Below, one piece after another: positions 1-47,090 of a DNA stretch of 47,090 nt (positions are counted from its first letter, which is position 1; each line of letters opens with the position of its first letter). The DNA comes from a virus. The DNA is taken from positions 1-47,090 of the IMG/VR virus record IMGVR_UViG_3300043015_001450. One strand, 5' to 3'. The position numbers and the translations under genes were made by a program. The notes below the pieces were generated by a model. The model was not told the origin of the DNA and did no database searches. It saw nothing but the letters and a program-made list of their open reading frames with translations.

Positions 1-127
1 GGTCGTTAGTGTGTATATCAACATTAAATTTATCTTTGTTGCCGTATAAATTATATTGATTATCAAATTCTGCCTTTAGCAAAGCTCCTAACTGTTGCGT
101 GATTAGTTGTGCAGTAGATTGCCCTGT
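1..127. repeat. Left copy of the 127-bp terminal direct repeat
   Basis: Bases 1-127 are identical to 46964-47090. A 127-base exact end overlap is what a de Bruijn assembler leaves on a circular contig, so this is most likely one locus written twice rather than a biological terminal repeat. The circle is then 46,963 bp and position 1 follows position 46963. Confidence 0.93.
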
Positions 128-157
128 GATTTCTGTATCTATTAACTTAAGTGTCAT
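1..157 (-). CDS. Tail protein upstream of the sheath, N-terminal part (gene split by the window ends)
   Basis: An ATG at 155-157 opens a frame that runs off the window at base 1 and continues at 46963 into the frame ending at 46491, giving one 209-residue protein across the circular junction. The first 25 residues (MTLKLIDTEITG...) are visible only here. In the right-hand copy the frame appears to begin at an internal TTG. The start overlaps the last 11 bases of the upstream neck gene, which supports this ATG. It lies directly before the sheath gene, the usual place of a tail terminator or neck protein in Mu/P2-type clusters. I recognise no motif, so the role is inferred from position. Confidence 0.85.
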   Translation of the reverse strand, partial: MTLKLIDTEITGQSTAQLITQQLGALLKAEFDNQYNLYGNKDKFNVDIHTND

Positions 158-485
158 ATCTAGTTGCACTCCATTTATACAGCCCTAGAGTTTCATCTGG
201 CATCTGGTTATCTAACAAATAAGTATTACCGCTCCAACTAACAATGCTTGTACTTGATAATAATGTTAAGCCTTTGTCTGCTAACTCTTGTTTTAAGAAT
301 GATATAGTAATTGATTCACTTGCTATTAATTGCCCTGTTTCTGGGTCTAAAGTAGTACCTATATGGCTTTTAAGTACGCTAACTTGCACCTGTGCAGAAT
401 CTTTATCAACTTGCACATTTACAAGCTCCATATCTGCTTTTATAGCATTATTTAAGTCAGTGTTGGCTATATCTATTAATGACAT
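147..485 (-). CDS. Probable head-tail connector/neck protein (112 aa)
   Basis: A 112-residue acidic protein (MSLIDIANTD...) encoded between the capsid block and the tail block. In lambda-like heads joined to contractile tails this slot holds a small stopper or FII-like joining protein, and length and position fit. I recognise no diagnostic motif. It starts 9 bases after a strong intrinsic terminator, so its expression needs read-through or antitermination. Its stop overlaps the start of the next gene by 11 bases. Confidence 0.6.
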   Translation of the reverse strand: MSLIDIANTDLNNAIKADMELVNVQVDKDSAQVQVSVLKSHIGTTLDPETGQLIASESITISFLKQELADKGLTLLSSTSIVSWSGNTYLLDNQMPDETLGLYKWSATRYDT

Positions 486-493
486 AGTTCAAT

Positions 494-516
494 AAAAAAA
501 AGAGCTGTTTAGCTCT
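494..516 (-). terminator. Intrinsic terminator inside the structural operon
   Basis: On the minus strand AGAGCT-AAAC-AGCTCT forms a perfect 6-bp stem with a 4-base loop, followed by a run of T. The stop codon of the 58-aa gene lies in the stem-loop. It sits between the capsid genes and the neck/tail genes, so it may set head:tail stoichiometry or require late antitermination. Confidence 0.8.
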
Positions 517-685
517 CTTCTTTTTTAGTAGTTTTTTTAGATTCTTTATCAATTAACTTGTCTATCAATTTTTCCAAATCTTTAAAAACTGCTTTATTAT
601 TAAAGTCTGATTCTGATATTGCATCACCTTTAAATTTCATCCCTGTATCTGTTTTGATACTAGGCACTTTAACAATATAAGTCAT
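509..685 (-). CDS. Small head-region protein (58 aa), unknown
   Basis: A 58-residue frame (MTYIVKVPSI...) with a strongly charged C-terminus ending KKTTKKEES. It begins two bases after the stop of the KKLEEA-repeat gene and ends inside the terminator hairpin. Tight packing in the head operon supports a real gene. No family is recognised; a small head or neck component is possible. Confidence 0.6.
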   Translation of the reverse strand: MTYIVKVPSIKTDTGMKFKGDAISESDFNNKAVFKDLEKLIDKLIDKESKKTTKKEES

Positions 686-687
686 GA

Positions 688-957
688 TTATTTTTTAATA
701 ATTGCACCCTTTGCTAGCCAATACTTAAAAGAATGTTCGGTAAAATCTGTAGGTTTTACTTCTTGCCCTTTTTGAAAGCCAATCATAGAAATAGCAAGAG
801 TATATTTCACCTCTTGCTTTTTAGCTTCTGCTGCTTTCTTAGCTTCTTCTAGTTTTTTAGCTTCTGCTGCTTTCTTAGCTTCTTCTAGCTTTTTAGCTTC
901 TTCTAGCTTTTTAGCTTCTTCTAGTTTTTTAGCTTCTTGTTCTTTTTGTACAGCCAT
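688..957 (-). CDS. Coiled-coil small head protein with KKLEEA tandem repeats (89 aa)
   Basis: Residues about 8-48 are near-perfect repeats of (A)KKLEEA and AKKAAE, predicted to form one long, highly charged helix. The remaining 40 residues (YTLAISMIGFQKGQEV...) look like a small globular domain ending in basic residues. The repetition is also visible in the DNA (cttctagttttttag-type units at 835-945), so copy number can vary by slippage. It lies directly after the major capsid gene. A capsid-associated or head-tail role is likely from position; no family is recognised. Confidence 0.65.
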   Translation of the reverse strand: MAVQKEQEAKKLEEAKKLEEAKKLEEAKKAAEAKKLEEAKKAAEAKKQEVKYTLAISMIGFQKGQEVKPTDFTEHSFKYWLAKGAIIKK

Positions 958-961
958 ATCA

Positions 962-2032
962 TTACCCGACAGTTAAGCAACCAAAGCCTTTAGACTTAGC
1001 TACTAACAAAGCAGAACAATCCAAAGCTATTTCTAAACCTGTTTTGTATTTGTCGACAGTAGCAATCTGGTTAATTTGTAGGTTGTTTTCTACATTAATA
1101 CCACCAGATAGCAAGTTTACTAAGCTGGCATTGCTTGCGTCTACTTCAAACCTAGCAAGACTTCCAAAGTATTGTTCAAAGCGGTTGTCGTCTGATACTA
1201 ATATAACTTTGTTGTCAGGTATAAAAGGAGTTTGCACACCTGCATTGTTTGTGTAGTAAGCAGATTCTACCCATATTTTCACACGTTTACCGTTGATTAG
1301 CACATCACCAAAGTAATTAGCACTAGATGCAGTATTAGCTGGCAATGAAATAGAGCCTAATTCAATCCTGCGAGTTTCTAAAGCATCTTTAACACTAGTG
1401 CGGCTGCTAAATTTATCAAAAGTAGCATCATTCATAATGATGTTATCAATAGTCTTCATGCCATTAATTTTGATTGTTTTAGCAATATCAGTTAAATCAG
1501 TAATAGGAGTAGCTGAAGGGTCTGCCCATGCTGTATTTACATTGTTAAAAAAGTTAGTGTCATTGCTTGGAATGTAAACAGCACCCTCAAAATTATCACT
1601 AGCAGATACACCACCTGTAGTTAAAATCTCAACAGCTTGCAAGTCTAAATCTGTAACTATTTTGTTTGCAACTTTGCTAGCTTCTGGAACTACTACGTTA
1701 CTTACAAAGTCAGGAACTAATGATATTTGCTCTGGCGTTAAAATATCGTTGCTACCGCCAAATTGTTTTTCTTGAACGCTAGAAGCAGATACCTTGAATT
1801 CTTCTTTATAATTTGCAGGTTTAACAATCTTAGTAACATAAGAACCGACTGTGTTTTGAGAATAACCACTGTCTGCATTCTTACGCTGTGCAGCTTTCTG
1901 TTGCATTAATTGAGTGTCATACTCAACAACGCCAGCTTGCCCAATATTTTTAGTTACGTTAAAGAATGAACGTGCAATAGTACGCTCTTGTAATACTTCG
2001 CTATAAGCAGTATCTAAAAGTTTTCTTGTCAT
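962..2032 (-). CDS. Major capsid protein, lambda gpE-like
   Basis: A 356-residue protein with the HK97-fold signature of the lambda gpE family (phage major capsid protein E): an early stretch with VEYDTQLMQQK, a helical spine, and a late segment on recombinant-like tip features (KVILVSDDNRFEQYFGSLARFEVD). Lambda gpE is 341 residues. It follows the decoration and protease genes in the canonical order C-D-E. It forms the icosahedral shell. Start at 2032 is an ATG; the 17-base gap to the decoration gene is normal for this operon. Confidence 0.9.
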   Translation of the reverse strand: MTRKLLDTAYSEVLQERTIARSFFNVTKNIGQAGVVEYDTQLMQQKAAQRKNADSGYSQNTVGSYVTKIVKPANYKEEFKVSASSVQEKQFGGSNDILTPEQISLVPDFVSNVVVPEASKVANKIVTDLDLQAVEILTTGGVSASDNFEGAVYIPSNDTNFFNNVNTAWADPSATPITDLTDIAKTIKINGMKTIDNIIMNDATFDKFSSRTSVKDALETRRIELGSISLPANTASSANYFGDVLINGKRVKIWVESAYYTNNAGVQTPFIPDNKVILVSDDNRFEQYFGSLARFEVDASNASLVNLLSGGINVENNLQINQIATVDKYKTGLEIALDCSALLVAKSKGFGCLTVG

Positions 2033-2049
2033 TTTTTTATCCCTTAAAA

Positions 2050-2427
2050 TTAAAAGCCTGTAGTGTTTTTAGCATAAGATTGTGCGTATATGCCCATCTT
2101 TGCTAACTCATCTACTATTGCAGCATCAACATTGCTTGCGTTTCCGTCTGCATCAATTATTAATAAATCTTTGTCAACTTGTCCCGCAATCGTTACAGAT
2201 ACACTGTAATCTTGTGCTGCTGTGGCTACTAATTCTGCTGTTAAAACACTATTTATAATGCCGTTGCCGTTACTTGTTCCGCCTTTTACAAAAGGTACTA
2301 GCTTTAAAGTGCTAGTGTTTCTGGCTAGCAAAGTACCTGCTGGGTAAGTTTTAACGGTTGCTGTTAAAGTTTCATCTCTTGGCTCTAAGTTGCTAAGAAT
2401 AACTTTTGATAAAGTAGTTGTAGTCAT
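2050..2427 (-). CDS. Head decoration protein, lambda gpD-like
   Basis: A 125-residue protein with the gpD/HDPD pattern: a disordered threonine-rich N-terminus, then LxARNTSTLKLVPF, the conserved region that describes conditions of the mature head (PAGTLLA), and a C-terminal helix-strand segment. Lambda gpD is 110 residues. It trimerises on the expanded shell and stabilises packaged DNA. It lies between protease/scaffold and major capsid, as in lambda. Confidence 0.85.
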   Translation of the reverse strand: MTTTTLSKVILSNLEPRDETLTATVKTYPAGTLLARNTSTLKLVPFVKGGTSNGNGIINSVLTAELVATAAQDYSVSVTIAGQVDKDLLIIDADGNASNVDAAIVDELAKMGIYAQSYAKNTTGF

Positions 2428-2431
2428 ATTT

Positions 2432-3490
2432 TTACGCTCCTATTGTTTGTAATGCTTTTTTCATTTCTGCATTTACAGTTTCTAAATCTTTTTCTTGTGT
2501 GTCAGCTACCGCTACGGCTTCTACATCCTCCTGTATAGTTTTAGCTGTCAAGTTTCTTTGTTGTTCTTCTAACATAGCTTCCATGCAATCTTGAACAGAT
2601 AAACCCTCTTTTATGGCGTTTGCTGCTGCTTCTGGTGCATTGTACTTAGCTGCAAACTCTTGTAATGTTGCAACTCTTTCACGCTCTGCAACTATGCCAG
2701 CTTGATAAGATTCTGCCTTTATTTGTTCTACTTGCTGTGCTTCTGGCTGTTCTTTTTTTCCAAACATATCAGGAGTATAAATTTCTTTAATCATGCCTCT
2801 TTCTAAGGCTTCTAATGCAGTAATTGTAGCACCTTTGCCAAAGTCTGCAACAATTTTCTCGCTTGTCAAGCCTAAACTTCTACTAATATGATTTATAAAA
2901 TATTTTTCTACAGCATCTATCTTAGCTTGATATTGCTCTGGGTATTGCTCAGGGTCTGCATTTTTTAAATTAGCATTGCTTGAACGCATAACCATCAATT
3001 TTTCGTCTGGTTTCTTGTAAAAAGCAATTACACCTATGCTACCTATGTTTGTTAAATCATGCCTAGCAATTATGCCACCGCTTGCTTGGCTAGCTAGCAA
3101 ATATGCACCGCTACAACAATTATTTGATACATACGCTGTAACTGGTTTTTTGCTTGTATAAATTGCATCGCTTGCACTCCATAAGCTATCGTTAACTGCA
3201 CCGCCTCCAGAATTTACATCTAATGCTATTTGCTCTATCTCATCATCAGTATTGGCTAGCTCTATTGCTTCAATAATATCCTCATAACTTGTTGCCGTTA
3301 CTCCCATGATTTGTTGCATCAAGTTAGGAGTGAATCCAAGTGTGCCTTTAATTGTTATAATTGCTGTGTTGCCCTGTATTGTTAAAATGTTAGTTTTAAC
3401 ATTAGTATCTAGCAATGTTTTATCTACTGCACTAATCTCTTTGGCTAGTGAAATATTGCTCTCATCTATAGCCCATATTTTATTATTCAT
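2432..3490 (-). CDS. Capsid maturation protease, S49 family, with scaffold-like C-terminus
   Basis: A 352-residue protein. Residues about 40-240 form a ClpP/crotonase-like S49 peptidase domain. The segment NNCCSGAYLLA carries the probable nucleophile Ser127, GSIGVIAFYKK is the conserved post-catalytic strand, and Lys176 in SNANLKNADP is the likely general base. Residues about 245-352 are rich in Glu, Gln and Ala and resemble the nested scaffold (Nu3-like) of lambda gpC. It cleaves portal, scaffold and itself during prohead maturation. Its start overlaps the portal stop by 8 bases. Met339 and other internal methionines could start a separate scaffold, but no clear ribosome site was identified. 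Confidence 0.88.
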   Translation of the reverse strand: MNNKIWAIDESNISLAKEISAVDKTLLDTNVKTNILTIQGNTAIITIKGTLGFTPNLMQQIMGVTATSYEDIIEAIELANTDDEIEQIALDVNSGGGAVNDSLWSASDAIYTSKKPVTAYVSNNCCSGAYLLASQASGGIIARHDLTNIGSIGVIAFYKKPDEKLMVMRSSNANLKNADPEQYPEQYQAKIDAVEKYFINHISRSLGLTSEKIVADFGKGATITALEALERGMIKEIYTPDMFGKKEQPEAQQVEQIKAESYQAGIVAERERVATLQEFAAKYNAPEAAANAIKEGLSVQDCMEAMLEEQQRNLTAKTIQEDVEAVAVADTQEKDLETVNAEMKKALQTIGA

Positions 3491-5153
3491 TTATAACCTC
3501 TATTTGTTGTGGTTGTTCTTGCTCGTCTGCAACAAGCCCTAATTCTTCTAGTTTTCTATTTTCTTCAGCTTGTTTTGCTATATTGCTTTCAAAATTGCCA
3601 TTATTTAATCTGTTAGTCGCTTGCTCTCTTGTAATTAATTTATTTTCTATCTGCTCTACAAGTGCAGCCGTTGTTTTCTTTAAATCACTTGTTTGTATAA
3701 CTTTGCCTATCCAGTCGCAAACACAATAGCTATAAAAAGCTAGTCCATCTCTGGCGGTGAATGCTTTTACAATGCCATTACTAGTTGATAATGAATTATT
3801 AACAGCTAATCCCAGAATAAAAGAGCTGTACACATGGTTATAATGTTGATTTATCAATGCTGTTCTTTTTGCTTCTATAACTGCGTTAAATTGGTTATTA
3901 GTAGCTTGTGTGGCATTAAAGCTCTGGTCATATTCCATGCCAAAAACATTTGGTGGTACTTCTAAAGCGTAAGCACATATTTTAATCTGTGCTTGCTGGT
4001 AGCTAATAAAGTCAGTACCCATAGATTCCTGCTTTATCTGTACTATTTCCTCACCAGCGTTTAAGCCAGTTACTACAGTGCTATCAAGAATCGTATGGTT
4101 TTTAAAAGTTACATTCTCACCTGCGGTTGCTATAGTTTTATTTTGCGTTTTTCCTGCTGCTGCTCCTAAAAAATCACTATCAGGCACACTATTGCTTTCT
4201 ATAAAGTTCTTTTTAACAAATGCAGCTATTTGTGATGATAGTAAACCTTTTTTGATATTGGCTTTGCTTAACTTGTCTACATCTTTTAAGAATTCATAAA
4301 CAACTGATAAAGGCGGATAACCTCTTACACCGTTTACACGTCTTGTCCTGTGTCCGTAAACTAGCCACGCTGTACGCTTCATACCGCTAACACGACCATA
4401 AGCAGATATTTTTTTAACTGTACCATTTGCAGCGGTTACCCAGTATGCAACTTGCTTACCAAATTTATTAATCTGTACGCCATCTTGCATATAGTGTCCG
4501 TCTGGCAAATTGGCGTTTAGTGGATTAGTAAGTTTATCAGTGCTGATTACTTGTATTACTGGTAAATTGTTTTGTTTACTTGCGTGTGCTACTACTAACA
4601 CATCACCGTAAACTAGAGATAATTGGTATATCTGTGCTTGCAACTCGCTCCAGTTTCTTTGCTGTGAATAATCGCACAAGTAGGGATTATCAGCCCATAG
4701 TTTGAAGTTTTTTTCTATTATCTTGCTGTCTTCTAGATTGTCAGTAATAGCTTGCAATATTAGCCCTGTATTTACAACACTTGCAACTAATCTATCAACT
4801 ATTGTTGCTGCTATGCCGTTCTGCATATATAGAGTTCTTGCACCATAAGCTAAATTAGCCCATCTGCTGTAGTCTAAAGCTGTGTTGCTTGCATTGTCGG
4901 TGTTTACTGTGTCGTTTTCAAAAAGTCTTAATTGGAATAGGTTAGTAAATCCATTGCTATAGCCTGTATTACTACTGCCACTATTATATGCTTGTATTTG
5001 CGGTTGTACGGCTTCCTGTGTTGGCGTATTAGCTTGTTTAATCCAGTTGCTTATAGTTCCATTAGATACATTATATTTTTCTGCTAATTTTCTAGCACTT
5101 GTAGTAGCCGATTCTGCTATTACTTTATTTTTAAATTCTTGAGTGTAAGGCAT
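3483..5153 (-). CDS. Portal protein, lambda type, with an N-terminal helix-turn-helix
   Basis: A 556-residue protein. From about residue 90 it reads as a lambda gpB-family portal (YSRWANLAYGARTLYMQNG near 95-112, TAWLVYGHRTRRVNG, RGYPPLSVVYEF, EVPPNVFGMEYDQSFNATQA). Residues 1-45 instead match the IS3/IS911 OrfA-type helix-turn-helix: YTQEFKNKVI, then RKLAEKYNVS-NGTISNWIK. A glycine/serine/glutamine-rich linker follows (45-75). The ATG overlaps the upstream stop as TAATG, so this start is natural. The portal forms the dodecameric DNA channel and terminase dock. A DNA-binding domain on it is not typical and may help recruit DNA or terminase (inference). Confidence 0.88.
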   Translation of the reverse strand: MPYTQEFKNKVIAESATTSARKLAEKYNVSNGTISNWIKQANTPTQEAVQPQIQAYNSGSSNTGYSNGFTNLFQLRLFENDTVNTDNASNTALDYSRWANLAYGARTLYMQNGIAATIVDRLVASVVNTGLILQAITDNLEDSKIIEKNFKLWADNPYLCDYSQQRNWSELQAQIYQLSLVYGDVLVVAHASKQNNLPVIQVISTDKLTNPLNANLPDGHYMQDGVQINKFGKQVAYWVTAANGTVKKISAYGRVSGMKRTAWLVYGHRTRRVNGVRGYPPLSVVYEFLKDVDKLSKANIKKGLLSSQIAAFVKKNFIESNSVPDSDFLGAAAGKTQNKTIATAGENVTFKNHTILDSTVVTGLNAGEEIVQIKQESMGTDFISYQQAQIKICAYALEVPPNVFGMEYDQSFNATQATNNQFNAVIEAKRTALINQHYNHVYSSFILGLAVNNSLSTSNGIVKAFTARDGLAFYSYCVCDWIGKVIQTSDLKKTTAALVEQIENKLITREQATNRLNNGNFESNIAKQAEENRKLEELGLVADEQEQPQQIEVINE

Positions 5154-5407
5154 TATAAAGCTACTCCGATTTTAGCTAAATCTGGGTTCTGGTTATTATC
5201 AATAGCTTTTAATTGTCCTACATAGTGTGCTTCTAATTTTTGCAGGTTATCAATATCTAACTTAGTTACAGATTGCCTACTTTGCCCATCATCTATTTGG
5301 TAACTTTCAACGCCTCCAGTTAATAAAGCAGATATAGCACTTCTTACTTGTGATAGTTGCGTTTCTATTTGTGTTTTTTGATTGCTCCAAAAAGTACTAC
5401 TAGTCAT
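5153..5407 (-). CDS. Head-tail joining protein, gpW-like (84 aa)
   Basis: A short helical protein between the large terminase and the portal, the exact position of lambda gpW. It shows the gpW-like pattern of a helix with regularly spaced residues (QVRSAISALLTGGV), a short hairpin (YQIDDGQSRQSVTKLD) and a second helix (IDNLQKLEAHYVGQL). The frame can be opened from a TTG at 5428, but ATG 5407, overlapping the terminase stop (AATGACTAG), is far more likely. gpW stabilises packaged DNA and completes the connector. Confidence 0.75.
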   Translation of the reverse strand: MTSSTFWSNQKTQIETQLSQVRSAISALLTGGVESYQIDDGQSRQSVTKLDIDNLQKLEAHYVGQLKAIDNNQNPDLAKIGVAL

Positions 5408-7805
5408 TATTAAAAGTTTGTTGTTCAATTATAGGGAATAATGTCTGCCAAAAGTACACAAGGTCAAATTCTGGTAAGTCTGTATATTTTTTAGCATAGT
5501 CATTGTAGTACACCTGTGCTATAAACTCAATAGCACAGTAATTGTACACTAACCCATCAAACAATTCATTATCTCCTGTTCTGTGCCATTTGTAACCAAT
5601 AACTTTATTAGTAACTTTATCTACAACTTCTTGCTTACTCTCATTAGTTAATTCTTTTAATTGCTGTGTAGAGATTGTGTTGTATGCGTTAAAGTGTCCA
5701 TCTGGCATAGTTTCGCCCTGTTGCCATGCATACTGCAACTTACCATGAATTAAATCTTTGTAGTTATCAATGTATATAATTATCTGCCTGTAACCTGCTA
5801 GATTTTTTGTACCGTATTTAAAATTTACTTGTTTAATCTTTCCACTGCTCTCACCTTTGATAAGCTGTATTTTCTTTTTTATGGCATCAGGTGCGTTACT
5901 AGCTGCATTGGCTACCGTGTATTGCTTGTACCCTGTATCAATAAAAATAGCTGCAACGGTAACTGGGTCTGCTTCGTCTATCCCTGTATATTGTTTGCTC
6001 ATCAGCTCCCATAACTTGCACCATGAATCATCGTCTGCATGTATACAGTTGCCCTTGATTCGTGTGTAATCTAATAAAAAGCATCTACCTGCAGCCCAGC
6101 CAGTAATAATCACAGCTAGATTATCAGCATGTACATCTACTGCTGCGGTAATTAATCTTACTTTTTGCCCTGTGTGCTTTTCTGCGTATGCTTGCGGTAA
6201 TACGTATCTGGCATAATTGCGTTTATGCTGTGATATTACAGACAGTTGTAATTTTTCCCTTACTTCTCGGAACGGCACACCTAGATTGTTATTATAAAAT
6301 ACCTGCAGCTTGTCTATGTCCTTTGGTTTGTTTGTGTAAATATCCCAACATTGTAGCCAGTCATAGCAAATATCCTCCCAACTTTTAAAACTGGCAGGAG
6401 AATATAAGCCACTTATCTGGTAACTAACAGCTCCCTGCTTTTGTGGTTCTGCTGTTGGCATCCATTTGCCACGTGCAAGCATCTCTGTTTTATGATAATT
6501 CTTGTGTGGGTGTTGGCAAGCTCTACATAAATATTCTACGCTGTCATAGTCTAGGTTGCCGTTTTCTAGAGTTTTGAAAGTTAAGCCATATATCTCCCCT
6601 GTTTCCTTGTTTACTTTGTTAAAGACTAGGTCTTGATACTCACCACATTCTAAGCATGGCACTACATATTTGCGTTGGTCACCCACCAAATACGCTTTGT
6701 ATATCTGGCTTGTTTCTTCTATAAGTGGCGTACTTATATACAATATTTTTTTATTAGCTCCAAAAGTAGTTGTACGTGCTACAGCTAGAGCAACTGGGTC
6801 GCCATCCTTGCCAACTTTCTCTGGATATGAATCTGTTTCATCTAGTAATAGATATTTTATAGGCAATGAACGTAAACTAGAGCCACTATTGCTACCTATA
6901 GCTTTTAAGTATCCACCGCCAACCCATTCCATTTGCTTAGATGTTGCACCGCTTTTTTTATTCTTGCTAAAGAAGTCACTAGAGATAATCCTATGCTCCA
7001 TCTTTGAGTCTAGAATCATAGGCTTGATAAATTTATCCATACGTTCTTTTGCTAAGTCGTCTGTAGCTGTAACCATCAGCATAGATGCATTGCTTACGTG
7101 TTCTATACCGTATCCGATAAAGTTTTCTAAAATGCCAGTAGTTGCTCCAAGCTGTACGCCTTTCATTAATGCCACTTCTTGTGTGTCGCTATTAATGCTT
7201 AGATTGTCTGCTATTTCTTTCAAGTAAGGCACAACACTATAATCATACAAACTATTTGCCCTGTTGCTTGTTGCTCCTAGTATTCTATTGTTAGCACTCC
7301 ATGCACTAACAGATAAAGTTACTTTGTTATCTTTAAAATTGCGTGTCACCTTGTCTAACCTTTCTAAGTCGTATTCATCAAAAACAATAGCAACTTTATA
7401 TTTGCCTAATTCCTCAACTTCTGCTGGTTGTGTTTCTAAGTTTGATTGCTCAAAGTCTAGCAAGTGAATAGATTGTTTTTTATGTTTGCAGTACTCAAAC
7501 CAGCAATAAATAATCAAGTTATCAATATTCTGGTTTTTGTTTAGCTCGTCGTTTACCTCCTCTGGCGTTTTGCTTTTTAAATTGTGGTAAGCACTTTGTA
7601 GCTCTAACTCTAATTTATGCGAAACAATTAAATCTATTATTTTCTTGGCGTTGTTAATATCTTGTGGCTCTGTCCCTTTACCTAAACAGTTAAGCAACAA
7701 GTAATATAATGTTCTGTAAAAACTGGCTTGCTCATAAGTTAAGGTAGGCAGTTTAGCAGTTAAGCCTAGACCAGATAAATCTACTTTTAGTTTATTCTCT
7801 GCCAT
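5400..7805 (-). CDS. Terminase large subunit, lambda gpA family
   Basis: An 801-residue packaging ATPase/nuclease. Visible elements: Walker-A-like GVQLGATTG (216-224), Walker B with D322-E323 in KYLLLDETDSYP, coupling motif ILYISTP (354-360), a zinc-ribbon CLECG...CRAC (C384, C387, C427, C430), and the nuclease domain opening with ITAAVDVHAD (D557). Lambda gpA is 641 residues. About 130-140 extra residues sit at the N-terminus, before the usual start of the family domain, and may bind the small subunit or DNA. It cuts concatemers and drives DNA into the prohead. Confidence 0.92.
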   Translation of the reverse strand: MAENKLKVDLSGLGLTAKLPTLTYEQASFYRTLYYLLLNCLGKGTEPQDINNAKKIIDLIVSHKLELELQSAYHNLKSKTPEEVNDELNKNQNIDNLIIYCWFEYCKHKKQSIHLLDFEQSNLETQPAEVEELGKYKVAIVFDEYDLERLDKVTRNFKDNKVTLSVSAWSANNRILGATSNRANSLYDYSVVPYLKEIADNLSINSDTQEVALMKGVQLGATTGILENFIGYGIEHVSNASMLMVTATDDLAKERMDKFIKPMILDSKMEHRIISSDFFSKNKKSGATSKQMEWVGGGYLKAIGSNSGSSLRSLPIKYLLLDETDSYPEKVGKDGDPVALAVARTTTFGANKKILYISTPLIEETSQIYKAYLVGDQRKYVVPCLECGEYQDLVFNKVNKETGEIYGLTFKTLENGNLDYDSVEYLCRACQHPHKNYHKTEMLARGKWMPTAEPQKQGAVSYQISGLYSPASFKSWEDICYDWLQCWDIYTNKPKDIDKLQVFYNNNLGVPFREVREKLQLSVISQHKRNYARYVLPQAYAEKHTGQKVRLITAAVDVHADNLAVIITGWAAGRCFLLDYTRIKGNCIHADDDSWCKLWELMSKQYTGIDEADPVTVAAIFIDTGYKQYTVANAASNAPDAIKKKIQLIKGESSGKIKQVNFKYGTKNLAGYRQIIIYIDNYKDLIHGKLQYAWQQGETMPDGHFNAYNTISTQQLKELTNESKQEVVDKVTNKVIGYKWHRTGDNELFDGLVYNYCAIEFIAQVYYNDYAKKYTDLPEFDLVYFWQTLFPIIEQQTFNND

Positions 7806-7904
7806 TTTGTAATAATTCTAATAATTTATTTTTACCTGTAGCTTAGGTAGATAATAATAAATTGTTTTATAGCATAGATTTTATAAAAAGCGTATTTTGC
7901 AATA

Positions 7905-8597
7905 TTATTTACTTTTAGCATCTTCTATAACCTTTTTAATCTTTGTTTTAGTGGTTTTTATGAATCTTGAATATTCTGCTTGTACTTTATCAATAAAAAG
8001 TATCTGCTTTTGTTTGCTCGCATCTGTGAGCAATGCCATCTGTTGGCAAGCATAATTCATACCATCGTTTAGTATTAAATCTGCTAGTGTGTCAATGTAG
8101 CCAGTGATTATTTTATCAAGCACATCTACATCTATTAATTGCCCTCTTTGTTTGTGTACTTGGTTAGTTAGCTTCTGCACCTCCAGCACTTCTTTTAAGC
8201 ATTGCATTTCATGAGAAAATTCATGCGTACTACCAAACTGCTGTATAATTTCTTTAAGTGTTAAATGCCCTACAGCATCTATTTTCTTTTTAGTATAGAT
8301 AGAAATATTATCTAAATTGCTTTTATGCGTTTGTTGCCCTTGTTGCTCTACCGCTCCACTTGTCTCTAGAATTATACAATCAGGCTTACACGCTTCTACA
8401 AACTCGCTATAGCTTTGCTTTAGACTTTGCTCTTTGTTTTTATAGTAGTTTTTGAATAATGTATGGCTTATATCTATGTATTTGCTTTTATCACGGAATA
8501 CAACAGCATCTTTTATTGTTTTATTTGCAAGATACGCAACAGCTTGCTTAGTTACGCCTAAATGCTTTTTAAGATGCGGCAATGCGAGTAATATCAT
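7905..8597 (-). CDS. Probable terminase small subunit (230 aa)
   Basis: The gene immediately upstream of the large terminase. Residues 1-45 form a winged-helix-like unit (HLKKHLGVTKQAVAYLAN, then a strand with DISHTLFKNYY), as expected of a Nu1-type DNA-binding N-terminus. The rest is charged helix with a basic C-terminus (KTTKTKIKKVIEDAKSK). No catalytic motif is seen. It probably recognises cos/pac and recruits gpA. The direct/inverted TTTGAC cluster just upstream (8616-8667) is a candidate binding site. Family assignment rests on position and domain layout. Confidence 0.65.
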   Translation of the reverse strand: MILLALPHLKKHLGVTKQAVAYLANKTIKDAVVFRDKSKYIDISHTLFKNYYKNKEQSLKQSYSEFVEACKPDCIILETSGAVEQQGQQTHKSNLDNISIYTKKKIDAVGHLTLKEIIQQFGSTHEFSHEMQCLKEVLEVQKLTNQVHKQRGQLIDVDVLDKIITGYIDTLADLILNDGMNYACQQMALLTDASKQKQILFIDKVQAEYSRFIKTTKTKIKKVIEDAKSK

Positions 8598-8615
8598 CTT
8601 AATAGTAATAGTTTG

Positions 8616-8667
8616 TTTGACTTTTCAATATTTGTTTGACCTTATTTGACTTTGGTCAAAAAGTCAA
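8616..8667. promoter_or_regulatory. Cluster of TTTGAC half-sites before the terminase genes
   Basis: Three direct TTTGAC copies (8616, 8635, 8645) are followed by inverted GTCAAA (8655) and GTCAA (8663). The last two arms form the perfect inverted repeat TTGACTTT...AAAGTCAA. It lies 19-70 bases upstream of the small terminase start. It could be a late-promoter operator/activator site or a terminase recognition site. Confidence 0.55.
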
Positions 8668-8757
8668 TAATAACAAGTCTTTTTAATACAAAAAAACCTT
8701 TATTCTATAGGCTTTTTGTTATTTCCAAGGTCAAAGAGTGAAAAAGTGGTGTGATTT

Positions 8758-8790
8758 TTAAAAGACCGGGGTCGGCATAAAAACCCCGAT
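8758..8790 (-). terminator. GC-rich hairpin between early and late regions (terminator or cos-like)
   Basis: On the minus strand ATCGGGGT and ACCCCGGT pair (8 bp with one wobble) around a 10-base loop, followed by CTTTTAAA. Its G+C content is very high for this genome. It would end early transcription coming from 9 kb. Because it lies upstream of the terminase pair, a cos/pac role cannot be excluded. Confidence 0.5.
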
Positions 8791-8898
8791 ATGTTCAAAA
8801 TCCCTAGTGAGGACCCACAACACTTTTCTTGAACCTCCTAACTTTTAAATTATCTAACTGAGTTACATACTGGCAATATTCTGGTGCGTATATAGCAT

Positions 8899-9450
8899 CT
8901 AAACATTTTTTGTATCCCAAAAATCATAACTATAAAAAAGAGTTGGCATGTTGCGTATATACACACTATTAGAGTATATACGTCCTGATGTGGTTGCATG
9001 TGCTGATACAGTTCTAGCTTTTAGATATTTACAATCAATATTGTGTGCATGGATATTTGTGCATTTAATTGTGTAAGCTGTAATATTGTGTGCTGTAATT
9101 TGTGAGTTAGATTCTATATTCATTAATCCAGCATCTATATTTCTACACCTTATAGCATGTTTAAAAAATGCTTTGCCTTTGTTCCAGTATGTTTTTTTGC
9201 TTGAATCAAGCCTTAGGTCTTTATCAATTAAAACTACTTCATCAAGAGCGTTATAGTTGTCATCAAGAAGTTTATCTAATTCTTTTTGTGAATGTATTAC
9301 TATTTCTTGTGAAGTATCACGCAATGCTTTTATAGGTACTACTACCTTGCCTTTTTTAAAAGCATCTGATTGTGTGGTGTTATCGGTTGCATCAATATGT
9401 ACAACTTCTTTGCAATCAACTAATTTGTATTTATCTTGTGTGTCTGTCAT
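8899..9450 (-). CDS. Beta-helix-like protein (183 aa), last early gene
   Basis: The second half shows a period of about 6-10 residues rich in isoleucine, asparagine and histidine (NITAYTIKCTNIHAHNIDC, KYLKARTVSAHA), typical of a right-handed parallel beta-helix (bactofilin/polymer-forming or pentapeptide-like). The first half is charged. No enzyme motif is seen. After the stop at 8899, the -1 frame stays open for 33 more codons to 8804 (CLDAIYAPEYCQYV...KSVVGPH). An A6 run (minus strand) sits right at the switch, so the real protein may be longer through frameshifting or a homopolymer error. Confidence 0.65.
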   Translation of the reverse strand: MTDTQDKYKLVDCKEVVHIDATDNTTQSDAFKKGKVVVPIKALRDTSQEIVIHSQKELDKLLDDNYNALDEVVLIDKDLRLDSSKKTYWNKGKAFFKHAIRCRNIDAGLMNIESNSQITAHNITAYTIKCTNIHAHNIDCKYLKARTVSAHATTSGRIYSNSVYIRNMPTLFYSYDFWDTKNV

Positions 9451-9578
9451 GTGTATACCTTGTTGCTGTATATTATTGTTGAATGTAAAACGTCCAGCTA
9501 GTCAACAACGCTAGTATTCCCCCGCTAAAGGTAGGACGCCATGTAATTATACCTTGTTTTTGTTGCTATATCTAGCTT

Positions 9579-9758
9579 TTAAGCGTTATAAATCCTAACC
9601 TTTGGAACTATTCTTTCAGGTGGCCTGGCATCTAAAGTAAAAACTTGTCCGTTGCTTTTAACTATACACCGCTTACCATTGATAACTTCTACAGTCTCCT
9701 TATCTTCTGTGCAGTCTATATCTGTATCGCATTGAAAAATTATATTATCTGTCATCAT
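9579..9758 (-). CDS. Small unknown protein (59 aa)
   Basis: A frame starting ATGATG with GGGAG six bases upstream, a good ribosome site. It encodes an acidic N-terminus with three cysteines (C10, C16, C31) around CDTDIDCTED and NGKRC, then a basic tail (ARPPERIVPKVRIYNA). The cysteines could bind a metal, but no family is recognised. It lies between two other small early genes. Confidence 0.6.
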   Translation of the reverse strand: MMTDNIIFQCDTDIDCTEDKETVEVINGKRCIVKSNGQVFTLDARPPERIVPKVRIYNA

Positions 9759-9826
9759 TAAATCTCCCAGTCTATTACTTCTCCATTTCTTTTTACAACA
9801 TATTCTTTGCTGTTGCTCTAGCTTAT

Positions 9827-10033
9827 TTACCTTAACAAATTAGCTAGACTAAACTTGGTATGCTTTTTACCAAACTTTTTAGCTATAACCTTAGCCCTGT
9901 TATTCATCTCATTTACAACTAAGCTAGCTTTTTTATGTAATTCAGCACAGCTAATTTCATTATTGTAGTATTGGCTTTTAAAAGTAAGTATTAGTTCTTT
10001 TAATTCCACCCCTTGCAATTTTGCTAAATCCAT
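9827..10033 (-). CDS. Small unknown helical protein (68 aa)
   Basis: Starts MDLAKLQGVELKELILTFK and ends with a basic segment (AKKFGKKHTKFSLANLLR), so it is mostly helical and positively charged at the C-terminus. It is the first gene after the promoter at 10082-10110. It lacks the GGAGATAA leader that follows the other ten promoters of this family. No function recognised. Confidence 0.6.
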   Translation of the reverse strand: MDLAKLQGVELKELILTFKSQYYNNEISCAELHKKASLVVNEMNNRAKVIAKKFGKKHTKFSLANLLR

Positions 10034-10081
10034 ATTGATACCTTTAATTAATAAACAATCTATCCCTGCTTGTTGCGTATT

Positions 10082-10110
10082 AATATATATAATTTAATTT
10101 TAATTGTCAA
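10082..10110 (-). promoter_or_regulatory. Early promoter, TTGACA-N17-TATATT
   Basis: -35 at 10105-10110 and -10 at 10082-10087 on the minus strand with a 17-base A/T spacer beginning ATTAAAA. It belongs to the eleven-copy dispersed promoter family and drives the 68-aa gene. The downstream leader differs from the other copies. Confidence 0.75.
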
Positions 10111-10131
10111 TGTTTTTATATTGATGTGATG

Positions 10132-10881
10132 TTAAAAATTTAATTGTATTGTAAACTCGTTAGCCGTCCTTTTTACGCTTTTTACGTAGTTAGGGTATAA
10201 TTCTATTAAGTCCTTAATAGCTTGGCGTTCTATATTAACAGTTCTGTAGCTTTTACAACCTCCATCAGTCGTCCAATGTTCATTCTCCCAGTGTAAATAT
10301 CTAACAGCTAAAATGCCGCCTTTTTCTACAATATGTCGCAAGCATATTTCATAGTCCTCTTTTACTATAAATTTTTCATTAAAATAATATTCACCATCAT
10401 TAATCATACCCATACAAGAGGCAGTCACGTATGAATGAAATAAAAAAGGCTTGTAAGGATGTGTTCCACGAGGTGCCGATTCTGTACGAACCCCCCATAT
10501 TTTGTATTGCATTTGCTCGCACAATTTAAAAAATAATAAAAATTGTTCTAACCAAAAATTCTCCTCTTTAATATCTATTTTTTGAGATTTACGTTCATGC
10601 AATTTTACGTAACCGCAAGTTTTTACATCATCATCAATAAATACTACATATTTTTCCTTTGTGTTTTTTAGTATCCAATTTCTAGTAGGCGTAATACCTT
10701 GTACATCATTTGGTACTGCTACTACATTTGTAATAAGTGATTGGTATTGGTGTATTTCACTTTTAGGCACATAAAATGTAGCACTGGGTAAAATTTTATT
10801 AGTTGTGGTTAAGCCAGCTCTACTCTTGCTCGGTACTGCTATTAGCATCTGTGAATCTTTTTTTAAAATCTTGCCATACAC
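10132..10881 (-). CDS. GT-A glycosyltransferase, TET-associated (TAGT/GREB1-like) type
   Basis: A 249-residue GT-A-fold enzyme. It opens with LIAVPSKSRAG (residues 13-23), followed by FYVPKSEIHQY. A TPTRNW segment and the metal-binding FIDDDV (D83-D85) come next, and a C-terminal FIVKEDYEICLRH and HWENEHWTTDGG. This order matches the TET-associated glycosyltransferase family, known in phages for decorating modified bases in DNA. No TET/JBP hydroxylase or base-modifying enzyme is visible here, so the acceptor is unknown; a protein or other substrate is possible. Met12 (start 10848) may be the true start because the family core begins there. It overlaps the truncated ParB-like gene in another frame. 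Confidence 0.7.
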   Translation of the reverse strand: MYGKILKKDSQMLIAVPSKSRAGLTTTNKILPSATFYVPKSEIHQYQSLITNVVAVPNDVQGITPTRNWILKNTKEKYVVFIDDDVKTCGYVKLHERKSQKIDIKEENFWLEQFLLFFKLCEQMQYKIWGVRTESAPRGTHPYKPFLFHSYVTASCMGMINDGEYYFNEKFIVKEDYEICLRHIVEKGGILAVRYLHWENEHWTTDGGCKSYRTVNIERQAIKDLIELYPNYVKSVKRTANEFTIQLNF

Positions 10882-11020
10882 AAAAAGGGCTTACAAAGCC
10901 GTTAGCAAGCAGTGATTTTTTTAATACTTCTTGTTGCTCTGGCATCTTGAAGTTATCAGGTTGCAAAGTTTTTATTTGCTTCCAATCTATCTTTTTTGAA
11001 TGTATAACTCTATCTTGCAT
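10820..11020 (-). CDS. Truncated ParB-like N-terminal domain (66 aa)
   Basis: The sequence IDWKQIKTLQPDNFK...VLKKSLLANGFVSPFCVWQ matches the beginning of phage ParB/Srx-like domains, as found at the N-terminus of phage methylases and in DNA-hypermodification operons. The expected continuation with the GH(H/T)R-type active strand is missing. Instead the frame ends after 17 unrelated residues and overlaps the glycosyltransferase start. It looks like a remnant left by a deletion, or a minimal protein still used for translational coupling. Confidence 0.55.
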   Translation of the reverse strand: MQDRVIHSKKIDWKQIKTLQPDNFKMPEQQEVLKKSLLANGFVSPFCVWQDFKKRFTDANSSTEQE

Positions 11021-11246
11021 CTTCTCCGTTGAGTTTTGATATTTGGTTATTTAAAGCAGATATAATTAATAATTTTTGATAATCAGCATGTAAAGCATCT
11101 TTGCCTTTATAGTAAAAGGTTTGCCTAATCCCATTTTGATAAATACATTTTAATCTGAACAATCCACCAGACTTATCTTGTTTTTGTATATCAATTATAA
11201 ATGATACATCAATGCTATGCTGCTCTATGTCGTTTAGTTGAATCAT
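11010..11246 (-). CDS. Unknown protein (78 aa)
   Basis: A beta-rich sequence (VSFIIDIQKQDKSGGLFRLKCIYQNGIRQTFYYKGK) with a helical C-terminus, overlapping the next gene by 11 bases in the operon that starts at 11450. No family recognised; operon neighbours suggest an early accessory role. Confidence 0.6.
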   Translation of the reverse strand: MIQLNDIEQHSIDVSFIIDIQKQDKSGGLFRLKCIYQNGIRQTFYYKGKDALHADYQKLLIISALNNQISKLNGEDAR

Positions 11247-11450
11247 TTATTTATCCCCTTTGTAAGACCTACGCTCACGGTAATATTTAATTTTAAAACC
11301 TGCTTGTCTTAATTCTTTAATAGCAGTTTTGCCAACATAACCATCAGCATCAAAATATACGCCCCTATCCAAAGCTGATAAAATATAACCTTTAACAATA
11401 TCAATTTGTGGTCTCCAAGAATTCGATATTCTTTTCGCATCTTTATTCAT
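11247..11450 (-). CDS. Small basic unknown protein (67 aa)
   Basis: First gene behind the consensus promoter at 11483-11511, with the shared leader AAATGGAGATATA before its ATG. It contains a compact helix-strand unit (GYVGKTAIKELRQAGFKIKYYRERR) that could be a small wing or DNA-binding element. No family is named with confidence. It ends one base before the next gene begins. Confidence 0.6.
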   Translation of the reverse strand: MNKDAKRISNSWRPQIDIVKGYILSALDRGVYFDADGYVGKTAIKELRQAGFKIKYYRERRSYKGDK

Positions 11451-11482
11451 TATATCTCCATTTACTTGTTGTTATACCATGA

Positions 11483-11511
11483 ATTATAATATCTACCGCT
11501 CTAATTGTCAA
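11483..11511 (-). promoter_or_regulatory. Early promoter, perfect TTGACA-N17-TATAAT
   Basis: -35 at 11506-11511 and -10 at 11483-11488 match the sigma70 consensus exactly with a 17-base spacer. Drives the operon 11450 to 10132 (unknowns, ParB-like remnant, glycosyltransferase). Leader copy GGAGATAT precedes the first ATG. Confidence 0.85.
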
Positions 11512-11545
11512 TATTAAAGTAGTAGATAAAAGGTTATTTATTTAA

Positions 11546-11743
11546 TTATTTTGCTAACTTTAACCCGTCAATTTTATTGAATGGCTGCTCTACCCACCAT
11601 GTTGAAACTATATATTGTGGCTCTTTGCAGTTGTTACAGTAACAATCAAGCTCATCTGTTTCATCCTCTCTTAGCTTCCTAATATCCGCAGATAAGCATT
11701 CATCACACACTAAACCCTCGCTAAATTTTTCTTCGCATTTCAT
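11546..11743 (-). CDS. Zinc-ribbon-like small protein (65 aa)
   Basis: Contains CDEC (13-16) and CNNC (36-39) about 20 residues apart, a four-cysteine zinc-ribbon layout, plus Cys3. The C-terminus has aromatic residues (VSTWWVEQPF). Small zinc ribbons in phages often touch nucleic acid or host RNA polymerase, but nothing specific is identifiable. It lies downstream of the 83-aa gene in the same unit. Confidence 0.6.
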   Translation of the reverse strand: MKCEEKFSEGLVCDECLSADIRKLREDETDELDCYCNNCKEPQYIVSTWWVEQPFNKIDGLKLAK

Positions 11744-11757
11744 TGTTATTTCTCCCT

Positions 11758-12009
11758 TTATAATTTATTTAAAAAATAATGTATTACGGCATTTATGGAT
11801 GTGTAATAGCTAGGACTTTCACCATTGCTATGAGAGTATTGAAAGCCACTTACAGTGCCATCTAAATTTGTGTAAAAGCTTAAAGCTGAACCGTCTTTAA
11901 ATTTACAATAGTACAAGTCATGGCTGGGATTACTATTATAAGTAGTATTTTTAGTAAACTTAAAGCCATGTTTAGCTAATTTGTTTAAAGTAAATTTTAA
12001 TTTTGCCAT
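11758..12009 (-). CDS. HicA/dsRBD-like or unknown small protein (83 aa)
   Basis: The frame opens at 12021 with ATGGAGATAAAA, but that ATG is part of the shared leader. ATG 12009 (MAKLKFTLNK) is the better start, with GGAG correctly placed. The protein has a KHGFKFTKNTTY helix-strand start and a strand-rich middle (YYCKFKDGSALSFYTNLDGTVSGFQYSHS). No family is named with confidence. Confidence 0.6.
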   Translation of the reverse strand: MAKLKFTLNKLAKHGFKFTKNTTYNSNPSHDLYYCKFKDGSALSFYTNLDGTVSGFQYSHSNGESPSYYTSINAVIHYFLNKL

Positions 12010-12052
12010 TTTTATCTCCATTTGTTTTAAAGTATCTCCTCTTGATGCGGAT

Positions 12053-12081
12053 AATATATATAATCTGGCTTAGATTGTCAA
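12053..12081 (-). promoter_or_regulatory. Early promoter, TTGACA-N17-TATATT
   Basis: -35 at 12076-12081, -10 at 12053-12058, 17-base spacer. Followed by the AAATGGAGATAA leader of the 83-aa gene. Member of the dispersed family. Confidence 0.82.
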
Positions 12082-12233
12082 CATTTTATTTTAATTATTT
12101 AAATATTTTTTAGAGTTCCCAGAGATGTTTGGCTTTCTTAAGTCTTGCAGTTCAATCCTTTACCTTTTTATTTGCGTAAGTTAGACAGTATGAATGCTCT
12201 CTAGCTTCCTTTATATTGCTATCTAAAGACTTA

Positions 12234-12392
12234 TTATTGCTCGTTTGCTAGTGCAGTATTTAAATTTTCTAGTAACTTATCAAAGTTTTTAACCTCGTCA
12301 TCATCTGCACCATATTTAGCAATCCAATGTTCTCTGTTTTTTAAAGTCTCTGCAATTTCTTTAGCTAAAAATTCTTTTTGTGTGTTTTTCAT
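12234..12392 (-). CDS. Small acidic helical protein (52 aa)
   Basis: MKNTQKEFLAKEIAETLKNREHWIAKYG..., entirely helical and acidic, with the shared leader AAATGGAGATAATT seven bases before the ATG and its own promoter. The promoter and leader make the call strong despite the size. Just downstream, a different frame (12152-12240) stays open with a coding-like sequence (KEAREHSYCLTYANKKVKD) but no start codon. It may be a remnant. Confidence 0.7.
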   Translation of the reverse strand: MKNTQKEFLAKEIAETLKNREHWIAKYGADDDEVKNFDKLLENLNTALANEQ

Positions 12393-12441
12393 AATTATCT
12401 CCATTTGTTAGTTAAGTGGGCTATTCCCTTTCAATACTTAT

Positions 12442-12470
12442 AATATATATAATTGAGATTTAATTGTCAA
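12442..12470 (-). promoter_or_regulatory. Early promoter, TTGACA-N17-TATATT
   Basis: -35 at 12465-12470 and -10 at 12442-12447 on the minus strand. Drives the 52-aa gene, with leader AAATGGAGATAAT. Confidence 0.82.
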
Positions 12471-12504
12471 CACTTTTATAGAGTTATTTTAACTTTTTTT
12501 GATT

Positions 12505-13098
12505 TTAAAGATTTACACCAAAACTAACTGTATTAGCACTGTAACTATGCACTGCATTATCTGCATTAAACTTGAGCAATTTATACTTTATAAAGATTGT
12601 TTCTGTTACCTCGTATTTAGCTTTTAACGTGTAGATATTAGAGTTATCAGTGTATATGTATGCTGCTTTTATACCTATATTTCCTAGTTTATAACCGCAA
12701 GCAGGGCGTATTAATAGACTACTCCCTGTAACATCCTTTCTATAGCCTGTAGATACACTACAAGCCTCTATAAATTGATAGCCTAGGCTAACTGTCTGTT
12801 CTGCTTTATTTACACTCTTAGAATGCTCTGCAAGCCTTGCATATCCTAGCCACTTATTATAGCTATAATTAGCTTCTACTGCTTCGTAAAAGTATTTAGA
12901 AGACTTTATGTACTCATAATCCAATATACCATGATTTGCAGCAAGGTTATATGATTGCGCGCCATTAAACTCTTTATAGTTACCAGATATACTTAACGCT
13001 TTTGAATGTGATGCAGTTAATAAAAGCAATAGAAGCAATGTTATTACAAATATTGCACAGATTGCACAGATTGCACGTAATAATAAATATTTAAACAT
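12505..13098 (-). CDS. Exported beta-barrel-like outer-membrane protein (197 aa)
   Basis: Residues 1-34 form a signal sequence: a basic start, a long hydrophobic core (CAIFVITLLLLLLLTA) and a plausible cleavage near HSKA. The mature part alternates hydrophobic and polar residues in about ten strands (NYKEFNGAQSYNLAA, YSYNKWLGYARLAEH, SLGYQFIEACSVSTGYRKD, IGIKAAYIYTDN, FIKYKLLKFNAD) and ends SANTVSFGVNL, a typical C-terminal barrel strand. Such proteins are rare in virion genomes and may change the host surface, for example to block superinfection (inference). Starts directly after the stop of the 71-aa membrane protein. Confidence 0.7.
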   Translation of the reverse strand: MFKYLLLRAICAICAIFVITLLLLLLLTASHSKALSISGNYKEFNGAQSYNLAANHGILDYEYIKSSKYFYEAVEANYSYNKWLGYARLAEHSKSVNKAEQTVSLGYQFIEACSVSTGYRKDVTGSSLLIRPACGYKLGNIGIKAAYIYTDNSNIYTLKAKYEVTETIFIKYKLLKFNADNAVHSYSANTVSFGVNL

Positions 13099-13314
13099 TT
13101 AAATAAATAAACAAATAAAGTTATACAACACCAGAGTCACAATGCTTGTTAGTAGCACAAATACACTTGCTAGAAGAAAAATCTTATTAAATTTAGTATT
13201 AAAACCATATTCTGCTCTCTGCGCGCTACAATCATGCAACGCTCCCAAAGTCGCTACAAAACCCAAAAAAAGCATTAGCAATAAAAACTCATTGATTCCA
13301 GCCATCATACACAT
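13099..13314 (-). CDS. Small two-helix membrane protein (71 aa)
   Basis: Two hydrophobic segments (INEFLLLMLFLGFVATLGAL and IFLLASVFVLLTSIVTLVLY) separated by a polar loop with one cysteine. The start overlaps the upstream stop as TAATG, and the stop abuts the exported barrel gene, so the three are translationally coupled. A holin-like or superinfection-exclusion role is possible, not shown. Confidence 0.65.
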   Translation of the reverse strand: MCMMAGINEFLLLMLFLGFVATLGALHDCSAQRAEYGFNTKFNKIFLLASVFVLLTSIVTLVLYNFICLFI

Positions 13315-13544
13315 TATTTACACCTCTTTTTAATTTTTCTATAAATAAAAAGAACAAAATTATACATTGCGTTTGCAAGTATGCACCCGAGTGCATAACC
13401 TCCTAAACAAACAATTAAATGCTTAAGATAAAAGCTTGGTGCTGCATCTGTAGTAAAAATTAAAACAAGAGTTGATAAAATAACGCCTAATATTATACCC
13501 CCATTGGGAAGCACATCAAAACCCCATTTTTCCAAGAATTTCAT
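13314..13544 (-). CDS. Small two-helix membrane protein (76 aa)
   Basis: Contains two hydrophobic segments (GGIILGVILSTLVLIF and HLIVCLGGYALGCILANAMY) and a strongly basic C-terminus (YRKIKKRCK), suggesting an inner-membrane protein with a cytoplasmic tail. First of a three-gene membrane set (13544-12505). It resembles pinholin-like or exclusion proteins only in general layout. Confidence 0.65.
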   Translation of the reverse strand: MKFLEKWGFDVLPNGGIILGVILSTLVLIFTTDAAPSFYLKHLIVCLGGYALGCILANAMYNFVLFIYRKIKKRCK

Positions 13545-13546
13545 AT

Positions 13547-13732
13547 TTAAAAAGGTTTTAAATTCAATCTCCGCATAATCTCTTGAATTACTAGCATCTT
13601 TTTAGTTGAGTTCTCTCTGTCAATTAAAGATATGCCATCCATAACGCCGTGTAGCTACTCTTTTAAAACAGCTATAAATTCATCAGCATTGACTGCTGTT
13701 TGTATATTAATCTGTAACTCGTTATCAATCAT
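13547..13732 (-). pseudogene. 61-codon frame interrupted by an in-frame TAG
   Basis: A single frame runs from ATG 13732 (MIDNELQINI...) to TAA 13547, interrupted only at codon 26 by TAG (13655-13657). The second part has its own ATG (MDGISLIDRENSTKK...). GAGG lies before the first ATG. Either a nonsense-broken small gene, or two tiny peptides. TAG is used as a true stop elsewhere in this genome (large terminase), so recoding is unlikely. Confidence 0.5.
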
Positions 13733-13751
13733 AATTACCTCTATTTATAAA

Positions 13752-13976
13752 TTAAAAGTCATTATATGTTTTAGTTCCAGCACTAATATCTGCCAACTGC
13801 TCTGGTGTGAAGCACCAAAACAACTCGTAAAATTCACTTTCAGTCACATTAGGGTTTCTATAACGTACACGTGCTATATAATCTTCACACAATTTTACCA
13901 AAGCTGATAATTTGTAATTTTTGTCTGATTTAAATTCAGTAAATTGTGCCACTGCTTCTAAAATTGCTTTATTCAT
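13752..13976 (-). CDS. Unknown small protein (74 aa)
   Basis: MNKAILEAVAQFTEFKSDKNYK... is helical, with ARVRYRNPNVTESEFYELFWCFTPEQLADISAG in the middle. It has its own family promoter (14021-14049) and the leader AAAATGGAGATAAA directly before the ATG. No domain recognised. It heads an operon leading to the membrane/barrel set. Confidence 0.65.
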   Translation of the reverse strand: MNKAILEAVAQFTEFKSDKNYKLSALVKLCEDYIARVRYRNPNVTESEFYELFWCFTPEQLADISAGTKTYNDF

Positions 13977-14020
13977 TTTATCTCCATTTTTATTAATAAG
14001 TATCTCATCTTGATGTAGAT

Positions 14021-14049
14021 AATATATATAATTGCGTTTAGATTGTCAA
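14021..14049 (-). promoter_or_regulatory. Early promoter, TTGACA-N17-TATATT
   Basis: -35 at 14044-14049, -10 at 14021-14026. Drives the 74-aa gene and probably the membrane-protein set after it. Leader AAAATGGAGATAA. Confidence 0.82.
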
Positions 14050-14086
14050 CACTTTATTAGTGTTATTTTTAGATATTTTTATGTTA

Positions 14087-14815
14087 TTATGAAAGCCAAA
14101 ATCTAAAAAAATTAGCAATACCCCCTTTATTGTTTAAACCTATACAATTATTCCAACTGGCACCGTAATTCTCAGCATAACTTAAATCAGTGTCGGTAAA
14201 ATTACAGTCTATAAATTCTGCCATTTGCATGTTTGCGTTTGATAAATTTGCTTTTGAAAAATTACATCTAATAAATTTTGAACGCTCATGCGAATTAAGA
14301 GCAAAGTTGCCATGTTGGGCATCAGAATTAAAAAATTTAGCACGACTTAAATCAGCGTTGGTAAAATTACAGCCAACAACCACTGTCCTGCTAAAATTAG
14401 CATGTGATAAATTAACATTTGTAAAATTGCAATTACTAACGCCAGCGGCATTATATAATTTTATGTTAGAAATCTGGGCATTTTGGAAATTGCAATCATT
14501 AAAATATGTGTTCTCAAAAGTATTATCATATAAATTTGCACTGGTAAAGCTGCAATTATCAAAGTTTGCATAATCAAAATCTGTAGCATTGATTTTAGCA
14601 TTATTAAAATTGCATTCAGAAAATTTACTGCTTTGAGGTTTAACTCTTAATTCATCTGTATAGATTAACCTCATATTATTAATAACAGCATTGCTAAAAT
14701 TAACATTTTTAAAATCTGATTTTTTAAAATCAGCATAATTCAAAGTAGTATTGCTGAAATCATGTTCTAAAAAATATTGGTCAGAAAACTCACCTTTTCT
14801 TGAAAATCCATCCAT
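14087..14815 (-). CDS. Pentapeptide-repeat protein (242 aa)
   Basis: Almost the whole chain is A(D/N)(L/F)xx repeats (CNFNNAKINATDFDYANFDNC, NFTNVNLSHANFSRT, NFTNADLSRAKF), forming a right-handed quadrilateral beta-helix. Known relatives such as MfpA/Qnr mimic DNA; others have no known function. The frame also opens at 14830 (MEIKA), but that ATG belongs to the shared leader. ATG 14815 (MDGFSRKGEF) is placed correctly behind GGAG. It has its own promoter. The C-terminus (ANFFRFWLS) is hydrophobic. Confidence 0.85.
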   Translation of the reverse strand: MDGFSRKGEFSDQYFLEHDFSNTTLNYADFKKSDFKNVNFSNAVINNMRLIYTDELRVKPQSSKFSECNFNNAKINATDFDYANFDNCSFTSANLYDNTFENTYFNDCNFQNAQISNIKLYNAAGVSNCNFTNVNLSHANFSRTVVVGCNFTNADLSRAKFFNSDAQHGNFALNSHERSKFIRCNFSKANLSNANMQMAEFIDCNFTDTDLSYAENYGASWNNCIGLNNKGGIANFFRFWLS

Positions 14816-14866
14816 CGCCTTTATCTCCATTTTTATAAATAAGGGTCATTCCCTCTTAATGCAGAT

Positions 14867-14895
14867 AATATATAGAATTGAGTTTTAATTGTCAA
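14867..14895 (-). promoter_or_regulatory. Early promoter, TTGACA-N17-TATATT
   Basis: -35 at 14890-14895, -10 at 14867-14872, 17-base spacer. Drives the 242-aa pentapeptide gene with leader AAAATGGAGATAA. Confidence 0.82.
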
Positions 14896-14924
14896 CAACT
14901 ATTTATTGTCATTTAACTATTTTT

Positions 14925-15395
14925 TCAGGAAGACCTTTTATTCCAAGTAACCAAATTTTTAAAAACTTCTACCATGATTGGGTAATTATCACGCTTGAAT
15001 TTTTTGTTAATATGTGATTTAAATTGTTGCACACAATTACTTAAATCTTGGCTATTCCATCCGAATCTATGCATAAGTGCCTTTCTAGCCTCTTTAACTG
15101 GCAACTCGTGCAAGTCATTGCACAAATAATATAATACAATCGCATAATCACGCTGCATGTTGTGAGCTATTTTATTTAAATCTACACCGCCTAAGCTACG
15201 TGCATGTAGCTTAAACTCATCTATACCTACATTTTGCAAGTATTCAAACAGCATATGCTCTGCTACTTCTTTGCTTGATATTACTTTGCTAAAGATGCTT
15301 GTTTTGCTCTGATATTCCTTGTCTTGCAAGTAGTAGAATGCACCGTCCAGCAGTGCATTCTTTATATTTCTCTCAGTATTTTCCTTGCCAGCCAT
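14925..15395 (-). CDS. Unknown protein next to Gp157 (156 aa)
   Basis: An all-helical, slightly basic protein (AEHMLFEYLQNVGIDEFKLHARSLGG, KEARKALMHRFGWNSQDLSNCVQQFKSHINKKF). Its start overlaps the Gp157 stop, so the two are co-translated. Position among SSB, annealing protein and Gp157 suggests a recombination/replication accessory. No family recognised. Confidence 0.65.
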   Translation of the reverse strand: MAGKENTERNIKNALLDGAFYYLQDKEYQSKTSIFSKVISSKEVAEHMLFEYLQNVGIDEFKLHARSLGGVDLNKIAHNMQRDYAIVLYYLCNDLHELPVKEARKALMHRFGWNSQDLSNCVQQFKSHINKKFKRDNYPIMVEVFKNLVTWNKRSS

Positions 15396-15922
15396 TATGT
15401 AATCCTAATGCTTGTTTTTTGCACTTCTTGAACGCCCTCAAGCTCTACACCTAAATCTTGTATAGCTTTTTTAGTAGCTACTTTATCAATTACAGCAGGT
15501 TTATATACAAGCTCTGGCATACCTTGCTCTATTAGCTTGTCATAATCTATCTCTAAAGATTTACGCTTGCTAATGCTTATTTTATGAAGCCCTGTATCCA
15601 CTTTCTGTTTACCTACTGCAACTAATGCAGCTTGCATATTACCACGTAACCAATCAATACTTGTATCATTGCTCTTTTTACGCTTTTGCAACCTTGCAAT
15701 CTGAGCAGATATATAATTGTTGTTTGCTTTTTTCTCAGATATTACCTGACAATACGCCTCCAGTTTTTGCTCTAGTCCTAAACCCTCTAAGCTGTCAAGA
15801 ATAGCCTGTTTTTGAATTTCTTTTGCTTCGTCTGTTAAATCTTCAAATTCCAAGTTATCAAGTAGTGAATCTAATTCTTTTACTGCTGTTGTTATTTCGT
15901 GTAATGTTTGTTTATCGCTCAT
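15395..15922 (-). CDS. Siphovirus Gp157-family protein
   Basis: A 175-residue protein with the family architecture: an acidic helical N-terminus, a long central coiled coil (LEQKLEAYCQVISEKKANNNYISAQIARLQKRKKSNDTSIDWLR), then the small beta domain with VDTGLHKISISKRKS, and a C-terminal KKAIQDLGVELEGVQEV. Gp157 members accompany SSB and ssDNA-annealing genes in phages and have been linked to phage recombination/resistance. It has its own family promoter and leader AAATGGAGATAAA. Confidence 0.85.
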   Translation of the reverse strand: MSDKQTLHEITTAVKELDSLLDNLEFEDLTDEAKEIQKQAILDSLEGLGLEQKLEAYCQVISEKKANNNYISAQIARLQKRKKSNDTSIDWLRGNMQAALVAVGKQKVDTGLHKISISKRKSLEIDYDKLIEQGMPELVYKPAVIDKVATKKAIQDLGVELEGVQEVQKTSIRIT

Positions 15923-15952
15923 TATTTATCTCCATTTGTTAATTAAAGTATT

Positions 15953-15981
15953 ATTATACTGTATTTATAATTTATTTACAA
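15953..15981 (-). promoter_or_regulatory. Early promoter, TTGTAA-N17-TATAAT
   Basis: -35 at 15976-15981, -10 at 15953-15958. Variant -35 with perfect -10, shared with the copy at 29194-29222. Drives Gp157 and the 156-aa gene; leader AAATGGAGATAA. Confidence 0.78.
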
Positions 15982-15992
15982 TATTTTTAATG

Positions 15993-16100
15993 TTAAAAGC
16001 ACTGAGCTACTGTACTTAAATTAATTAAAGGAAAAATCACTGCGTTGAAAACAGTTATTCCCACAATAAACAATATCATTTTTTTTTCTTTTTTAGCCAT
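15993..16100 (-). CDS. Tiny membrane protein (35 aa)
   Basis: MAKKEKKMILFIVGITVFNAVIFPLIN...: a basic start and a single transmembrane helix. The ATG overlaps the stop of the 30-aa gene upstream (AATGGCTAA), so it is probably translationally coupled. Third in a row of small hydrophobic proteins after SSB. No function recognised. Confidence 0.5.
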   Translation of the reverse strand: MAKKEKKMILFIVGITVFNAVIFPLINLSTVAQCF

Positions 16101-16185
16101 TTTTCTTATTTTTTTTTACATCAAAATAACAAACTAATATTGTTAATATGGTAACTGCTGCTAGCACAAAAAAATCTAATATCAT
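16093..16185 (-). CDS. Tiny membrane protein (30 aa)
   Basis: MILDFFVLAAVTILTILVCYFDVKKNKKNG: one transmembrane helix followed by a basic tail, so N-out/C-in by charge. It starts three bases after the stop of the 63-aa membrane protein. Similar small peptides inhibit or tune host membrane enzymes in other phages, but nothing specific can be said here. Confidence 0.5.
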   Translation of the reverse strand: MILDFFVLAAVTILTILVCYFDVKKNKKNG

Positions 16186-16188
16186 GTT

Positions 16189-16380
16189 TTAATTTACAAT
16201 ACGTTGAACAACAGATATAACAGCTTTGCTATTACTTACAATTACCCACCCCAATATTGATAAAATTAAAGCTAAAGCCAATGGGTACAATGGCAACAAC
16301 ACTAAACACCACGACCAAGCAATAAAATTGGTTAGCTTTAACGCTATAAATAATAGTGCTAATCCCTCTAAAAAATTCAT
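16189..16380 (-). CDS. Small hydrophobic membrane protein (63 aa)
   Basis: Two or three hydrophobic stretches (LALLFIALKLTNFIAWSWCLVLL and PLALALILSILGWVIV) covering most of the chain, with a basic end. AGGAGATAAAT precedes the ATG by a good distance; this is a weaker form of the shared leader. It lies just after SSB and heads the three tiny membrane proteins. Role unknown. Confidence 0.6.
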   Translation of the reverse strand: MNFLEGLALLFIALKLTNFIAWSWCLVLLPLYPLALALILSILGWVIVSNSKAVISVVQRIVN

Positions 16381-16394
16381 ATTTATCTCCTACA

Positions 16395-16799
16395 TTAAAA
16401 TGGGATATCATCGTCAAACTCTGGCGTTTGCTGTGCATTGTTGCTTCCAGCATTACCGCCCTCATTTTTGCTATCTAACATCTGCATCTCATTAGCTACT
16501 ATTTCTGTAGAGTAGCGTTTCTCACCGTCTTTATCCCACGCTCTAGTACGCAATGAACCCTCTATGTACACTTTAGAGCCTTTTTTCAAGTATTGCCCTG
16601 CTATTTCTGCTAACTTGTTAAAGAATACTATACGATGCCATTCTGTCTTCGTTGTTTGCTCTCCAGTGTTCTTATCTTTCCAAGACTCAGAAGTGGCTAC
16701 ACTTATGCTAGTTACTGCACCACCTGACGGCATATTTTGTGTTTTAGGCTCTTGTCCTAAAAAGCCTAATATAATTACTTTATTTACTCCTTTTTTCAT
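16395..16799 (-). CDS. ssb: Single-stranded DNA-binding protein
   Basis: A 134-residue SSB with an OB fold: [17 protein letters not shown] at the start, [12 protein letters not shown], the [28 protein letters not shown] core and [14 protein letters not shown]. It ends with the acidic tail EFDDDIPF that recruits replication and repair proteins. It is a slightly short version of bacterial SSB and acts with the nearby annealing protein. Overlaps the 97-aa gene start by four bases. Confidence 0.92.
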
Positions 16800-17089
16800 G
16801 CATTTACTCCTTCTTGTTTTAACAAAATTTTTCTCATCCTTTTAATGGTTAGACGTGAGGGCTGATAATCATATAACCTCCATAATTTGCCGAATGAAAA
16901 AGGATAACCACTAATCCAAATGTATTTTAAATCCCCTAAATCTGCTGTATACCAACCAATATTTGTAAATTTAACGCCTTCATTTAAAAGATTGTTAATT
17001 TTTTTATCTAATCTGCAGCAATATGGATGCTGTTTGAACCAAAAACTAGGCTTGCAAATAAACTGCAAACTCTTGATAAATTTAATCAT
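16796..17089 (-). CDS. Unknown basic protein (97 aa)
   Basis: A basic, aromatic-rich protein ([54 protein letters not shown]) ending with a basic helix ([16 protein letters not shown]). The strand-turn pattern with [10 protein letters not shown] resembles small phage proteins of unknown role. Starts inside the stop of the 46-aa membrane protein and overlaps SSB. Confidence 0.6.
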
Positions 17090-17222
17090 TATTTACCTTC
17101 CTCTTTAATTTGTAATGCTCGTATATGTTTGCGGCAACATAGCAAATCAATGCAAATAAACATATACCAGCGGCAAACGCTAACATGCCAAACAATAACA
17201 ATTCAGTAAGCTCATTAGTCAT
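17082..17222 (-). CDS. Small membrane protein (46 aa)
   Basis: MTNELTELLLFGMLAFAAGICLFALICYVAAN...: one long transmembrane helix followed by a basic tail ([13 protein letters not shown]). The ATG overlaps the stop of the annealing-protein gene and its stop overlaps the start of the 97-aa gene. GGAGG sits upstream. Tight overlap on both sides supports a real gene. Confidence 0.6.
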   Translation of the reverse strand: MTNELTELLLFGMLAFAAGICLFALICYVAANIYEHYKLKRKVNND

Positions 17223-17814
17223 TATTTGCCTCCTCTTTTTTTAACTCCTCACTACGAGCCGTGCAAATATCTATAATTTCTTGGTTATGCTCTGGGTATT
17301 TTGTTTTAGTTTCTTGCAAATAAATTTTTAATGCTTCAACTGTATTAATATACTTAACTGTGTTTGCTATACCTTGTGCATTATATGCTTCTTGCGGTAT
17401 ATCGTTTACAGCATCTAGTCGTGCATCATCGCTTATATCTTCACCTGCATATAAACATAAACCTATCCCATGCCGTGCAATAGCTTTAGTAATTGCTCTT
17501 TGTATAGCTTTATTAGCATCCATGCTAGTAATTTTGTCTAGTGATATAGATTGATTGCGATTATTCATTACAGGCAAATACTCAGTATGTGTAATTTCAT
17601 CAACAGTTACAGATACCTCTACCCATGCAGTGCGTTCATCTGTATGATATAGCCAGCCTTTGTTATTTTTTATAATTGCATAGTTGGCGTTGGGATGTAT
17701 ACGCTTTAACTGCTCCCATGCATACGTCCATGATAAATATTTTAAACGCCCTTTTGTTTCTGTTTTATCTGCAATGTTTACCTTGTTTAGGTTTATAAAA
17801 TAATTATTCTCCAT
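17215..17814 (-). CDS. ssDNA-annealing protein, DUF1071/Sak-like
   Basis: A 199-residue protein with the DUF1071 hallmarks in order: INLNKVNIADKTETKGRLKYLSW, then AWEQLKRIHPNANY, VEVSVTVDEITHTEYLPVM, and AIQRAITKAIARHGIGLCLYAGED. This family belongs to the Rad52-like phage annealing proteins. It pairs single strands during phage recombination. The frame can be opened nine residues earlier, but ATG 17814 with GAGG six bases before it is the natural start. It lies with SSB and Gp157 as a recombination set. Confidence 0.88.
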   Translation of the reverse strand: MENNYFINLNKVNIADKTETKGRLKYLSWTYAWEQLKRIHPNANYAIIKNNKGWLYHTDERTAWVEVSVTVDEITHTEYLPVMNNRNQSISLDKITSMDANKAIQRAITKAIARHGIGLCLYAGEDISDDARLDAVNDIPQEAYNAQGIANTVKYINTVEALKIYLQETKTKYPEHNQEIIDICTARSEELKKEEANND

Positions 17815-17974
17815 GGCACACCTCGCAATAAGCAAAGCCACCGCCGTTGCACTGGCAATCTTCTTGTGCTTCTAGTTCTTGCTTTTTTCTTGCTTGCTCT
17901 GCTTTAATTTGCTCAATAAAAGCTCTGTTGTCTGCAAACATTAGCTCTTTAAAAAGTCCTGCATAGTCTCTCAT
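17804..17974 (-). CDS. Small protein with a C-terminal CxC...CxxC metal site (56 aa)
   Basis: MRDYAGLFKELMFADNRAF..., a charged helix, then DCQCNGGGFAYCEVCHGE, a DnaJ-like CxC-Gly-rich-CxxCxG zinc motif. The upstream ATG at 17986 belongs to the shared leader; ATG 17974 is used here. The end overlaps the annealing-protein start by 11 bases. Probably a small zinc protein bound to the recombination set. Confidence 0.65.
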   Translation of the reverse strand: MRDYAGLFKELMFADNRAFIEQIKAEQARKKQELEAQEDCQCNGGGFAYCEVCHGE

Positions 17975-18005
17975 GTTTATCTCCATTGTTGTTGATTAAA
18001 GCATT

Positions 18006-18034
18006 AATATACTGTAATTATTTTTAATTGTCAA
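18006..18034 (-). promoter_or_regulatory. Early promoter, TTGACA-N17-TATATT
   Basis: -35 at 18029-18034, -10 at 18006-18011. Drives the zinc protein, annealing protein, membrane protein, SSB operon. Leader AATGGAGATAAA. Confidence 0.82.
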
Positions 18035-18043
18035 TGATTTATA

Positions 18044-19003
18044 TCAATCTTCCCAACATCTACCATCTGGCATGATTGTATCGCTATTATCAAAATCCAC
18101 ACCATCCAAATCAACTATCGCATTTTTAAATGTTGTCTCTTCACAGTATGTGCCACTGCCATAATCGTTTGGGTCGTAGTCTCGAGAATCTATAAAAGTT
18201 GAATCTGTTAAATCGGCATATTCAAAAGACACACATTCAATATATGTTTCGTTAAAAGTGCAATTAATTAGCTTTGATTGTGCAAATTTTGAATTAAATA
18301 AATCAGCACCTGTAAAATTTGTATAAGAGCCTTTTGCGTTTGTAAAATCGCAGTATTTAGCATCACAATTTATAAATGTAGCATTGTCTAACAATGTATT
18401 TATAAAATTACCAATAATGCTTGCGTTTGTAAAATCGCAACCTGTAAAATTACAACCTGTAAAATTCCCTGTAATGCTTGCGTTTGTAAAATCGCAACCT
18501 GCAAAATTGCAGCCTGTAAAATCGCAGGTGTTACTGCTTAACTTCATATTTCTAAAATCTAAATTAGAAAAATTTTGATTAGATAAATTAATAGGCGTGA
18601 AATTATAATTTATGATTAAAGGTGAGGCTTTGTAGCGATGAAACACTTCTGTAAAAGAGATGGGGTTTTTAGCAATAAAATCTGTGAAATTTGACATCTG
18701 CCCTGTATCGTCTGTTTTTAGTACATTTACAATGCTTTTACAATCTTCTAAATAAGCATTGCTTTCTGATATGTTGCTACCATTTGTATAATTTAAGCAT
18801 TTGTATAAATTAGTGCAACTATCGCAATCAATGCAATATTTGCAATTCATACAATTCCAACATCCTAAATTATACAGGTTATCCTCTTGGTAATTTGGAT
18901 ACTTCTTGGCAAATTCTGGCGATACGCCGTTTATTCTTTTGTTGGCTCTATTTTTAAATTCGCCAAAATTCTTGAAAATTTTTACATGCCCATTTTTATA
19001 CAT
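18044..19003 (-). CDS. Pentapeptide-repeat protein with a CxxC ladder (319 aa)
   Basis: Residues about 48-69 carry seven cysteines in a CxxC ladder (CWNCMNCKYCIDCDSC) that continues with the same spacing of a beta-helix turn. Residues about 150-300 are pentapeptide repeats (NFTGCNFTGCDFTNASI...). A 19-residue unit (GCNF-GCDFTNASI-GNF) is duplicated, visible in the DNA at 18416-18530. The N-terminus (residues 1-45) is basic and differs from both. The C-terminus is acidic and ends CWED. The leader ATGGAGATAATAG precedes the ATG by 16 bases. No known function. Confidence 0.8.
   Translation of the reverse strand: MYKNGHVKIFKNFGEFKNRANKRINGVSPEFAKKYPNYQEDNLYNLGCWNCMNCKYCIDCDSCTNLYKCLNYTNGSNISESNAYLEDCKSIVNVLKTDDTGQMSNFTDFIAKNPISFTEVFHRYKASPLIINYNFTPINLSNQNFSNLDFRNMKLSSNTCDFTGCNFAGCDFTNASITGNFTGCNFTGCDFTNASIIGNFINTLLDNATFINCDAKYCDFTNAKGSYTNFTGADLFNSKFAQSKLINCTFNETYIECVSFEYADLTDSTFIDSRDYDPNDYGSGTYCEETTFKNAIVDLDGVDFDNSDTIMPDGRCWED
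18416..18530. repeat. 57-bp internal tandem duplication in the pentapeptide gene
   Basis: Two adjacent units starting aatgcttgcgtttgtaaaa read as two copies of the same 19-residue block. The copies differ at a few bases. Recent duplication is the usual way such beta-helices lengthen. Confidence 0.75.
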
Positions 19004-19042
19004 AATTATCTATTATCTCCATTTGTTGTTAATTAAAGCAAT

Positions 19043-19071
19043 AATATACTGTAATTATTTTTAATTGCCAA
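19043..19071 (-). promoter_or_regulatory. Early promoter, TTGGCA-N17-TATATT
   Basis: -35 at 19066-19071, -10 at 19043-19048, with the same spacer (ATTAAAAATAATTACAG) as the copy at 18006. Drives the 319-aa pentapeptide gene; leader AAATGGAGATAAT. Confidence 0.8.
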
Positions 19072-19113
19072 TACTTTATAAATTATCTCCTTGTAAAATT
19101 GCTGCTTTGCGTT

Positions 19114-19371
19114 CTAAATAATATTTAGAAAAAAATTAACCAAAGCTCTTTCTCTCTTCCAAAAAAATTCACGCTCAATGATTACATTGTCGTAATCTTC
19201 ATCTCTGTCGCTTGCTTTAACGTAATCAAAATATTTTTTGCTAGTGCTGTTTCTCCACTCACAACTAAATCTATATTTGCCATTTCTACGGCTTTTATAG
19301 AGTTTTATTAAGTTAATTTCTCCAACTTTACTGATAGTGGATTTTTTATCATCATTTAATGTAATACTCAT
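19114..19371 (-). CDS. Unknown small protein (85 aa), possibly extended by a -1 shift
   Basis: A basic protein (INLIKLYKSRRNGKYRFSCEWRNSTSKKYFDYV) ending FFLNII. At the 3' end a T7 run (AATTTTTTTCTAAA) lies in the frame. A -1 shift there opens SKYYLERKAAILQGDNL to a stop at 19076. The same ending (KLAILQGHNL) closes the 32-aa gene just upstream, so the longer form is probably the ancestral protein. Either a real programmed slip or a homopolymer change. Confidence 0.6.
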   Translation of the reverse strand: MSITLNDDKKSTISKVGEINLIKLYKSRRNGKYRFSCEWRNSTSKKYFDYVKASDRDEDYDNVIIEREFFWKRERALVNFFLNII

Positions 19372-19374
19372 AAT

Positions 19375-19473
19375 TTATAGATTATGTCCTTGTAGAATTG
19401 CTAGCTTACTTTTAACCCAATTTTCTTTACTTTTTGCACACAAATAATTTTTATTTTTTTGATACCATTTCAT
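19375..19473 (-). CDS. Small basic protein (32 aa)
   Basis: MKWYQKNKNYLCAKSKENWVKSKLAILQGHNL starts inside the end of the 119-aa gene and stops 3 bases before the next ATG. Its C-terminus is nearly the same as the out-of-frame end of the 85-aa gene, which argues that both are genuinely coding. No function recognised. Confidence 0.5.
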   Translation of the reverse strand: MKWYQKNKNYLCAKSKENWVKSKLAILQGHNL

Positions 19474-19810
19474 AATTAGATTTATTTATATAATTAGTAA
19501 GTGCGTATGCACTCATATTGCACAATAATACTTTGTTACCATCACACATAAAACTAGCTTGCATATCGTGCGTGATTGCCACAGAATGTGGCACTGTAAT
19601 GCTTAACTCATCCCACTTTGTTTTTAACTTTGCAGGTGTACGCAAGTAATCTAATACTTGAGCTTGAAAATCTTGCACGTTGTTTTTTCTAAACTGTTTA
19701 TCTGCACATTTAATCATAAATTTGTCGTCTATTACTCTATAGAATGCATAGTTTACAATCTGCCTTGATAGAGTGTTTAACAGCTCTTGTTTTGTTAGTT
19801 CTACAGCCAT
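19451..19810 (-). CDS. Unknown protein (119 aa)
   Basis: MAVELTKQELLNTLSRQIVNYAFYRVIDDK...: a helical start, then a strand-rich middle (KWDELSITVPHSVAITHDMQASFMCDGNKVLLCNMSAYALTNYINK). No family recognised. Ten bases separate it from the stop of the 102-aa gene upstream, in the replication operon that begins near 22.95 kb. Confidence 0.6.
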   Translation of the reverse strand: MAVELTKQELLNTLSRQIVNYAFYRVIDDKFMIKCADKQFRKNNVQDFQAQVLDYLRTPAKLKTKWDELSITVPHSVAITHDMQASFMCDGNKVLLCNMSAYALTNYINKSNYEMVSKK

Positions 19811-19820
19811 ATCACACTTA

Positions 19821-20129
19821 TTAAAAATCGCCCAACATAAAGCCTAGCAGCGTTTCTCCGAGAGCTTCTTCACTATAATCACCGTACGAAGACAGCCAAC
19901 ATCTGGTGTATTCATGCATTGTAAATTCGCCACCTTTATAGCCAGTATATGTATTGCCCAGTGCCTTTTTTGCACAATCTAACATCGCTCCAACAGTTGT
20001 GTTATCGCACGGCTCAAACGCCAAATCCTCATAATACCCACGATAACTGTGGGGTGAGTTAAAACCTCTTGCTACTTTTTGATTGCGTGGGTATTGCTCT
20101 AATTTTTCAATTAATTCTTTTAAATTCAT
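19821..20129 (-). CDS. Conserved phage hypothetical protein (102 aa)
   Basis: MNLKELIEKLEQYPRNQKVARGFNSPHSYRGYYEDLAFEP...GNTYTGYKGGEFTMHEYTRCWLSSYGD. The segments PHSYRGYYEDLAFEP and TYTGYKGGEFTM are a recurrent signature in many phages of unrelated hosts, without known function. The frame also opens at 20144, but ATG 20129 behind GGAGG is preferred. Confidence 0.75.
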   Translation of the reverse strand: MNLKELIEKLEQYPRNQKVARGFNSPHSYRGYYEDLAFEPCDNTTVGAMLDCAKKALGNTYTGYKGGEFTMHEYTRCWLSSYGDYSEEALGETLLGFMLGDF

Positions 20130-20155
20130 AATATTTGCCTCCATTTATTTTAAAA

Positions 20156-20722
20156 TTACACTACTTTTAAGCTGCCTACATTTACAGCTCCACGGCTAAT
20201 TCTTTTGCTGTTCTGCTGTTCTGCATAACCTATAGCCTTATCTGGTAAACTAGCACTATCTGCTTGTGCGTTCTGCTTGTATCTAGCTATAAAATCGTTT
20301 TTCATAAAATCTAATTCTGACCTAGTTTTATTAGTTATTGCATACCAGCCTCCAAGCTCCTCTACACATGCCACCAGTGCTTTGTCTTCATGTATAAAAT
20401 TAGAGTAAGGACTAATTGAACGTATACAACGCCTAAGCTCAATGTATGCATCCTCTGCTTGCTTCTCCAGCTTTTCCTTTTGAAGTTGTGCATCTTGTTC
20501 GGTGTTGCCTCTTATCTGCTCTGTGATGCTTTTAAGCGTTACCTTGCCGTATACCTTGTGCTTACCTGTCATAATATTAATACAAGCCCTTTTAACAGCT
20601 TCTAAGTCTTCTTGCATTAACTCACCAAGCCATAATAACTTTAATTCTTTGCTTAGAGTGATATTCTCGCTTTCACAGAAAGTAGTTAAAAAACTCTTTA
20701 GATTATCTGCTTTTTTATCCAT
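20156..20722 (-). CDS. Replication accessory protein (188 aa), duplicated N-terminal domain
   Basis: Residues 1-85 (MDKKADNLKSFLTTFCESENI...GKVTLKSITEQIRGN) are a helical domain repeated in the upstream 83-aa gene. Residues 95-150 (YIELRRCIRSISPYSNF, VACVEELGGWYAITNKTRSELDFMKNDFIARYK) match the C-terminal region of many phage replication/helicase-loader-type proteins (DUF6475-like). It follows the DUF6291-like replication gene. A role in DNA replication is likely. Confidence 0.65.
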   Translation of the reverse strand: MDKKADNLKSFLTTFCESENITLSKELKLLWLGELMQEDLEAVKRACINIMTGKHKVYGKVTLKSITEQIRGNTEQDAQLQKEKLEKQAEDAYIELRRCIRSISPYSNFIHEDKALVACVEELGGWYAITNKTRSELDFMKNDFIARYKQNAQADSASLPDKAIGYAEQQNSKRISRGAVNVGSLKVV

Positions 20723-20724
20723 GC

Positions 20725-20781
20725 TTAATTACCTCCTTTGTTTGTTTCATTCATCCTACCTTTATAGCTAATTTCAAGCAT
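20725..20781 (-). pseudogene. Remnant of the replication-gene C-terminus left by tandem duplication
   Basis: An 18-codon frame reads MLEISYKGRMNETNKGGN, closely matching the true C-terminus of the 303-aa gene (SYKSRMNEANKGGN) that precedes the other copy. It shows that the duplicated unit spans the end of that gene plus the start of the next. Confidence 0.65.
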
Positions 20782-21025
20782 TTGCAGTTTGTGCCTCTTG
20801 TTCGGTATTGCCTCTTATTTGTTCCAAAATATTTTTTAGCGTGATTTTGCCGTAAACTTTGTGCTTACCTGTCATAATATTAACGCAAGCCCAGTTAACA
20901 GCATTGTAGTCTTCTACCATTAGCTGACCAAGCCAGAAAACCTTTAGCTCTGCACTTAACTTGATACTTTCGCTTTCACAAAATATCTTTAGCAATGCTT
21001 TTAAATCGTTTACTTTTTTATCCAT
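20774..21025 (-). CDS. Duplicate of the replication-protein N-terminal domain (83 aa)
   Basis: MDKKVNDLKALLKIFCESESI...MTGKHKVYGKITLKNILEQIRGNTEQEAQTANA. It matches residues 1-85 of the 188-aa protein 303 bases downstream at well over half of positions, including FCESE, WLGQLM, NIMTGKHKVYGK and EQIRGNTEQ. It lacks the C-terminal domain. Start ATG 21025 follows GGAGG; the earlier ATG at 21052 is not needed. It may have its own role or act as a competitor of the full-length form. Confidence 0.7.
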   Translation of the reverse strand: MDKKVNDLKALLKIFCESESIKLSAELKVFWLGQLMVEDYNAVNWACVNIMTGKHKVYGKITLKNILEQIRGNTEQEAQTANA

Positions 21026-21929
21026 GATTATTGCCTCCTTTGTTTGCTTCATTCATCCTGCTTTTATAGCTCATCGTAAGAATTTCACGTACATTATCGG
21101 TCATCTCCCCTAAATCATTCCAATCATTATCTTTTACAGATTCCTGAGATGCTTGCACACTCCTTAAAGTCTTAGCAGTTTGGCTTTGTGCTTTAATATT
21201 CCTTGCTATCTGTTCTGCATGATAAGCGTGAGTCCATGTTACCCATTGCTTGGCTTCCCAGACCTCCAGCACTTCATCTATGCTTATGCCTGCATCTACA
21301 GAATACTTAACTTGTGTCAAAAATTGCTTGAGGCTTGCTTGCGTAAACGTCCTAGTTTTTTTAGTCGTATTATTTGCTGTACGTATCCTGATTGCTTCTT
21401 GTTGCTGTTGTTCTGTCAACTCTAAACCTGCAACGCATTGCCAGTCTAACTGTTGCTCTTTTGGCAACTGTAAAGGTTTATTTGACAGTTGCTCTTTTTG
21501 CAACTGGTGACTACCTGACACCGTTTGCTCTTTTGACTTATCACTATTTGTAAGAGGTTGATTGTCTTCTACCTCTGTAGCCTCTGGTTGTACAGTGTTT
21601 AGCTGTTCTACTTGCTTTGCCTCTTTTTTAGCTCTCCTCGCTTTGCCACTTGCTATACCTTTTTTCCTGTTCTCTTTAAATTTTTTACTACAAGATATAA
21701 TAGTATATTCAGCCATCAGGTAAGCCATTTTACTATAATCTGATGTAAATTCTGGCATTTTTTGATTGTTGATTTTTGCGTAAATTGCTAGACAGAATTG
21801 CCCAATTATACGCTCTTGTTCTGCTTGTGGCTTATTTGCAATCATTGTTTGCAAAGGCTCTATGAATGAAGGTTGCAGTATTACACCTTCACTTTCTTCT
21901 ATTTCTTGACTTTCTGTAATATCTGTCAT
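21018..21929 (-). CDS. Putative replication initiator/organiser (303 aa), DUF6291-like
   Basis: N-terminal residues 20-110 (LQTMIANKPQAEQERIIGQFCLAIYAKI...SCSKKFKENRKKGIASGKARRAKKEA) resemble the DUF6291 type found at the start of phage replication proteins. A low-complexity Gln/Glu linker follows (110-190), then a C-terminal helical domain (FLTQVKYSVDAGISIDEVLEVWEAKQWVTWTHAYH) like those of phage replication-organiser proteins. It lies downstream of the iteron-like region and ahead of the two accessory copies. Function inferred from layout. Confidence 0.6.
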   Translation of the reverse strand: MTDITESQEIEESEGVILQPSFIEPLQTMIANKPQAEQERIIGQFCLAIYAKINNQKMPEFTSDYSKMAYLMAEYTIISCSKKFKENRKKGIASGKARRAKKEAKQVEQLNTVQPEATEVEDNQPLTNSDKSKEQTVSGSHQLQKEQLSNKPLQLPKEQQLDWQCVAGLELTEQQQQEAIRIRTANNTTKKTRTFTQASLKQFLTQVKYSVDAGISIDEVLEVWEAKQWVTWTHAYHAEQIARNIKAQSQTAKTLRSVQASQESVKDNDWNDLGEMTDNVREILTMSYKSRMNEANKGGNNHG

Positions 21930-21937
21930 ATACTTTC

Positions 21938-22003
21938 CTATATTGAAGTTGATTTATGTTGAAGTGATTTAATTATAATTTTCTTCATTAAAATGTTATT
22001 CAT
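21938..22003 (-). CDS. Possible 21-aa basic peptide
   Basis: MNNILMKKIIIKSLQHKSTSI with AGGAG eight bases before the ATG, ending 9 bases before the replication gene start. It could be a leader peptide that couples translation. The good ribosome site is the only evidence. Confidence 0.35.
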   Translation of the reverse strand: MNNILMKKIIIKSLQHKSTSI

Positions 22004-22037
22004 GATTGTACTCCTGTTTAATATTTTCATCTATCCA

Positions 22038-22068
22038 AGCTAGTATCTCACAAATACTAGCTTTTTTT
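22038..22068 (+). terminator. Plus-strand intrinsic terminator
   Basis: AGCTAGTAT and ATACTAGCT form a perfect 9-bp stem with a 7-base loop, followed by T7 on the plus strand. No gene on the plus strand ends here, so it may end a small plus-strand RNA. Confidence 0.7.
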
Positions 22069-22081
22069 ATATCTTGCAATC

Positions 22082-22285
22082 TCACTCCCACAAATCCGCT
22101 TCTTTCAATGCCTCTTTTGTGAGAGAGCTTACTGTATGTGAAAATAAGTTTGACGTTTTTGCTATTCTAAATTTAGTTTTTTTAGTCAAACGATGTTTAG
22201 CACCCTGCAATAAATGTGTTTCACTAGAAAAATTAAATACCAAAATGTCTTTCCAAGATTTATAGCCTAAAATAAAATTAATCAT
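22082..22285 (-). CDS. Small basic unknown protein (67 aa)
   Basis: MINFILGYKSWKDILVFNFSSETHLLQGAKHRLTKKTKFRIAK...: a strand-rich N-terminus and a basic middle. Overlaps the upstream gene by four bases. Part of the replication operon. No family recognised. Confidence 0.55.
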   Translation of the reverse strand: MINFILGYKSWKDILVFNFSSETHLLQGAKHRLTKKTKFRIAKTSNLFSHTVSSLTKEALKEADLWE

Positions 22286-22509
22286 ACTCTCCCTATTTTA
22301 TCAAATATCATTGAAAATAAACTCTCTACTAAAATTTTAGAGCCGTTAGCTTGATTAATATAAAAATCTAATGCTTTGCGTTGCTCTCTCAAATTATACG
22401 CATCAAGTATATTTTGAAATAAGGTAACACCACATTGCATAAGTTTCTCCATGCCTAACTTGGCTTGTTGCTCAGTAATACCAAGATTAAAGAATTGTGA
22501 TAATTTCAT
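22282..22509 (-). CDS. Small helical unknown protein (75 aa)
   Basis: MKLSQFFNLGITEQQAKLGMEKLMQCGVTLFQNILDAYNLREQRKALDFYIN...: helical throughout, with one cysteine. Sits between two other small proteins in the operon leading to the replication gene. No family recognised. Confidence 0.55.
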   Translation of the reverse strand: MKLSQFFNLGITEQQAKLGMEKLMQCGVTLFQNILDAYNLREQRKALDFYINQANGSKILVESLFSMIFDKIGRV

Positions 22510-22534
22510 ATTAATTGCTCTTAATTTTTACAAC

Positions 22535-22762
22535 TTAATTTGCCAATCCAAGTTTTGTCTCCACTTCTTGTTGTGAGTATCTTTTATTGGATTTTCCTAA
22601 AATAAATAGTGATGATTGTATATCTTCTAAATCCTCATCACACAAAAGCTCCTTGCTATTTTTAGCATTTTTTATATTTTTTGCTTTTATTTTTTTTAAC
22701 CATTTTTTTGCTCTTAATCTGCCCTTGTCAATTATTGCTACTTTTTCTTGTTCACTCATCAT
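22535..22762 (-). CDS. Small lysine-rich protein (75 aa)
   Basis: A highly basic helix (DKGRLRAKKWLKKIKAKNIKNAKNSK) followed by an acidic segment (DEDLEDIQSS) and a short helix. It could bind DNA or RNA. Second gene behind the promoters at 22988-23045. Confidence 0.55.
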   Translation of the reverse strand: MMSEQEKVAIIDKGRLRAKKWLKKIKAKNIKNAKNSKELLCDEDLEDIQSSLFILGKSNKRYSQQEVETKLGLAN

Positions 22763-22775
22763 TCATCCACTTTAA

Positions 22776-22952
22776 TTATACTACTTTGTAATTTCTTCTA
22801 GGTTTGCGTTTTCTAATCTCTACACCAGATTCACGCAAAATTTTATACAACAATGCAGGTGAACGAATACCAAACTTTTCAAGTGTAACGGTCATACCAA
22901 ATTCTTTATAACTTTTGATAAGTTCTGATTTAATAATAGTAATAGTTTCCAT
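22776..22952 (-). CDS. Small helix-turn-helix protein (58 aa)
   Basis: METITIIKSELIKSYKEFGMTVTLEKFGIRSPALLYKILRESGVEIRKRKPRR... The core, TVTLEKFGIRSPALLYKILRESGV, is a resolvase-type helix-turn-helix ending in a basic tail. It is the first gene next to the repeat region, behind two promoters, so it is a good candidate for a regulator or for a protein binding the repeats. Missed by length cut-offs. Confidence 0.65.
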   Translation of the reverse strand: METITIIKSELIKSYKEFGMTVTLEKFGIRSPALLYKILRESGVEIRKRKPRRNYKVV

Positions 22953-22987
22953 CGTTAAGTTAAGTTAATTTATTCAAGTGCAACCAG

Positions 22988-23016
22988 ATTATAAAATAAA
23001 ATTAATATACTAACAA
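22988..23016 (-). promoter_or_regulatory. Promoter TTGTTA-N17-TATAAT
   Basis: -35 at 23011-23016, -10 at 22988-22993. Second of two overlapping promoters before the helix-turn-helix gene. Confidence 0.6.
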
Positions 23017-23017
23017 G

Positions 23018-23045
23018 ATAATAATAAAAATATTTTACCTGTCAA
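23018..23045 (-). promoter_or_regulatory. Promoter TTGACA-N16-TATTAT
   Basis: -35 at 23040-23045, -10 at 23018-23023. Upstream of the helix-turn-helix gene and the replication operon. Its 16-base spacer resembles the small-RNA promoters rather than the 17-base early family. Confidence 0.65.
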
Positions 23046-23090
23046 AAAAAAGGAAAGAGAGCAAATTTATTTTGCGTATCTATGTATATT

Positions 23091-23135
23091 TGATGTATAT
23101 GTGATGTATATGTATATGTGATGTATATGTATATG
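23091..23135. repeat. TGATGTATATG direct repeats
   Basis: One 11-base copy (23091-23101) is followed by two 17-base copies TGATGTATATGTATATG (23102-23118 and 23119-23135). AT-rich, directly beside the other two repeat sets. Confidence 0.85.
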
Positions 23136-23136
23136 A

Positions 23137-23194
23137 GTTCGGAACAGAAAATAATTCGGTTCGGAACAGAAAATAATTCGGTTCGGAACAAGAA
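23137..23194. repeat. 22-bp iteron-like repeats GTTCGGAACAGAAAATAATT
   Basis: Two perfect 22-base units (23137-23158, 23159-23180) plus a 14-base partial third (23181-23194). The core GTTCGGAAC is itself partly palindromic. Spacing of two DNA turns fits cooperative protein binding on one face, as in plasmid/phage origins. Confidence 0.88.
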
Positions 23195-23225
23195 TTTATT
23201 TATTTATTTTTTTACTTTATCTTTA

Positions 23226-23267
23226 GGTTCAACGACCGTTCAACATGGTTCAACGACCGCTCAACGA
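23226..23267. repeat. 21-bp repeats GGTTCAACGACCG
   Basis: Two 21-base units (23226-23246 and 23247-23267) each containing two TTCAAC/CTCAAC half-sites 11 bases apart. Separated from the 22-bp repeats by an AT-rich T-tract stretch (23195-23222). Together these form a candidate origin or operator array. Confidence 0.85.
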
Positions 23268-23283
23268 AATTATTTATCGGCGT

Positions 23284-23308
23284 AAAAAAACCAGCACTAT
23301 GGCTGGTT
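23284..23308 (-). terminator. Intrinsic terminator after the 63-aa gene
   Basis: On the minus strand AACCAGC-CATAGT-GCTGGTT (7 bp) followed by T runs. Same CCAGC...GCTGG arms as the two small-RNA terminators at 23617 and 23727. Confidence 0.85.
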
Positions 23309-23330
23309 GTGAATACTAAATTTTAATTAG

Positions 23331-23522
23331 TTAATCGTTATCATAACTATTTTCTGCTACTTCCTTGCACAACTCTATAAATCTTACAGCAGCATTATAT
23401 TCCTGTTCGCTACAATTTTGCTTAATAGAATCTAGACAGTAGTCATGCTCCTTTAACTTCTCTACGCATTGATTCATATCATCTACGGTATTTTCAAAAG
23501 CACAATAACTCATATTTGTCAT
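23331..23522 (-). CDS. Small acidic unknown protein (63 aa)
   Basis: MTNMSYCAFENTVDDMNQCVEKLKEHDYCLDSIKQNCSEQEYN...: acidic and helical with four cysteines. It has its own promoter, the leader AATGGAGATAAA, and its own terminator, so it is a monocistronic early gene set right beside the origin-like region. No family recognised. Confidence 0.65.
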   Translation of the reverse strand: MTNMSYCAFENTVDDMNQCVEKLKEHDYCLDSIKQNCSEQEYNAAVRFIELCKEVAENSYDND

Positions 23523-23551
23523 TTTATCTCCATTATATTAATTAAAGTAGT

Positions 23552-23580
23552 AATATAATATAATTAGTAGAGATTGTCAG
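23552..23580 (-). promoter_or_regulatory. Early promoter, CTGACA-N17-TATATT
   Basis: -35 at 23575-23580, -10 at 23552-23557. Drives the 63-aa gene; leader AATGGAGATAA. Confidence 0.78.
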
Positions 23581-23616
23581 TATTTATACAACAAACACTC
23601 CATTTTTTTCAGGCAT

Positions 23617-23680
23617 AAAAAAACCAGCACCCCTACTAGAGATGCTGGCACACTATATATAGCAGCTTAGCTAACTGCTA
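23617..23680 (-). ncRNA. Small RNA unit A (about 64 nt)
   Basis: Begins about 7 bases after the promoter at 23687-23714. It contains a 6-bp hairpin (TAGCAG...CTGCTA) and ends in a terminator with CCAGCATC/GGTGCTGG arms and T7 (23617-23648). The arms need a U-G pair that exists only on the minus strand, which fixes the direction. No start codon with a ribosome site. Confidence 0.6.
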
Positions 23681-23686
23681 GTTGAT

Positions 23687-23714
23687 ATTATATTGTATTA
23701 AGTTTGAAAGACAA
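23687..23714 (-). promoter_or_regulatory. Promoter of RNA unit A, TTGTCT-N16-TATAAT
   Basis: -35 at 23709-23714, -10 at 23687-23692. Four of the five gene-free units use a 16-base spacer, unlike the early family (17). Confidence 0.65.
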
Positions 23715-23726
23715 TATTTCAGGCAC

Positions 23727-23874
23727 AAAAAAACCAGCACCCTCGACAAAGTAAAGATGCTGGTAATCTGTGATGATTAGAAACTTAACTTATATGGATG
23801 TCCCTCACCATCGTGCCTAATAAAAGACAAGCTAATCCACCGCCCTGTAAGGACTAAGCTAATATTAAAATCTT
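23727..23874 (-). ncRNA. Small RNA unit B (about 148 nt)
   Basis: Starts after the promoter at 23881-23908 and ends at a terminator (23727-23763) with the same CCAGCATC/GGTGCTGG arms and T7. It contains the GGTGGAT motif shared with units C and D. The only ATG inside gives a 7-residue peptide without a ribosome site. Confidence 0.6.
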
Positions 23875-23880
23875 GTAAAT

Positions 23881-23908
23881 ATTATAATTAAATAAAGTGT
23901 AATGTAAA
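23881..23908 (-). promoter_or_regulatory. Promoter of RNA unit B, TTTACA-N16-TATAAT
   Basis: -35 at 23903-23908, -10 at 23881-23886. Nearly identical to the promoter of unit C, including the spacer start TTACACTTTATTT. Confidence 0.68.
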
Positions 23909-23918
23909 AAGGATTTAC

Positions 23919-24077
23919 AAAAAAAAAGTGGATTACGTAGCTAGAATCTCCCTTACAGTAGAGTTCCAGCCACGCCGTGATTACACAAGCAGACAAGCAG
24001 ACAGCTTAATCTTTTTTATACTTTTATAGATATCCACCACGTGCATCCGACACCCAAGTACAAAACTTATAATCTTT
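23919..24077 (-). ncRNA. Small RNA unit C (about 159 nt), paralogue of D
   Basis: Follows the promoter at 24084-24111 and ends in T9 (23919-23927). GTGGAT (24032-24037) can pair with ATCCAC (23928-23933) directly before the T run, closing a large structure. Inside is the hairpin GCTGGAACTC/GAGATTCTAGC. The same hairpin, with G-U changed to G-C, occurs in unit D. Segments AAGATTAAGC and CTGCTTGTG are shared in the same order. No coding frame. Confidence 0.6.
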
Positions 24078-24083
24078 TAAATT

Positions 24084-24111
24084 ATTATAACAAAATAAAG
24101 TGGAATGTAAA
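24084..24111 (-). promoter_or_regulatory. Promoter of RNA unit C, TTTACA-N16-TATAAT
   Basis: -35 at 24106-24111, -10 at 24084-24089. Spacer starts TTCCACTTTATTT, nearly the same as unit B. Confidence 0.68.
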
Positions 24112-24319
24112 ATAAATTAACGAAGCTGGAAGCTCCGAACTAGTAGAGTTCCAGCTACGCACGGCTAACCAGATAAGCACAAGCAGACGGCAGGCTTAAT
24201 CTTTTTCATGCTTTACGAATAACCCACCGCACGAGGCTACCCAGCACAAAACTAAAAAGCATGTACCGATAGGGTTCTCCCAATCCAAAAATACATGCCG
24301 ATGGGGTTCTCCCAATCCA
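24112..24319 (-). ncRNA. Small RNA unit D (up to about 208 nt), paralogue of C
   Basis: Begins after the promoter at 24326-24353. It opens with two tandem hairpins GATTGGG-AGAA-CCC (24300-24317 and 24268-24285), continues with the GGTGGGT, AAGATTAAGC and CTGCTTGTG segments shared with C, and ends in the hairpin GCTGGAACTC/GAGCTTCCAGC (24121-24159). The 3' end is only U-rich, so the exact end is uncertain and it might read through into C. Confidence 0.55.
24268..24317. repeat. Two tandem hairpin repeats GGGAGAACCC
   Basis: 18-base units at 24268-24285 and 24300-24317, 32 bases apart, each GAT-T-GGG-AGAA-CCC-Y-ATC on the minus strand with a single internal mismatch and an AGAA tetraloop. Not a CRISPR: only two copies, and the unit folds on itself. 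Confidence 0.75.
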
Positions 24320-24325
24320 CGGTTA

Positions 24326-24353
24326 ATTATATTAAATTATTGCAGTTAATCAA
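24326..24353 (-). promoter_or_regulatory. Promoter of RNA unit D, TTGATT-N16-TATAAT
   Basis: -35 at 24348-24353, -10 at 24326-24331. Perfect -10, 16-base spacer. Confidence 0.62.
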
Positions 24354-24453
24354 TAATTAAAATGTAGTTAATGCTTATTTTAGATTAAGTGCAAATGCCT
24401 ATAAATAAAAAGGTTTTAGGGTTTACTTGTAGTTATTAATTTATTTTAAGCAT

Positions 24454-24606
24454 AAAAAAGCAAGTAACACTGCCCTTGTCTGGAAATAAAAATCAAGAAA
24501 ACCAGATTGGCAATGCTACTTGCTTAGTTCGTTCAAAATGGAGATAATGAATCGAAAACCAATACCTACAAACAATCTTTAATTAAAGACTATTCTCCTT
24601 ATTGTA
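24454..24606 (-). ncRNA. Small RNA unit E (about 153 nt), antisense to the shared early leader
   Basis: Starts after the promoter at 24613-24641. It ends in a terminator with 16-bp arms (24459-24474 with 24509-24524) and TTTTTT. Two of the pairs are G-U only when read on the minus strand, so the RNA is minus-strand. Between them, at 24535-24549, it carries CAUUAUCUCCAUUUU, the exact complement of the AAAATGGAGATAATG leader that precedes about ten early genes. No start codon follows its own AGGAG. Likely a trans-acting antisense RNA on the phage's own transcripts. Confidence 0.6.
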
Positions 24607-24612
24607 AGAGTA

Positions 24613-24641
24613 ATTATAAGCAAGATTTAACAGATTAGCAA
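24613..24641 (-). promoter_or_regulatory. Promoter of RNA unit E, TTGCTA-N17-TATAAT
   Basis: -35 at 24636-24641 (inside the end of the DUF1064-like gene), -10 at 24613-24618. Confidence 0.6.
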
Positions 24642-24988
24642 TAGTAACTTTTAACTATTTTAATGTGCTTTTGTGTAGGGTTACCAGTTACCAGCACTAA
24701 CTTAGCATTCTTGCTTTTATCAATATAATCGTAAAAAAGATGTTGTGCTAATTGCCACTTGTTAAGCCAGTCGTTCGTTTCAAGTCCTCGCTTAACCTCT
24801 ACCCACTCTATACAGTCGCCAGTATCAACTACAAAATCTATCTTGTAGCTTTTGTAGTGTAGAGGTTGCTGCGAGCCGTTGTAGACTACTAAATGTATTG
24901 CTTTTTGCTCGGTGTAGCTAATGATATTGCCTTTGTCTATTTCCTTGTCTAAATCGTCTTTGTAGGACTGCTCAATTTTAGAACGCAT
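24635..24988 (-). CDS. DUF1064-like PD-(D/E)xK nuclease (117 aa)
   Basis: MRSKIEQSYKDDLDKEIDKGNI... with YKIDFVVDTGDCIEWVEVKRG (about 46-66), the D...ExK metal site of restriction-fold enzymes. Family members are small phage endonucleases near recombination genes. It overlaps the RusA stop by 11 bases and closes the recombination operon; the RNA-E promoter sits on its last codons. Confidence 0.7.
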   Translation of the reverse strand: MRSKIEQSYKDDLDKEIDKGNIISYTEQKAIHLVVYNGSQQPLHYKSYKIDFVVDTGDCIEWVEVKRGLETNDWLNKWQLAQHLFYDYIDKSKNAKLVLVTGNPTQKHIKIVKSYYC

Positions 24989-25481
24989 TTAATTCTTTTA
25001 TTTGTTTTTCACACTTAGCAATAAATTGTTCTGCTAATTTTAGCCGTCTGTCATCATTAGATGTTGTTGTCTCTTTGCTCTCTATCTCATCTATAGCTTC
25101 TTCTGCATAACTTATGCCCTCATTAAGCAATACAGCTATTTGTTGATTCTCATCTGGCACAAAAGGCTTAATACTGAATTGTATTTTCTCAGAGCCTTTG
25201 CTGACAATATGTTTAGTTTGTCTGCTGTGGTAAATTAAATTATCATTAAAGTTGTATTTCTTTTGCAAGCAGTCATTAAACGCTTTTAAAAAGTTATCTA
25301 TATCACTAGCCTTGCTAGAGTAAAAAACATGGTATATAACAGTGAATGGAGGCTCTGGGAGCTTTATTTTTGGCAATAGTATATTAAGCTCTTGTGCATA
25401 TCGTTTATACGCTGGAGTTTTATATCTGCGACCCTGCCAAGCTTCATTTACAGATAAGGGTTTTATATTAACTGTATACAT
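24978..25481 (-). CDS. rusA: RusA-family Holliday junction resolvase (167 aa)
   Basis: VNEAWQGRRYKTPAYKRYAQEL at the start and KASDIDNFLKAFNDCLQKK with D60, D62, K66 and D70, then NFNDNLI with D80, the acidic cluster that binds Mg in RusA. Length exceeds E. coli RusA (120) because of a C-terminal charged tail of about 45 residues. It resolves branched DNA before packaging. Its ATG overlaps the SNase stop by one base. Confidence 0.85.
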   Translation of the reverse strand: MYTVNIKPLSVNEAWQGRRYKTPAYKRYAQELNILLPKIKLPEPPFTVIYHVFYSSKASDIDNFLKAFNDCLQKKYNFNDNLIYHSRQTKHIVSKGSEKIQFSIKPFVPDENQQIAVLLNEGISYAEEAIDEIESKETTTSNDDRRLKLAEQFIAKCEKQIKELNAF

Positions 25482-25921
25482 TACTTACACCAATTATGAT
25501 ACCCTTTTTTCTCTACACGTGCATAACCACGTGCAAGCATAAAGTTATTAATGTTTATATCATCTGCATATAGAACGGCTAAATAACGCCCTAAACTGTC
25601 TAGCTTGTTGTTGTTGTCAATATCTATAATAATACTATTAGATTTTTTTAGCGTGTAATTTAGATAATCTCTAGCCTTTTTTGCTAGCCTTTTTTCTTTA
25701 GCACATTTACCTCTAATCTCTGGTGTATCTATACCAGCTAACCTGATTTTTACACTATCGCCAAAAAACGGCAACACTCTAACACCTGTAACAGCATTGT
25801 TAAGCAAGTGTACAGTGCATGTATCACCATCGTAACAGCTAACATATTTAACAGTGAATTTATCAGCGTGTGTTAGTGTGCTAAACGCAATCGCACACAG
25901 TGTAAGTATTAGCTTATGCAT
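25481..25921 (-). CDS. Exported thermonuclease-like SNase protein (146 aa)
   Basis: ATG 25921 opens a signal peptide (MHKLILTLCAIAFSTLTHA), then the SNase fold: VSCYDGDTCTV, KIRLAGIDTPEIRGKC (Arg/Glu active site), LGRYLAVLYADDININNFMLARGYARV. Cysteines (CAKEK, HNWCK) suggest an oxidising compartment. A phage-encoded secreted nuclease could degrade DNA in the periplasm, for example incoming competitor DNA (inference). An upstream in-frame start at 25960 would spoil the signal peptide. Confidence 0.82.
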   Translation of the reverse strand: MHKLILTLCAIAFSTLTHADKFTVKYVSCYDGDTCTVHLLNNAVTGVRVLPFFGDSVKIRLAGIDTPEIRGKCAKEKRLAKKARDYLNYTLKKSNSIIIDIDNNNKLDSLGRYLAVLYADDININNFMLARGYARVEKKGYHNWCK

Positions 25922-26378
25922 ATTTATCGTAATATTCTTTGAATGCTTCTTGTTCTGCATTTGTAAGTTGTACAGTTTCTTCTTCCATGTTTAGCTCATC
26001 TATAGCAAATTCTTGCGTCTTATTAATTATATCTATTGCTTCTTGCTTTGTCGCATCAGCAAAGCTCTTAGGTATAAATGTATCTAGTCGCAATTCTCCG
26101 AACTGAATAGCATGTTTAACAATAAATTTAACATGCTCAACAGACCACATTTTGTTTTGAAAATTATGCTCATTTAGATATGTTGCAATAACGCCTAGTA
26201 TTCTATGCCAGCCCCTGCACTGGCTATAAGTCTTGGGAGGCTTTTTTTGTGTAAATTTAACCTCCCAAGTTGTATTGAATTCTTGCATTGTCACTAACAC
26301 GCCACGTTTGTAATAAATGCCGATATTTTTTATCTCTTGCGGATTATCTGCCGATAAATAAAAAGTTCTATTATCCAT
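25914..26378 (-). CDS. Conserved unknown in the recombination operon (154 aa)
   Basis: RTFYLSADNPQEIKNIGIYYKRG, VKFTQKKPPKTYSQCRGWHRILGVIATYLNEHNFQ, HVKFIVKHAIQFGELR, KSFADATKQEAIDIINKTQEFAIDEL. It recalls the NinB-type/small phage recombination proteins by size and place, but I cannot confirm it. It overlaps neighbours on both sides, so it is co-translated with the metallophosphoesterase and SNase. Confidence 0.65.
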   Translation of the reverse strand: MDNRTFYLSADNPQEIKNIGIYYKRGVLVTMQEFNTTWEVKFTQKKPPKTYSQCRGWHRILGVIATYLNEHNFQNKMWSVEHVKFIVKHAIQFGELRLDTFIPKSFADATKQEAIDIINKTQEFAIDELNMEEETVQLTNAEQEAFKEYYDKYA

Positions 26379-27177
26379 AGCTTTTTTCTACTTTTAAATC
26401 TTTAGACACTTTTATTAATGCAGGTATATTATTTTTAACATCTAGCTCTATAAAACTAATAGAGCCGTCTAAAAAGCTACAGCAACCTGTATTTGCATAA
26501 TAATTAGATGTAATAGTATGCTTGTCATACAGATTGTTAATTGTACGCTCAATCCTCGGATTGTGAGTGTGTCCACAAATTAAATTAATACCTAACTCTG
26601 CCTGTGCTTCATATAAATTATTGCAGTGTTTACGGCTAATATCGTTTGCAGTTCTTGGTAAATCTCTTACGCCTAAATAATTTTTATTCTGAAGCCATCC
26701 AAGCAATTTAATAAATTGACGAGCAAAGGGTATCTCTACCTCTCCTTTGTGTCCGTGAGTTATTAAAATATTATTGCATTTTATAGATTGATAGATATTT
26801 TTAGTTAAAATAGTCTTAGCAATATCACACTTTAATATCTTTTTGTCGTGGTTTCCTGCTATAATATAATATTTTAAGTAATTATTTTTGATAAAGTTGA
26901 AAAGATGATTATATCGTTTGATTATATCGTATATGCTATTCTGCTCCCAAAGCTCGAAACAATCGCCCAAAATTATAAGCTCATAGGATTTTTTAGCATA
27001 TATTTTGAGAGCATGAAGCAAACTTTCTTCACACTGTCTGAATTGGTCTGCTCCATCTTTTAAGCCTAAGTGTAAATCAGATATAATAATAACTTTATCT
27101 GCTAGCTTGACCTCTGGAGCTGTCCTAAGCTCCTTTTTTAATGCTCTTTTTATAAGTGGGTAGAAAGATATAGCCAT
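26371..27177 (-). CDS. Calcineurin-like metallophosphoesterase (268 aa)
   Basis: Complete metal-site set: DLHLG near 35-39 (ISDLHLGL), GDCFELWE (about 71-78), GNHD (about 108-111), THGHKG (about 140) and GHTHNPR (about 208). The order matches LpxH/YfcE-like enzymes. In phages, such proteins may act on nucleotides, phosphoproteins or lipid precursors; no substrate can be read here. The ATG at 27177 overlaps the ThyX stop; an upstream TTG is an alternative. Confidence 0.85.
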   Translation of the reverse strand: MAISFYPLIKRALKKELRTAPEVKLADKVIIISDLHLGLKDGADQFRQCEESLLHALKIYAKKSYELIILGDCFELWEQNSIYDIIKRYNHLFNFIKNNYLKYYIIAGNHDKKILKCDIAKTILTKNIYQSIKCNNILITHGHKGEVEIPFARQFIKLLGWLQNKNYLGVRDLPRTANDISRKHCNNLYEAQAELGINLICGHTHNPRIERTINNLYDKHTITSNYYANTGCCSFLDGSISFIELDVKNNIPALIKVSKDLKVEKSYG

Positions 27178-27779
27178 CAAAAATCAATATAGTTAAAATG
27201 AGTTTGCAGGTCTTGCTTAATCGCTTGTGCTATTAGTCGGCACTCTTTTTGTGCATGTTCATCGTCTCTTACATGAAAGAAATGCATCCACGAGCGGATA
27301 TTGCCTGTCATTATCAATGTTGTTTGCGTTGCCATTGGTAATACCATTCTTGCAACCTCTCTTGCTACACCTTTGCCAATTAATTCTTCATACAATTTCA
27401 TGCTGTCCGATAAATGCTTATCTACTTTATTTTCTAATTCTTTATTATCTATTAATTCAGCACTAGACTGCCTGTTATTCTTGCATTGCTTTCTAAGCTC
27501 TACTGTCTCGCAATCTGTAGCTATTGCGTATCTCTGGCTAAATTCTTGAAACACAAAGCTTCTGTGTCGCAATAATTGTATAGCTATTGCTTTGCTCGTT
27601 GTAATTTCATAACTTGCATTTGCATGTTCAAAAGGAGACCAATGCTTATTCTGAATTAAATACTTAATTAACTTGCCAACATCTTCTTTTTTATTTTTTC
27701 TTGAACTAGAAATTCTAGCAACATCAGCGACAATAAACTGCTCCGCATTATGCGTAATCTGTTTTAATTTAATTTTCAT
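27177..27779 (-). CDS. thyX: Flavin-dependent thymidylate synthase
   Basis: A 200-residue ThyX. The signature RHRSFVFQEFS (residues 71-81, RHR-x7-S) binds FAD and dUMP. Other conserved parts: WSPFEHANASYEI, IATDCETVELR, VLPMATQTTLIMTGN, RSWMHFFHVR. It makes dTMP from dUMP with folate and FAD, feeding AT-rich phage DNA. The frame opens earlier at 27815, but ATG 27779 overlaps the endolysin stop. Confidence 0.93.
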   Translation of the reverse strand: MKIKLKQITHNAEQFIVADVARISSSRKNKKEDVGKLIKYLIQNKHWSPFEHANASYEITTSKAIAIQLLRHRSFVFQEFSQRYAIATDCETVELRKQCKNNRQSSAELIDNKELENKVDKHLSDSMKLYEELIGKGVAREVARMVLPMATQTTLIMTGNIRSWMHFFHVRDDEHAQKECRLIAQAIKQDLQTHFNYIDF

Positions 27780-28440
27780 TGCACAGCTCTTTATATTTAC
27801 CCAATTGCTTATCAAACTGCAGACTTAGAGCATTTGACATACTGCGTAATTGTTTATAATCCTGCTCTAAATTGTTATACCAGCCAAAAACTTCAGACTT
27901 AGCTACGATTAATCCTACGTTTGCAATCAATGTAGACACTCCTGCATCTTCTAACTCATCTTTGTAGCCAAAGCGTATCATCTGATAGTGATATTTACTG
28001 TCTAACATCTCTTCACTTGCAATGCCGTAATTGCGTTGCTTAATAGCTGCAATCATTCTTTTAAATTTCAGCACACCAGTAACGCCTATGTTGTACGCTA
28101 AATCAATAATGATTGCTTGTTGAAAGTCGCTCAAATCCTCAGCAAACCATAAATGTTTGCTTAAAGCTCTTTTACAATTAATAATTTCACTCTGTAAGAA
28201 TGCAACTGCTAATGCTTCTTTGTCTGTAGTATTATTAATTTGCTCTATTGCTTTATCTACTCCATTGCTAAAATCTATATCTAAATCTGGTCTGCCAGCA
28301 CATTTATATAAACCATCCAGCACTTCTAAATTTGTGCCAAATCCAAAGGTTTTATAACCGGCAGGGCAAGTGTACACTTCTAGCTTGCAACCCTCGTTCA
28401 ATTTGATTAGCTTAGTTGCTATATCTATTGCTTTACTCAT
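27769..28440 (-). CDS. Endolysin, GH24 lysozyme of the P1 E-C-T type (223 aa)
   Basis: Catalytic set E16-(8)-C25-(5)-T31 in NEGCKLEVYTCPAGYKTFGFG, the Glu-Cys-Thr triad of P1 Lyz rather than the Glu-Asp-Thr of T4. The first 15 residues are not a clear SAR/signal-anchor, so export probably needs a holin. Residues 95-160 complete the fold (FLQSEIINCKRAL, FQQAIIIDLAYNIG). It cleaves the peptidoglycan sugar backbone. It lies after the pentapeptide gene and before ThyX. Confidence 0.88.
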   Translation of the reverse strand: MSKAIDIATKLIKLNEGCKLEVYTCPAGYKTFGFGTNLEVLDGLYKCAGRPDLDIDFSNGVDKAIEQINNTTDKEALAVAFLQSEIINCKRALSKHLWFAEDLSDFQQAIIIDLAYNIGVTGVLKFKRMIAAIKQRNYGIASEEMLDSKYHYQMIRFGYKDELEDAGVSTLIANVGLIVAKSEVFGWYNNLEQDYKQLRSMSNALSLQFDKQLGKYKELCNEN

Positions 28441-28442
28441 TG

Positions 28443-28958
28443 TTAATCATTTGTAATTTCAATACCTAATAATGCTGGTAGTTGTGTTATTTGTTGCTTA
28501 GACATTTTTGCTGTAAAAAGATTCGCTCTAGATAAATGTGCACCACACAACTCTATTGTACGTAAATCAGTTTCACAAAACATAGCCTCAGGGCAGTAAG
28601 CACCTCTAAACACTGCTTCATGGCAATGTGCATGGCGAAAATCTACATCATTTACCCATGCACCTGAAAAATTTGTATAGCTTAAATTTGCTTTAAAAAA
28701 AAATGAATGTGGTAATTTTGCACCCCGAAAGCTTGCATACTGCAAGTTGCAATTAGAAAAATTTGCACTGTGTGCATAAATACCTCGAAACCTTGCACTT
28801 TCTAAATTAACACCGCCAAAATTAACTTTAGATAAATCAAAACCGCTAAAATCAACACCGCTAAAATCTATTTCAGCATTAGGATTATCTCTCCTAAACT
28901 GATTAAATTCATCTATTTTGCCAGATTTTAACAACTCTATTAATGCGTCTTTGGTCAT
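28443..28958 (-). CDS. Pentapeptide-repeat protein (171 aa)
   Basis: A short leading helix (ALIELLKSGKIDEFNQFRRDNP), then an A(D/N)(L/F)xx beta-helix (FSGVDFSGFDLSKVNFGGVNLESARF, NLQYASFRGAKL). The N-terminal motif followed by pentapeptides is common in phage and cyanobacterial proteins. Third such protein in this genome. Encoded between the 66-aa gene and the endolysin, 2-4 bases from each. Confidence 0.85.
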   Translation of the reverse strand: MTKDALIELLKSGKIDEFNQFRRDNPNAEIDFSGVDFSGFDLSKVNFGGVNLESARFRGIYAHSANFSNCNLQYASFRGAKLPHSFFFKANLSYTNFSGAWVNDVDFRHAHCHEAVFRGAYCPEAMFCETDLRTIELCGAHLSRANLFTAKMSKQQITQLPALLGIEITND

Positions 28959-28959
28959 T

Positions 28960-29160
28960 TTATAAGCCCATTAATTTGCTTTCTAATTTTCTTGCAAAGT
29001 ATGACAAGACTAACGAGTATTTAGCGTTTAAATATTCATTGCTGTAAATTGCACACATATAATATTCTACAGCTTTAAATGCTCTCTCTAAAGCGTAAAT
29101 ATTATTAGAATTGATAGCAGATTTTGCTATGTGTATAGACTGAGTTAGACTTATATTCAT
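28960..29160 (-). CDS. Small helical unknown protein (66 aa)
   Basis: MNISLTQSIHIAKSAINSNNIYALERAFKAVEYYMCAIYS...: entirely helical. ATG 29160 follows the shared leader AAAATGGAGATAAAT; the frame could open at 29172 in the leader ATG. It heads the operon that carries the pentapeptide gene, endolysin, ThyX and the recombination genes. Confidence 0.6.
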   Translation of the reverse strand: MNISLTQSIHIAKSAINSNNIYALERAFKAVEYYMCAIYSNEYLNAKYSLVLSYFARKLESKLMGL

Positions 29161-29193
29161 ATTTATCTCCATTTTATGTTGTTGTTGGAGATT

Positions 29194-29222
29194 ATTATAC
29201 AGTAAATATTTTTAGTTTACAA
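29194..29222 (-). promoter_or_regulatory. Promoter TTGTAA-N17-TATAAT before the lysis/recombination operon
   Basis: -35 at 29217-29222, -10 at 29194-29199. Same variant as the Gp157 promoter, with the shared leader. It is the only copy of this family in the late half, so the endolysin-ThyX-recombination operon may be expressed with early genes. Confidence 0.78.
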
Positions 29223-29241
29223 TATTTTTTAAATATTTATT

Positions 29242-29607
29242 TTATGTATGTAAGAATCGGAGCAAACTAGGTTTTGCTCTTGCTATAGCTTGTTTATTAC
29301 ATGTATCTTTGTGAGGGTCTTTACCGCACTTGTGCAGCTGCATACGCCTTAAAACTTTACGTATTGTGTATAACATAAATAAATTTGTTACAACAATAAC
29401 AAAATGATTGTATGCAAATACAACATTATAAATCACTTCAGTTATTAGCATAAATGCTAGAATAGATGCATTAACCATCAATGCTACGTTTAACCAAAAG
29501 TTAACGCCTCTTTGCTTATTGTGCCACTGCAAAGATATTGTGTCGCTGTTTAAATAAATCCACAGCAAGCAACATATTGCCATCAGGCAGTAATGTAACT
29601 CAATCAT
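29242..29607 (-). CDS. Membrane protein after the holin (121 aa)
   Basis: Three hydrophobic segments: IELHYCLMAICCLLWIYL, FWLNVALMVNASILAFMLITEVIYNVV, FVIVVTNLFMLYTI, then a basic soluble tail with two cysteines (HKCGKDPHKDTCN). Overlaps the preceding membrane gene by four bases. A holin-antiholin or spanin-like partner is possible. Confidence 0.65.
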   Translation of the reverse strand: MIELHYCLMAICCLLWIYLNSDTISLQWHNKQRGVNFWLNVALMVNASILAFMLITEVIYNVVFAYNHFVIVVTNLFMLYTIRKVLRRMQLHKCGKDPHKDTCNKQAIARAKPSLLRFLHT

Positions 29608-29996
29608 TTAATTTGCAATATTTTTTTAATTCTTTGTAACATAGCTTCTTCTAAAAGTAACCCTATTTTTTTTATGATACTTGAATTTACAAGATAAACA
29701 AGGACAAAAGGCGTTATAAATGCTATAAATAGACTTGTAAAAAAAGCTGTAGTAGTTGCTAAATATTTTGAAATATGCGTATAAGTAGGCAAGAATGCAA
29801 ACATAGCAACTATTAATCCTACGCTGGCTATAAGTGTAGATTGTCTATTGTGATAGTAGATAATAGCAAAGATTAAGCCTAGAATTGTGCTTATGCCTAC
29901 AACGACTAAAGCCCCCTCGCTGTCAAGATTGTTGTGTAACCAAGCGGTTAAACTGCTAGCAGATAGTGCTGCTACTGTGGCTGTTTTAAGCTCCAT
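29604..29996 (-). CDS. Four-helix membrane protein, candidate second holin (130 aa)
   Basis: MELKTATVAALSASSLTAWLHNNLD..., then helices ALVVVGISTILGLIFAIIYY, LIASVGLIVAMFAFLPTY, ATTTAFFTSLFIAFITPFVLVYLV. ATG 29996 with AGGAAG is preferred to the TTG at 30020. It resembles small class I holins in layout. It lies directly behind the GTA-type holin gene. Confidence 0.65.
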   Translation of the reverse strand: MELKTATVAALSASSLTAWLHNNLDSEGALVVVGISTILGLIFAIIYYHNRQSTLIASVGLIVAMFAFLPTYTHISKYLATTTAFFTSLFIAFITPFVLVYLVNSSIIKKIGLLLEEAMLQRIKKILQIK

Positions 29997-29997
29997 A

Positions 29998-30426
29998 TTA
30001 CTTCCTAATCGCTTGCACAATGCTTTTAATTAAGCTGTAACCACCTAATTTGTTCACAAAAGCTAGAGTTAGCAACACTTGATAAAATACTGGTAAATCT
30101 TGCAATGCTTTAAAACCTGCAATTACATAGTTTGTAGTGGTTGGTATAAATAATAGAATCACTGGTGTAATTAATAACAATGTCAAGAATTCATCAAAGA
30201 GTGTTTTCTGGTTGGCTTGCATAATTTCTAAATCACGCAATGCATTAAACTCTTCGGTTTTTAAAGCTAGGTCAATCTGTGCTTTTTTGATAGTAGCTTT
30301 GGCTTTAATCTCTGCAATCTTTGCATCTTTTTTAGCTAACCTCACTTCGTCAGATTCAAAACCACACTTGCTAGCTACAAAATCTATCAGCTTTGGCAGT
30401 GCTAATTTACCAATAAATCCAAACAT
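29998..30426 (-). CDS. GTA_holin_3TM-type holin (142 aa)
   Basis: An N-terminal region (MFGFIGKLALPKLIDFVA), a charged coiled coil (residues 25-65), then the family signature from about 72 on: FDEFLTLLLITPVILLFIP, a loop, then FKALQDLPVFYQVLLTLAFVNKLGGYSLI. This matches the 3TM holins of gene transfer agents and many proteobacterial phages. It makes the inner-membrane holes that release the lysozyme. Confidence 0.78.
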   Translation of the reverse strand: MFGFIGKLALPKLIDFVASKCGFESDEVRLAKKDAKIAEIKAKATIKKAQIDLALKTEEFNALRDLEIMQANQKTLFDEFLTLLLITPVILLFIPTTTNYVIAGFKALQDLPVFYQVLLTLAFVNKLGGYSLIKSIVQAIRK

Positions 30427-30431
30427 AATAA

Positions 30432-31118
30432 TTATTTTAATAGTTTTTTTATAATATCCTCTTTACTATCAATTATTTTTGTGTTTGTCAAATTTTGTCT
30501 GCTATCGTGATACTCTTTCCTGCACGTGGCAAAGAAGATACGCCACGGAGCATTGCTATGGTTTTCTCTAAAAAAAGATATTTGTGTAGTTGCTAAAAAC
30601 TCTTTTATATCTTTCTTGAATATTTTTTCAAAAAGCCTAATTACTATATCGCTGCATAGTGTATATCTACTAATTTTTTTATTACAGAAAAACAAATTAA
30701 ATAATCTGCGAACAGGTCGCCATGCCAAAAATGCTAGAAATATATTATATTGAATATTTTTGCTATAAAAATCTATCAATTTTAAAAGATTAATTTTCTG
30801 CACATTTGTGTATTCTGCATCATAATGTATAGATGCGTATATTTGAGCGTCCGTATTTGCTAAATAATCACTTAAAAGCAATGTATGTACATTGTTAGCT
30901 CTATTTGCTTGAAACACCTTATACAAGCCATTCTCGTAATAGGCAAGTGCGGTGTGGTTTACATTGTAGTGTTTTGCCTCTATAAACGCTTGTTTTATAC
31001 CTACAATCTTTAAACGCTCGCTAATAATTTGCAGCCAAGAGCCAAACTGGATAATGCGTGGTATGATTGCGTAATCTGTCTGCTTTACGTGTAACAGTAT
31101 TAAACAATCTTTTTTCAT
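30432..31118 (-). CDS. YiiX-like permuted papain-fold hydrolase (228 aa)
   Basis: The core has NHTALAYYENGLYKVFQA (His of the catalytic pair, residue about 54-55), ANNVHTLLLSDYL, and RYTLCSDIVIRLFE with the Cys nucleophile at about 152. This His-then-Cys order is that of the circularly permuted NlpC/P60 (YiiX/YebB) family. It acts on amide or lipid-linked bonds; in a phage, on cell-wall peptides or acyl groups. It lies between fibre genes and the holin, so an entry or lysis role is likely. Confidence 0.65.
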   Translation of the reverse strand: MKKDCLILLHVKQTDYAIIPRIIQFGSWLQIISERLKIVGIKQAFIEAKHYNVNHTALAYYENGLYKVFQANRANNVHTLLLSDYLANTDAQIYASIHYDAEYTNVQKINLLKLIDFYSKNIQYNIFLAFLAWRPVRRLFNLFFCNKKISRYTLCSDIVIRLFEKIFKKDIKEFLATTQISFFRENHSNAPWRIFFATCRKEYHDSRQNLTNTKIIDSKEDIIKKLLK

Positions 31119-31708
31119 TATCTATTATTAGCTTCTGCTGCTAACTCTTGCAGTGTTTTTACTAAATGTATTTCCCCAGTTATAGGGTCTTTAGCTGCAT
31201 TTATAGCTGCTTTTGCAAAGTCGCTTACGCTAGGGTCTGCAAGCATCTCAGTCGCTTTTGCGTTTACATCTATAACTATGCCTTGCGGATTTATAAACGA
31301 CCACGTCACAGCATCTAATTCTGATTGTGTTGCTGCGTTATTGATTTTTTCTAACGCTAATTCATATACAGTCGTTTTATTGTGGACTCTTGAATTAACT
31401 TTAGTTTGTTGTGTGTTGTTTAAAGTTGTTATAAACAAATCTGTAAAAATATAAGTCGCAATTTCTGGCAGTATGCGTAAAGCTAATTTACCAGAATCAG
31501 TTTGCTGTTCATATATAAATGCAGCACCTTCCGTTGAGCTTAGATTACTTACATCTTCAATTAATTTTAAAAAGTATTCACGCTCTGGCGTGTCGTGAGT
31601 AATTACTAATGTTTTACCATTTTGAATAGTGATTTTTTTAGAATCATTAAAAGCATTTTTTAATTCTTGTTGCCTTTCAAACCTTGCTACTGCTGAAATA
31701 TTGCTCAT
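31118..31708 (-). CDS. Tail-fibre region protein (196 aa), unknown
   Basis: A helical N-terminus (ISAVARFERQQELKNAFNDSKK), a central strand/helix domain and a C-terminal helical stretch (AKATEMLADPSVSDFAKAAINAAKD). No family recognised. It starts between the fibre gene and the YiiX-like gene, overlapping the latter by one base, so it may be a fibre chaperone or tip protein. Confidence 0.5.
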   Translation of the reverse strand: MSNISAVARFERQQELKNAFNDSKKITIQNGKTLVITHDTPEREYFLKLIEDVSNLSSTEGAAFIYEQQTDSGKLALRILPEIATYIFTDLFITTLNNTQQTKVNSRVHNKTTVYELALEKINNAATQSELDAVTWSFINPQGIVIDVNAKATEMLADPSVSDFAKAAINAAKDPITGEIHLVKTLQELAAEANNR

Positions 31709-31717
31709 CTTTGATAA

Positions 31718-32470
31718 TTAAAACGTTCTTACAATCCCTTGAATGCCCCAGTTGAAGCCAGTTGACATCGATGTCGTTGACGTTAAATCGCCTGGATTAT
31801 AACGCCCCGCTGTCCCAGGCACTGAATAATACATAGAAGCATTACTGCTACTAAGAACAGCACTTAGATAGGGAGTGGTAAAAGATGCACTGCCACCTTT
31901 TTTCACAAAACAGGCTAAACCGCTAGTTATTGTACTGCTAGGCAAATTGCCAATGTCAATTAAATTTGTTCCAACCCTGGCTTTCACTTTGTTAACACCG
32001 CCCATCGGTATATTACCAATATAAACGCTAAAACACCATATAGAAGCATTATTATTTGTGCTGGGGAGTTCATTTTTTGCGAATGTATATGTACTACCTC
32101 CCGCAAAATCGCCAAATGTGCCAGCTTGCATATTAATATTTTGTGTGCCAATGGTTTCGGATCCAGCATCGTTTTGTAAATCAATATACTCGCTTTCTGT
32201 AATCTCTACCCAAGTACTCCCAGCTGCTGCATTGTACGCACTAAGACTTGTTGTCAATAAGTCGGTCGGAAATACTTTCCCTGCTCCAGCTCCCTTTAAA
32301 CCCCACCCTGTCTTGGTGTTGTCTCCACTGTCTTTCCGATAAGTTTCCATTGTATTAGTATCTAAATACCACTGCCCGACATACGCAGTTACAACGCCTT
32401 CTGGTGAGCCTGCGTCCTCGATTTGATTAATACCACCTTTCGGATTTATTTTTTGAATAAAATCATGCAT
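31718..32470 (-). CDS. Tail fibre/tip protein (250 aa)
   Basis: Starts with a motif common to phage fibre subunits (GGINQIEDAGSPEGVVTAYVGQWYLDTNTMETYRKDSGD, TGWGLKGAG), where VGQWYLDTNT is the usual short collar-like repeat, followed by a Gly/Ser/Thr-rich beta domain. It overlaps the upstream fibre gene by one base. Probably the host-binding end of a fibre. Confidence 0.75.
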   Translation of the reverse strand: MHDFIQKINPKGGINQIEDAGSPEGVVTAYVGQWYLDTNTMETYRKDSGDNTKTGWGLKGAGAGKVFPTDLLTTSLSAYNAAAGSTWVEITESEYIDLQNDAGSETIGTQNINMQAGTFGDFAGGSTYTFAKNELPSTNNNASIWCFSVYIGNIPMGGVNKVKARVGTNLIDIGNLPSSTITSGLACFVKKGGSASFTTPYLSAVLSSSNASMYYSVPGTAGRYNPGDLTSTTSMSTGFNWGIQGIVRTF

Positions 32471-33381
32471 TATGCTTGAATTAAATCTCTAACAATAAAA
32501 TCATAAGTGCCAGCAACATCTATTTGTATTTCAAATGAGTTTGCTGTTCTGTTCGCTGCATTAATACTTACTTCGGCAAACACACCAGAACCAGCTACTG
32601 CGGCTAAGCATGATACACTTGCACTATTTAAATTGTGCGTGATTGTTTGTACTTGCCCTGCTGTAAATGCGACATTATTTGCTGTGTAAAATGAACCAGC
32701 AAATTTAGCATTTACTTCTTTCACCGCCGCATCTGTATCTGTAGAAGTTAAATTACTACCTGAGTTGTCAAACGCTACTTCTATAGCATTAATAACTCCT
32801 GCATTGTTATATAATACATCTGCTACTAATATGCTAGCATCTGCTTTATCGTTAAGAATAGTAATTGTATCACCAGTTGTTACAGCAATAGTGCCGTCAA
32901 ACACTGTTAAGCTACCAGAGCTTGTAATAATAAATTTATCACCTGCTAAAACACTAGAACCCCCATCTAGATATGTGTTACCTGTGGAGTTACCAGTTAA
33001 ATCTGCATTACCAACTAAGCCACCACGTAGGGTGATATCGCCATCTGTACGTGCAATAATCTCATCTACAACTTTTTGCAAGGTTGGCAAGACTTGGTCT
33101 AAATTGGCTGGAGTATCACCAGAGCTAGCAATTAAATCCGCACCAATTAATTTGCCTACAGTTGCAGCTGTTAAATCAGTACCAGTTGCTAAATCTTGGG
33201 AAGTTAATAACTTTGCTATAGCTGTAGATATTACAGTAATTAATTCATTGCTAGTGCTATTGTAGCCTAGCTTACCATTTATTAAATCAGTACCTGTAAA
33301 ATTTGCAGATACTGCTTCAGTTACAATATTGAGAAGCGGTAAATCGCCAAGGTCTAATTGTTGCTTAATAAGTGTTGCCAT
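32470..33381 (-). CDS. Tail fibre protein (303 aa)
   Basis: MATLIKQQLDLGDLPLLNIVTEAVSANF..., an N-terminal attachment segment, then repeats of polar residues typical of a trimeric fibre shaft (GDITLRGGLVGNADLTGNSTGNTYLDGGSSVLAG). The C-terminus (NNVAFTAGQVQTITHNLN...NSFEIQIDVAGTYDFIVRDLIQA) is a beta-sandwich head common in fibres. It and the 250-aa gene probably form one fibre. Confidence 0.75.
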   Translation of the reverse strand: MATLIKQQLDLGDLPLLNIVTEAVSANFTGTDLINGKLGYNSTSNELITVISTAIAKLLTSQDLATGTDLTAATVGKLIGADLIASSGDTPANLDQVLPTLQKVVDEIIARTDGDITLRGGLVGNADLTGNSTGNTYLDGGSSVLAGDKFIITSSGSLTVFDGTIAVTTGDTITILNDKADASILVADVLYNNAGVINAIEVAFDNSGSNLTSTDTDAAVKEVNAKFAGSFYTANNVAFTAGQVQTITHNLNSASVSCLAAVAGSGVFAEVSINAANRTANSFEIQIDVAGTYDFIVRDLIQA

Positions 33382-33390
33382 TTTTCTAAA

Positions 33391-33711
33391 TTATAAGTTA
33401 AATTGAATTTTTATTTTTGCTCCAGTTTGAAGCGGAGAATCTAAAGCAAAAGATACATTATTTAAATCTATTTCTGTGTAATTTAAAATTACACCATCAT
33501 ACGTTGAATTCCCTGCACTGCTAAACTTAATACTTGTTATAAAAGCATTTCTATTGTGAGCAATGTTGAAGACAGATTGTGGAGCTAACAATGCAAATTC
33601 ATAATGCGTTATTTTTGCTAAATCTGCATTTAAGTTGGTAGCATTATCATTTATTTTTGTCCTAGCTACAAACCCAGAATCACCATTGTTTATTGTTTGT
33701 ATAGTTGCCAT
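33391..33711 (-). CDS. Small fibre-associated protein (106 aa)
   Basis: The beginning MATIQTINNGDSGFVARTKINDNATNLNADLA is the common N-terminal attachment motif of tail fibres (NxGDSGxxxRxKINxNxxNL). The rest is a short beta domain (SSAGNSTYDGVILNYTEIDLN). It may be the trimeric adapter between baseplate and the larger fibre. Confidence 0.65.
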   Translation of the reverse strand: MATIQTINNGDSGFVARTKINDNATNLNADLAKITHYEFALLAPQSVFNIAHNRNAFITSIKFSSAGNSTYDGVILNYTEIDLNNVSFALDSPLQTGAKIKIQFNL

Positions 33712-33713
33712 CT

Positions 33714-33848
33714 TTAATCATTCCAAATTGCTGTATCTACCCATATTCCTGCGTCATTCCAGTTATTAAATACAAGAATCCATAAACCAGTTGCTGATTC
33801 TGCTGGTGATTGGCTTGTAACTAGGCTTAATGCTAATCCTATAAACAT
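33714..33848 (-). CDS. Tiny fibre-region protein (44 aa)
   Basis: MFIGLALSLVTSQSPAESATGLWILVFNNWNDAGIWVDTAIWND overlaps the preceding stop as TAATG and is followed 2 bases later by the next ATG, so spacing is operon-like. Tryptophan- and asparagine-rich (NNWNDAGIWVDTAIWND), similar to short repeats in fibre tips. No family recognised. Confidence 0.6.
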   Translation of the reverse strand: MFIGLALSLVTSQSPAESATGLWILVFNNWNDAGIWVDTAIWND

Positions 33849-34090
33849 TATTTAATTCCTTGTATAACTCCTGCACCGCCAGAATTAATTTGTTTGATTC
33901 TGGCTATAGGGTAAATTATACCTTTTAAAACTTCAATATTAACAGTCGTCCCATTTTCTAAAACAACAGACACTGTGCCAGATACTGAAGCCAACAACCC
34001 TCTATATCGTTTGTCACTAATGTCAGTATCTACAATAATATCTTCAATAACTGTAACTGGCTCGCTAGTTGGTCGCTCTAAAATTGTCAT
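33848..34090 (-). CDS. Small baseplate/fibre-region protein (80 aa)
   Basis: MTILERPTSEPVTVIEDIIVDTDISDKRYRGLLASVSGTVSVVLENGTTVNIEVLKGIIYPIARIKQINSGGAG: a small beta-barrel pattern seen in many phage structural operons. The frame can be opened earlier with a TTG, but ATG 34090 after the previous stop is preferred. Confidence 0.6.
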   Translation of the reverse strand: MTILERPTSEPVTVIEDIIVDTDISDKRYRGLLASVSGTVSVVLENGTTVNIEVLKGIIYPIARIKQINSGGAGVIQGIK

Positions 34091-34092
34091 AT

Positions 34093-34779
34093 TCAAAAAA
34101 TTATTCTATCAATTTGTTTCTTTAACTGCATATTGTAGATATCTAGTGCAGTATTTGCAACTTTATCGCTTGACTTACTAAGCCATTTTGTAGCTTTTAT
34201 TTGCCTGTTGATATATTCTAAGTTATACACAATCCTTAACTTATTATTTTTTAGCGTAAATATTCCTTTGGTATTGCCTAAATCTAAGTAAAAATGCTTG
34301 TAGTTATTGCGTTTGGCATTCTCTATTATACCTACAGCTCGCTGGCGTTTGTTAGCTATAAAAGATAATTTTCTTTTATCACGCAATACAATATTTTGTA
34401 ATTTGTTTGCTCTGCTAACTAACCTATTTTTTTGATTAGCTATTCTGGCTGCTTGTGTTGGTATTGGTAAATGCTTTCCAGTCTTTGGCTTTGCACGTCC
34501 TCCGACTTCTTGCATCTCCATGTAACCTTGTGTGCTTCCTACCTCTGATTGCATATTGTCAATATTCAAGCCTTTAGCCATATTGACTTGTATACTATTA
34601 ACAGTCCACTTGTTACGATTAATAAAGTTATCTTGGATAAATCCTTGTGCTTGTTTGCGTACATCAAAAGCAAGGGTATTTAATGTGTTCCTTGTAGCGT
34701 ATTTTACGCCTGTGCGGTTAAATTTATCTAGAAAGTTTTCTAGCTTTTTGATTTCTTTAAAATCTGCTTTAATTTGCAT
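34093..34779 (-). CDS. Minor tail protein, gpZ-like (228 aa)
   Basis: MQIKADFKEIKKLENFLDKFNRTGVKYATRNTLNTLAFDVRKQAQGFI..., then KWTVNSIQVN and a C-terminal basic region. The N-terminal pattern (helix, RNTLNTLAFDVRKQA) and the later WxxxS element fit the gpZ/HK97 gp10-like tail-completion family. Unlike in most phages it lies among the fibre genes, downstream of the baseplate. It overlaps the preceding gene by 11 bases. Confidence 0.6.
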   Translation of the reverse strand: MQIKADFKEIKKLENFLDKFNRTGVKYATRNTLNTLAFDVRKQAQGFIQDNFINRNKWTVNSIQVNMAKGLNIDNMQSEVGSTQGYMEMQEVGGRAKPKTGKHLPIPTQAARIANQKNRLVSRANKLQNIVLRDKRKLSFIANKRQRAVGIIENAKRNNYKHFYLDLGNTKGIFTLKNNKLRIVYNLEYINRQIKATKWLSKSSDKVANTALDIYNMQLKKQIDRIIF

Positions 34780-35377
34780 CTAAATTAATCACCTGATTAA
34801 CTAAATAATTTGTAGTGTAATCATAACTAATATTGCTTGTGAGTGCGTTTATAGCTCGCTTATGGTCTACATAATGTTGCTTGTTCGTTATAGCTATATT
34901 GTTTATGAATTTAAAGATAGTAGTTATTTCTGCACTTGTTAAAGCTATATCTTGTCCTGTTGCCTCATCTTTATAAACATAATCTACGCCAGTGCTAGAT
35001 GTATTGCTAGCATCTGTAATAGTATCTCTATTGATAGGATAATTTACTGGTTGGATATCTGCTCTAGCAATCGTGCATTGTCTAATGTTTTGATTATTTA
35101 AGTAATAATCTTTGCACTTCTCTAACAAGTCATTTTTCCACCATGCAAGACTTGGCTCTGTTTGCTCTTCTAGGTCTGGGTCTGCATAAGGTATATACTT
35201 CCATTTGTATTCGTTGTAAATGTTGTATATATCGCTTGGTAGCTCCCAATATTTGCCCTGATTTACCTTGTATGGTATATCGTCTACATCTTCTTTATCT
35301 TGATTGCGTGGCTTAACATAAGCATAAGTGATTAAGCTATCACTATTTAAACGTATGTAGTAGTTATAGTCGCTCAT
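34769..35377 (-). CDS. Tail fibre assembly-type protein (202 aa)
   Basis: MSDYNYYIRLNSDSLITYAYVKPR, an N-terminal segment typical of fibre-associated proteins, then a helical C-terminus (WWKNDLLEKCKDYYLNN..., ITTIFKFINNIAITNKQHYVDHKRAINALTSN) as in DUF4376-like fibre chaperones. It follows the large fibre gene directly (one-base overlap). Confidence 0.6.
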   Translation of the reverse strand: MSDYNYYIRLNSDSLITYAYVKPRNQDKEDVDDIPYKVNQGKYWELPSDIYNIYNEYKWKYIPYADPDLEEQTEPSLAWWKNDLLEKCKDYYLNNQNIRQCTIARADIQPVNYPINRDTITDASNTSSTGVDYVYKDEATGQDIALTSAEITTIFKFINNIAITNKQHYVDHKRAINALTSNISYDYTTNYLVNQVINLDAN

Positions 35378-36933
35378 TATAAATCACAAGTGGTAAAGTA
35401 ATGAATCCAACGCCCACCTGCTGTAGATGTGCAAGGGTTTACTTGTATTAATTTACTTGAATCTCTATTTACATTTACAGAACCTGTGTTATTGCCTCCT
35501 GCATCACTTCCTACTCCCTCAGCTCCTGTAGATGGAGCAAATACCCTTGTGGGTGTTGTCGGCGGTCTTTTCAATGGTTGAGGATGCATAATTGTCAACC
35601 TGTCAGTATGGTCTCCGTAAATATCGTTATCAATTTGGTTAGGCGTTCCAGGCATCACTCCTAAAGTGTAAGAGCTGTAAGCCCATAAAGTGCAGTTGTC
35701 GTATTCTTCTTGAAAGGTTTTCTCTTTCCAAACTGTAGATATACTAGACTGCTCTAGTTTGGCTTTAGTTACTCTCCACTCGTAACCATTAGACATGGTT
35801 TCGTCCGTCCATATTAAAACTGCTAGATTGTTAGTGTTTGCAGTATCAATATTTACGCCATTTATTGTAAATCTGTTCCAGCTAGTCGCATTAGCTGTTA
35901 ATGTTGTTGTAGTGTTTTCTGTGGTAAAATTAGTCGCAAATCCTAAATTAGCTGCTGTCTGCCATGTGCTAATAGGGTCGTTTGGCATATCGTCTGCTGT
36001 ACCTTGCCAACTTACTATTGCAGCTCTAAAGTTACGTGTAACTGAATCAGAGTTGTATATTTCAAAAGATAAAGATACATCTTTATTTAACAAAATACGT
36101 GTAGTGTCATAATCTATATATTGTACAATTCCAGCTTGCTCGTTTTGTCTTTGGTGTACTAACTTTATAGCTGCTCTTGCTCCTGCTGGTAACTCACTAG
36201 CAAGCGTTGTTTGTGTAATATCTACTACATCTGAACCTGCTCTAGAATCTACTACTTTCCAACGGTCAAGCGTATAATTGCCATCTGTATTTGGTAAAGT
36301 TGTAGCTGCTGTAAAATTAGTGCCACGTTGTGGAATTATAAAGTCGCCATTATCAAGAATGTTATCTTGAACTGGCACAAATATTTCTGGTCTTATGGTA
36401 AAATCATCAGTAGATGCATTGTAAGTAGCAATGTATAAAGCACCTGCTGATATATCACCAGCTTGTATTCCTATTATATTTTTAGCAACTAGTAATTGCG
36501 AACCTTGCAAAGTTACTGCACTGCTAGTATTTGTTTGTGCTGCAACAAATCTAAATTGCTGTTTATCTTGTAAAACTGCAATCGGATGAGTTAAGTTGTA
36601 GGTGTTACCTGCATCTCTAAAACTTGATAATACTATTGTGTTTGGCGTTCCTGCTTGCGTTAAATCATTAACAAAATTACCTTTAGCAATAGCAGATTGT
36701 ATCGCCTGTGCAACTTGTGAAATATCAGCGTTATCTACTATACCGTTAGGTATAATTCCTGCTGCCCGCAACAAAGCAACATTTAAACCGTTATTATTTT
36801 GATTGTATGTGCTTGCTTTGATAGATGTGCCATCTAGCAACTCAGGCGAAGTACTATCTTTAGCAGTGCCATAAGGACTAGTTGCTGTAATTGCTGCGTT
36901 AATTTTGTCAAGGTTTTGTGCTGTAACTGCCAT
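35377..36933 (-). CDS. Large tail fibre protein with a jelly-roll domain (518 aa)
   Basis: Residues 1-140 form an N-terminal attachment/shaft (INAAITATSPYGTAKDSTSPELLDG, NNNGLNVALLRAAGIIPNGI). From about 200, DNGDFIIPQRGTNFTAATTLPNTDGNYTLDRWKVV is the usual start of a carbohydrate-binding-type jelly roll found in receptor-binding tips (NGxFxxxQRGxxF...DRW). The C-terminus carries TMSNGYEWRVTKAKLEQSSIST and a collar. Likely the main receptor-binding fibre. Confidence 0.8.
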   Translation of the reverse strand: MAVTAQNLDKINAAITATSPYGTAKDSTSPELLDGTSIKASTYNQNNNGLNVALLRAAGIIPNGIVDNADISQVAQAIQSAIAKGNFVNDLTQAGTPNTIVLSSFRDAGNTYNLTHPIAVLQDKQQFRFVAAQTNTSSAVTLQGSQLLVAKNIIGIQAGDISAGALYIATYNASTDDFTIRPEIFVPVQDNILDNGDFIIPQRGTNFTAATTLPNTDGNYTLDRWKVVDSRAGSDVVDITQTTLASELPAGARAAIKLVHQRQNEQAGIVQYIDYDTTRILLNKDVSLSFEIYNSDSVTRNFRAAIVSWQGTADDMPNDPISTWQTAANLGFATNFTTENTTTTLTANATSWNRFTINGVNIDTANTNNLAVLIWTDETMSNGYEWRVTKAKLEQSSISTVWKEKTFQEEYDNCTLWAYSSYTLGVMPGTPNQIDNDIYGDHTDRLTIMHPQPLKRPPTTPTRVFAPSTGAEGVGSDAGGNNTGSVNVNRDSSKLIQVNPCTSTAGGRWIHYFTTCDL

Positions 36934-36937
36934 AATA

Positions 36938-37723
36938 CTAAGTATAATTTATTAACATGCCTATCCAAACATGGCAAGGCGTTATTTGTAATAATAGCTC
37001 CTCTAGCTCGTTACGTCTAGCCTTGCTAATTGTTACAAAATCTCCAAACTGTGAACCGCCAATATAGATAAAATATTGGTGTTGTGCTGGGTCTGTAGGT
37101 AAAGAGTATTGCACACGCTCCTCGCTAATAATTCCAGGTGCTTCTCTATAGCCATATACAGCTTTGTTAAAACCATAATTTGACCATTCACTACCATAAG
37201 TAATTGCAAAGCTCTGAACTTTATAGTCAATATTTACAAGTGGGTAGCCCTGCGGTTGCTGTGACTGGTAGCCATAAACAGCATTTTTAAAGCCATATAC
37301 TCCATCCTCGCTACCATAACTAATTAAATCTGGCTGTGTGCTTGCTGTTGATAAATAAGTTGCTGGATTTACTAAACTACCGTTTTGATAAGGGCTATGC
37401 ACAAACAGATTAAATCCATAAGTTTGTAACTTTGTTTGTATGCTATTTATACTGCCATTGTTATTTTGTAGGAGTTTTCCTGTAATTCTATTTCTACGTT
37501 CTTGTTCTGTTAGTGTGCTATTAAAAGGCAAATTAAGCTCCTCCTCCCATTTATCCAGCTCTTGAGTTGTCGCAATAGTTGCATCTCTTATAGTATTTAA
37601 TAGATAATTTTTAGCATTATCTGCAGTGCTAGCAATTACATTCCATAGCTTGCCTAGCTCGCTTGTGCTAGATTGCCAGAACCAAGATTCTGGCAGTAGT
37701 AATCTAATTAATTTATTAAACAT
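36938..37723 (-). CDS. Baseplate protein, Mu gp48/DUF2313-like (261 aa)
   Basis: Starts with LLPESWFWQSSTSELGKLWNVIASTADNAKNYLLNTIRDATIATTQELDKWEEELNLP, the family pattern: L-P-x-xW..., helical pairs, WExxLxLP. After the fold comes a Tyr/Gly-rich part (YGSEDGVYGFKNAVYGYQSQ, YGSEWSNYGFNKAVYGYRE), an internal repeat. It joins baseplate and fibres. Its start overlaps the gp47-like stop by eight bases. Confidence 0.8.
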   Translation of the reverse strand: MFNKLIRLLLPESWFWQSSTSELGKLWNVIASTADNAKNYLLNTIRDATIATTQELDKWEEELNLPFNSTLTEQERRNRITGKLLQNNNGSINSIQTKLQTYGFNLFVHSPYQNGSLVNPATYLSTASTQPDLISYGSEDGVYGFKNAVYGYQSQQPQGYPLVNIDYKVQSFAITYGSEWSNYGFNKAVYGYREAPGIISEERVQYSLPTDPAQHQYFIYIGGSQFGDFVTISKARRNELEELLLQITPCHVWIGMLINYT

Positions 37724-38900
37724 AATCTACGCTGGTAAGCGTTGCTAGTTCATCTTTATCTAGTAAATATTTAGTAATTGTAGATGCATTGCCTGATACA
37801 ATCTCAAAAAGTGTAATGCTGCCAACAGTTGCTCCTAATGCTTTAGCTGTAGAGTATACCACTCCATTAATTTCTTGCGTATCAATTAAATCCTTTCTTG
37901 CATCTGTTACATCTATTGCTGCAATGTACGGCTCATAATTTGCAAATAAATCTTGTAAAGCTGCGGTTATAGCTGTTTGTATGCTTGCTATTTCATTGTT
38001 ACTATTAATAGTACTAATAGTAATGCTAAAGTTCTTAGTTGTTATCGGTAATACATTTATACCAGCAATATTGGCTGGTAATTGATTAATACCTGATTCG
38101 TCAAAAGTTACAGCATTTAAAACTTCGTCTAGTTGTGTTTGTGTAGGTATAACTGAACCGCTTAAAATACTTTTAACATAAATGTCTATAAATCCAGCGG
38201 TTGCACTTGTGTATGGATAAACTCTAACTGTGCCTATTGCTTCGGCTTCCTCTCTATACCATAAATAATTATTAGGCAATCTTTCTTGTTTAGCTGCTGT
38301 TATAGCTTTATTTCTATAGCTGTCTGCTGTTTCTGCATCTGCTGCGGTTGTTAATACAGTTACAATGGTTGCTTCTGCTGCTGTAATTTGTGGATTGACA
38401 AAAGTAACTATATCGCCTATTTCCATATTCCCAATAACGCCAACGCCTGCAGTTAGCGTTGCATCACCTTTTGCTTGAATTGATAAGTTTACTGTGCCAC
38501 TTGTAACCGTGTAATCTTGTGTAGTTGTATAAACTACCCCAGTTGCTTTGTTTGTTAGTTGTGTGCCACTTGGGATAGTTCCTGCTGCTGTAACTATCGC
38601 TTGTGCTTCTAGCTCGGCTTGTGTTGCTGCCTCTGGCTTTCCTATGCCGTATTTTCTCGCTGCTTCCTCAAGCGGTCTAATAACTGTGCCATCAGCTAAT
38701 GTAACTGGCTCAAAGCTGGCAGTTTTTAGAAAAATCTGTTTGCTTGTAAAATTGCCATACTTGTAAACAGCATTCATTAATCCTGCTAGTACTTTACTTA
38801 GTATATTTAGAAAACTTTTAGGCAGTGGGCTAACATTCTGATTGTAAGTGCTAGCAAAGCTGGCTTTAATCTCGTTATATAAACTATTCAAATCTGGCAT
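37716..38900 (-). CDS. Baseplate wedge protein J, Mu gp47-like (394 aa)
   Basis: A long N-terminal helical part (LYNEIKASFASTYNQNVSPLPKSFLNILSKVLAGLMNAVYKYG), ADGTVIRPLEEAARKYG, and the typical SYRNKAITAAKQERLPNNYLWYREEAEAIGTVRVYPY. Baseplate J proteins form the wedge ring. Length matches Mu gp47/P2 gpJ. Confidence 0.88.
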   Translation of the reverse strand: MPDLNSLYNEIKASFASTYNQNVSPLPKSFLNILSKVLAGLMNAVYKYGNFTSKQIFLKTASFEPVTLADGTVIRPLEEAARKYGIGKPEAATQAELEAQAIVTAAGTIPSGTQLTNKATGVVYTTTQDYTVTSGTVNLSIQAKGDATLTAGVGVIGNMEIGDIVTFVNPQITAAEATIVTVLTTAADAETADSYRNKAITAAKQERLPNNYLWYREEAEAIGTVRVYPYTSATAGFIDIYVKSILSGSVIPTQTQLDEVLNAVTFDESGINQLPANIAGINVLPITTKNFSITISTINSNNEIASIQTAITAALQDLFANYEPYIAAIDVTDARKDLIDTQEINGVVYSTAKALGATVGSITLFEIVSGNASTITKYLLDKDELATLTSVDYV

Positions 38901-39279
38901 AAGTCGTGTATTTGAAATCTAAATCTTCTATTACAATATTTATTTGTAATGTATTAATATCTGTAATACTGCATTCTACAGTATAACCGCTTGCTATGCT
39001 ATCTGTGGTAATCCATGCTAAATTCTTTTTAATCGCATCTTCAAAAACTGGCAAGTTAGCAGATATTAGCGTTTTGCCTTGCAACTGTAAAAATTCGTTA
39101 GTTAAGTTATTGCTTACGTTGTCGTCTAACTCATTACCCCACCATGCGGTATTATCTATGTTAGCTCCAAACAGGCTAATATTAATAGCTGTAGCAATTC
39201 CTGTATCTGTAGCAACCACACCATTAGAGATAGTTATATCTGCTTGGTTGTCTTTGTTTAGATTGAGTGCTATATCCAT
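38884..39279 (-). CDS. Baseplate wedge protein, Mu gp46-like (131 aa)
   Basis: DIALNLNKDNQADITISNGVVATDTGIATAINISLFGANIDNTAWWGNELDDN: the gp46 features of a strand start, central helix with isoleucine spacing, and a WWG segment. The second half has FEDAIKKNLAWITTDSIASGYTVE. Matches the small wedge protein between the spike and gp47. Confidence 0.82.
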   Translation of the reverse strand: MDIALNLNKDNQADITISNGVVATDTGIATAINISLFGANIDNTAWWGNELDDNVSNNLTNEFLQLQGKTLISANLPVFEDAIKKNLAWITTDSIASGYTVECSITDINTLQINIVIEDLDFKYTTYARFE

Positions 39280-39758
39280 TATTCTGGTGCTTGTGTATCT
39301 GATATTACGCCATCAGCATTTGTAAATTTATGTATATGCTCTAGAAATGATATGCCACCAATAACTATATCACCGCTGCTTTCACAAGTACCATCTGCTT
39401 TTAATTCAAAGCTACCACTGGCATTGCTTAACTTAATACTTCCATCTCTTTTTATTAGTATATCTGCTTGCTTAACACCCTCGGCATCACGTGAATATAT
39501 TTGTATTTCACCCTCGGCTGTTACTGATTCGCTTATAACGTCATTTGTGCCAATTACTAGCGGTTGGTCGCCTGATTGTTCCTGCTTAATAGTTGCTGCG
39601 TTGTCTTTTAATATTGGCTTGGCATCTATCCCTGCAATCCCAGTCGCTATGGCTTTGTGTGTAGTGCCTTGAAAATCAACACCAAAGCCTAAGACTTTAG
39701 CTCCATTGCTTAATGTTGTATTAAATATTTCTTTTATCTTTGCTACTCTACCGCTCAT
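39279..39758 (-). CDS. Baseplate spike/assembly protein, Mu gp45-like (159 aa)
   Basis: ATG 39758 (MSGRVAKIKEIFNT...) opens the protein; the frame can start at 39809 but overlaps the LysM gene. Contains an OB-like start (KVLGFGVDFQGTTHKAIATGIAGIDAKP), a beta-helical middle (ADILIKRDGSIKLSNASGSFELKADGTCESSGDIVIGG) and the ending HIHKFTNADGVISDTQAPE with an HxH motif that binds iron in the spike tip. Punctures the outer membrane. Confidence 0.82.
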   Translation of the reverse strand: MSGRVAKIKEIFNTTLSNGAKVLGFGVDFQGTTHKAIATGIAGIDAKPILKDNAATIKQEQSGDQPLVIGTNDVISESVTAEGEIQIYSRDAEGVKQADILIKRDGSIKLSNASGSFELKADGTCESSGDIVIGGISFLEHIHKFTNADGVISDTQAPE

Positions 39759-39768
39759 GACAATGTAA

Positions 39769-40989
39769 TTAAATTGGTAAGCTACTAGGTATACTAGCAG
39801 TATAAACATTTGGCAATCCTAATATTAAATTAGCACTCTGGTTGCCATTACTCGTTATATTTAATATAACATCTTTAACAATAAATTTATATTTATCTTT
39901 TATCAACACGCTTGGAGCGGTCAAGTTTATAAAAGTGTTAGTCTTCCACACCTGCTTTGCTGGCGTGTAGATTGTTGCTAACTCAATAGGTACACTGAAC
40001 ACATTGCCAAACATACGGCTTGCTTCTTGTTGTACTTTCTCGGTAACAGCACTAGAGCCGTCTATATTGTCAATTTGTATAATTTTAGTCTTGGTAATGT
40101 TACGCAAGAAAGGATTCACAAACGTTGAGGTGCTTGCTTCCTCGTCTTTTAAGTCTACATCTTGTGCAGCTTTAATATGGCTATAGTAACCGTCAATATT
40201 GTAGTTAGGATTAATACTTATAACTGGTGCTGTATTTTCCTGCAAGTCTGCTACTGCTATAGAATCGCTAGCTGCTTGCAGTAATACTAAATTACCTAAG
40301 GCATCATTGCTAAATATTAAGCCTCTTGCATGTGCTAAAGGTTTTAGAAAGTCAAAGATGGTTTTATTGTTTTCTGTGAGAGATAGAAAATCAAAAGGGC
40401 TAGTAATTACATTGCTAGTTACTAAGAAGTCTAAGCCTTGCGTTATTGTCTGTGCAATCGTGATTAAGTTTACTTTGTCAAAATCTTGAGGCTTGGCAGT
40501 TATAAACTGAATCATTGCTGCTTTAGTAACTGCTTGTATTACAAAAACTTTAGTTTTAGCGATTACGCTTGGTGCGGTATTGATTATGTAACCTGTAAAA
40601 TATAATTCTGTTCCTATAAACAGCTGTAATGTTTGAAATTGTAGAGGCTTTAAAATAGCTAGTATGTTGTTATCTATCACGCCTGTTAGCGTTACTTGGT
40701 CAAAGCCGTCTAAGGGGTCGTTTATGTTTACGCTCTCCCAATTCTCTAATAGATTGTTATCTATCAGCACACTAATATTCTGATTATTAATTGCTGGTGC
40801 TGGTGCTTTTATTTTAGCTAAACTAGGATTATCTGGTATTGTTAATATTTGCCCTATTGCTAGTTTATTCTCATCTACAATAGATGGATTAGCACTTTTT
40901 AGCAGTGTAGTATATTTACTACTACCATAACTTATTTGTGATATAAGCTGTAATGTATCACCTGCTTTTACTTTGTAACTGCTAGGCAT
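39769..40989 (-). CDS. Baseplate hub, Mu gp44-like, with an N-terminal LysM domain (406 aa)
   Basis: Residues 4-52 (YKVKAGDTLQLISQISYGSSKYTTLLKSANPSI...LAIGQILTIP) are a LysM unit, then the gp44/gpD hub fold (NINDPLDGFDQVTLTG, FIGTELYFTGYIIN, TIFDFLKPLAHARGLIFSNDALGNLVL, KTNTFINLTAPSVLIKDKYKFIVKDV). It forms the central ring between tube and spike. LysM could grip peptidoglycan or simply be structural. Confidence 0.82.
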   Translation of the reverse strand: MPSSYKVKAGDTLQLISQISYGSSKYTTLLKSANPSIVDENKLAIGQILTIPDNPSLAKIKAPAPAINNQNISVLIDNNLLENWESVNINDPLDGFDQVTLTGVIDNNILAILKPLQFQTLQLFIGTELYFTGYIINTAPSVIAKTKVFVIQAVTKAAMIQFITAKPQDFDKVNLITIAQTITQGLDFLVTSNVITSPFDFLSLTENNKTIFDFLKPLAHARGLIFSNDALGNLVLLQAASDSIAVADLQENTAPVISINPNYNIDGYYSHIKAAQDVDLKDEEASTSTFVNPFLRNITKTKIIQIDNIDGSSAVTEKVQQEASRMFGNVFSVPIELATIYTPAKQVWKTNTFINLTAPSVLIKDKYKFIVKDVILNITSNGNQSANLILGLPNVYTASIPSSLPI

Positions 40990-42283
40990 AATAAATTATT
41001 TGCTTACCTTTATTCACAAAAAATAACTCATCACCCTGTAAATTATTATCTGCAATTATACGCTGTTCAAAATTTATAGAGCCGTACAATTTATTTGCTA
41101 TTACTGGTAATGCATAATTTTTGTCGCATACAAATGTTTTTTGTTGCTGTAGTGTAAATGATAATTCTAAGAGATAACCTGCAGTAAGGTTTACTAATTC
41201 TTGTATTTGCTGGTAAGTAGAAAAATCATCGTCTACTAACTCTAAACTTGTATATTGTGATTCACGCCACACAATATACTGCTCTGTTTGCTCTAGCAAA
41301 ACATCTACATATTCTATGGCTTGTGTTTGCGTGGTGAATTCTGTGTTGGTAATTGTCGCCTCTGCTAGCCCTGCTATAGTTGCAGTTGCTTGTAAATCAG
41401 CATTAGCAAACTTATTTTTGTTTGTGTTATTTACTAAATCTTTTTTACTGTCTAAGCCTAATAAGTTAGATAAACCATCAATAAATGCATTTGCTCTGTC
41501 TACAATAGATATTTCCAAACGTGCTGGTAATTGTGTAAATATTTGTATTTGTTTTCCTATAGTTAATAGATTACCTACTACATCTACTGCTCCACCTGCT
41601 ATACCGTTTATATTGCTTTCTATAGAACGCTGTATTGCGGTTATTTCACTAGATATAGCTTGTGTTAAATTTACAGTATCTTGTATTTCATCTGTTAAAT
41701 CTTGTATAGATTCTGTATTTAACAAGTCATCTACTGTTTTTCTAAAGGATTTTACAGAGTTAAGTATATCTTTTTGCCAAGTCGCCTCGTCTACTGGGTC
41801 TTTAATGTTAATTGCTTGGCTTGCTTTATTTGCTGCTGCTTCGTTTGCTTCTGTTATTTTTTCTAATATGTTACCACGTGCATCTAGGCTTGTTGCTGGA
41901 TATGCTGTTTTTATAGTCTGGTAAAAAGTAACTGTAATTGTACTACTTCCTATACCTGTAAGTATTCTATCCTCTTTCTTTATCTCACCTACTATCGCAA
42001 CATCTATTTTACCATATGCTGGGTGTTGTAGTGTTCCATAGTCTGAACTGTCTAATACATTAAAAGCTGCTTCTGCATCTGCTATGTAGTTATCACCTAT
42101 AAAAATCATCTCCATAGGCAGTCTTAACATGGTGCTGCCTAGCGTTTGTACATAAGTCTGGTTAGTATTTGCAAACTCGTAAGTAGTAGATAGCTTTTCT
42201 TTGCTCTTGCTTACATCTCTATAAGCAAAGCTAGAAATTGTCGCTCCAGTATCGCTTGTATAGCTTGCTTTTGATTCTGCCAT
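40982..42283 (-). CDS. DNA circularisation/tail protein, Mu gp43-like (433 aa)
   Basis: The N-terminal domain (SSFAYRDVSKSKEKLSTTYEFANTNQTYVQ, then the LQHPAYGKIDVAIVGEIKKEDRILTGIGSSTITVTFYQTI) matches the DNA-circularisation N-terminal family, named for Mu gpN and found in Mu-like tails. Middle residues are long helices with coiled-coil character. It lies between tape measure and hub as in Mu, and is likely a baseplate/inner-tail component. Confidence 0.8.
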   Translation of the reverse strand: MAESKASYTSDTGATISSFAYRDVSKSKEKLSTTYEFANTNQTYVQTLGSTMLRLPMEMIFIGDNYIADAEAAFNVLDSSDYGTLQHPAYGKIDVAIVGEIKKEDRILTGIGSSTITVTFYQTIKTAYPATSLDARGNILEKITEANEAAANKASQAINIKDPVDEATWQKDILNSVKSFRKTVDDLLNTESIQDLTDEIQDTVNLTQAISSEITAIQRSIESNINGIAGGAVDVVGNLLTIGKQIQIFTQLPARLEISIVDRANAFIDGLSNLLGLDSKKDLVNNTNKNKFANADLQATATIAGLAEATITNTEFTTQTQAIEYVDVLLEQTEQYIVWRESQYTSLELVDDDFSTYQQIQELVNLTAGYLLELSFTLQQQKTFVCDKNYALPVIANKLYGSINFEQRIIADNNLQGDELFFVNKGKQIIYYA

Positions 42284-42290
42284 AGCCTAA

Positions 42291-43997
42291 CTATGCCCCA
42301 CTTGATAAAAGGTTAATAAATGGCGTATTAGAGCCTTGCATTTCTGCACGTCCTGTTTCATCTCTGATTGTAACAAAGTTTTCGGTTGTTTGCGTGTTAG
42401 ATGTTACTCTATCTATTAAACCTAAGCCTTCTGCTGTAGGTCTTTGTGCCATAGGACTAGGTGCTAATAATTGTTGTGTGCTATTTGTGTTTAATTGTAA
42501 GCCTGTGTTGCTAGTTAAGCCTAACAATTTGCCTGCTGCACTAAACATGTTGCTAATCGTATCCCATAAACTAACAAAAAAGTTTTGTACTGGTTTGAAA
42601 GAATCCATCAATGATATAGCTACTCCTGCTGCTATTGTTCCTAACAATACAAAGGGGTTCATACGCACAACAAAGTTAAAAGCTTTCATAGCTACTGTTG
42701 CACCACCTATAGCTAAACTTAAAGCCTTTAGAGTTATTACAGCTACAGCAAATCCCTTAATTACATCTAATAAATTGCTAAAGTTGTCTACTAATTTACC
42801 TATAGCGGTATTGATTTTTTCTACAATATTAGCCTGATTGTCTGATATAAAAGCGGTGATATTATCAATCGCTTCTTTTATTTGTCCTGAACGCAAGCCA
42901 AATAATGCTTGCTGTACTCCATCTATTGCAGAACCTAGCAATTTAAAACTGCCCTCGGTTGTATCTAGTCTAATCTTTGCCATTTTCTCAGCAGAACCAC
43001 GAGCATTATTCAACTCTTTTGTTAGCTCTTGCAGTTTTCCAGTTTCAAACAATCTAGCCAAGTTGCTTGCAGCTTTTTGTCCACGCAAGCCCACTAAATC
43101 AGCTAAAAATGCTACTTTGTCAAAATTACCACCTACTTTATTGCTAGCTGCACTAATTTCACCAAGCACAACTTCAAAAGGTTTCATATTTCCAAAGCTA
43201 TCTTTAAATGATACGCCTAACCTTTTTAATTGTTGTGTTATTTTAGGTGTTGGAGCTGCCATTTTAGTAAGCATGGTATTAAATGCACTACCTGCAACGC
43301 TAGCCTCTAAACCTACATCTTGCAATAAAGCTACTCCAGCTACTACAGATTCAAGCGGTATACTTAATTCACTAGCTGTAGATGCAACATTTTTTAAAGA
43401 TTCACCTAAACTGCCAATCGTGCTATTAGTTCTAGCACTTGCCAACGCTAACACATCAGCTACACGCCCTGATTGATTCATAGCTAATCCCATACCTTTT
43501 AAAGCATTAGATACATGGTCTGCAACTTCGGCTATTTCTAATCCTGAAGCACTTGCAGCACTTAATACCGCTGGTGTTGCTTGCATTATTTGTGTTGCAT
43601 TAAAGCCAGCACGTGCTAACACTTCCATGGCATTAGCTGCTTGTGTTGCTGTGAATTCTGTTGTTTTTCCTAATTTTAGTGCTAAGTCTTCTAATGGCTT
43701 TATTTCTGCTCTAGTTTTTAATCCTACAGCTCCAACATTTGTAATAGCTTGTTCAAAGCCCATACCTGCACGGACTACAACTGCACTTGCTGCTCCTATT
43801 GCTGCACCTGCAATAGATGCTTGTTTGCCAAAAGCCGTCATGGATTGGTTAATAGATTTTAGGCGTTTATTCATCATGCCTAGCTTTCTAATAGAGTTAT
43901 CGCTAAATCTGCCAATTCTAGACTGCATTTGTTTAACTGGTCTAGTTATCTGGTCTACAGCTTTAAATACTGTTTTTATTGGTAGCTCTCTTGGCAT
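42291..43997 (-). CDS. Tail tape measure protein (568 aa)
   Basis: Family segment from about 60: AGAAIGAASAVVVRAGMGFEQAITNVGAVG..., LALKLGKTTEFTATQAANAMEVLARAGFNATQIMQATPAVL, GLAMNQSGRVADVLALASARTNSTIGSLGESLKNVA, VALLQDVGLEASVAGSAFNTMLTKM. Two hydrophobic stretches around 395-450 are the membrane-inserting part. Short for this family, predicting a tail of about 80-90 nm (about 0.15 nm per residue). Starts inside the chaperone frame. Confidence 0.88.
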   Translation of the reverse strand: MPRELPIKTVFKAVDQITRPVKQMQSRIGRFSDNSIRKLGMMNKRLKSINQSMTAFGKQASIAGAAIGAASAVVVRAGMGFEQAITNVGAVGLKTRAEIKPLEDLALKLGKTTEFTATQAANAMEVLARAGFNATQIMQATPAVLSAASASGLEIAEVADHVSNALKGMGLAMNQSGRVADVLALASARTNSTIGSLGESLKNVASTASELSIPLESVVAGVALLQDVGLEASVAGSAFNTMLTKMAAPTPKITQQLKRLGVSFKDSFGNMKPFEVVLGEISAASNKVGGNFDKVAFLADLVGLRGQKAASNLARLFETGKLQELTKELNNARGSAEKMAKIRLDTTEGSFKLLGSAIDGVQQALFGLRSGQIKEAIDNITAFISDNQANIVEKINTAIGKLVDNFSNLLDVIKGFAVAVITLKALSLAIGGATVAMKAFNFVVRMNPFVLLGTIAAGVAISLMDSFKPVQNFFVSLWDTISNMFSAAGKLLGLTSNTGLQLNTNSTQQLLAPSPMAQRPTAEGLGLIDRVTSNTQTTENFVTIRDETGRAEMQGSNTPFINLLSSGA

Positions 43998-44591
43998 CTT
44001 GTAACTCTTTTAGTTTAGCATCTCTTATATACAGATAATAACCTTTTAATTCCTCATAAGGCATATTTCTATCAAACAAGCTATTATACACTAAACAACA
44101 AGTATAATGCATAGTTGTATATGTTAAAGCTATATTGTGCCTTTGCAAGCTAGCAGTCTTGCCATCTATTATTTCTATATCTGCTAGTCCACTATAAAAA
44201 AACCTATTATAGAAGTTATCAGTATGTTGTCTCTAGGGTCTAACTGTTTGACTTGGTTAACCATTAGCCCAGTACAATATGCTATTGCTTTAGCAGTTAT
44301 GCCACCATTGGATAATTCAAAAAATAGCTCGCTAGCGTTACTAATTACAACTTTATCTAGTTGCTTTACATCTGGGTTATTCTTAGCTCTTAATTTATTA
44401 GAGTATATAAAATCAATGCTAGGCGTTCCACCCTCATCAATCAGCAAACGCCCTTTCTGTATTGCTTTTATTAAGTTATTAGCTTGTTCTTGATTTTCTA
44501 AAATATCTTTGTTTAGCTCTTCGTCCAAATCTAAGCTATCTAGAAATCTTTTGTAATCTTTTTCTGCTACTTCTCTTGTTATCTTTGCCAT
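43963..44591 (-). CDS. Tail assembly chaperone, -1 frameshift fusion (209 aa)
   Basis: The frame-0 product (next entry) carries the slippery run T-TTT-TTT (44196-44202) five codons before its stop, read GGT TTT TTT ATA. A -1 slip gives ...GFF-YSGLADIEIIDGKTASLQRHNIAL... and stays open through 43963, 209 residues in all. This equals lambda G/GT and P2 E/E+E'. The extension overlaps the start of the tape measure gene by 35 bases. It escorts the tape measure during tail assembly. Confidence 0.85.
44184..44591 (-). CDS. Tail assembly chaperone, frame-0 product (135 aa)
   Basis: MAKITREVAEKDYKRFLDSLDLDEELNKDILENQEQANNLIKAIQKGRLLI..., a helical, acidic protein in the fixed position between tail tube and tape measure. 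It ends GFFIVD. The main product of a pair whose minor partner arises by -1 frameshifting. The usual ratio of the two products is set by the slip efficiency. Confidence 0.85.
   Translation of the reverse strand: MAKITREVAEKDYKRFLDSLDLDEELNKDILENQEQANNLIKAIQKGRLLIDEGGTPSIDFIYSNKLRAKNNPDVKQLDKVVISNASELFFELSNGGITAKAIAYCTGLMVNQVKQLDPRDNILITSIIGFFIVD
44196..44202 (-). promoter_or_regulatory. Slippery heptamer for -1 frameshifting
   Basis: T-TTT-TTT in the reading register GGT TTT TTT ATA GTG GAC TAG, five codons upstream of the frame-0 stop. The -1 frame then reads TAT AGT GGA CTA without an immediate stop. Confidence 0.85.
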
Positions 44592-44622
44592 GGTAAATAC
44601 CGATATATGGTTAAGTTATTAA

Positions 44623-45012
44623 TTAAATCTCTACAAACTTTTCACCGTCTGCGGACATCAAATTAAGCGTTAAAGTTCCTGCTTGTGAATTATAAACAAG
44701 CTCGCCTTCTATTCTTACAGTGCCAGAATAACTTACTGCACCGCCCTCTGCTGCTAGAGTAAAAGTAACAGCAAATTTTTCTGCATTATCGTTTAGCGTT
44801 TCCAAAGCAACTAATTGCTCTTTATCAATATTTTTTAAAGTAATATTAGATAAGCTAGGCAATCTGGCAGATTGTGTAGCTTGTACGCCACCATTTACAG
44901 CAACGCTTTCAGTGTTAAATAGTCTATTGTCAAGCTCTACACCGCTTTCAGTATCAGTGCTATATGTTTCGCTGTTAAGTTTTAATTCAACTAGTCTATG
45001 TAAAAAAGCCAT
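44623..45012 (-). CDS. Tail tube protein, Mu gpM/P2 FII-like (129 aa)
   Basis: Short beta-rich protein with the family layout: LVELKLNSETYSTDTESGVELDNRLFNTESVAVNGGVQATQ, KNIDKEQLVALETLNDNAEKFAVTFTLAAEGGAVSYSGTVRIEGELVYN. It follows the sheath directly, forms the inner tube. Confidence 0.85.
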   Translation of the reverse strand: MAFLHRLVELKLNSETYSTDTESGVELDNRLFNTESVAVNGGVQATQSARLPSLSNITLKNIDKEQLVALETLNDNAEKFAVTFTLAAEGGAVSYSGTVRIEGELVYNSQAGTLTLNLMSADGEKFVEI

Positions 45013-45016
45013 TATA

Positions 45017-46489
45017 TTATGCTCCTAAGTTAAATTCATATGCTAAATCTACGCTAAAGATAGAAGTGTTGCCACTTACAATAGTTGGTACTTGGATATT
45101 TACCCTGTCTGGGTTTGTGTCGTCTTTCTCTACAATCAAATTAGCCAATATAGATTCTTGATTAGCTAGTATGGCGTTAGTTACTAAAGACTTAACTACC
45201 TCAACACATGCAGCTTTTATATCTTTCGCAGATACAGCTTTTATGCCTGTTGCTACATTTTGCCCTACACTTACCAGCACAGCTTCCTTATAAAAGTCTG
45301 TACCTAGTTTCAAGTCAAAAGCGTATAATGTATTTTGCAGTCTAGTAATATCTGATACTTTGCGGTATGGCATAGATATCTCTGCATATTGGCTGTCGTC
45401 AAACATGGTTACTACTTCGTGTATTTTAACCACGCCATCTACGACACGCACAAAGCCTACACCTTGAGTTTTTGCGTCTTCTTTATCAGCTAGTGTCCAC
45501 TCTACAGTACCAGCGTTTAATTGGCTTAGTGTACCTGCATAGTTTTCTGCTGGTGAGTTATTAGCTTGCTCTGCTACATACTTAGCAATGCTAGAAGCTA
45601 TAACCAACGGTAAGTCTTTAGAAGCTGGATTAGCAAATACACTATTAATTCTGTCATCTGCTCTAGTAGATGTGACGGCTGTAATTGCTGTAGTAGTAGC
45701 TTCATTACTACCAACAAACGATACAAAAGGCTTTTTAACTGTAGCATTCCATCTTGCCTCACCTTTGGTTTTTATAGCATCTAATGCAGTGCTGTCTGAT
45801 AAATCAAAGGTATTTACTATCATTGTGCGGTATTCACTATCAGCTATTGCATCTAGTGCTGGTTGTACATCTGCATTGCTAGCACCACCAGTAAACTTAA
45901 CACCGACACCAGCAAACACAAAGCCACCAGAACCATCTACTATATCTGCGTATAACTCATTACCCCAAGAGCCTTTAGATTTTGCAGTTAATTTAATTGT
46001 TCCTACTGCATTGCTAGCAGATACTGGGAAGCCTAGAGTAGCATTTACTGCTGCTGCTAGTTTATCACCTGCTGTGGTAGGTGTATCTGTAGCTATTAAG
46101 CTAAACTTGTTAGATTTAATGTTGTTAATAATTACTTGGTATTCTGCGGTTTGCGTTTGTGTACCACTAATAATAATATCATTTGTAGCTGCTACACCTG
46201 AACCGTTTTCTTGTAAGCCATAAAAATATACTGGGACACTAGCGTTAGTTAATCCGTGTATTGCTTTAGCTGCTAAATGTAGTGGCGAGCCGTTGCCATA
46301 TTTGCTAGCTACTAATGCTGCTGTATTTATTTTTACAGCTTCACTAGTGTATGCTATACCTGTGTTACCCTGTCCAATTACATATATAGACTGTGGCAAT
46401 AAAGGGCTGTTTATCTGATTGCCTGTTGTGAATTCTACTCCAACGCCAACTTGTGAAACTGTGGCATTGCTTGATACTGCTGTAACCAT
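45017..46489 (-). CDS. Contractile tail sheath protein (490 aa)
   Basis: Sheath pattern: QVGVGVEFTTGNQINSPLLPQSIYVIGQGNTG near the start, a variable central region (WGNELYADIVDGSGG, TMIVNTFDLSDSTALDAIKTKGEARWNA), then the conserved C-terminal region (LPLVIASSIAKYVAEQANNSPAENYAGTLSQLN, NTLYAFDLKLGTDFYKEAVLVSVGQ, FSVDLAYEFNLGA). Its presence proves a myovirus morphology. Length fits Mu gpL (495). Confidence 0.92.
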   Translation of the reverse strand: MVTAVSSNATVSQVGVGVEFTTGNQINSPLLPQSIYVIGQGNTGIAYTSEAVKINTAALVASKYGNGSPLHLAAKAIHGLTNASVPVYFYGLQENGSGVAATNDIIISGTQTQTAEYQVIINNIKSNKFSLIATDTPTTAGDKLAAAVNATLGFPVSASNAVGTIKLTAKSKGSWGNELYADIVDGSGGFVFAGVGVKFTGGASNADVQPALDAIADSEYRTMIVNTFDLSDSTALDAIKTKGEARWNATVKKPFVSFVGSNEATTTAITAVTSTRADDRINSVFANPASKDLPLVIASSIAKYVAEQANNSPAENYAGTLSQLNAGTVEWTLADKEDAKTQGVGFVRVVDGVVKIHEVVTMFDDSQYAEISMPYRKVSDITRLQNTLYAFDLKLGTDFYKEAVLVSVGQNVATGIKAVSAKDIKAACVEVVKSLVTNAILANQESILANLIVEKDDTNPDRVNIQVPTIVSGNTSIFSVDLAYEFNLGA

Positions 46490-46490
46490 G

Positions 46491-47090
46491 TTATGTATCT
46501 ATAGTTAAATTAATCATCTTGTTGTTGTAGTCTAGCTCCATATCTATGCCTTGTAAATCATTAGCGGTAGAAAGTAAAGGCTTTTCTCTTGCTTTTATTT
46601 CTAAATCTAAAGAGCAACCAATATTTTTATCTACACTTTTTTGCTCCTGCACTTGTCCTACTTGATAATTGGCAATTTTAACTTTATGCACTAAATTTAA
46701 TTGCAAGCCCCTATTAACATAATAAGTCATTATCTGGCTAATTATAAATATTAGCTCTTGCATCTTATCTGCTCCTAATTTTGTGGCTTTATCACCTGTA
46801 GTTACATTTGTAGCCGCTTTAGTAACTAATTGCAATGTATAAGTATAAGTTGCTTCTTGTGTGCCATCACTTAATGGGTCATCAAGAGTAGCATTTGTGA
46901 ATAGTATATTTATTAATGCTTTTTGATTTGTTTTGTCTTCCAAGTATTTCTGGTATATGCCGTGGTCGTTAGTGTGTATATCAACATTAAATTTATCTTT
47001 GTTGCCGTATAAATTATATTGATTATCAAATTCTGCCTTTAGCAAAGCTCCTAACTGTTGCGTGATTAGTTGTGCAGTAGATTGCCCTGT
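46491..47090 (-). CDS. Tail protein upstream of the sheath, C-terminal part (gene split by the window ends)
   Basis: The frame runs to the end of the window and continues at base 128 to its ATG at 157, 209 residues in all. An internal TTG at 47043-47045 only looks like a start because the window ends. The C-terminus has VHKVKIANYQVGQVQEQKSVDKNIGCSLDLEIKA, a beta-rich domain. Two bases separate it from the sheath. Likely tail terminator or neck protein by position. Confidence 0.85.
   Translation of the reverse strand, partial: TGQSTAQLITQQLGALLKAEFDNQYNLYGNKDKFNVDIHTNDHGIYQKYLEDKTNQKALINILFTNATLDDPLSDGTQEATYTYTLQLVTKAATNVTTGDKATKLGADKMQELIFIISQIMTYYVNRGLQLNLVHKVKIANYQVGQVQEQKSVDKNIGCSLDLEIKAREKPLLSTANDLQGIDMELDYNNKMINLTIDT
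46964..47090. repeat. Right copy of the 127-bp terminal direct repeat
   Basis: Identical to bases 1-127. Same locus seen twice in a circular assembly; annotation should count it once. Confidence 0.93.

Follow-up and report, generated by a model that had tools for sequence, protein, structure and literature searches.

The portal gene of the virus record IMGVR_UViG_3300043015_001450 encodes an in-frame fusion of a transposase-type helix-turn-helix (HTH) domain to a full lambda-type portal protein, and sequence, structural model and relatives all support it as genuine. The fusion and the fold of its parts are near certain, and the protein clearly illustrates how a DNA-binding domain of transposase type can come to sit on a virion structural protein. 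The HTH may have been retained to grip DNA and so anchor the phage genome on the portal side; the statement as a whole, role included, is given a probability of roughly 0.35, and the anchoring role itself is a guess by analogy.

The portal reading frame and its neighbourhood

The window, i.e. the whole stretch of DNA analysed, is a virus record of 47,090 bases with 34% GC and a 127-base direct repeat at both ends, a pattern typical of circular assembly. Its minus strand carries a late region comprising a gene in the small-terminase position, a gpA-type large terminase, a gpW-like adaptor, the portal, an S49 protease, a gpD-like decoration protein and a capsid protein E. The features needed here are as follows.

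2432–3490, minus strand: S49 head maturation protease (gpC-like), PF01343 E 5.8e-12 and phrog_53 E 2e-43; overlaps the 3' end of the portal gene
3483–5153, minus strand: portal protein with N-terminal HTH, 556 aa; the whole open reading frame, with an ATG start
3486–4868, minus strand: lambda-type portal core, residues 96–556 (PF05136; 8xow)
4869–5027, minus strand: disordered linker rich in Asn, Thr, Ser and Gln, residues 43–95; pLDDT below 50 over residues 45–95
5028–5153, minus strand: three-helix HTH domain of HTH_Tnp_1 / IS3 OrfA type, residues 1–42 (PF01527, AF2 model, 2rn7 match)
5028–5063, minus strand: recognition helix, residues 31–42, NGTISNWIKQAN; helical in both models
5153–5428, minus strand: gpW-like head-tail adaptor (phrog_118 head-tail adaptor, E 1.9e-5); its stop overlaps the portal start
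5400–7805, minus strand: large terminase of gpA type (PF05876 E 4.6e-60, PF20454 E 1.5e-34)
7905–8597, minus strand: gene in the small-terminase position, its identity taken from position only; the product matches PHROGs only weakly, and its match (phrog_13700, E 4.3e-6) is not a terminase family

Elsewhere on the minus strand, the window encodes at least three pentapeptide-repeat proteins (14087–14830, 18044–19003 and 28443–28958) whose scores against HetL, Qnr and HalA profiles stay below cut-off, a protein akin to beta-glucosyl-HMC-alpha-glucosyltransferase that is possibly involved in DNA modification (10132–10881; phrog_842, E 4.5e-21), the FAD-dependent thymidylate synthase ThyX (27177–27815; TIGR02170, E 3.5e-49) and, adjoining the capsid gene, a small protein with KKLEEAKK-type repeats (688–957). 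When genome contigs were searched for a prophage or host, the portal found no match, and a broad terminase alignment recovered a single distant relative.

Several observations place the HTH within the portal gene. First, the TAA stop of the gpW-like gene upstream and the portal ATG have one A in common (ATAATG), and a GGAG lies ~9–10 nt upstream of the ATG. Second, residues 110 and 133 are the only in-frame starts after M1 among the first 150 codons; the HTH cannot be skipped because these starts come only after the portal domain has begun, and an internal start yielding an HTH-less portal is ruled out. Third, the same N-terminus is present in six further IMG/VR contigs, two of them 100% identical (L001 and L002) and four 89–91% identical (L003–L006), and an assembly chimera is therefore excluded. 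An ordinary portal N-terminus is likewise ruled out, as the other lambda-type portals examined are without the domain and residues 1–45 stand in alignment in place of the variable portal N-terminus. The earlier note's reading of the overlap with gpW as the mark of a real fusion is thus upheld. As to the source of the HTH, a local gene duplication is ruled out, since the phage has no second copy; a search of the whole record with PF01527 returned a single match, the portal HTH (E 1.2e-7, 27.9 bits).

That a full lambda-type portal lies behind the HTH, as had been proposed, is confirmed by profile and fold. Phage_portal_2 (PF05136) aligns with portal residues 81–429 at an E of 2.6e-43, covering profile positions 6–353 of 354, and the core of the AlphaFold model, which is a monomer, superposes on the lambda portal 8xow_B with a Z of 30.1 and an rmsd of 3.2 over 373 residues. 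The structural alignment starts at model residue 87, which corresponds to lambda residue 38; therefore, the HTH and linker precede the wing. The context is that of a lambda-family portal, with a gpA-type terminase, gpW, S49 protease, gpD-like protein and capsid E alongside. The linker had been called Gly/Ser/Gln, a description that its actual Asn/Thr/Ser/Gln-rich composition corrects. Portal residues 316–357 (4083–4208) are hypervariable between the record and L003–L006 (dN about 0.46, dN/dS 0.36–0.8) and are flanked by nearly fixed core; they are perhaps an exchanged or diversifying segment.

Origin, distribution and constraint of the N-terminal domain

The domain matches HTH_Tnp_1 (PF01527) over portal residues 3–52 with 25.4 bits against a cut-off of 24.1; among near relatives, L006 scores 27.0 bits, and L003 (22.8) and L005 (23.6) fall slightly under that cut-off. 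It was modelled twice, within the whole portal (AlphaFold2, 68-sequence alignment) and alone, and AlphaFold places helices at residues 5–14, 20–27 and 31–42 with pLDDT of 84–93. The best structural match of the domain modelled alone is 2rn7, Shigella TnpE, an IS3-type OrfA (rmsd 2.1 over 53 residues), with a Z of 6.9 that, being under 8, indicates a common fold and not proven kinship. The top Foldseek match, 2jn6, is another small bacterial HTH and reaches an E of 0.15 only, and a PDB sequence search with the HTH returned nothing significant. By BLAST, the best matches are IS1520-type IS3 transposases (46.5% over residues 1–42, E 1e-3), whereas NCBIfam ranks an IS66-type TnpA profile first, the NCBIfam transposase scores of the portal being 15–26 bits, far under cut-offs of 74–224. 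The HTH is therefore transposase-type, with IS3 and IS66 both as candidate families: the IS3/IS911 OrfA likeness originally noted agrees with BLAST and structure but not with the NCBIfam result. The rest of a transposase is absent, and a linker and portal come after the HTH, so the protein is not a transposase. Portal residues 1–44 carry a net charge of +3 and the linker −4; judging from the modelled fold and this positive charge, the HTH probably binds DNA.

Relatives were gathered via the terminase and the portal; the portals of L005 and L006 end with their contigs after residue ~416–430. Of the 68 portals in one panel, only five match HTH_Tnp_1, namely those of the record and its near relatives L003–L006, and a second panel of 74 N-termini, which overlaps the first, has the record's portal as its sole match; by eye, the HTH is absent from portals of a sample of other bacterial genomes. 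Other lambda-family portals begin with some 20–60 variable residues of widely differing length and sequence, a segment that the HTH replaces, and the architecture is thus unusual. Judged from the sequences in these two overlapping panels (68 and 74), the fusion is clade-specific among the lambda-type portals examined, the same architecture recurring in the six further contigs and being seen in no other clade.

One more relative, L007, records part of the history of the domain. Its portal is 68% identical in the best segment and 71% over the aligned portals, and its N-terminus (MYTEEEKNNANSTTAQQAAKEFNISNGTINNCFTDSQPKIEAYNKGSS) is homologous but shortened, without four helix 1 residues, eight residues around the linker start and the recognition-helix Trp; against HTH families this N-terminus has no significant match. 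The distal linker is conserved in alignment even in this relative with an eroded HTH. Because L007 keeps a shortened remnant, the fusion predates the L007 split and the domain can be lost; the simplest history would be one fusion before the record and L007 separated, followed by erosion in L007.

Substitutions were counted among the record and L003–L006. In HTH residues 2–42, synonymous and nonsynonymous changes number 10 each (omega ~0.3; P 0.005–0.02 against neutrality), in the linker 22 each, a constraint equal to that of the HTH, and in portal residues 93–315 they number 151 and 15 respectively (omega ~0.03). The HTH is under genuine though weak purifying selection, the core being constrained about ten times more tightly. 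In the recognition helix, residues 30–35 and 37–39 are identical in all five HTH-portal sequences compared, and residue 36 is N, H or Q.

These patterns bear on whether the domain does anything at present. An IS OrfA gene fragment may simply have been captured in frame at the portal start and be slowly eroding with little present effect, which would be tolerated because the portal N-terminus is variable and flexible. The great variation of family portal N-termini in length and sequence, a constraint as lax as that of the linker, the restriction to this clade and the eroded helix 1, linker and recognition helix of L007 are all consistent with such an accretion. However, the fusion is older than the split from L007, the HTH is intact in every other member found, nonsynonymous changes in it are below neutral expectation and the recognition-helix residues are retained. 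Tolerated accretion is a tentative reading, nearly as likely as the portal-side anchor.

Within the portal gene, synonymous divergence also reaches its minimum in the HTH-coding stretch (0.17 vs 0.42 for the gene), perhaps from recombination; the protease and capsid genes contain windows of comparably low synonymous divergence. RNA structure was rejected as its cause (z 0.41), and an operator-like inverted repeat in the HTH-coding DNA is at chance frequency. In addition, the ~60 nt that span the end of the gpW gene and the beginning of the portal gene (5128–5188) hardly vary among five contigs. The earlier note had suggested that the domain might bind regulatory DNA in the infected cell, in which case free portal protein would bind a promoter or operator and control phage or host genes. 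The HTH does resemble regulators as well as transposase OrfA, and low synonymous divergence could mark a DNA element, but no operator was found, the inverted repeat and the RNA structure score are unexceptional, and comparable lows occur in the protease and capsid genes; the suggestion finds no support, and a regulatory role is highly improbable.

A possible DNA hold at the portal wing

Portals assemble as dodecamers, and if this one does as well, each head would have twelve HTHs at the wing side of the ring, each on a tether of ~50 residues. The HTH may thereby hold phage DNA, perhaps its leading end, against the portal, and specific site recognition would not be required; alternatively, it may merely raise local DNA affinity early in packaging. 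That the twelve copies form a DNA-capture collar, a dedicated DNA-recognition module domesticated from a mobile element, is rather doubtful. DNA capture is the most plausible of the three roles that had been put forward for the domain. The anchor is favoured by the fold, the TnpE-type and IS1520-type matches, the +3 charge, the place of HTH and linker ahead of the wing, presence in six further contigs, purifying selection on the HTH and a recognition-helix core that is invariant except for residue 36. A precedent exists in phage 812, whose portal holds a DNA ring at the wing and has been proposed to secure the leading end of the genome (PMC12886913). There are precedents, too, for portal N-termini that are missing from structures: residues 1–23 in lambda (PMC10721106) and the poorly resolved "whiskers" of the phi29, P23-45 and P68 portals (PMC7617512).

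Four points speak against the anchor. The HTH is constrained only as much as the disordered linker and far less than the core; the domain seems dispensable in L007, because helix 1 residues and the recognition-helix Trp are lost and the match to HTH families is poor; and the mechanism is modelled on that of a phage with no relationship to this one. Finally, an S49 protease is encoded next door, and the lambda portal loses its N-terminus to the gpC protease.

The last point leads to a reading in which the N-terminal domain serves prohead assembly only, through portal incorporation or contact with protease or scaffold, and is then cut off by the adjacent S49 protease. The protease gene lies directly downstream of the portal, and the long disordered linker would be a ready substrate. 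The lack of residues 1–23 in the modelled lambda portal (PMC10721106) would fit such a cut, but residues missing from lambda maps may be disordered. No cleavage site was identified in the portal, and an HTH fold is odd for a pure assembly tag; an assembly-stage module is unlikely, although, like accretion, it is a serious rival to the anchor.

Packaging initiation was weighed as well. Here, the HTH would bind cos or terminase-bound DNA and aid docking of the DNA-terminase complex, much as the HTH of a small terminase does. Small terminases have N-terminal HTHs, some on flexible linkers (PMC9611059), and the portal HTH weakly matches the small-subunit profiles phrog_509 and phrog_51. Nevertheless, it sits on the portal, downstream of TerL, with the separate gene at 7905–8597 filling the TerS position, and neither a cos site nor a binding site was identified. 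The terminase meets the clip (PMC10359639), whereas the HTH joins the wing end, which makes docking of the terminase complex less likely. The anchoring of a terminase-cos complex, also suggested in the earlier note, is disfavoured on these grounds, and a role in packaging initiation is quite improbable.

Few phage machines are as constrained as portals, and the way in which a portal holds DNA is only starting to be seen. A clade with a DNA-binding-type domain on its portal, together with a relative eroding the same domain, is a natural experiment on whether added affinity of the portal for DNA makes a difference.

Comparison with known systems

The closest system is the lambda-type portal (gpB; PF05136, TIGR01539, PDB 8xow/8xot/8k39). 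Shared with it are the order terminase, gpW, portal, S49 protease, gpD-like protein and capsid, the PF05136 match (E 2.6e-43) and the fold (Z ~30 over 373–404 residues). However, identity is 18–19%, TIGR01539 scores 94.9 bits, below its cut-off of 172.7, the small separate gap-filling genes of lambda have no counterpart here, and this phage adds an N-terminal HTH and long linker. With the IS3-family OrfA HTH (PF01527; 2rn7 TnpE; IS1520), the domain shares three helices, the same profile and 46.5% identity over 42 residues; unlike OrfA, it is fused to a portal without the catalytic part, and the record has no other IS-derived match.

Extra domains on portals are already known. Literature searches, which covered mainly work outside the subscription journals, turned up no description of a portal-HTH fusion and no portal bearing an OrfA-type HTH. 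In polyvalent phage proteins, PBECR, 2H and InPase domains are fused to portal domains (PMC5512222); in the parts of that source consulted, such additions are mostly enzymes thought to be injected, and an OrfA-type HTH on a portal is not described. The nearest counterpart in effect is the belt of phage 812 (PMC12886913). Although that belt is made of wing residues with no appended HTH, it gives the portal wing a twelve-fold site for holding DNA, the same effect that is hypothesised for the HTH-portal.

Follow-up and report, generated by a model that had tools for sequence, protein, structure and literature searches.

Several small RNAs are known that act at ribosome-binding sites (RBS). The c4 RNA of phages P1 and P7 and the sar RNA of P22 repress a phage gene by RBS pairing, for which loops are believed to hold the complementary sequence (PMC12197685), and further small regulatory RNAs encoded by phages include PreS, OOP and 24B_1 of lambdoid phages and VpdS of phage VP882 (PMC12197685). 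AbcR1/2 of Sinorhizobium and NmsRA/B of Neisseria are tandem homologous sRNAs of ~110-120 nt that carry an anti-Shine-Dalgarno motif in or beside a hairpin loop and repress many mRNAs (PMC8844928; PMC5362039). By analogy, one unit (U1) of the array described here looks as if it resembles c4, AbcR1/2 and NmsRA/B in working, while being by sequence a member of no described family. Covariance models of 4,227 Rfam families, c4 RNA included, gave no match at gathering score in the window (the whole linear virus record of 47,090 bases), and a permissive Rfam search of 22900-24700 returned only mir-1303 and a yeast snoRNA, both chance matches. The window contains no tRNA or tmRNA genes by ARAGORN, and no sequence relation of the array to AbcR1/2 or NmsRA/B was found.

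Promoters, terminators and frames in the largest gap

The gene content is that of a phage with a GpA-type terminase, a contractile-tail sheath and a tape-measure protein, as well as a Sak recombinase, SSB, Thy1 and a RusA-like protein. Identity of its portal, tail sheath and tape measure to the proteins of Vibrio, Shewanella, Aeromonas and other phages is no more than ~26-36%, and two scans of genome contigs found no prophage relatives pointing to the host. The product of 10132-10881 is similar to the phage beta-glucosyl-HMC-alpha-glucosyltransferase family (PHROG 842, E 4.5e-21) and is possibly involved in DNA or surface glucosylation. Nearly all long gene-like frames of the window are borne by the minus strand, and the array sits in the largest break in their cover (23523-24634, 1,112 nt), flanked by a 117-aa gene (24635-24988), which is weakly Cas4/AHJR-nuclease-like with a match below cut-off, and a 63-aa gene (23331-23522) for a phage protein without known function. 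Adjoining the array is a second gene-poor gap (22953-23330) with iteron-like short tandem repeats, namely GTTCGGAACAGAAAATAATTCG (2-3 copies), GGTTCAACGACCG[TC]TCAAC (2 copies) and TGTATATGTGATGTATA (3 copies), which is possibly an origin or protein-binding region.

The original prediction placed five promoter-like elements on the minus strand here, four with a 16-nt spacer and one with 17 nt, all with TATAAT, and these were borne out with 10-11 of 12 matching positions each. The region examined (23560-24660) was compared with 500 dinucleotide shuffles of itself as the null model. Five promoters of at least 10/12 were observed on the minus strand of this 1.1-kb region against 0.40 expected, with none of the 500 shuffles reaching five, and requiring an exact TATAAT with at least 4/6 of the -35 box at 16-17 nt again gave five observed against 0.11 expected (0/500). 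No site of at least 10/12 is present on the plus strand of the array region, and other 1.1-kb stretches hold at most two such minus-strand promoters each. The 16-nt spacer, which had been called unusual, is indeed so within this phage, as the spacer is exactly 17 nt in the promoters of all ten leader genes described below (10-12/12 matches). The five units are as follows.

24454-24606, minus strand: U1, ~154 nt; promoter 24641-24613 (17-nt spacer); terminator stem 24525-24458 followed by T6
24110-24319, minus strand: U2, up to 210 nt; promoter 24353-24326 (16-nt spacer); 3' hairpin with a weak T-tract
23912-24077, minus strand: U3, ~160-170 nt; promoter 24111-24084 (16-nt spacer); 3' hairpin with a late T9
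23726-23874, minus strand: U4, ~150 nt; promoter 23908-23881 (16-nt spacer); terminator 23764-23733
23616-23680, minus strand: U5, ~64-69 nt with two hairpins; promoter 23714-23687 (16-nt spacer); terminator 23649-23623

The predicted sizes of about 64, 148, 159, up to 208 and 153 nt (U5 to U1) agree with these values, and no unit holds a frame of at least 50 codons or one with an RBS, in line with the earlier statement that none codes convincingly. Four T-rich terminators had been anticipated, of which those of U1 (17-bp stem, fold z -6.4), U4 and U5 (12-bp stems plus T7; U4 fold z -3.9) are strong. U2 and U3 have hairpins with weaker or late T-tracts: that of U2 is followed only by TTAATTTATTTT, a broken T-tract, and that of U3 by the T9 tract ~8 nt past the stem. 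Since U2 and U3 lack clean terminators, read-through into the next unit is possible. This lack would also suit units that are transcribed without being trans regulators, as leader or spacer transcripts or promoters of downstream genes with the hairpins serving as attenuators or processing sites, and all units read in the direction of the 63-aa gene and of those past it. However, transcription of U1, U4 and U5 would run into a strong terminator at the end of each unit, and the 63-aa gene is equipped with a promoter and a terminator of its own; we regard such leader or spacer transcripts as quite improbable. The contrast with a phage that otherwise packs its genes head to tail is weaker than stated: ten genes possess individual promoters and leaders, and the phage therefore does have other promoter-bearing gaps.

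Relations between the units and the search for relatives

U2 and U3 are paralogues with ~65% identity over ~220 bases (self-match E 2e-16), spanning promoter-proximal as well as body sequence. Their alignment contains 4- and 5-nt indels, which rule out a shared reading frame; hidden small frames in the two units were rejected on these indels and on a 21-codon frame of U3 that is broken in U2. The 3' hairpin (GCTGGAACTCTACT...) keeps 15/15 pairs in both, with two pairs altered on one side (A-U to G-U and G-C to G-U), although two sequences cannot show covariation. A segment of 45 nt (80%) around the promoter is common to U3 and U4, and the terminators of U4 and U5 are paralogous. From these shared segments, the locus probably grew by local duplication. 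Two further assignments were tried and rejected, U4 as a third member of the U2/U3 family, where the promoter is shared and the body similarity is not significant, and a Type III toxin-antitoxin RNA (ToxI-like), for which there are just two 32-nt repeats, in tandem within U2 (24255-24318), and no toxin family among the neighbours.

The region is best read as a dense small-RNA locus, and the predicted transcripts are partly supported by the sequence. This part of the original prediction is upheld by promoters beyond chance, at least three terminators, the absence of frames and the structured paralogues U2 and U3, and it is weakened by the want of clean terminators in the latter two. The same DNA might instead be an untranscribed element, such as an origin or partition region or a set of protein-binding sites, whose AT-rich sequence mimics promoters; promoter-like words are frequent in AT-rich DNA, and the iteron-like repeats lie in the adjacent gap. 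However, five promoters are seen where the shuffles yield 0.1-0.4, with none on the opposite (plus) strand, the terminators face one way with promoter and terminator alternating in order, and all hairpin pairs are kept by U2 and U3 despite differences elsewhere. We give very little credence to a mere DNA element and retain the small-RNA locus.

No array homologues were found in INPHARED by blastn, near and distant, or by way of three neighbouring proteins, and a covariance model of U2 and U3 (R1) found nothing more, either elsewhere in the window or in 25 other loci. In IMG/VR, the 17-mer of the U2/U3 hairpin gave only six chance matches, the 21-mer of the U2 repeat none, and the 16-mer of the U1 seed 55 matches without the flanking stem of U1, none in a close relative of the phage. 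The collections searched contained no relative with the array part sequenced; the contig of the nearest relative (L008) stops just before the array, ~30 nt into the gene after RusA. Relatives with contigs that stop shortly ahead of the array are represented by IMGVR_UViG_3300040815_001335. A more distant relative, G005 (locus L074), has other genes at the array position. There, downstream of the nuclease gene, a block of minus-strand frames of 147, 596, 279, 164 and 260 aa (L074:1607-5941) replaces the small-RNA units.

A repeated leader and its complement in U1

The commonest coding-strand 10-mer is AATGGAGATA, together with ATGGAGATAA, and each of its ten copies is the RBS of a separately promoted gene. 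All nine minus-strand copies of ATGGAGATAA lie at an RBS, and the one plus-strand copy, at 24538, falls within U1. The leader forms part of a gene-start cassette found at ten minus-strand places (11453-29173), composed of a sigma-70-like promoter (mostly TTGACA...TATATT), AATGGAGATA and the start codon.

29164-29173, minus strand: leader AATGGAGATA of gene 28960-29172; kept in relative L004
23525-23534, minus strand: leader of the 63-aa gene 23331-23522
19014-19023, minus strand: leader of pentapeptide-repeat gene 18044-19003
17978-17987, minus strand: leader of gene 17804-17986
15927-15936, minus strand: leader of Gp157/Gam-like gene 15395-15922
14822-14831, minus strand: leader of pentapeptide-repeat gene 14087-14830
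13979-13988, minus strand: leader of gene 13752-13976
12396-12405, minus strand: leader of gene 12234-12404
12013-12022, minus strand: leader of gene 11758-12021
11453-11462, minus strand: leader (AATGGAGATA, with one mismatch farther along) of gene 11247-11450

The genes so marked are mostly small and of unknown function, plus two pentapeptide-repeat proteins and one Gp157/Gam-like protein. The phage has three pentapeptide-repeat proteins in all (14087-14830, 18044-19003 and 28443-28958), two of which carry the leader. In relative L004, the leader and start codon of the gene matching 28960-29172 are kept while the bases between -35 and -10 drift. In the leader of this gene (29164-29200), ATCTCC is found ~20 nt upstream of its own GGAGAT, an arrangement kept in L004, and this leader could thus hide its own RBS.

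The sole antisense copy of AATGGAGATA in the 47 kb lies inside U1, where it is presented by a predicted hairpin.

24528-24556, minus strand: U1 seed hairpin, with the 12-nt loop UUAUCUCCAUUU at 24536-24547 and arms UUCG(A)UUCA and UGAACGAA

By chance, the plus strand as a whole should hold 0.0014-0.0034 copies of the 12-mer AAATGGAGATAA. The seed match was noticed post hoc, with an expectation of roughly one per several hundred genomes of this size. At 1.7-2.9% of positions, a 12-nt loop is enclosed by an equally good stem. With about -4.5 kcal/mol and a fold z of -0.9 the seed hairpin is weak, and its loop is mostly unpaired in the predicted fold of the whole U1 RNA. By mean duplex energy, U1 pairs with gene start regions better than its shuffles do (z -4.2; U2-U5 z -0.1 to -1.9), and the start regions contain 18 antisense matches of 10 nt or more to U1 as opposed to 1-6 to each of the other units; on both measures, no phage target of U2-U5 is clearly above background. 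U1 combines several features of a trans-acting anti-Shine-Dalgarno sRNA, namely its own promoter and intrinsic terminator, a length within ~50-250 nt, no frame, and a stretch, predicted to be accessible, that can pair with the RBS of several mRNAs from distant genes, the last of which U2-U5 do not have.

The motif in U1 could also be a leader cassette copied in inverted orientation, with a relic leader on the plus strand and another role or none for the U1 RNA. The plus-strand motif is followed by ATG and an 11-codon frame (MNRKPIPTNNL), as such a relic would be. However, the region has no plus-strand promoter of at least 10/12, the plus-strand gap from GGAG to ATG is 3 nt against the usual 5-7 nt, and the likeness to the leaders is limited to the motif. 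Moreover, the inverted arms that enclose the motif in U1 flank none of the seven leader copies bearing the full 12-mer. An inverted copy seems unlikely in view of these data, and we favour an antisense function of U1. A general anti-RBS rule among the relatives was also considered and rejected, since no RBS word dominates in five isolate genomes; the repeated RBS word of G005, AAGGAATTAA, is a different one, with 4-5 coding-strand copies and no antisense copy in the part read.

Proposed action of U1 and comparison with described systems

Taken together, we consider it rather likely that the locus comprises five small-RNA genes, with U1 a trans-acting antisense off-switch of the leader regulon and U2-U5 further structured RNAs. 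What the sequence itself displays are the promoters and terminators, the paralogy of U2 and U3, the predicted loop, and the motif with its single antisense copy, in U1. From these we infer that the units are transcribed, that U1 pairs with the leaders in the cell and represses the genes, and when it would do so. U1 would be transcribed by the host polymerase from its host-type (sigma-70) promoter and terminated after ~150 nt. The loop UUAUCUCCAUUU, held out by the short hairpin, would pair over 11-13 nt with the leader AAATGGAGATAA, and this pairing would cover GGAG and block ribosome entry at ~10 separately promoted genes located at 11-29 kb. Genes without the leader, those for head, tail and packaging among them, would be spared, giving a post-transcriptional off-switch for one regulon, and the predicted target set fits a switch ending an early phase. 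The 17-nt spacers of the leader promoters and of U1, as opposed to 16 nt in U2-U5, suggest that U1 may be co-expressed with its targets. Our guess is that U1 acts as a delayed brake, expressed along with the genes it represses, and U2-U5 are under a slightly different regime; by default, we would guess that U2-U5 act on host RNAs or proteins. More tentatively, we propose as a possible, if bolder, picture a genome-wide translational regulon in which one RNA silences the whole set and the other four RNAs are host-directed.

Early-to-late switches of phages are usually explained by transcription, through new sigma factors, antiterminators or repressors. If the mechanism proposed for U1 is true, a gene set would be shut down in a purely post-transcriptional manner by a shared leader and one complementary small RNA. 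Such an arrangement is searchable in sequence, by taking the RBS word that a phage uses most and looking for a single antisense copy of it between genes, in a unit closed by a terminator. The open-licence literature searched contained no precedent for a phage RNA directed against one standardised leader of many of the phage's own genes. PreS, OOP, 24B_1 and VpdS are, like the units of the array, small regulatory RNAs from phages; the review presents them as separate RNAs rather than a row of five units, and assigns to none of them a leader used genome-wide as its target (PMC12197685).

AbcR1/2 and NmsRA/B differ from the array in being chromosomal and aimed at metabolic genes, and the paralogous pair here (U2 and U3) is not the unit with the anti-Shine-Dalgarno loop (U1). 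They also have a generic UC-rich word, whereas the loop of U1 fits 12 nt of one specific leader. Like U1 as proposed, the c4 and sar RNAs are small phage RNAs whose RBS complement is believed to sit in a loop (PMC12197685). Unlike these RNAs, which are described for one gene, ant, U1 belongs to an array of five independent units, and its complement fits the leader of ~10 separately promoted genes.

What the first reader, a model, noticed from the sequence alone, without database searches (positions are those of the whole stretch)
24454..24606. Candidate trans-acting phage sRNA antisense to the shared ribosome-binding leader of about ten phage genes
Seen: a gene-free unit with TTGCTA-N17-TATAAT, no coding frame, and a strong terminator whose G-U pairs fix it on the minus strand. 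Its middle (24535-24549) is the exact complement of AAAATGGAGATAATG. The same leader, AATGGAGATAA, stands directly before the starts of ten genes (at 11450, 12009, 12392, 13976, 14815, 15922, 17974, 19003, 23522, 29160), giving 11-13 contiguous pairs over the Shine-Dalgarno in nearly all. Its 5' part also has AAGGAGA, which could pair with the same segment and act as a switch. Inference: one RNA could shut down translation of a whole early regulon, for instance at the early-late switch or against superinfecting relatives. I know of no described phage RNA like this.
Basis: partly seen in the sequence, partly recalled or inferred. Interest (0 to 1): 0.93.

Follow-up and report, generated by a model that had tools for sequence, protein, structure and literature searches.

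The report
Phage small RNA targeting shared gene-start leader
An uncultured phage carries a gene-free small RNA unit whose hairpin loop is the exact mirror of a short leader placed in front of ten of its own genes, so it probably switches off their translation together; it also suggests a possible role for the unexplained 'start-associated sequences' of other phages.

Summary
On the minus strand at 24606-24454 there is no ORF, a TTGCTA-N17-TATAAT promoter and a 17-bp G-U-containing terminator ending in U6. Between them a small hairpin has UUAUCUCCAUUU in its 12-nt loop. In the sense of the genes, every 10-nt or longer complement of that loop in the 47-kb window lies directly before one of ten gene starts. 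The leader is nearly invariant over the same 12 nt and variable outside. Expected copies of AATGGAGATAA on the opposite strand: 0.004; found: 1. Each leader has its own TTGACA-like N17 TATAWT promoter, and leader and promoter are kept in two related phage contigs. Neither reaches the RNA locus, so covariation is untested, and no homologue was found in the collections searched.

The leader family resembles the 'Start-Associated Sequences' (SAS) of cluster K mycobacteriophages, whose role is unknown. In Adephagia the single reverse-oriented SAS copy lies in the apical loop of a strong hairpin where late transcription starts; several relatives keep that loop, others lose it although SAS persists.

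Best reading: a trans-acting sRNA that blocks ribosome binding on a phage regulon. Mechanism class known; this use looks new. Transcription and function unproven.

The parts
24613..24641 (-). sRNA promoter TTGCTA-N17-TATAAT (10 of 12 consensus matches)
24454..24606 (-). candidate trans-acting small RNA, about 153 nt: 5' hairpin, anti-leader hairpin, terminator
   Evidence: fold -48.8 kcal/mol, z -7.0, against -31.7 on the other strand; no minus-strand ORF of 20 aa or more
24527..24556 (-). anti-leader hairpin: UUCG(A)UUCA stem, 12-nt loop UUAUCUCCAUUU at 24547-24536, UGAACGAA stem
   Evidence: loop complement found only at the ten leaders at 10 nt or more
24454..24525 (-). intrinsic terminator: 17-bp stem with G-U pairs, then U6
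11452..11462 (-). target leader AATGGAGATAT before gene 11247-11450; promoter TTGACA-N17-TATAAT
12012..12022 (-). target leader AATGGAGATAA before gene 11758-12009; promoter TTGACA-N17-TATATT
12395..12405 (-). target leader before gene 12234-12392; promoter TTGACA-N17-TATATT
13978..13988 (-). target leader before gene 13752-13976; leader kept in relative G003
14821..14831 (-). target leader before pentapeptide-repeat gene 14087-14815
15926..15936 (-). target leader before Gam/Gp157-like gene 15395-15922; leader kept in G003
17977..17987 (-). target leader before gene 17804-17974, just upstream of the Sak-like annealing protein gene; leader kept in G003
19013..19023 (-). target leader before pentapeptide-repeat gene 18044-19003
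23524..23534 (-). target leader before gene 23331-23522
29163..29173 (-). target leader before gene 28960-29160; leader and promoter kept in L184, a relative

Best explanation
The unit makes a phage-encoded, trans-acting small RNA of about 153 nt from its own promoter. Its 12-nt loop UUAUCUCCAUUU pairs with the near-identical leader AAATGGAGATAA in up to ten phage mRNAs. This covers the Shine-Dalgarno GGAG and the stretch towards the start codon, so it blocks ribosome entry and lowers translation of early, non-structural genes as one regulon. Because the RNA and its targets share the same promoter type, the simplest dynamics are delayed negative feedback: sRNA accumulates alongside the early mRNAs and closes early synthesis. 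Shown by sequence: promoter, terminator, structure, loop-leader complementarity, specificity, leader conservation. Inferred: transcription, pairing in the cell, repression, timing.
For: (1) Minus-strand fold -48.8 kcal/mol, z -7.0, with the complement in a hairpin loop and a terminator at the end. (2) Plus-strand expectation of AATGGAGATAA is 0.004, observed 1. (3) All ten 10-nt or longer complements of the loop on the gene strand are the ten leaders, with no other site. Loop-only duplex energies are -13.5 to -14.5 kcal/mol at targets against a mean of -5.4 and a best of -11.3 at 66 other starts. (4) Leader columns are conserved 8-10 of 10 over the 12 loop-complementary nt and at most 8 of 10 (mostly 4-7) outside. 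Leaders pair with a generic 16S tail at only -6.4 kcal/mol (-9.1 in one case), less than several other genes, so their fixity is not explained by SD strength. (5) Full-length RNA against the ten leaders averages -22.5 kcal/mol; shuffles -16.7 +/- 1.5, 1 of 400 as low. (6) Leaders and their N17 promoters are kept in relatives G003 and L184. (7) Parallel in Adephagia: the only reverse SAS copy is the apical loop of a -34 kcal/mol hairpin; 4 of 1500 random sites do so.
Against: No transcript data. No homologue of the RNA in viral contigs or phage records, so conservation and covariation of the loop are untested. Full-length duplex energies do not cleanly separate the ten targets from other gene starts (others mean -18.6, best -30.7); only the loop does. 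The anti-leader stem is short (8 pairs with a bulge; -4.2 kcal/mol with the loop held open). In cluster K the loop is lost in several phages that keep SAS, and cluster EF phage AnnaSerena has no antisense copy in a loop.
Confidence: 0.68

Rival explanations
1. The RNA is the 3' UTR and terminator of the operon ending at gene 24635-24988. The loop pairs with leaders only incidentally, or acts as a 3'-UTR-derived sRNA made by read-through or processing.
For: The terminator lies just downstream of a minus-strand operon whose last gene stops at 24635; the promoter's -35 overlaps the end of that gene.
Against: Own 10-of-12 promoter with the same N17 spacing as the leader promoters. The complement sits in a separate hairpin, not in the terminator. 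Chance of the match is low. A processed 3'-UTR sRNA would still work as in the best explanation.
Confidence: 0.14
2. The plus-strand copy is a real leader in sense: a plus-strand promoter drives a tiny ORF (ATG at 24547, 11 codons) or the remnant of an inverted early gene.
For: The plus strand reads AAAATGGAGATAATG followed by a short open frame.
Against: All genes assigned here lie on the minus strand. The plus-strand fold is weaker and loses the G-U pairs. No N17 promoter stands upstream of it on the plus strand; every true leader has one. The promoter and terminator that are present face the other way.
Confidence: 0.07
3. The leader is conserved because a phage or host protein binds it (a RegA-like translational repressor or an initiation factor for modified ribosomes), or because promoter-leader cassettes were recently duplicated; the hairpin is a decoy or a coincidence.
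For: The same leader occurs with its promoter as a cassette at unrelated genes. AnnaSerena and several cluster K phages have start-associated sequences without an antisense loop. A protein role for Adephagia gp51 has been speculated (PMC11373665).
Against: A decoy for a protein should carry the leader in sense, but the terminated RNA carries the complement. Recent duplication does not explain sharp conservation limits with diverged flanks. The chance of the match falling in a 153-nt terminated unit is well below the 0.004 expected for the whole strand.
Confidence: 0.11

Closest known systems
Start-Associated Sequences (SAS/ESAS) of cluster K mycobacteriophages and cluster EF Microbacterium phages (PMC3203893, PMC7302621, PMC11373665)
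   Same: A 10-13 nt sequence over the Shine-Dalgarno, repeated about ten or more times just before starts of mostly non-structural genes, conserved beyond SD needs; promoter immediately upstream (for a subset of SAS genes in cluster K). In Adephagia, one reverse copy in the loop of an intergenic hairpin.
   Different: Unrelated sequence; the ESAS 17-bp inverted repeats were not tested for here; the complementary copy here is in a standalone unit with promoter and terminator. SAS function is unknown and no RNA partner is described in the papers read.
C4 antisense RNA of phages P1/P7 (PMC12197685, PMC8198154)
   Same: Phage RNA that exposes its complement in loops and blocks a ribosome-binding site.
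   Different: C4 controls its own operon (icd/ant) for immunity; here ten separate transcription units would be controlled in trans through one shared leader.
P22 sar RNA and other cis-antisense phage RNAs (PMC12197685)
   Same: Pairs with a start region and blocks initiation.
   Different: Acts on a single target it is cis-antisense to; this one is encoded elsewhere and has many targets.
Bacterial C-rich-loop sRNAs: IsrR, FsrA and related (PMC9410917)
   Same: Single-stranded C-containing loop pairs with the Shine-Dalgarno of several mRNAs; terminator at the 3' end.
   Different: Host-encoded, short imperfect seeds; here an 11-12 nt perfect match to a leader held fixed in the phage's own genes.
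Lambda PreS (LPR1) sRNA (PMC12197685)
   Same: Trans-acting sRNA encoded by a phage.
   Different: Reported to target a host gene (dnaN), not a shared leader of phage genes.

Membership tests
Trans-encoded, Shine-Dalgarno-blocking bacterial/phage sRNA | own promoter and intrinsic terminator, no coding frame | tested here: met
   (sequence level only)
Trans-encoded, Shine-Dalgarno-blocking bacterial/phage sRNA | exposed seed complementary to translation start regions of several distant genes | tested here: met
   12-nt loop, 11-12 nt match at ten starts and nowhere else at 10 nt or more
Trans-encoded, Shine-Dalgarno-blocking bacterial/phage sRNA | seed and targets conserved or covarying in relatives | tested here: inconclusive
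   Leaders kept in G003 and L184; neither contig reaches the RNA locus
Trans-encoded, Shine-Dalgarno-blocking bacterial/phage sRNA | transcript exists and changes target translation | not testable with these tools
   needs RNA-seq and reporter assays
Start-Associated Sequence (SAS) of cluster K phages | consensus GGGATAGGAGCCC | tested here: not met
   the leader here is AAATGGAGATAA; it works like SAS but is not SAS
Start-Associated Sequence (SAS) of cluster K phages | repeated just before starts, fixed beyond SD needs, in the non-structural region, promoter upstream | tested here: met
   targets listed in parts
Start-Associated Sequence (SAS) of cluster K phages | ESAS 17-bp inverted repeats upstream | not tested
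   upstream sequences were compared only for promoter hexamers
P1/P7 C4 antisense RNA | encoded upstream in the same transcript as its icd/ant target | tested here: not met
   separate unit with its own terminator; targets are spread from 11 to 29 kb
Any Rfam 15 family | score at or above the gathering threshold | tested here: not met
   no match in the window; only chance-level matches at E up to 5 in 23500-24660

The most novel reading that the evidence does not exclude
Some phages fix one start-associated leader across a regulon so that a single small RNA, carrying the complement in a hairpin loop, can control it in trans. This system and the anti-SAS hairpin at the late-transcription start of Adephagia-like phages would be two independent inventions of the same device, an 'anti-SAS RNA', which would answer what SAS elements are for in at least some phages.
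Probability: 0.33. Interest if true: 0.88.

Novelty: new variant of a known kind. Interest (0 to 1): 0.72.

Why it matters
The phage antisense RNAs described in the papers read act on one or a few targets. Here the phage would have standardised the start regions of ten of its own genes so that one RNA can address them all, a simple post-transcriptional regulon. The same logic gives a direct, testable hypothesis for the start-associated sequences described in cluster K mycobacteriophages in 2011, whose role was still called unknown in 2024: that a phage RNA reads them.

Tried and rejected
Homologues of the RNA: exact 20-mer scan of viral contigs (none); gapped loop-plus-terminator scan (105 stretches; of the distinct sites folded and inspected, none besides the window's own combined a loop hairpin, terminator and leader family); distant BLAST of phage records (none); six records encoding terminase relatives (chance-level matches only). 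Relatives sought with gene 24635-24988, terminase, RusA-like, 20156-20722 and 30432-31118 proteins and in prokaryote genomes. Only G003 and L184 were shown to share the leader cassette at orthologous genes, and both end before the RNA locus. G006 (terminase 72% identical) has no leader, so it cannot test covariation. AnnaSerena's partial antisense copy at 11319 lies in a terminator-like stem, not a loop. The 5' AAGGAGA switch: not in the predicted fold. Rfam found nothing. One search was an ill-chosen arbitrary peptide with no result and is not used.

Full report
WHAT THE WINDOW IS. A 47,090-base virus record, 34% GC, with the assigned phage genes on the minus strand: gpA-type terminase, lambda-type portal, tail sheath, tape measure, RusA-like, Sak-like and Gam-like recombination genes. 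The host is unknown; the nearest terminases in phage records are only about 40% identical.

THE OBSERVATION. The minus strand at 24606-24454 has no ORF of 20 aa, a TTGCTA-N17-TATAAT promoter at 24641-24613, and a terminator whose 17-bp stem contains G-U pairs and is followed by U6. The fold is -48.8 kcal/mol (z -7.0) on this strand and -31.7 on the other. The plus strand at 24535-24549 is AAAATGGAGATAATG. AATGGAGATA occurs ten times on the minus strand, each time directly before a gene start, and once on the plus strand, here. By Markov models AATGGAGATAA is expected 0.004 times on the plus strand and the 15-mer 2e-5 times.

The complement lies in its own hairpin, UUCG(A)UUCA-[UUAUCUCCAUUU]-UGAACGAA. 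The four central loop nucleotides CUCC, which face the Shine-Dalgarno, are unpaired with probability 0.99; two weak internal A-U pairs flank them. The ten leaders are conserved 8-10 of 10 over the 12 nt complementary to the loop and less outside. On the gene strand there are exactly ten places with 10 or more contiguous nucleotides complementary to the loop, and they are the ten leaders. Loop-only duplex energies are -13.5 to -14.5 kcal/mol at the targets; the other 66 starts average -5.4 with a best of -11.3. Leaders pair only weakly with a generic 16S tail (-6.4, in one case -9.1), less than several ordinary genes of this phage, so Shine-Dalgarno strength does not explain their fixity. With the whole RNA the separation is less clean: target mean -22.5 against -16.7 +/- 1.5 for shuffled RNAs (1 of 400 as low), but other genes reach -30.7 through pairs outside the loop.

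PROMOTER-LEADER CASSETTES. Every leader has a TTGACA-like / TATAWT promoter with a spacer of exactly 17, 10-12 of 12 matches, 16-36 nt upstream; the RNA's own promoter is of the same type. Three orthologous genes in G003 (window 13752-13976, 15395-15922, 17804-17974) and one in L184 (window 28960-29160) keep the leader and promoter. G003 also has the leader at two further genes.

RELATIVES. G003 ends near the equivalent of window position 22.7 kb and L184 just after the RusA-like gene, so neither shows the RNA locus. G006, 72% identical in terminase, lacks the leader. Covariation, the most telling comparative test, is therefore not available.

A SECOND CASE. [quoted passage not shown] their role was still unknown in 2024, and ESAS elements contain the promoters (PMC11373665). 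I tested the reverse copy in Adephagia: it lies at 58682-58694 in the apical loop (GGCCTCCTATCCCC region) of a -34 kcal/mol hairpin; only 4 of 1500 random positions in that arm lie in such a loop. The hairpin is in the 92-93 intergenic region, where late transcription is reported to start (PMC11373665). The loop is kept, with stem differences, in Murucutumbu, Yunkel11, Validus, Niklas and Amelie; it is degenerate in Amohnition (still able to pair with a one-base bulge, by inspection) and Amgine, and absent in SirPhilip, Pixie, Keshu, Yuna, Marshawn and KiSi; the homologous stretch was not located in PhelpsODU and Krueger. SAS itself is present in Pixie, Amohnition and SirPhilip, so the device, if real, is not general even in cluster K. 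AnnaSerena (cluster EF) has no antisense SAS copy in a loop.

MECHANISM. Shown by sequence: promoter, terminator, structure, loop-leader complementarity, specificity, leader fixity, cassette conservation. Inferred: the RNA is made, pairs in trans, blocks 30S entry at up to ten mRNAs, and so lowers a set of early proteins. Shared promoter type suggests co-expression and delayed negative feedback rather than a separate late trigger; superinfection exclusion is possible but has no specific support.

KNOWN OR NEW. Blocking a ribosome-binding site by an exposed C-containing loop is known from bacterial sRNAs (PMC9410917) and from P1/P7 C4 RNA (PMC12197685). I found no paper describing a phage RNA that reads a leader shared by many of the phage's own genes, within an open-access library only. 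I file it as a new variant of a known kind.

Noticed in passing
window 23523-24450, minus strand: The rest of the 1.1-kb gene-free gap looks like further noncoding units: more sigma-70-like promoters (24353, 24111, 23908, 23714) and two strong near-identical terminators at 23764-23733 and 23649-23623, related to the sRNA terminator tail.
   Followed up: partly
window 24255-24110 and 24072-23920, minus strand: Two paralogous, about 150-nt structured RNA-like sequences in tandem (78% mean column identity, shared AAAAAGATTAAGC and GCTGGAACTCTACT blocks), with no Rfam or phage-record match and no genome-contig match to a gapped pattern.
   Followed up: partly
window 24318-24255, minus strand: Tandem 32-nt repeat forming two small hairpins with GGATTGGGAGAACCC(C/T)ATCGG followed by a GCATGTA...TACATGC-TTTTT terminator-like element.
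   Followed up: no
L288 28664-28716 (Adephagia 58663-58715) and homologues L294-L305: Hairpin with an anti-SAS apical loop at the start of late transcription in several cluster K mycobacteriophages, degenerate or lost in others.
   Followed up: partly
window 14087-14815, 18044-19003: Two of the leader-bearing genes encode pentapeptide-repeat proteins, a fold known from DNA-gyrase inhibitors (own knowledge); possible host-takeover factors.
   Followed up: no
window 10132-10881: Protein with a match to beta-glucosyl-HMC-alpha-glucosyltransferase (PHROG 842), which may point to glycosylated phage DNA bases.
   Followed up: no
L127 (203-kb viral contig): AATGGAGATA 19 times at spacings that are often multiples of 69 nt: looks like a repeat inside coding sequence, not a leader family.
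   Followed up: partly
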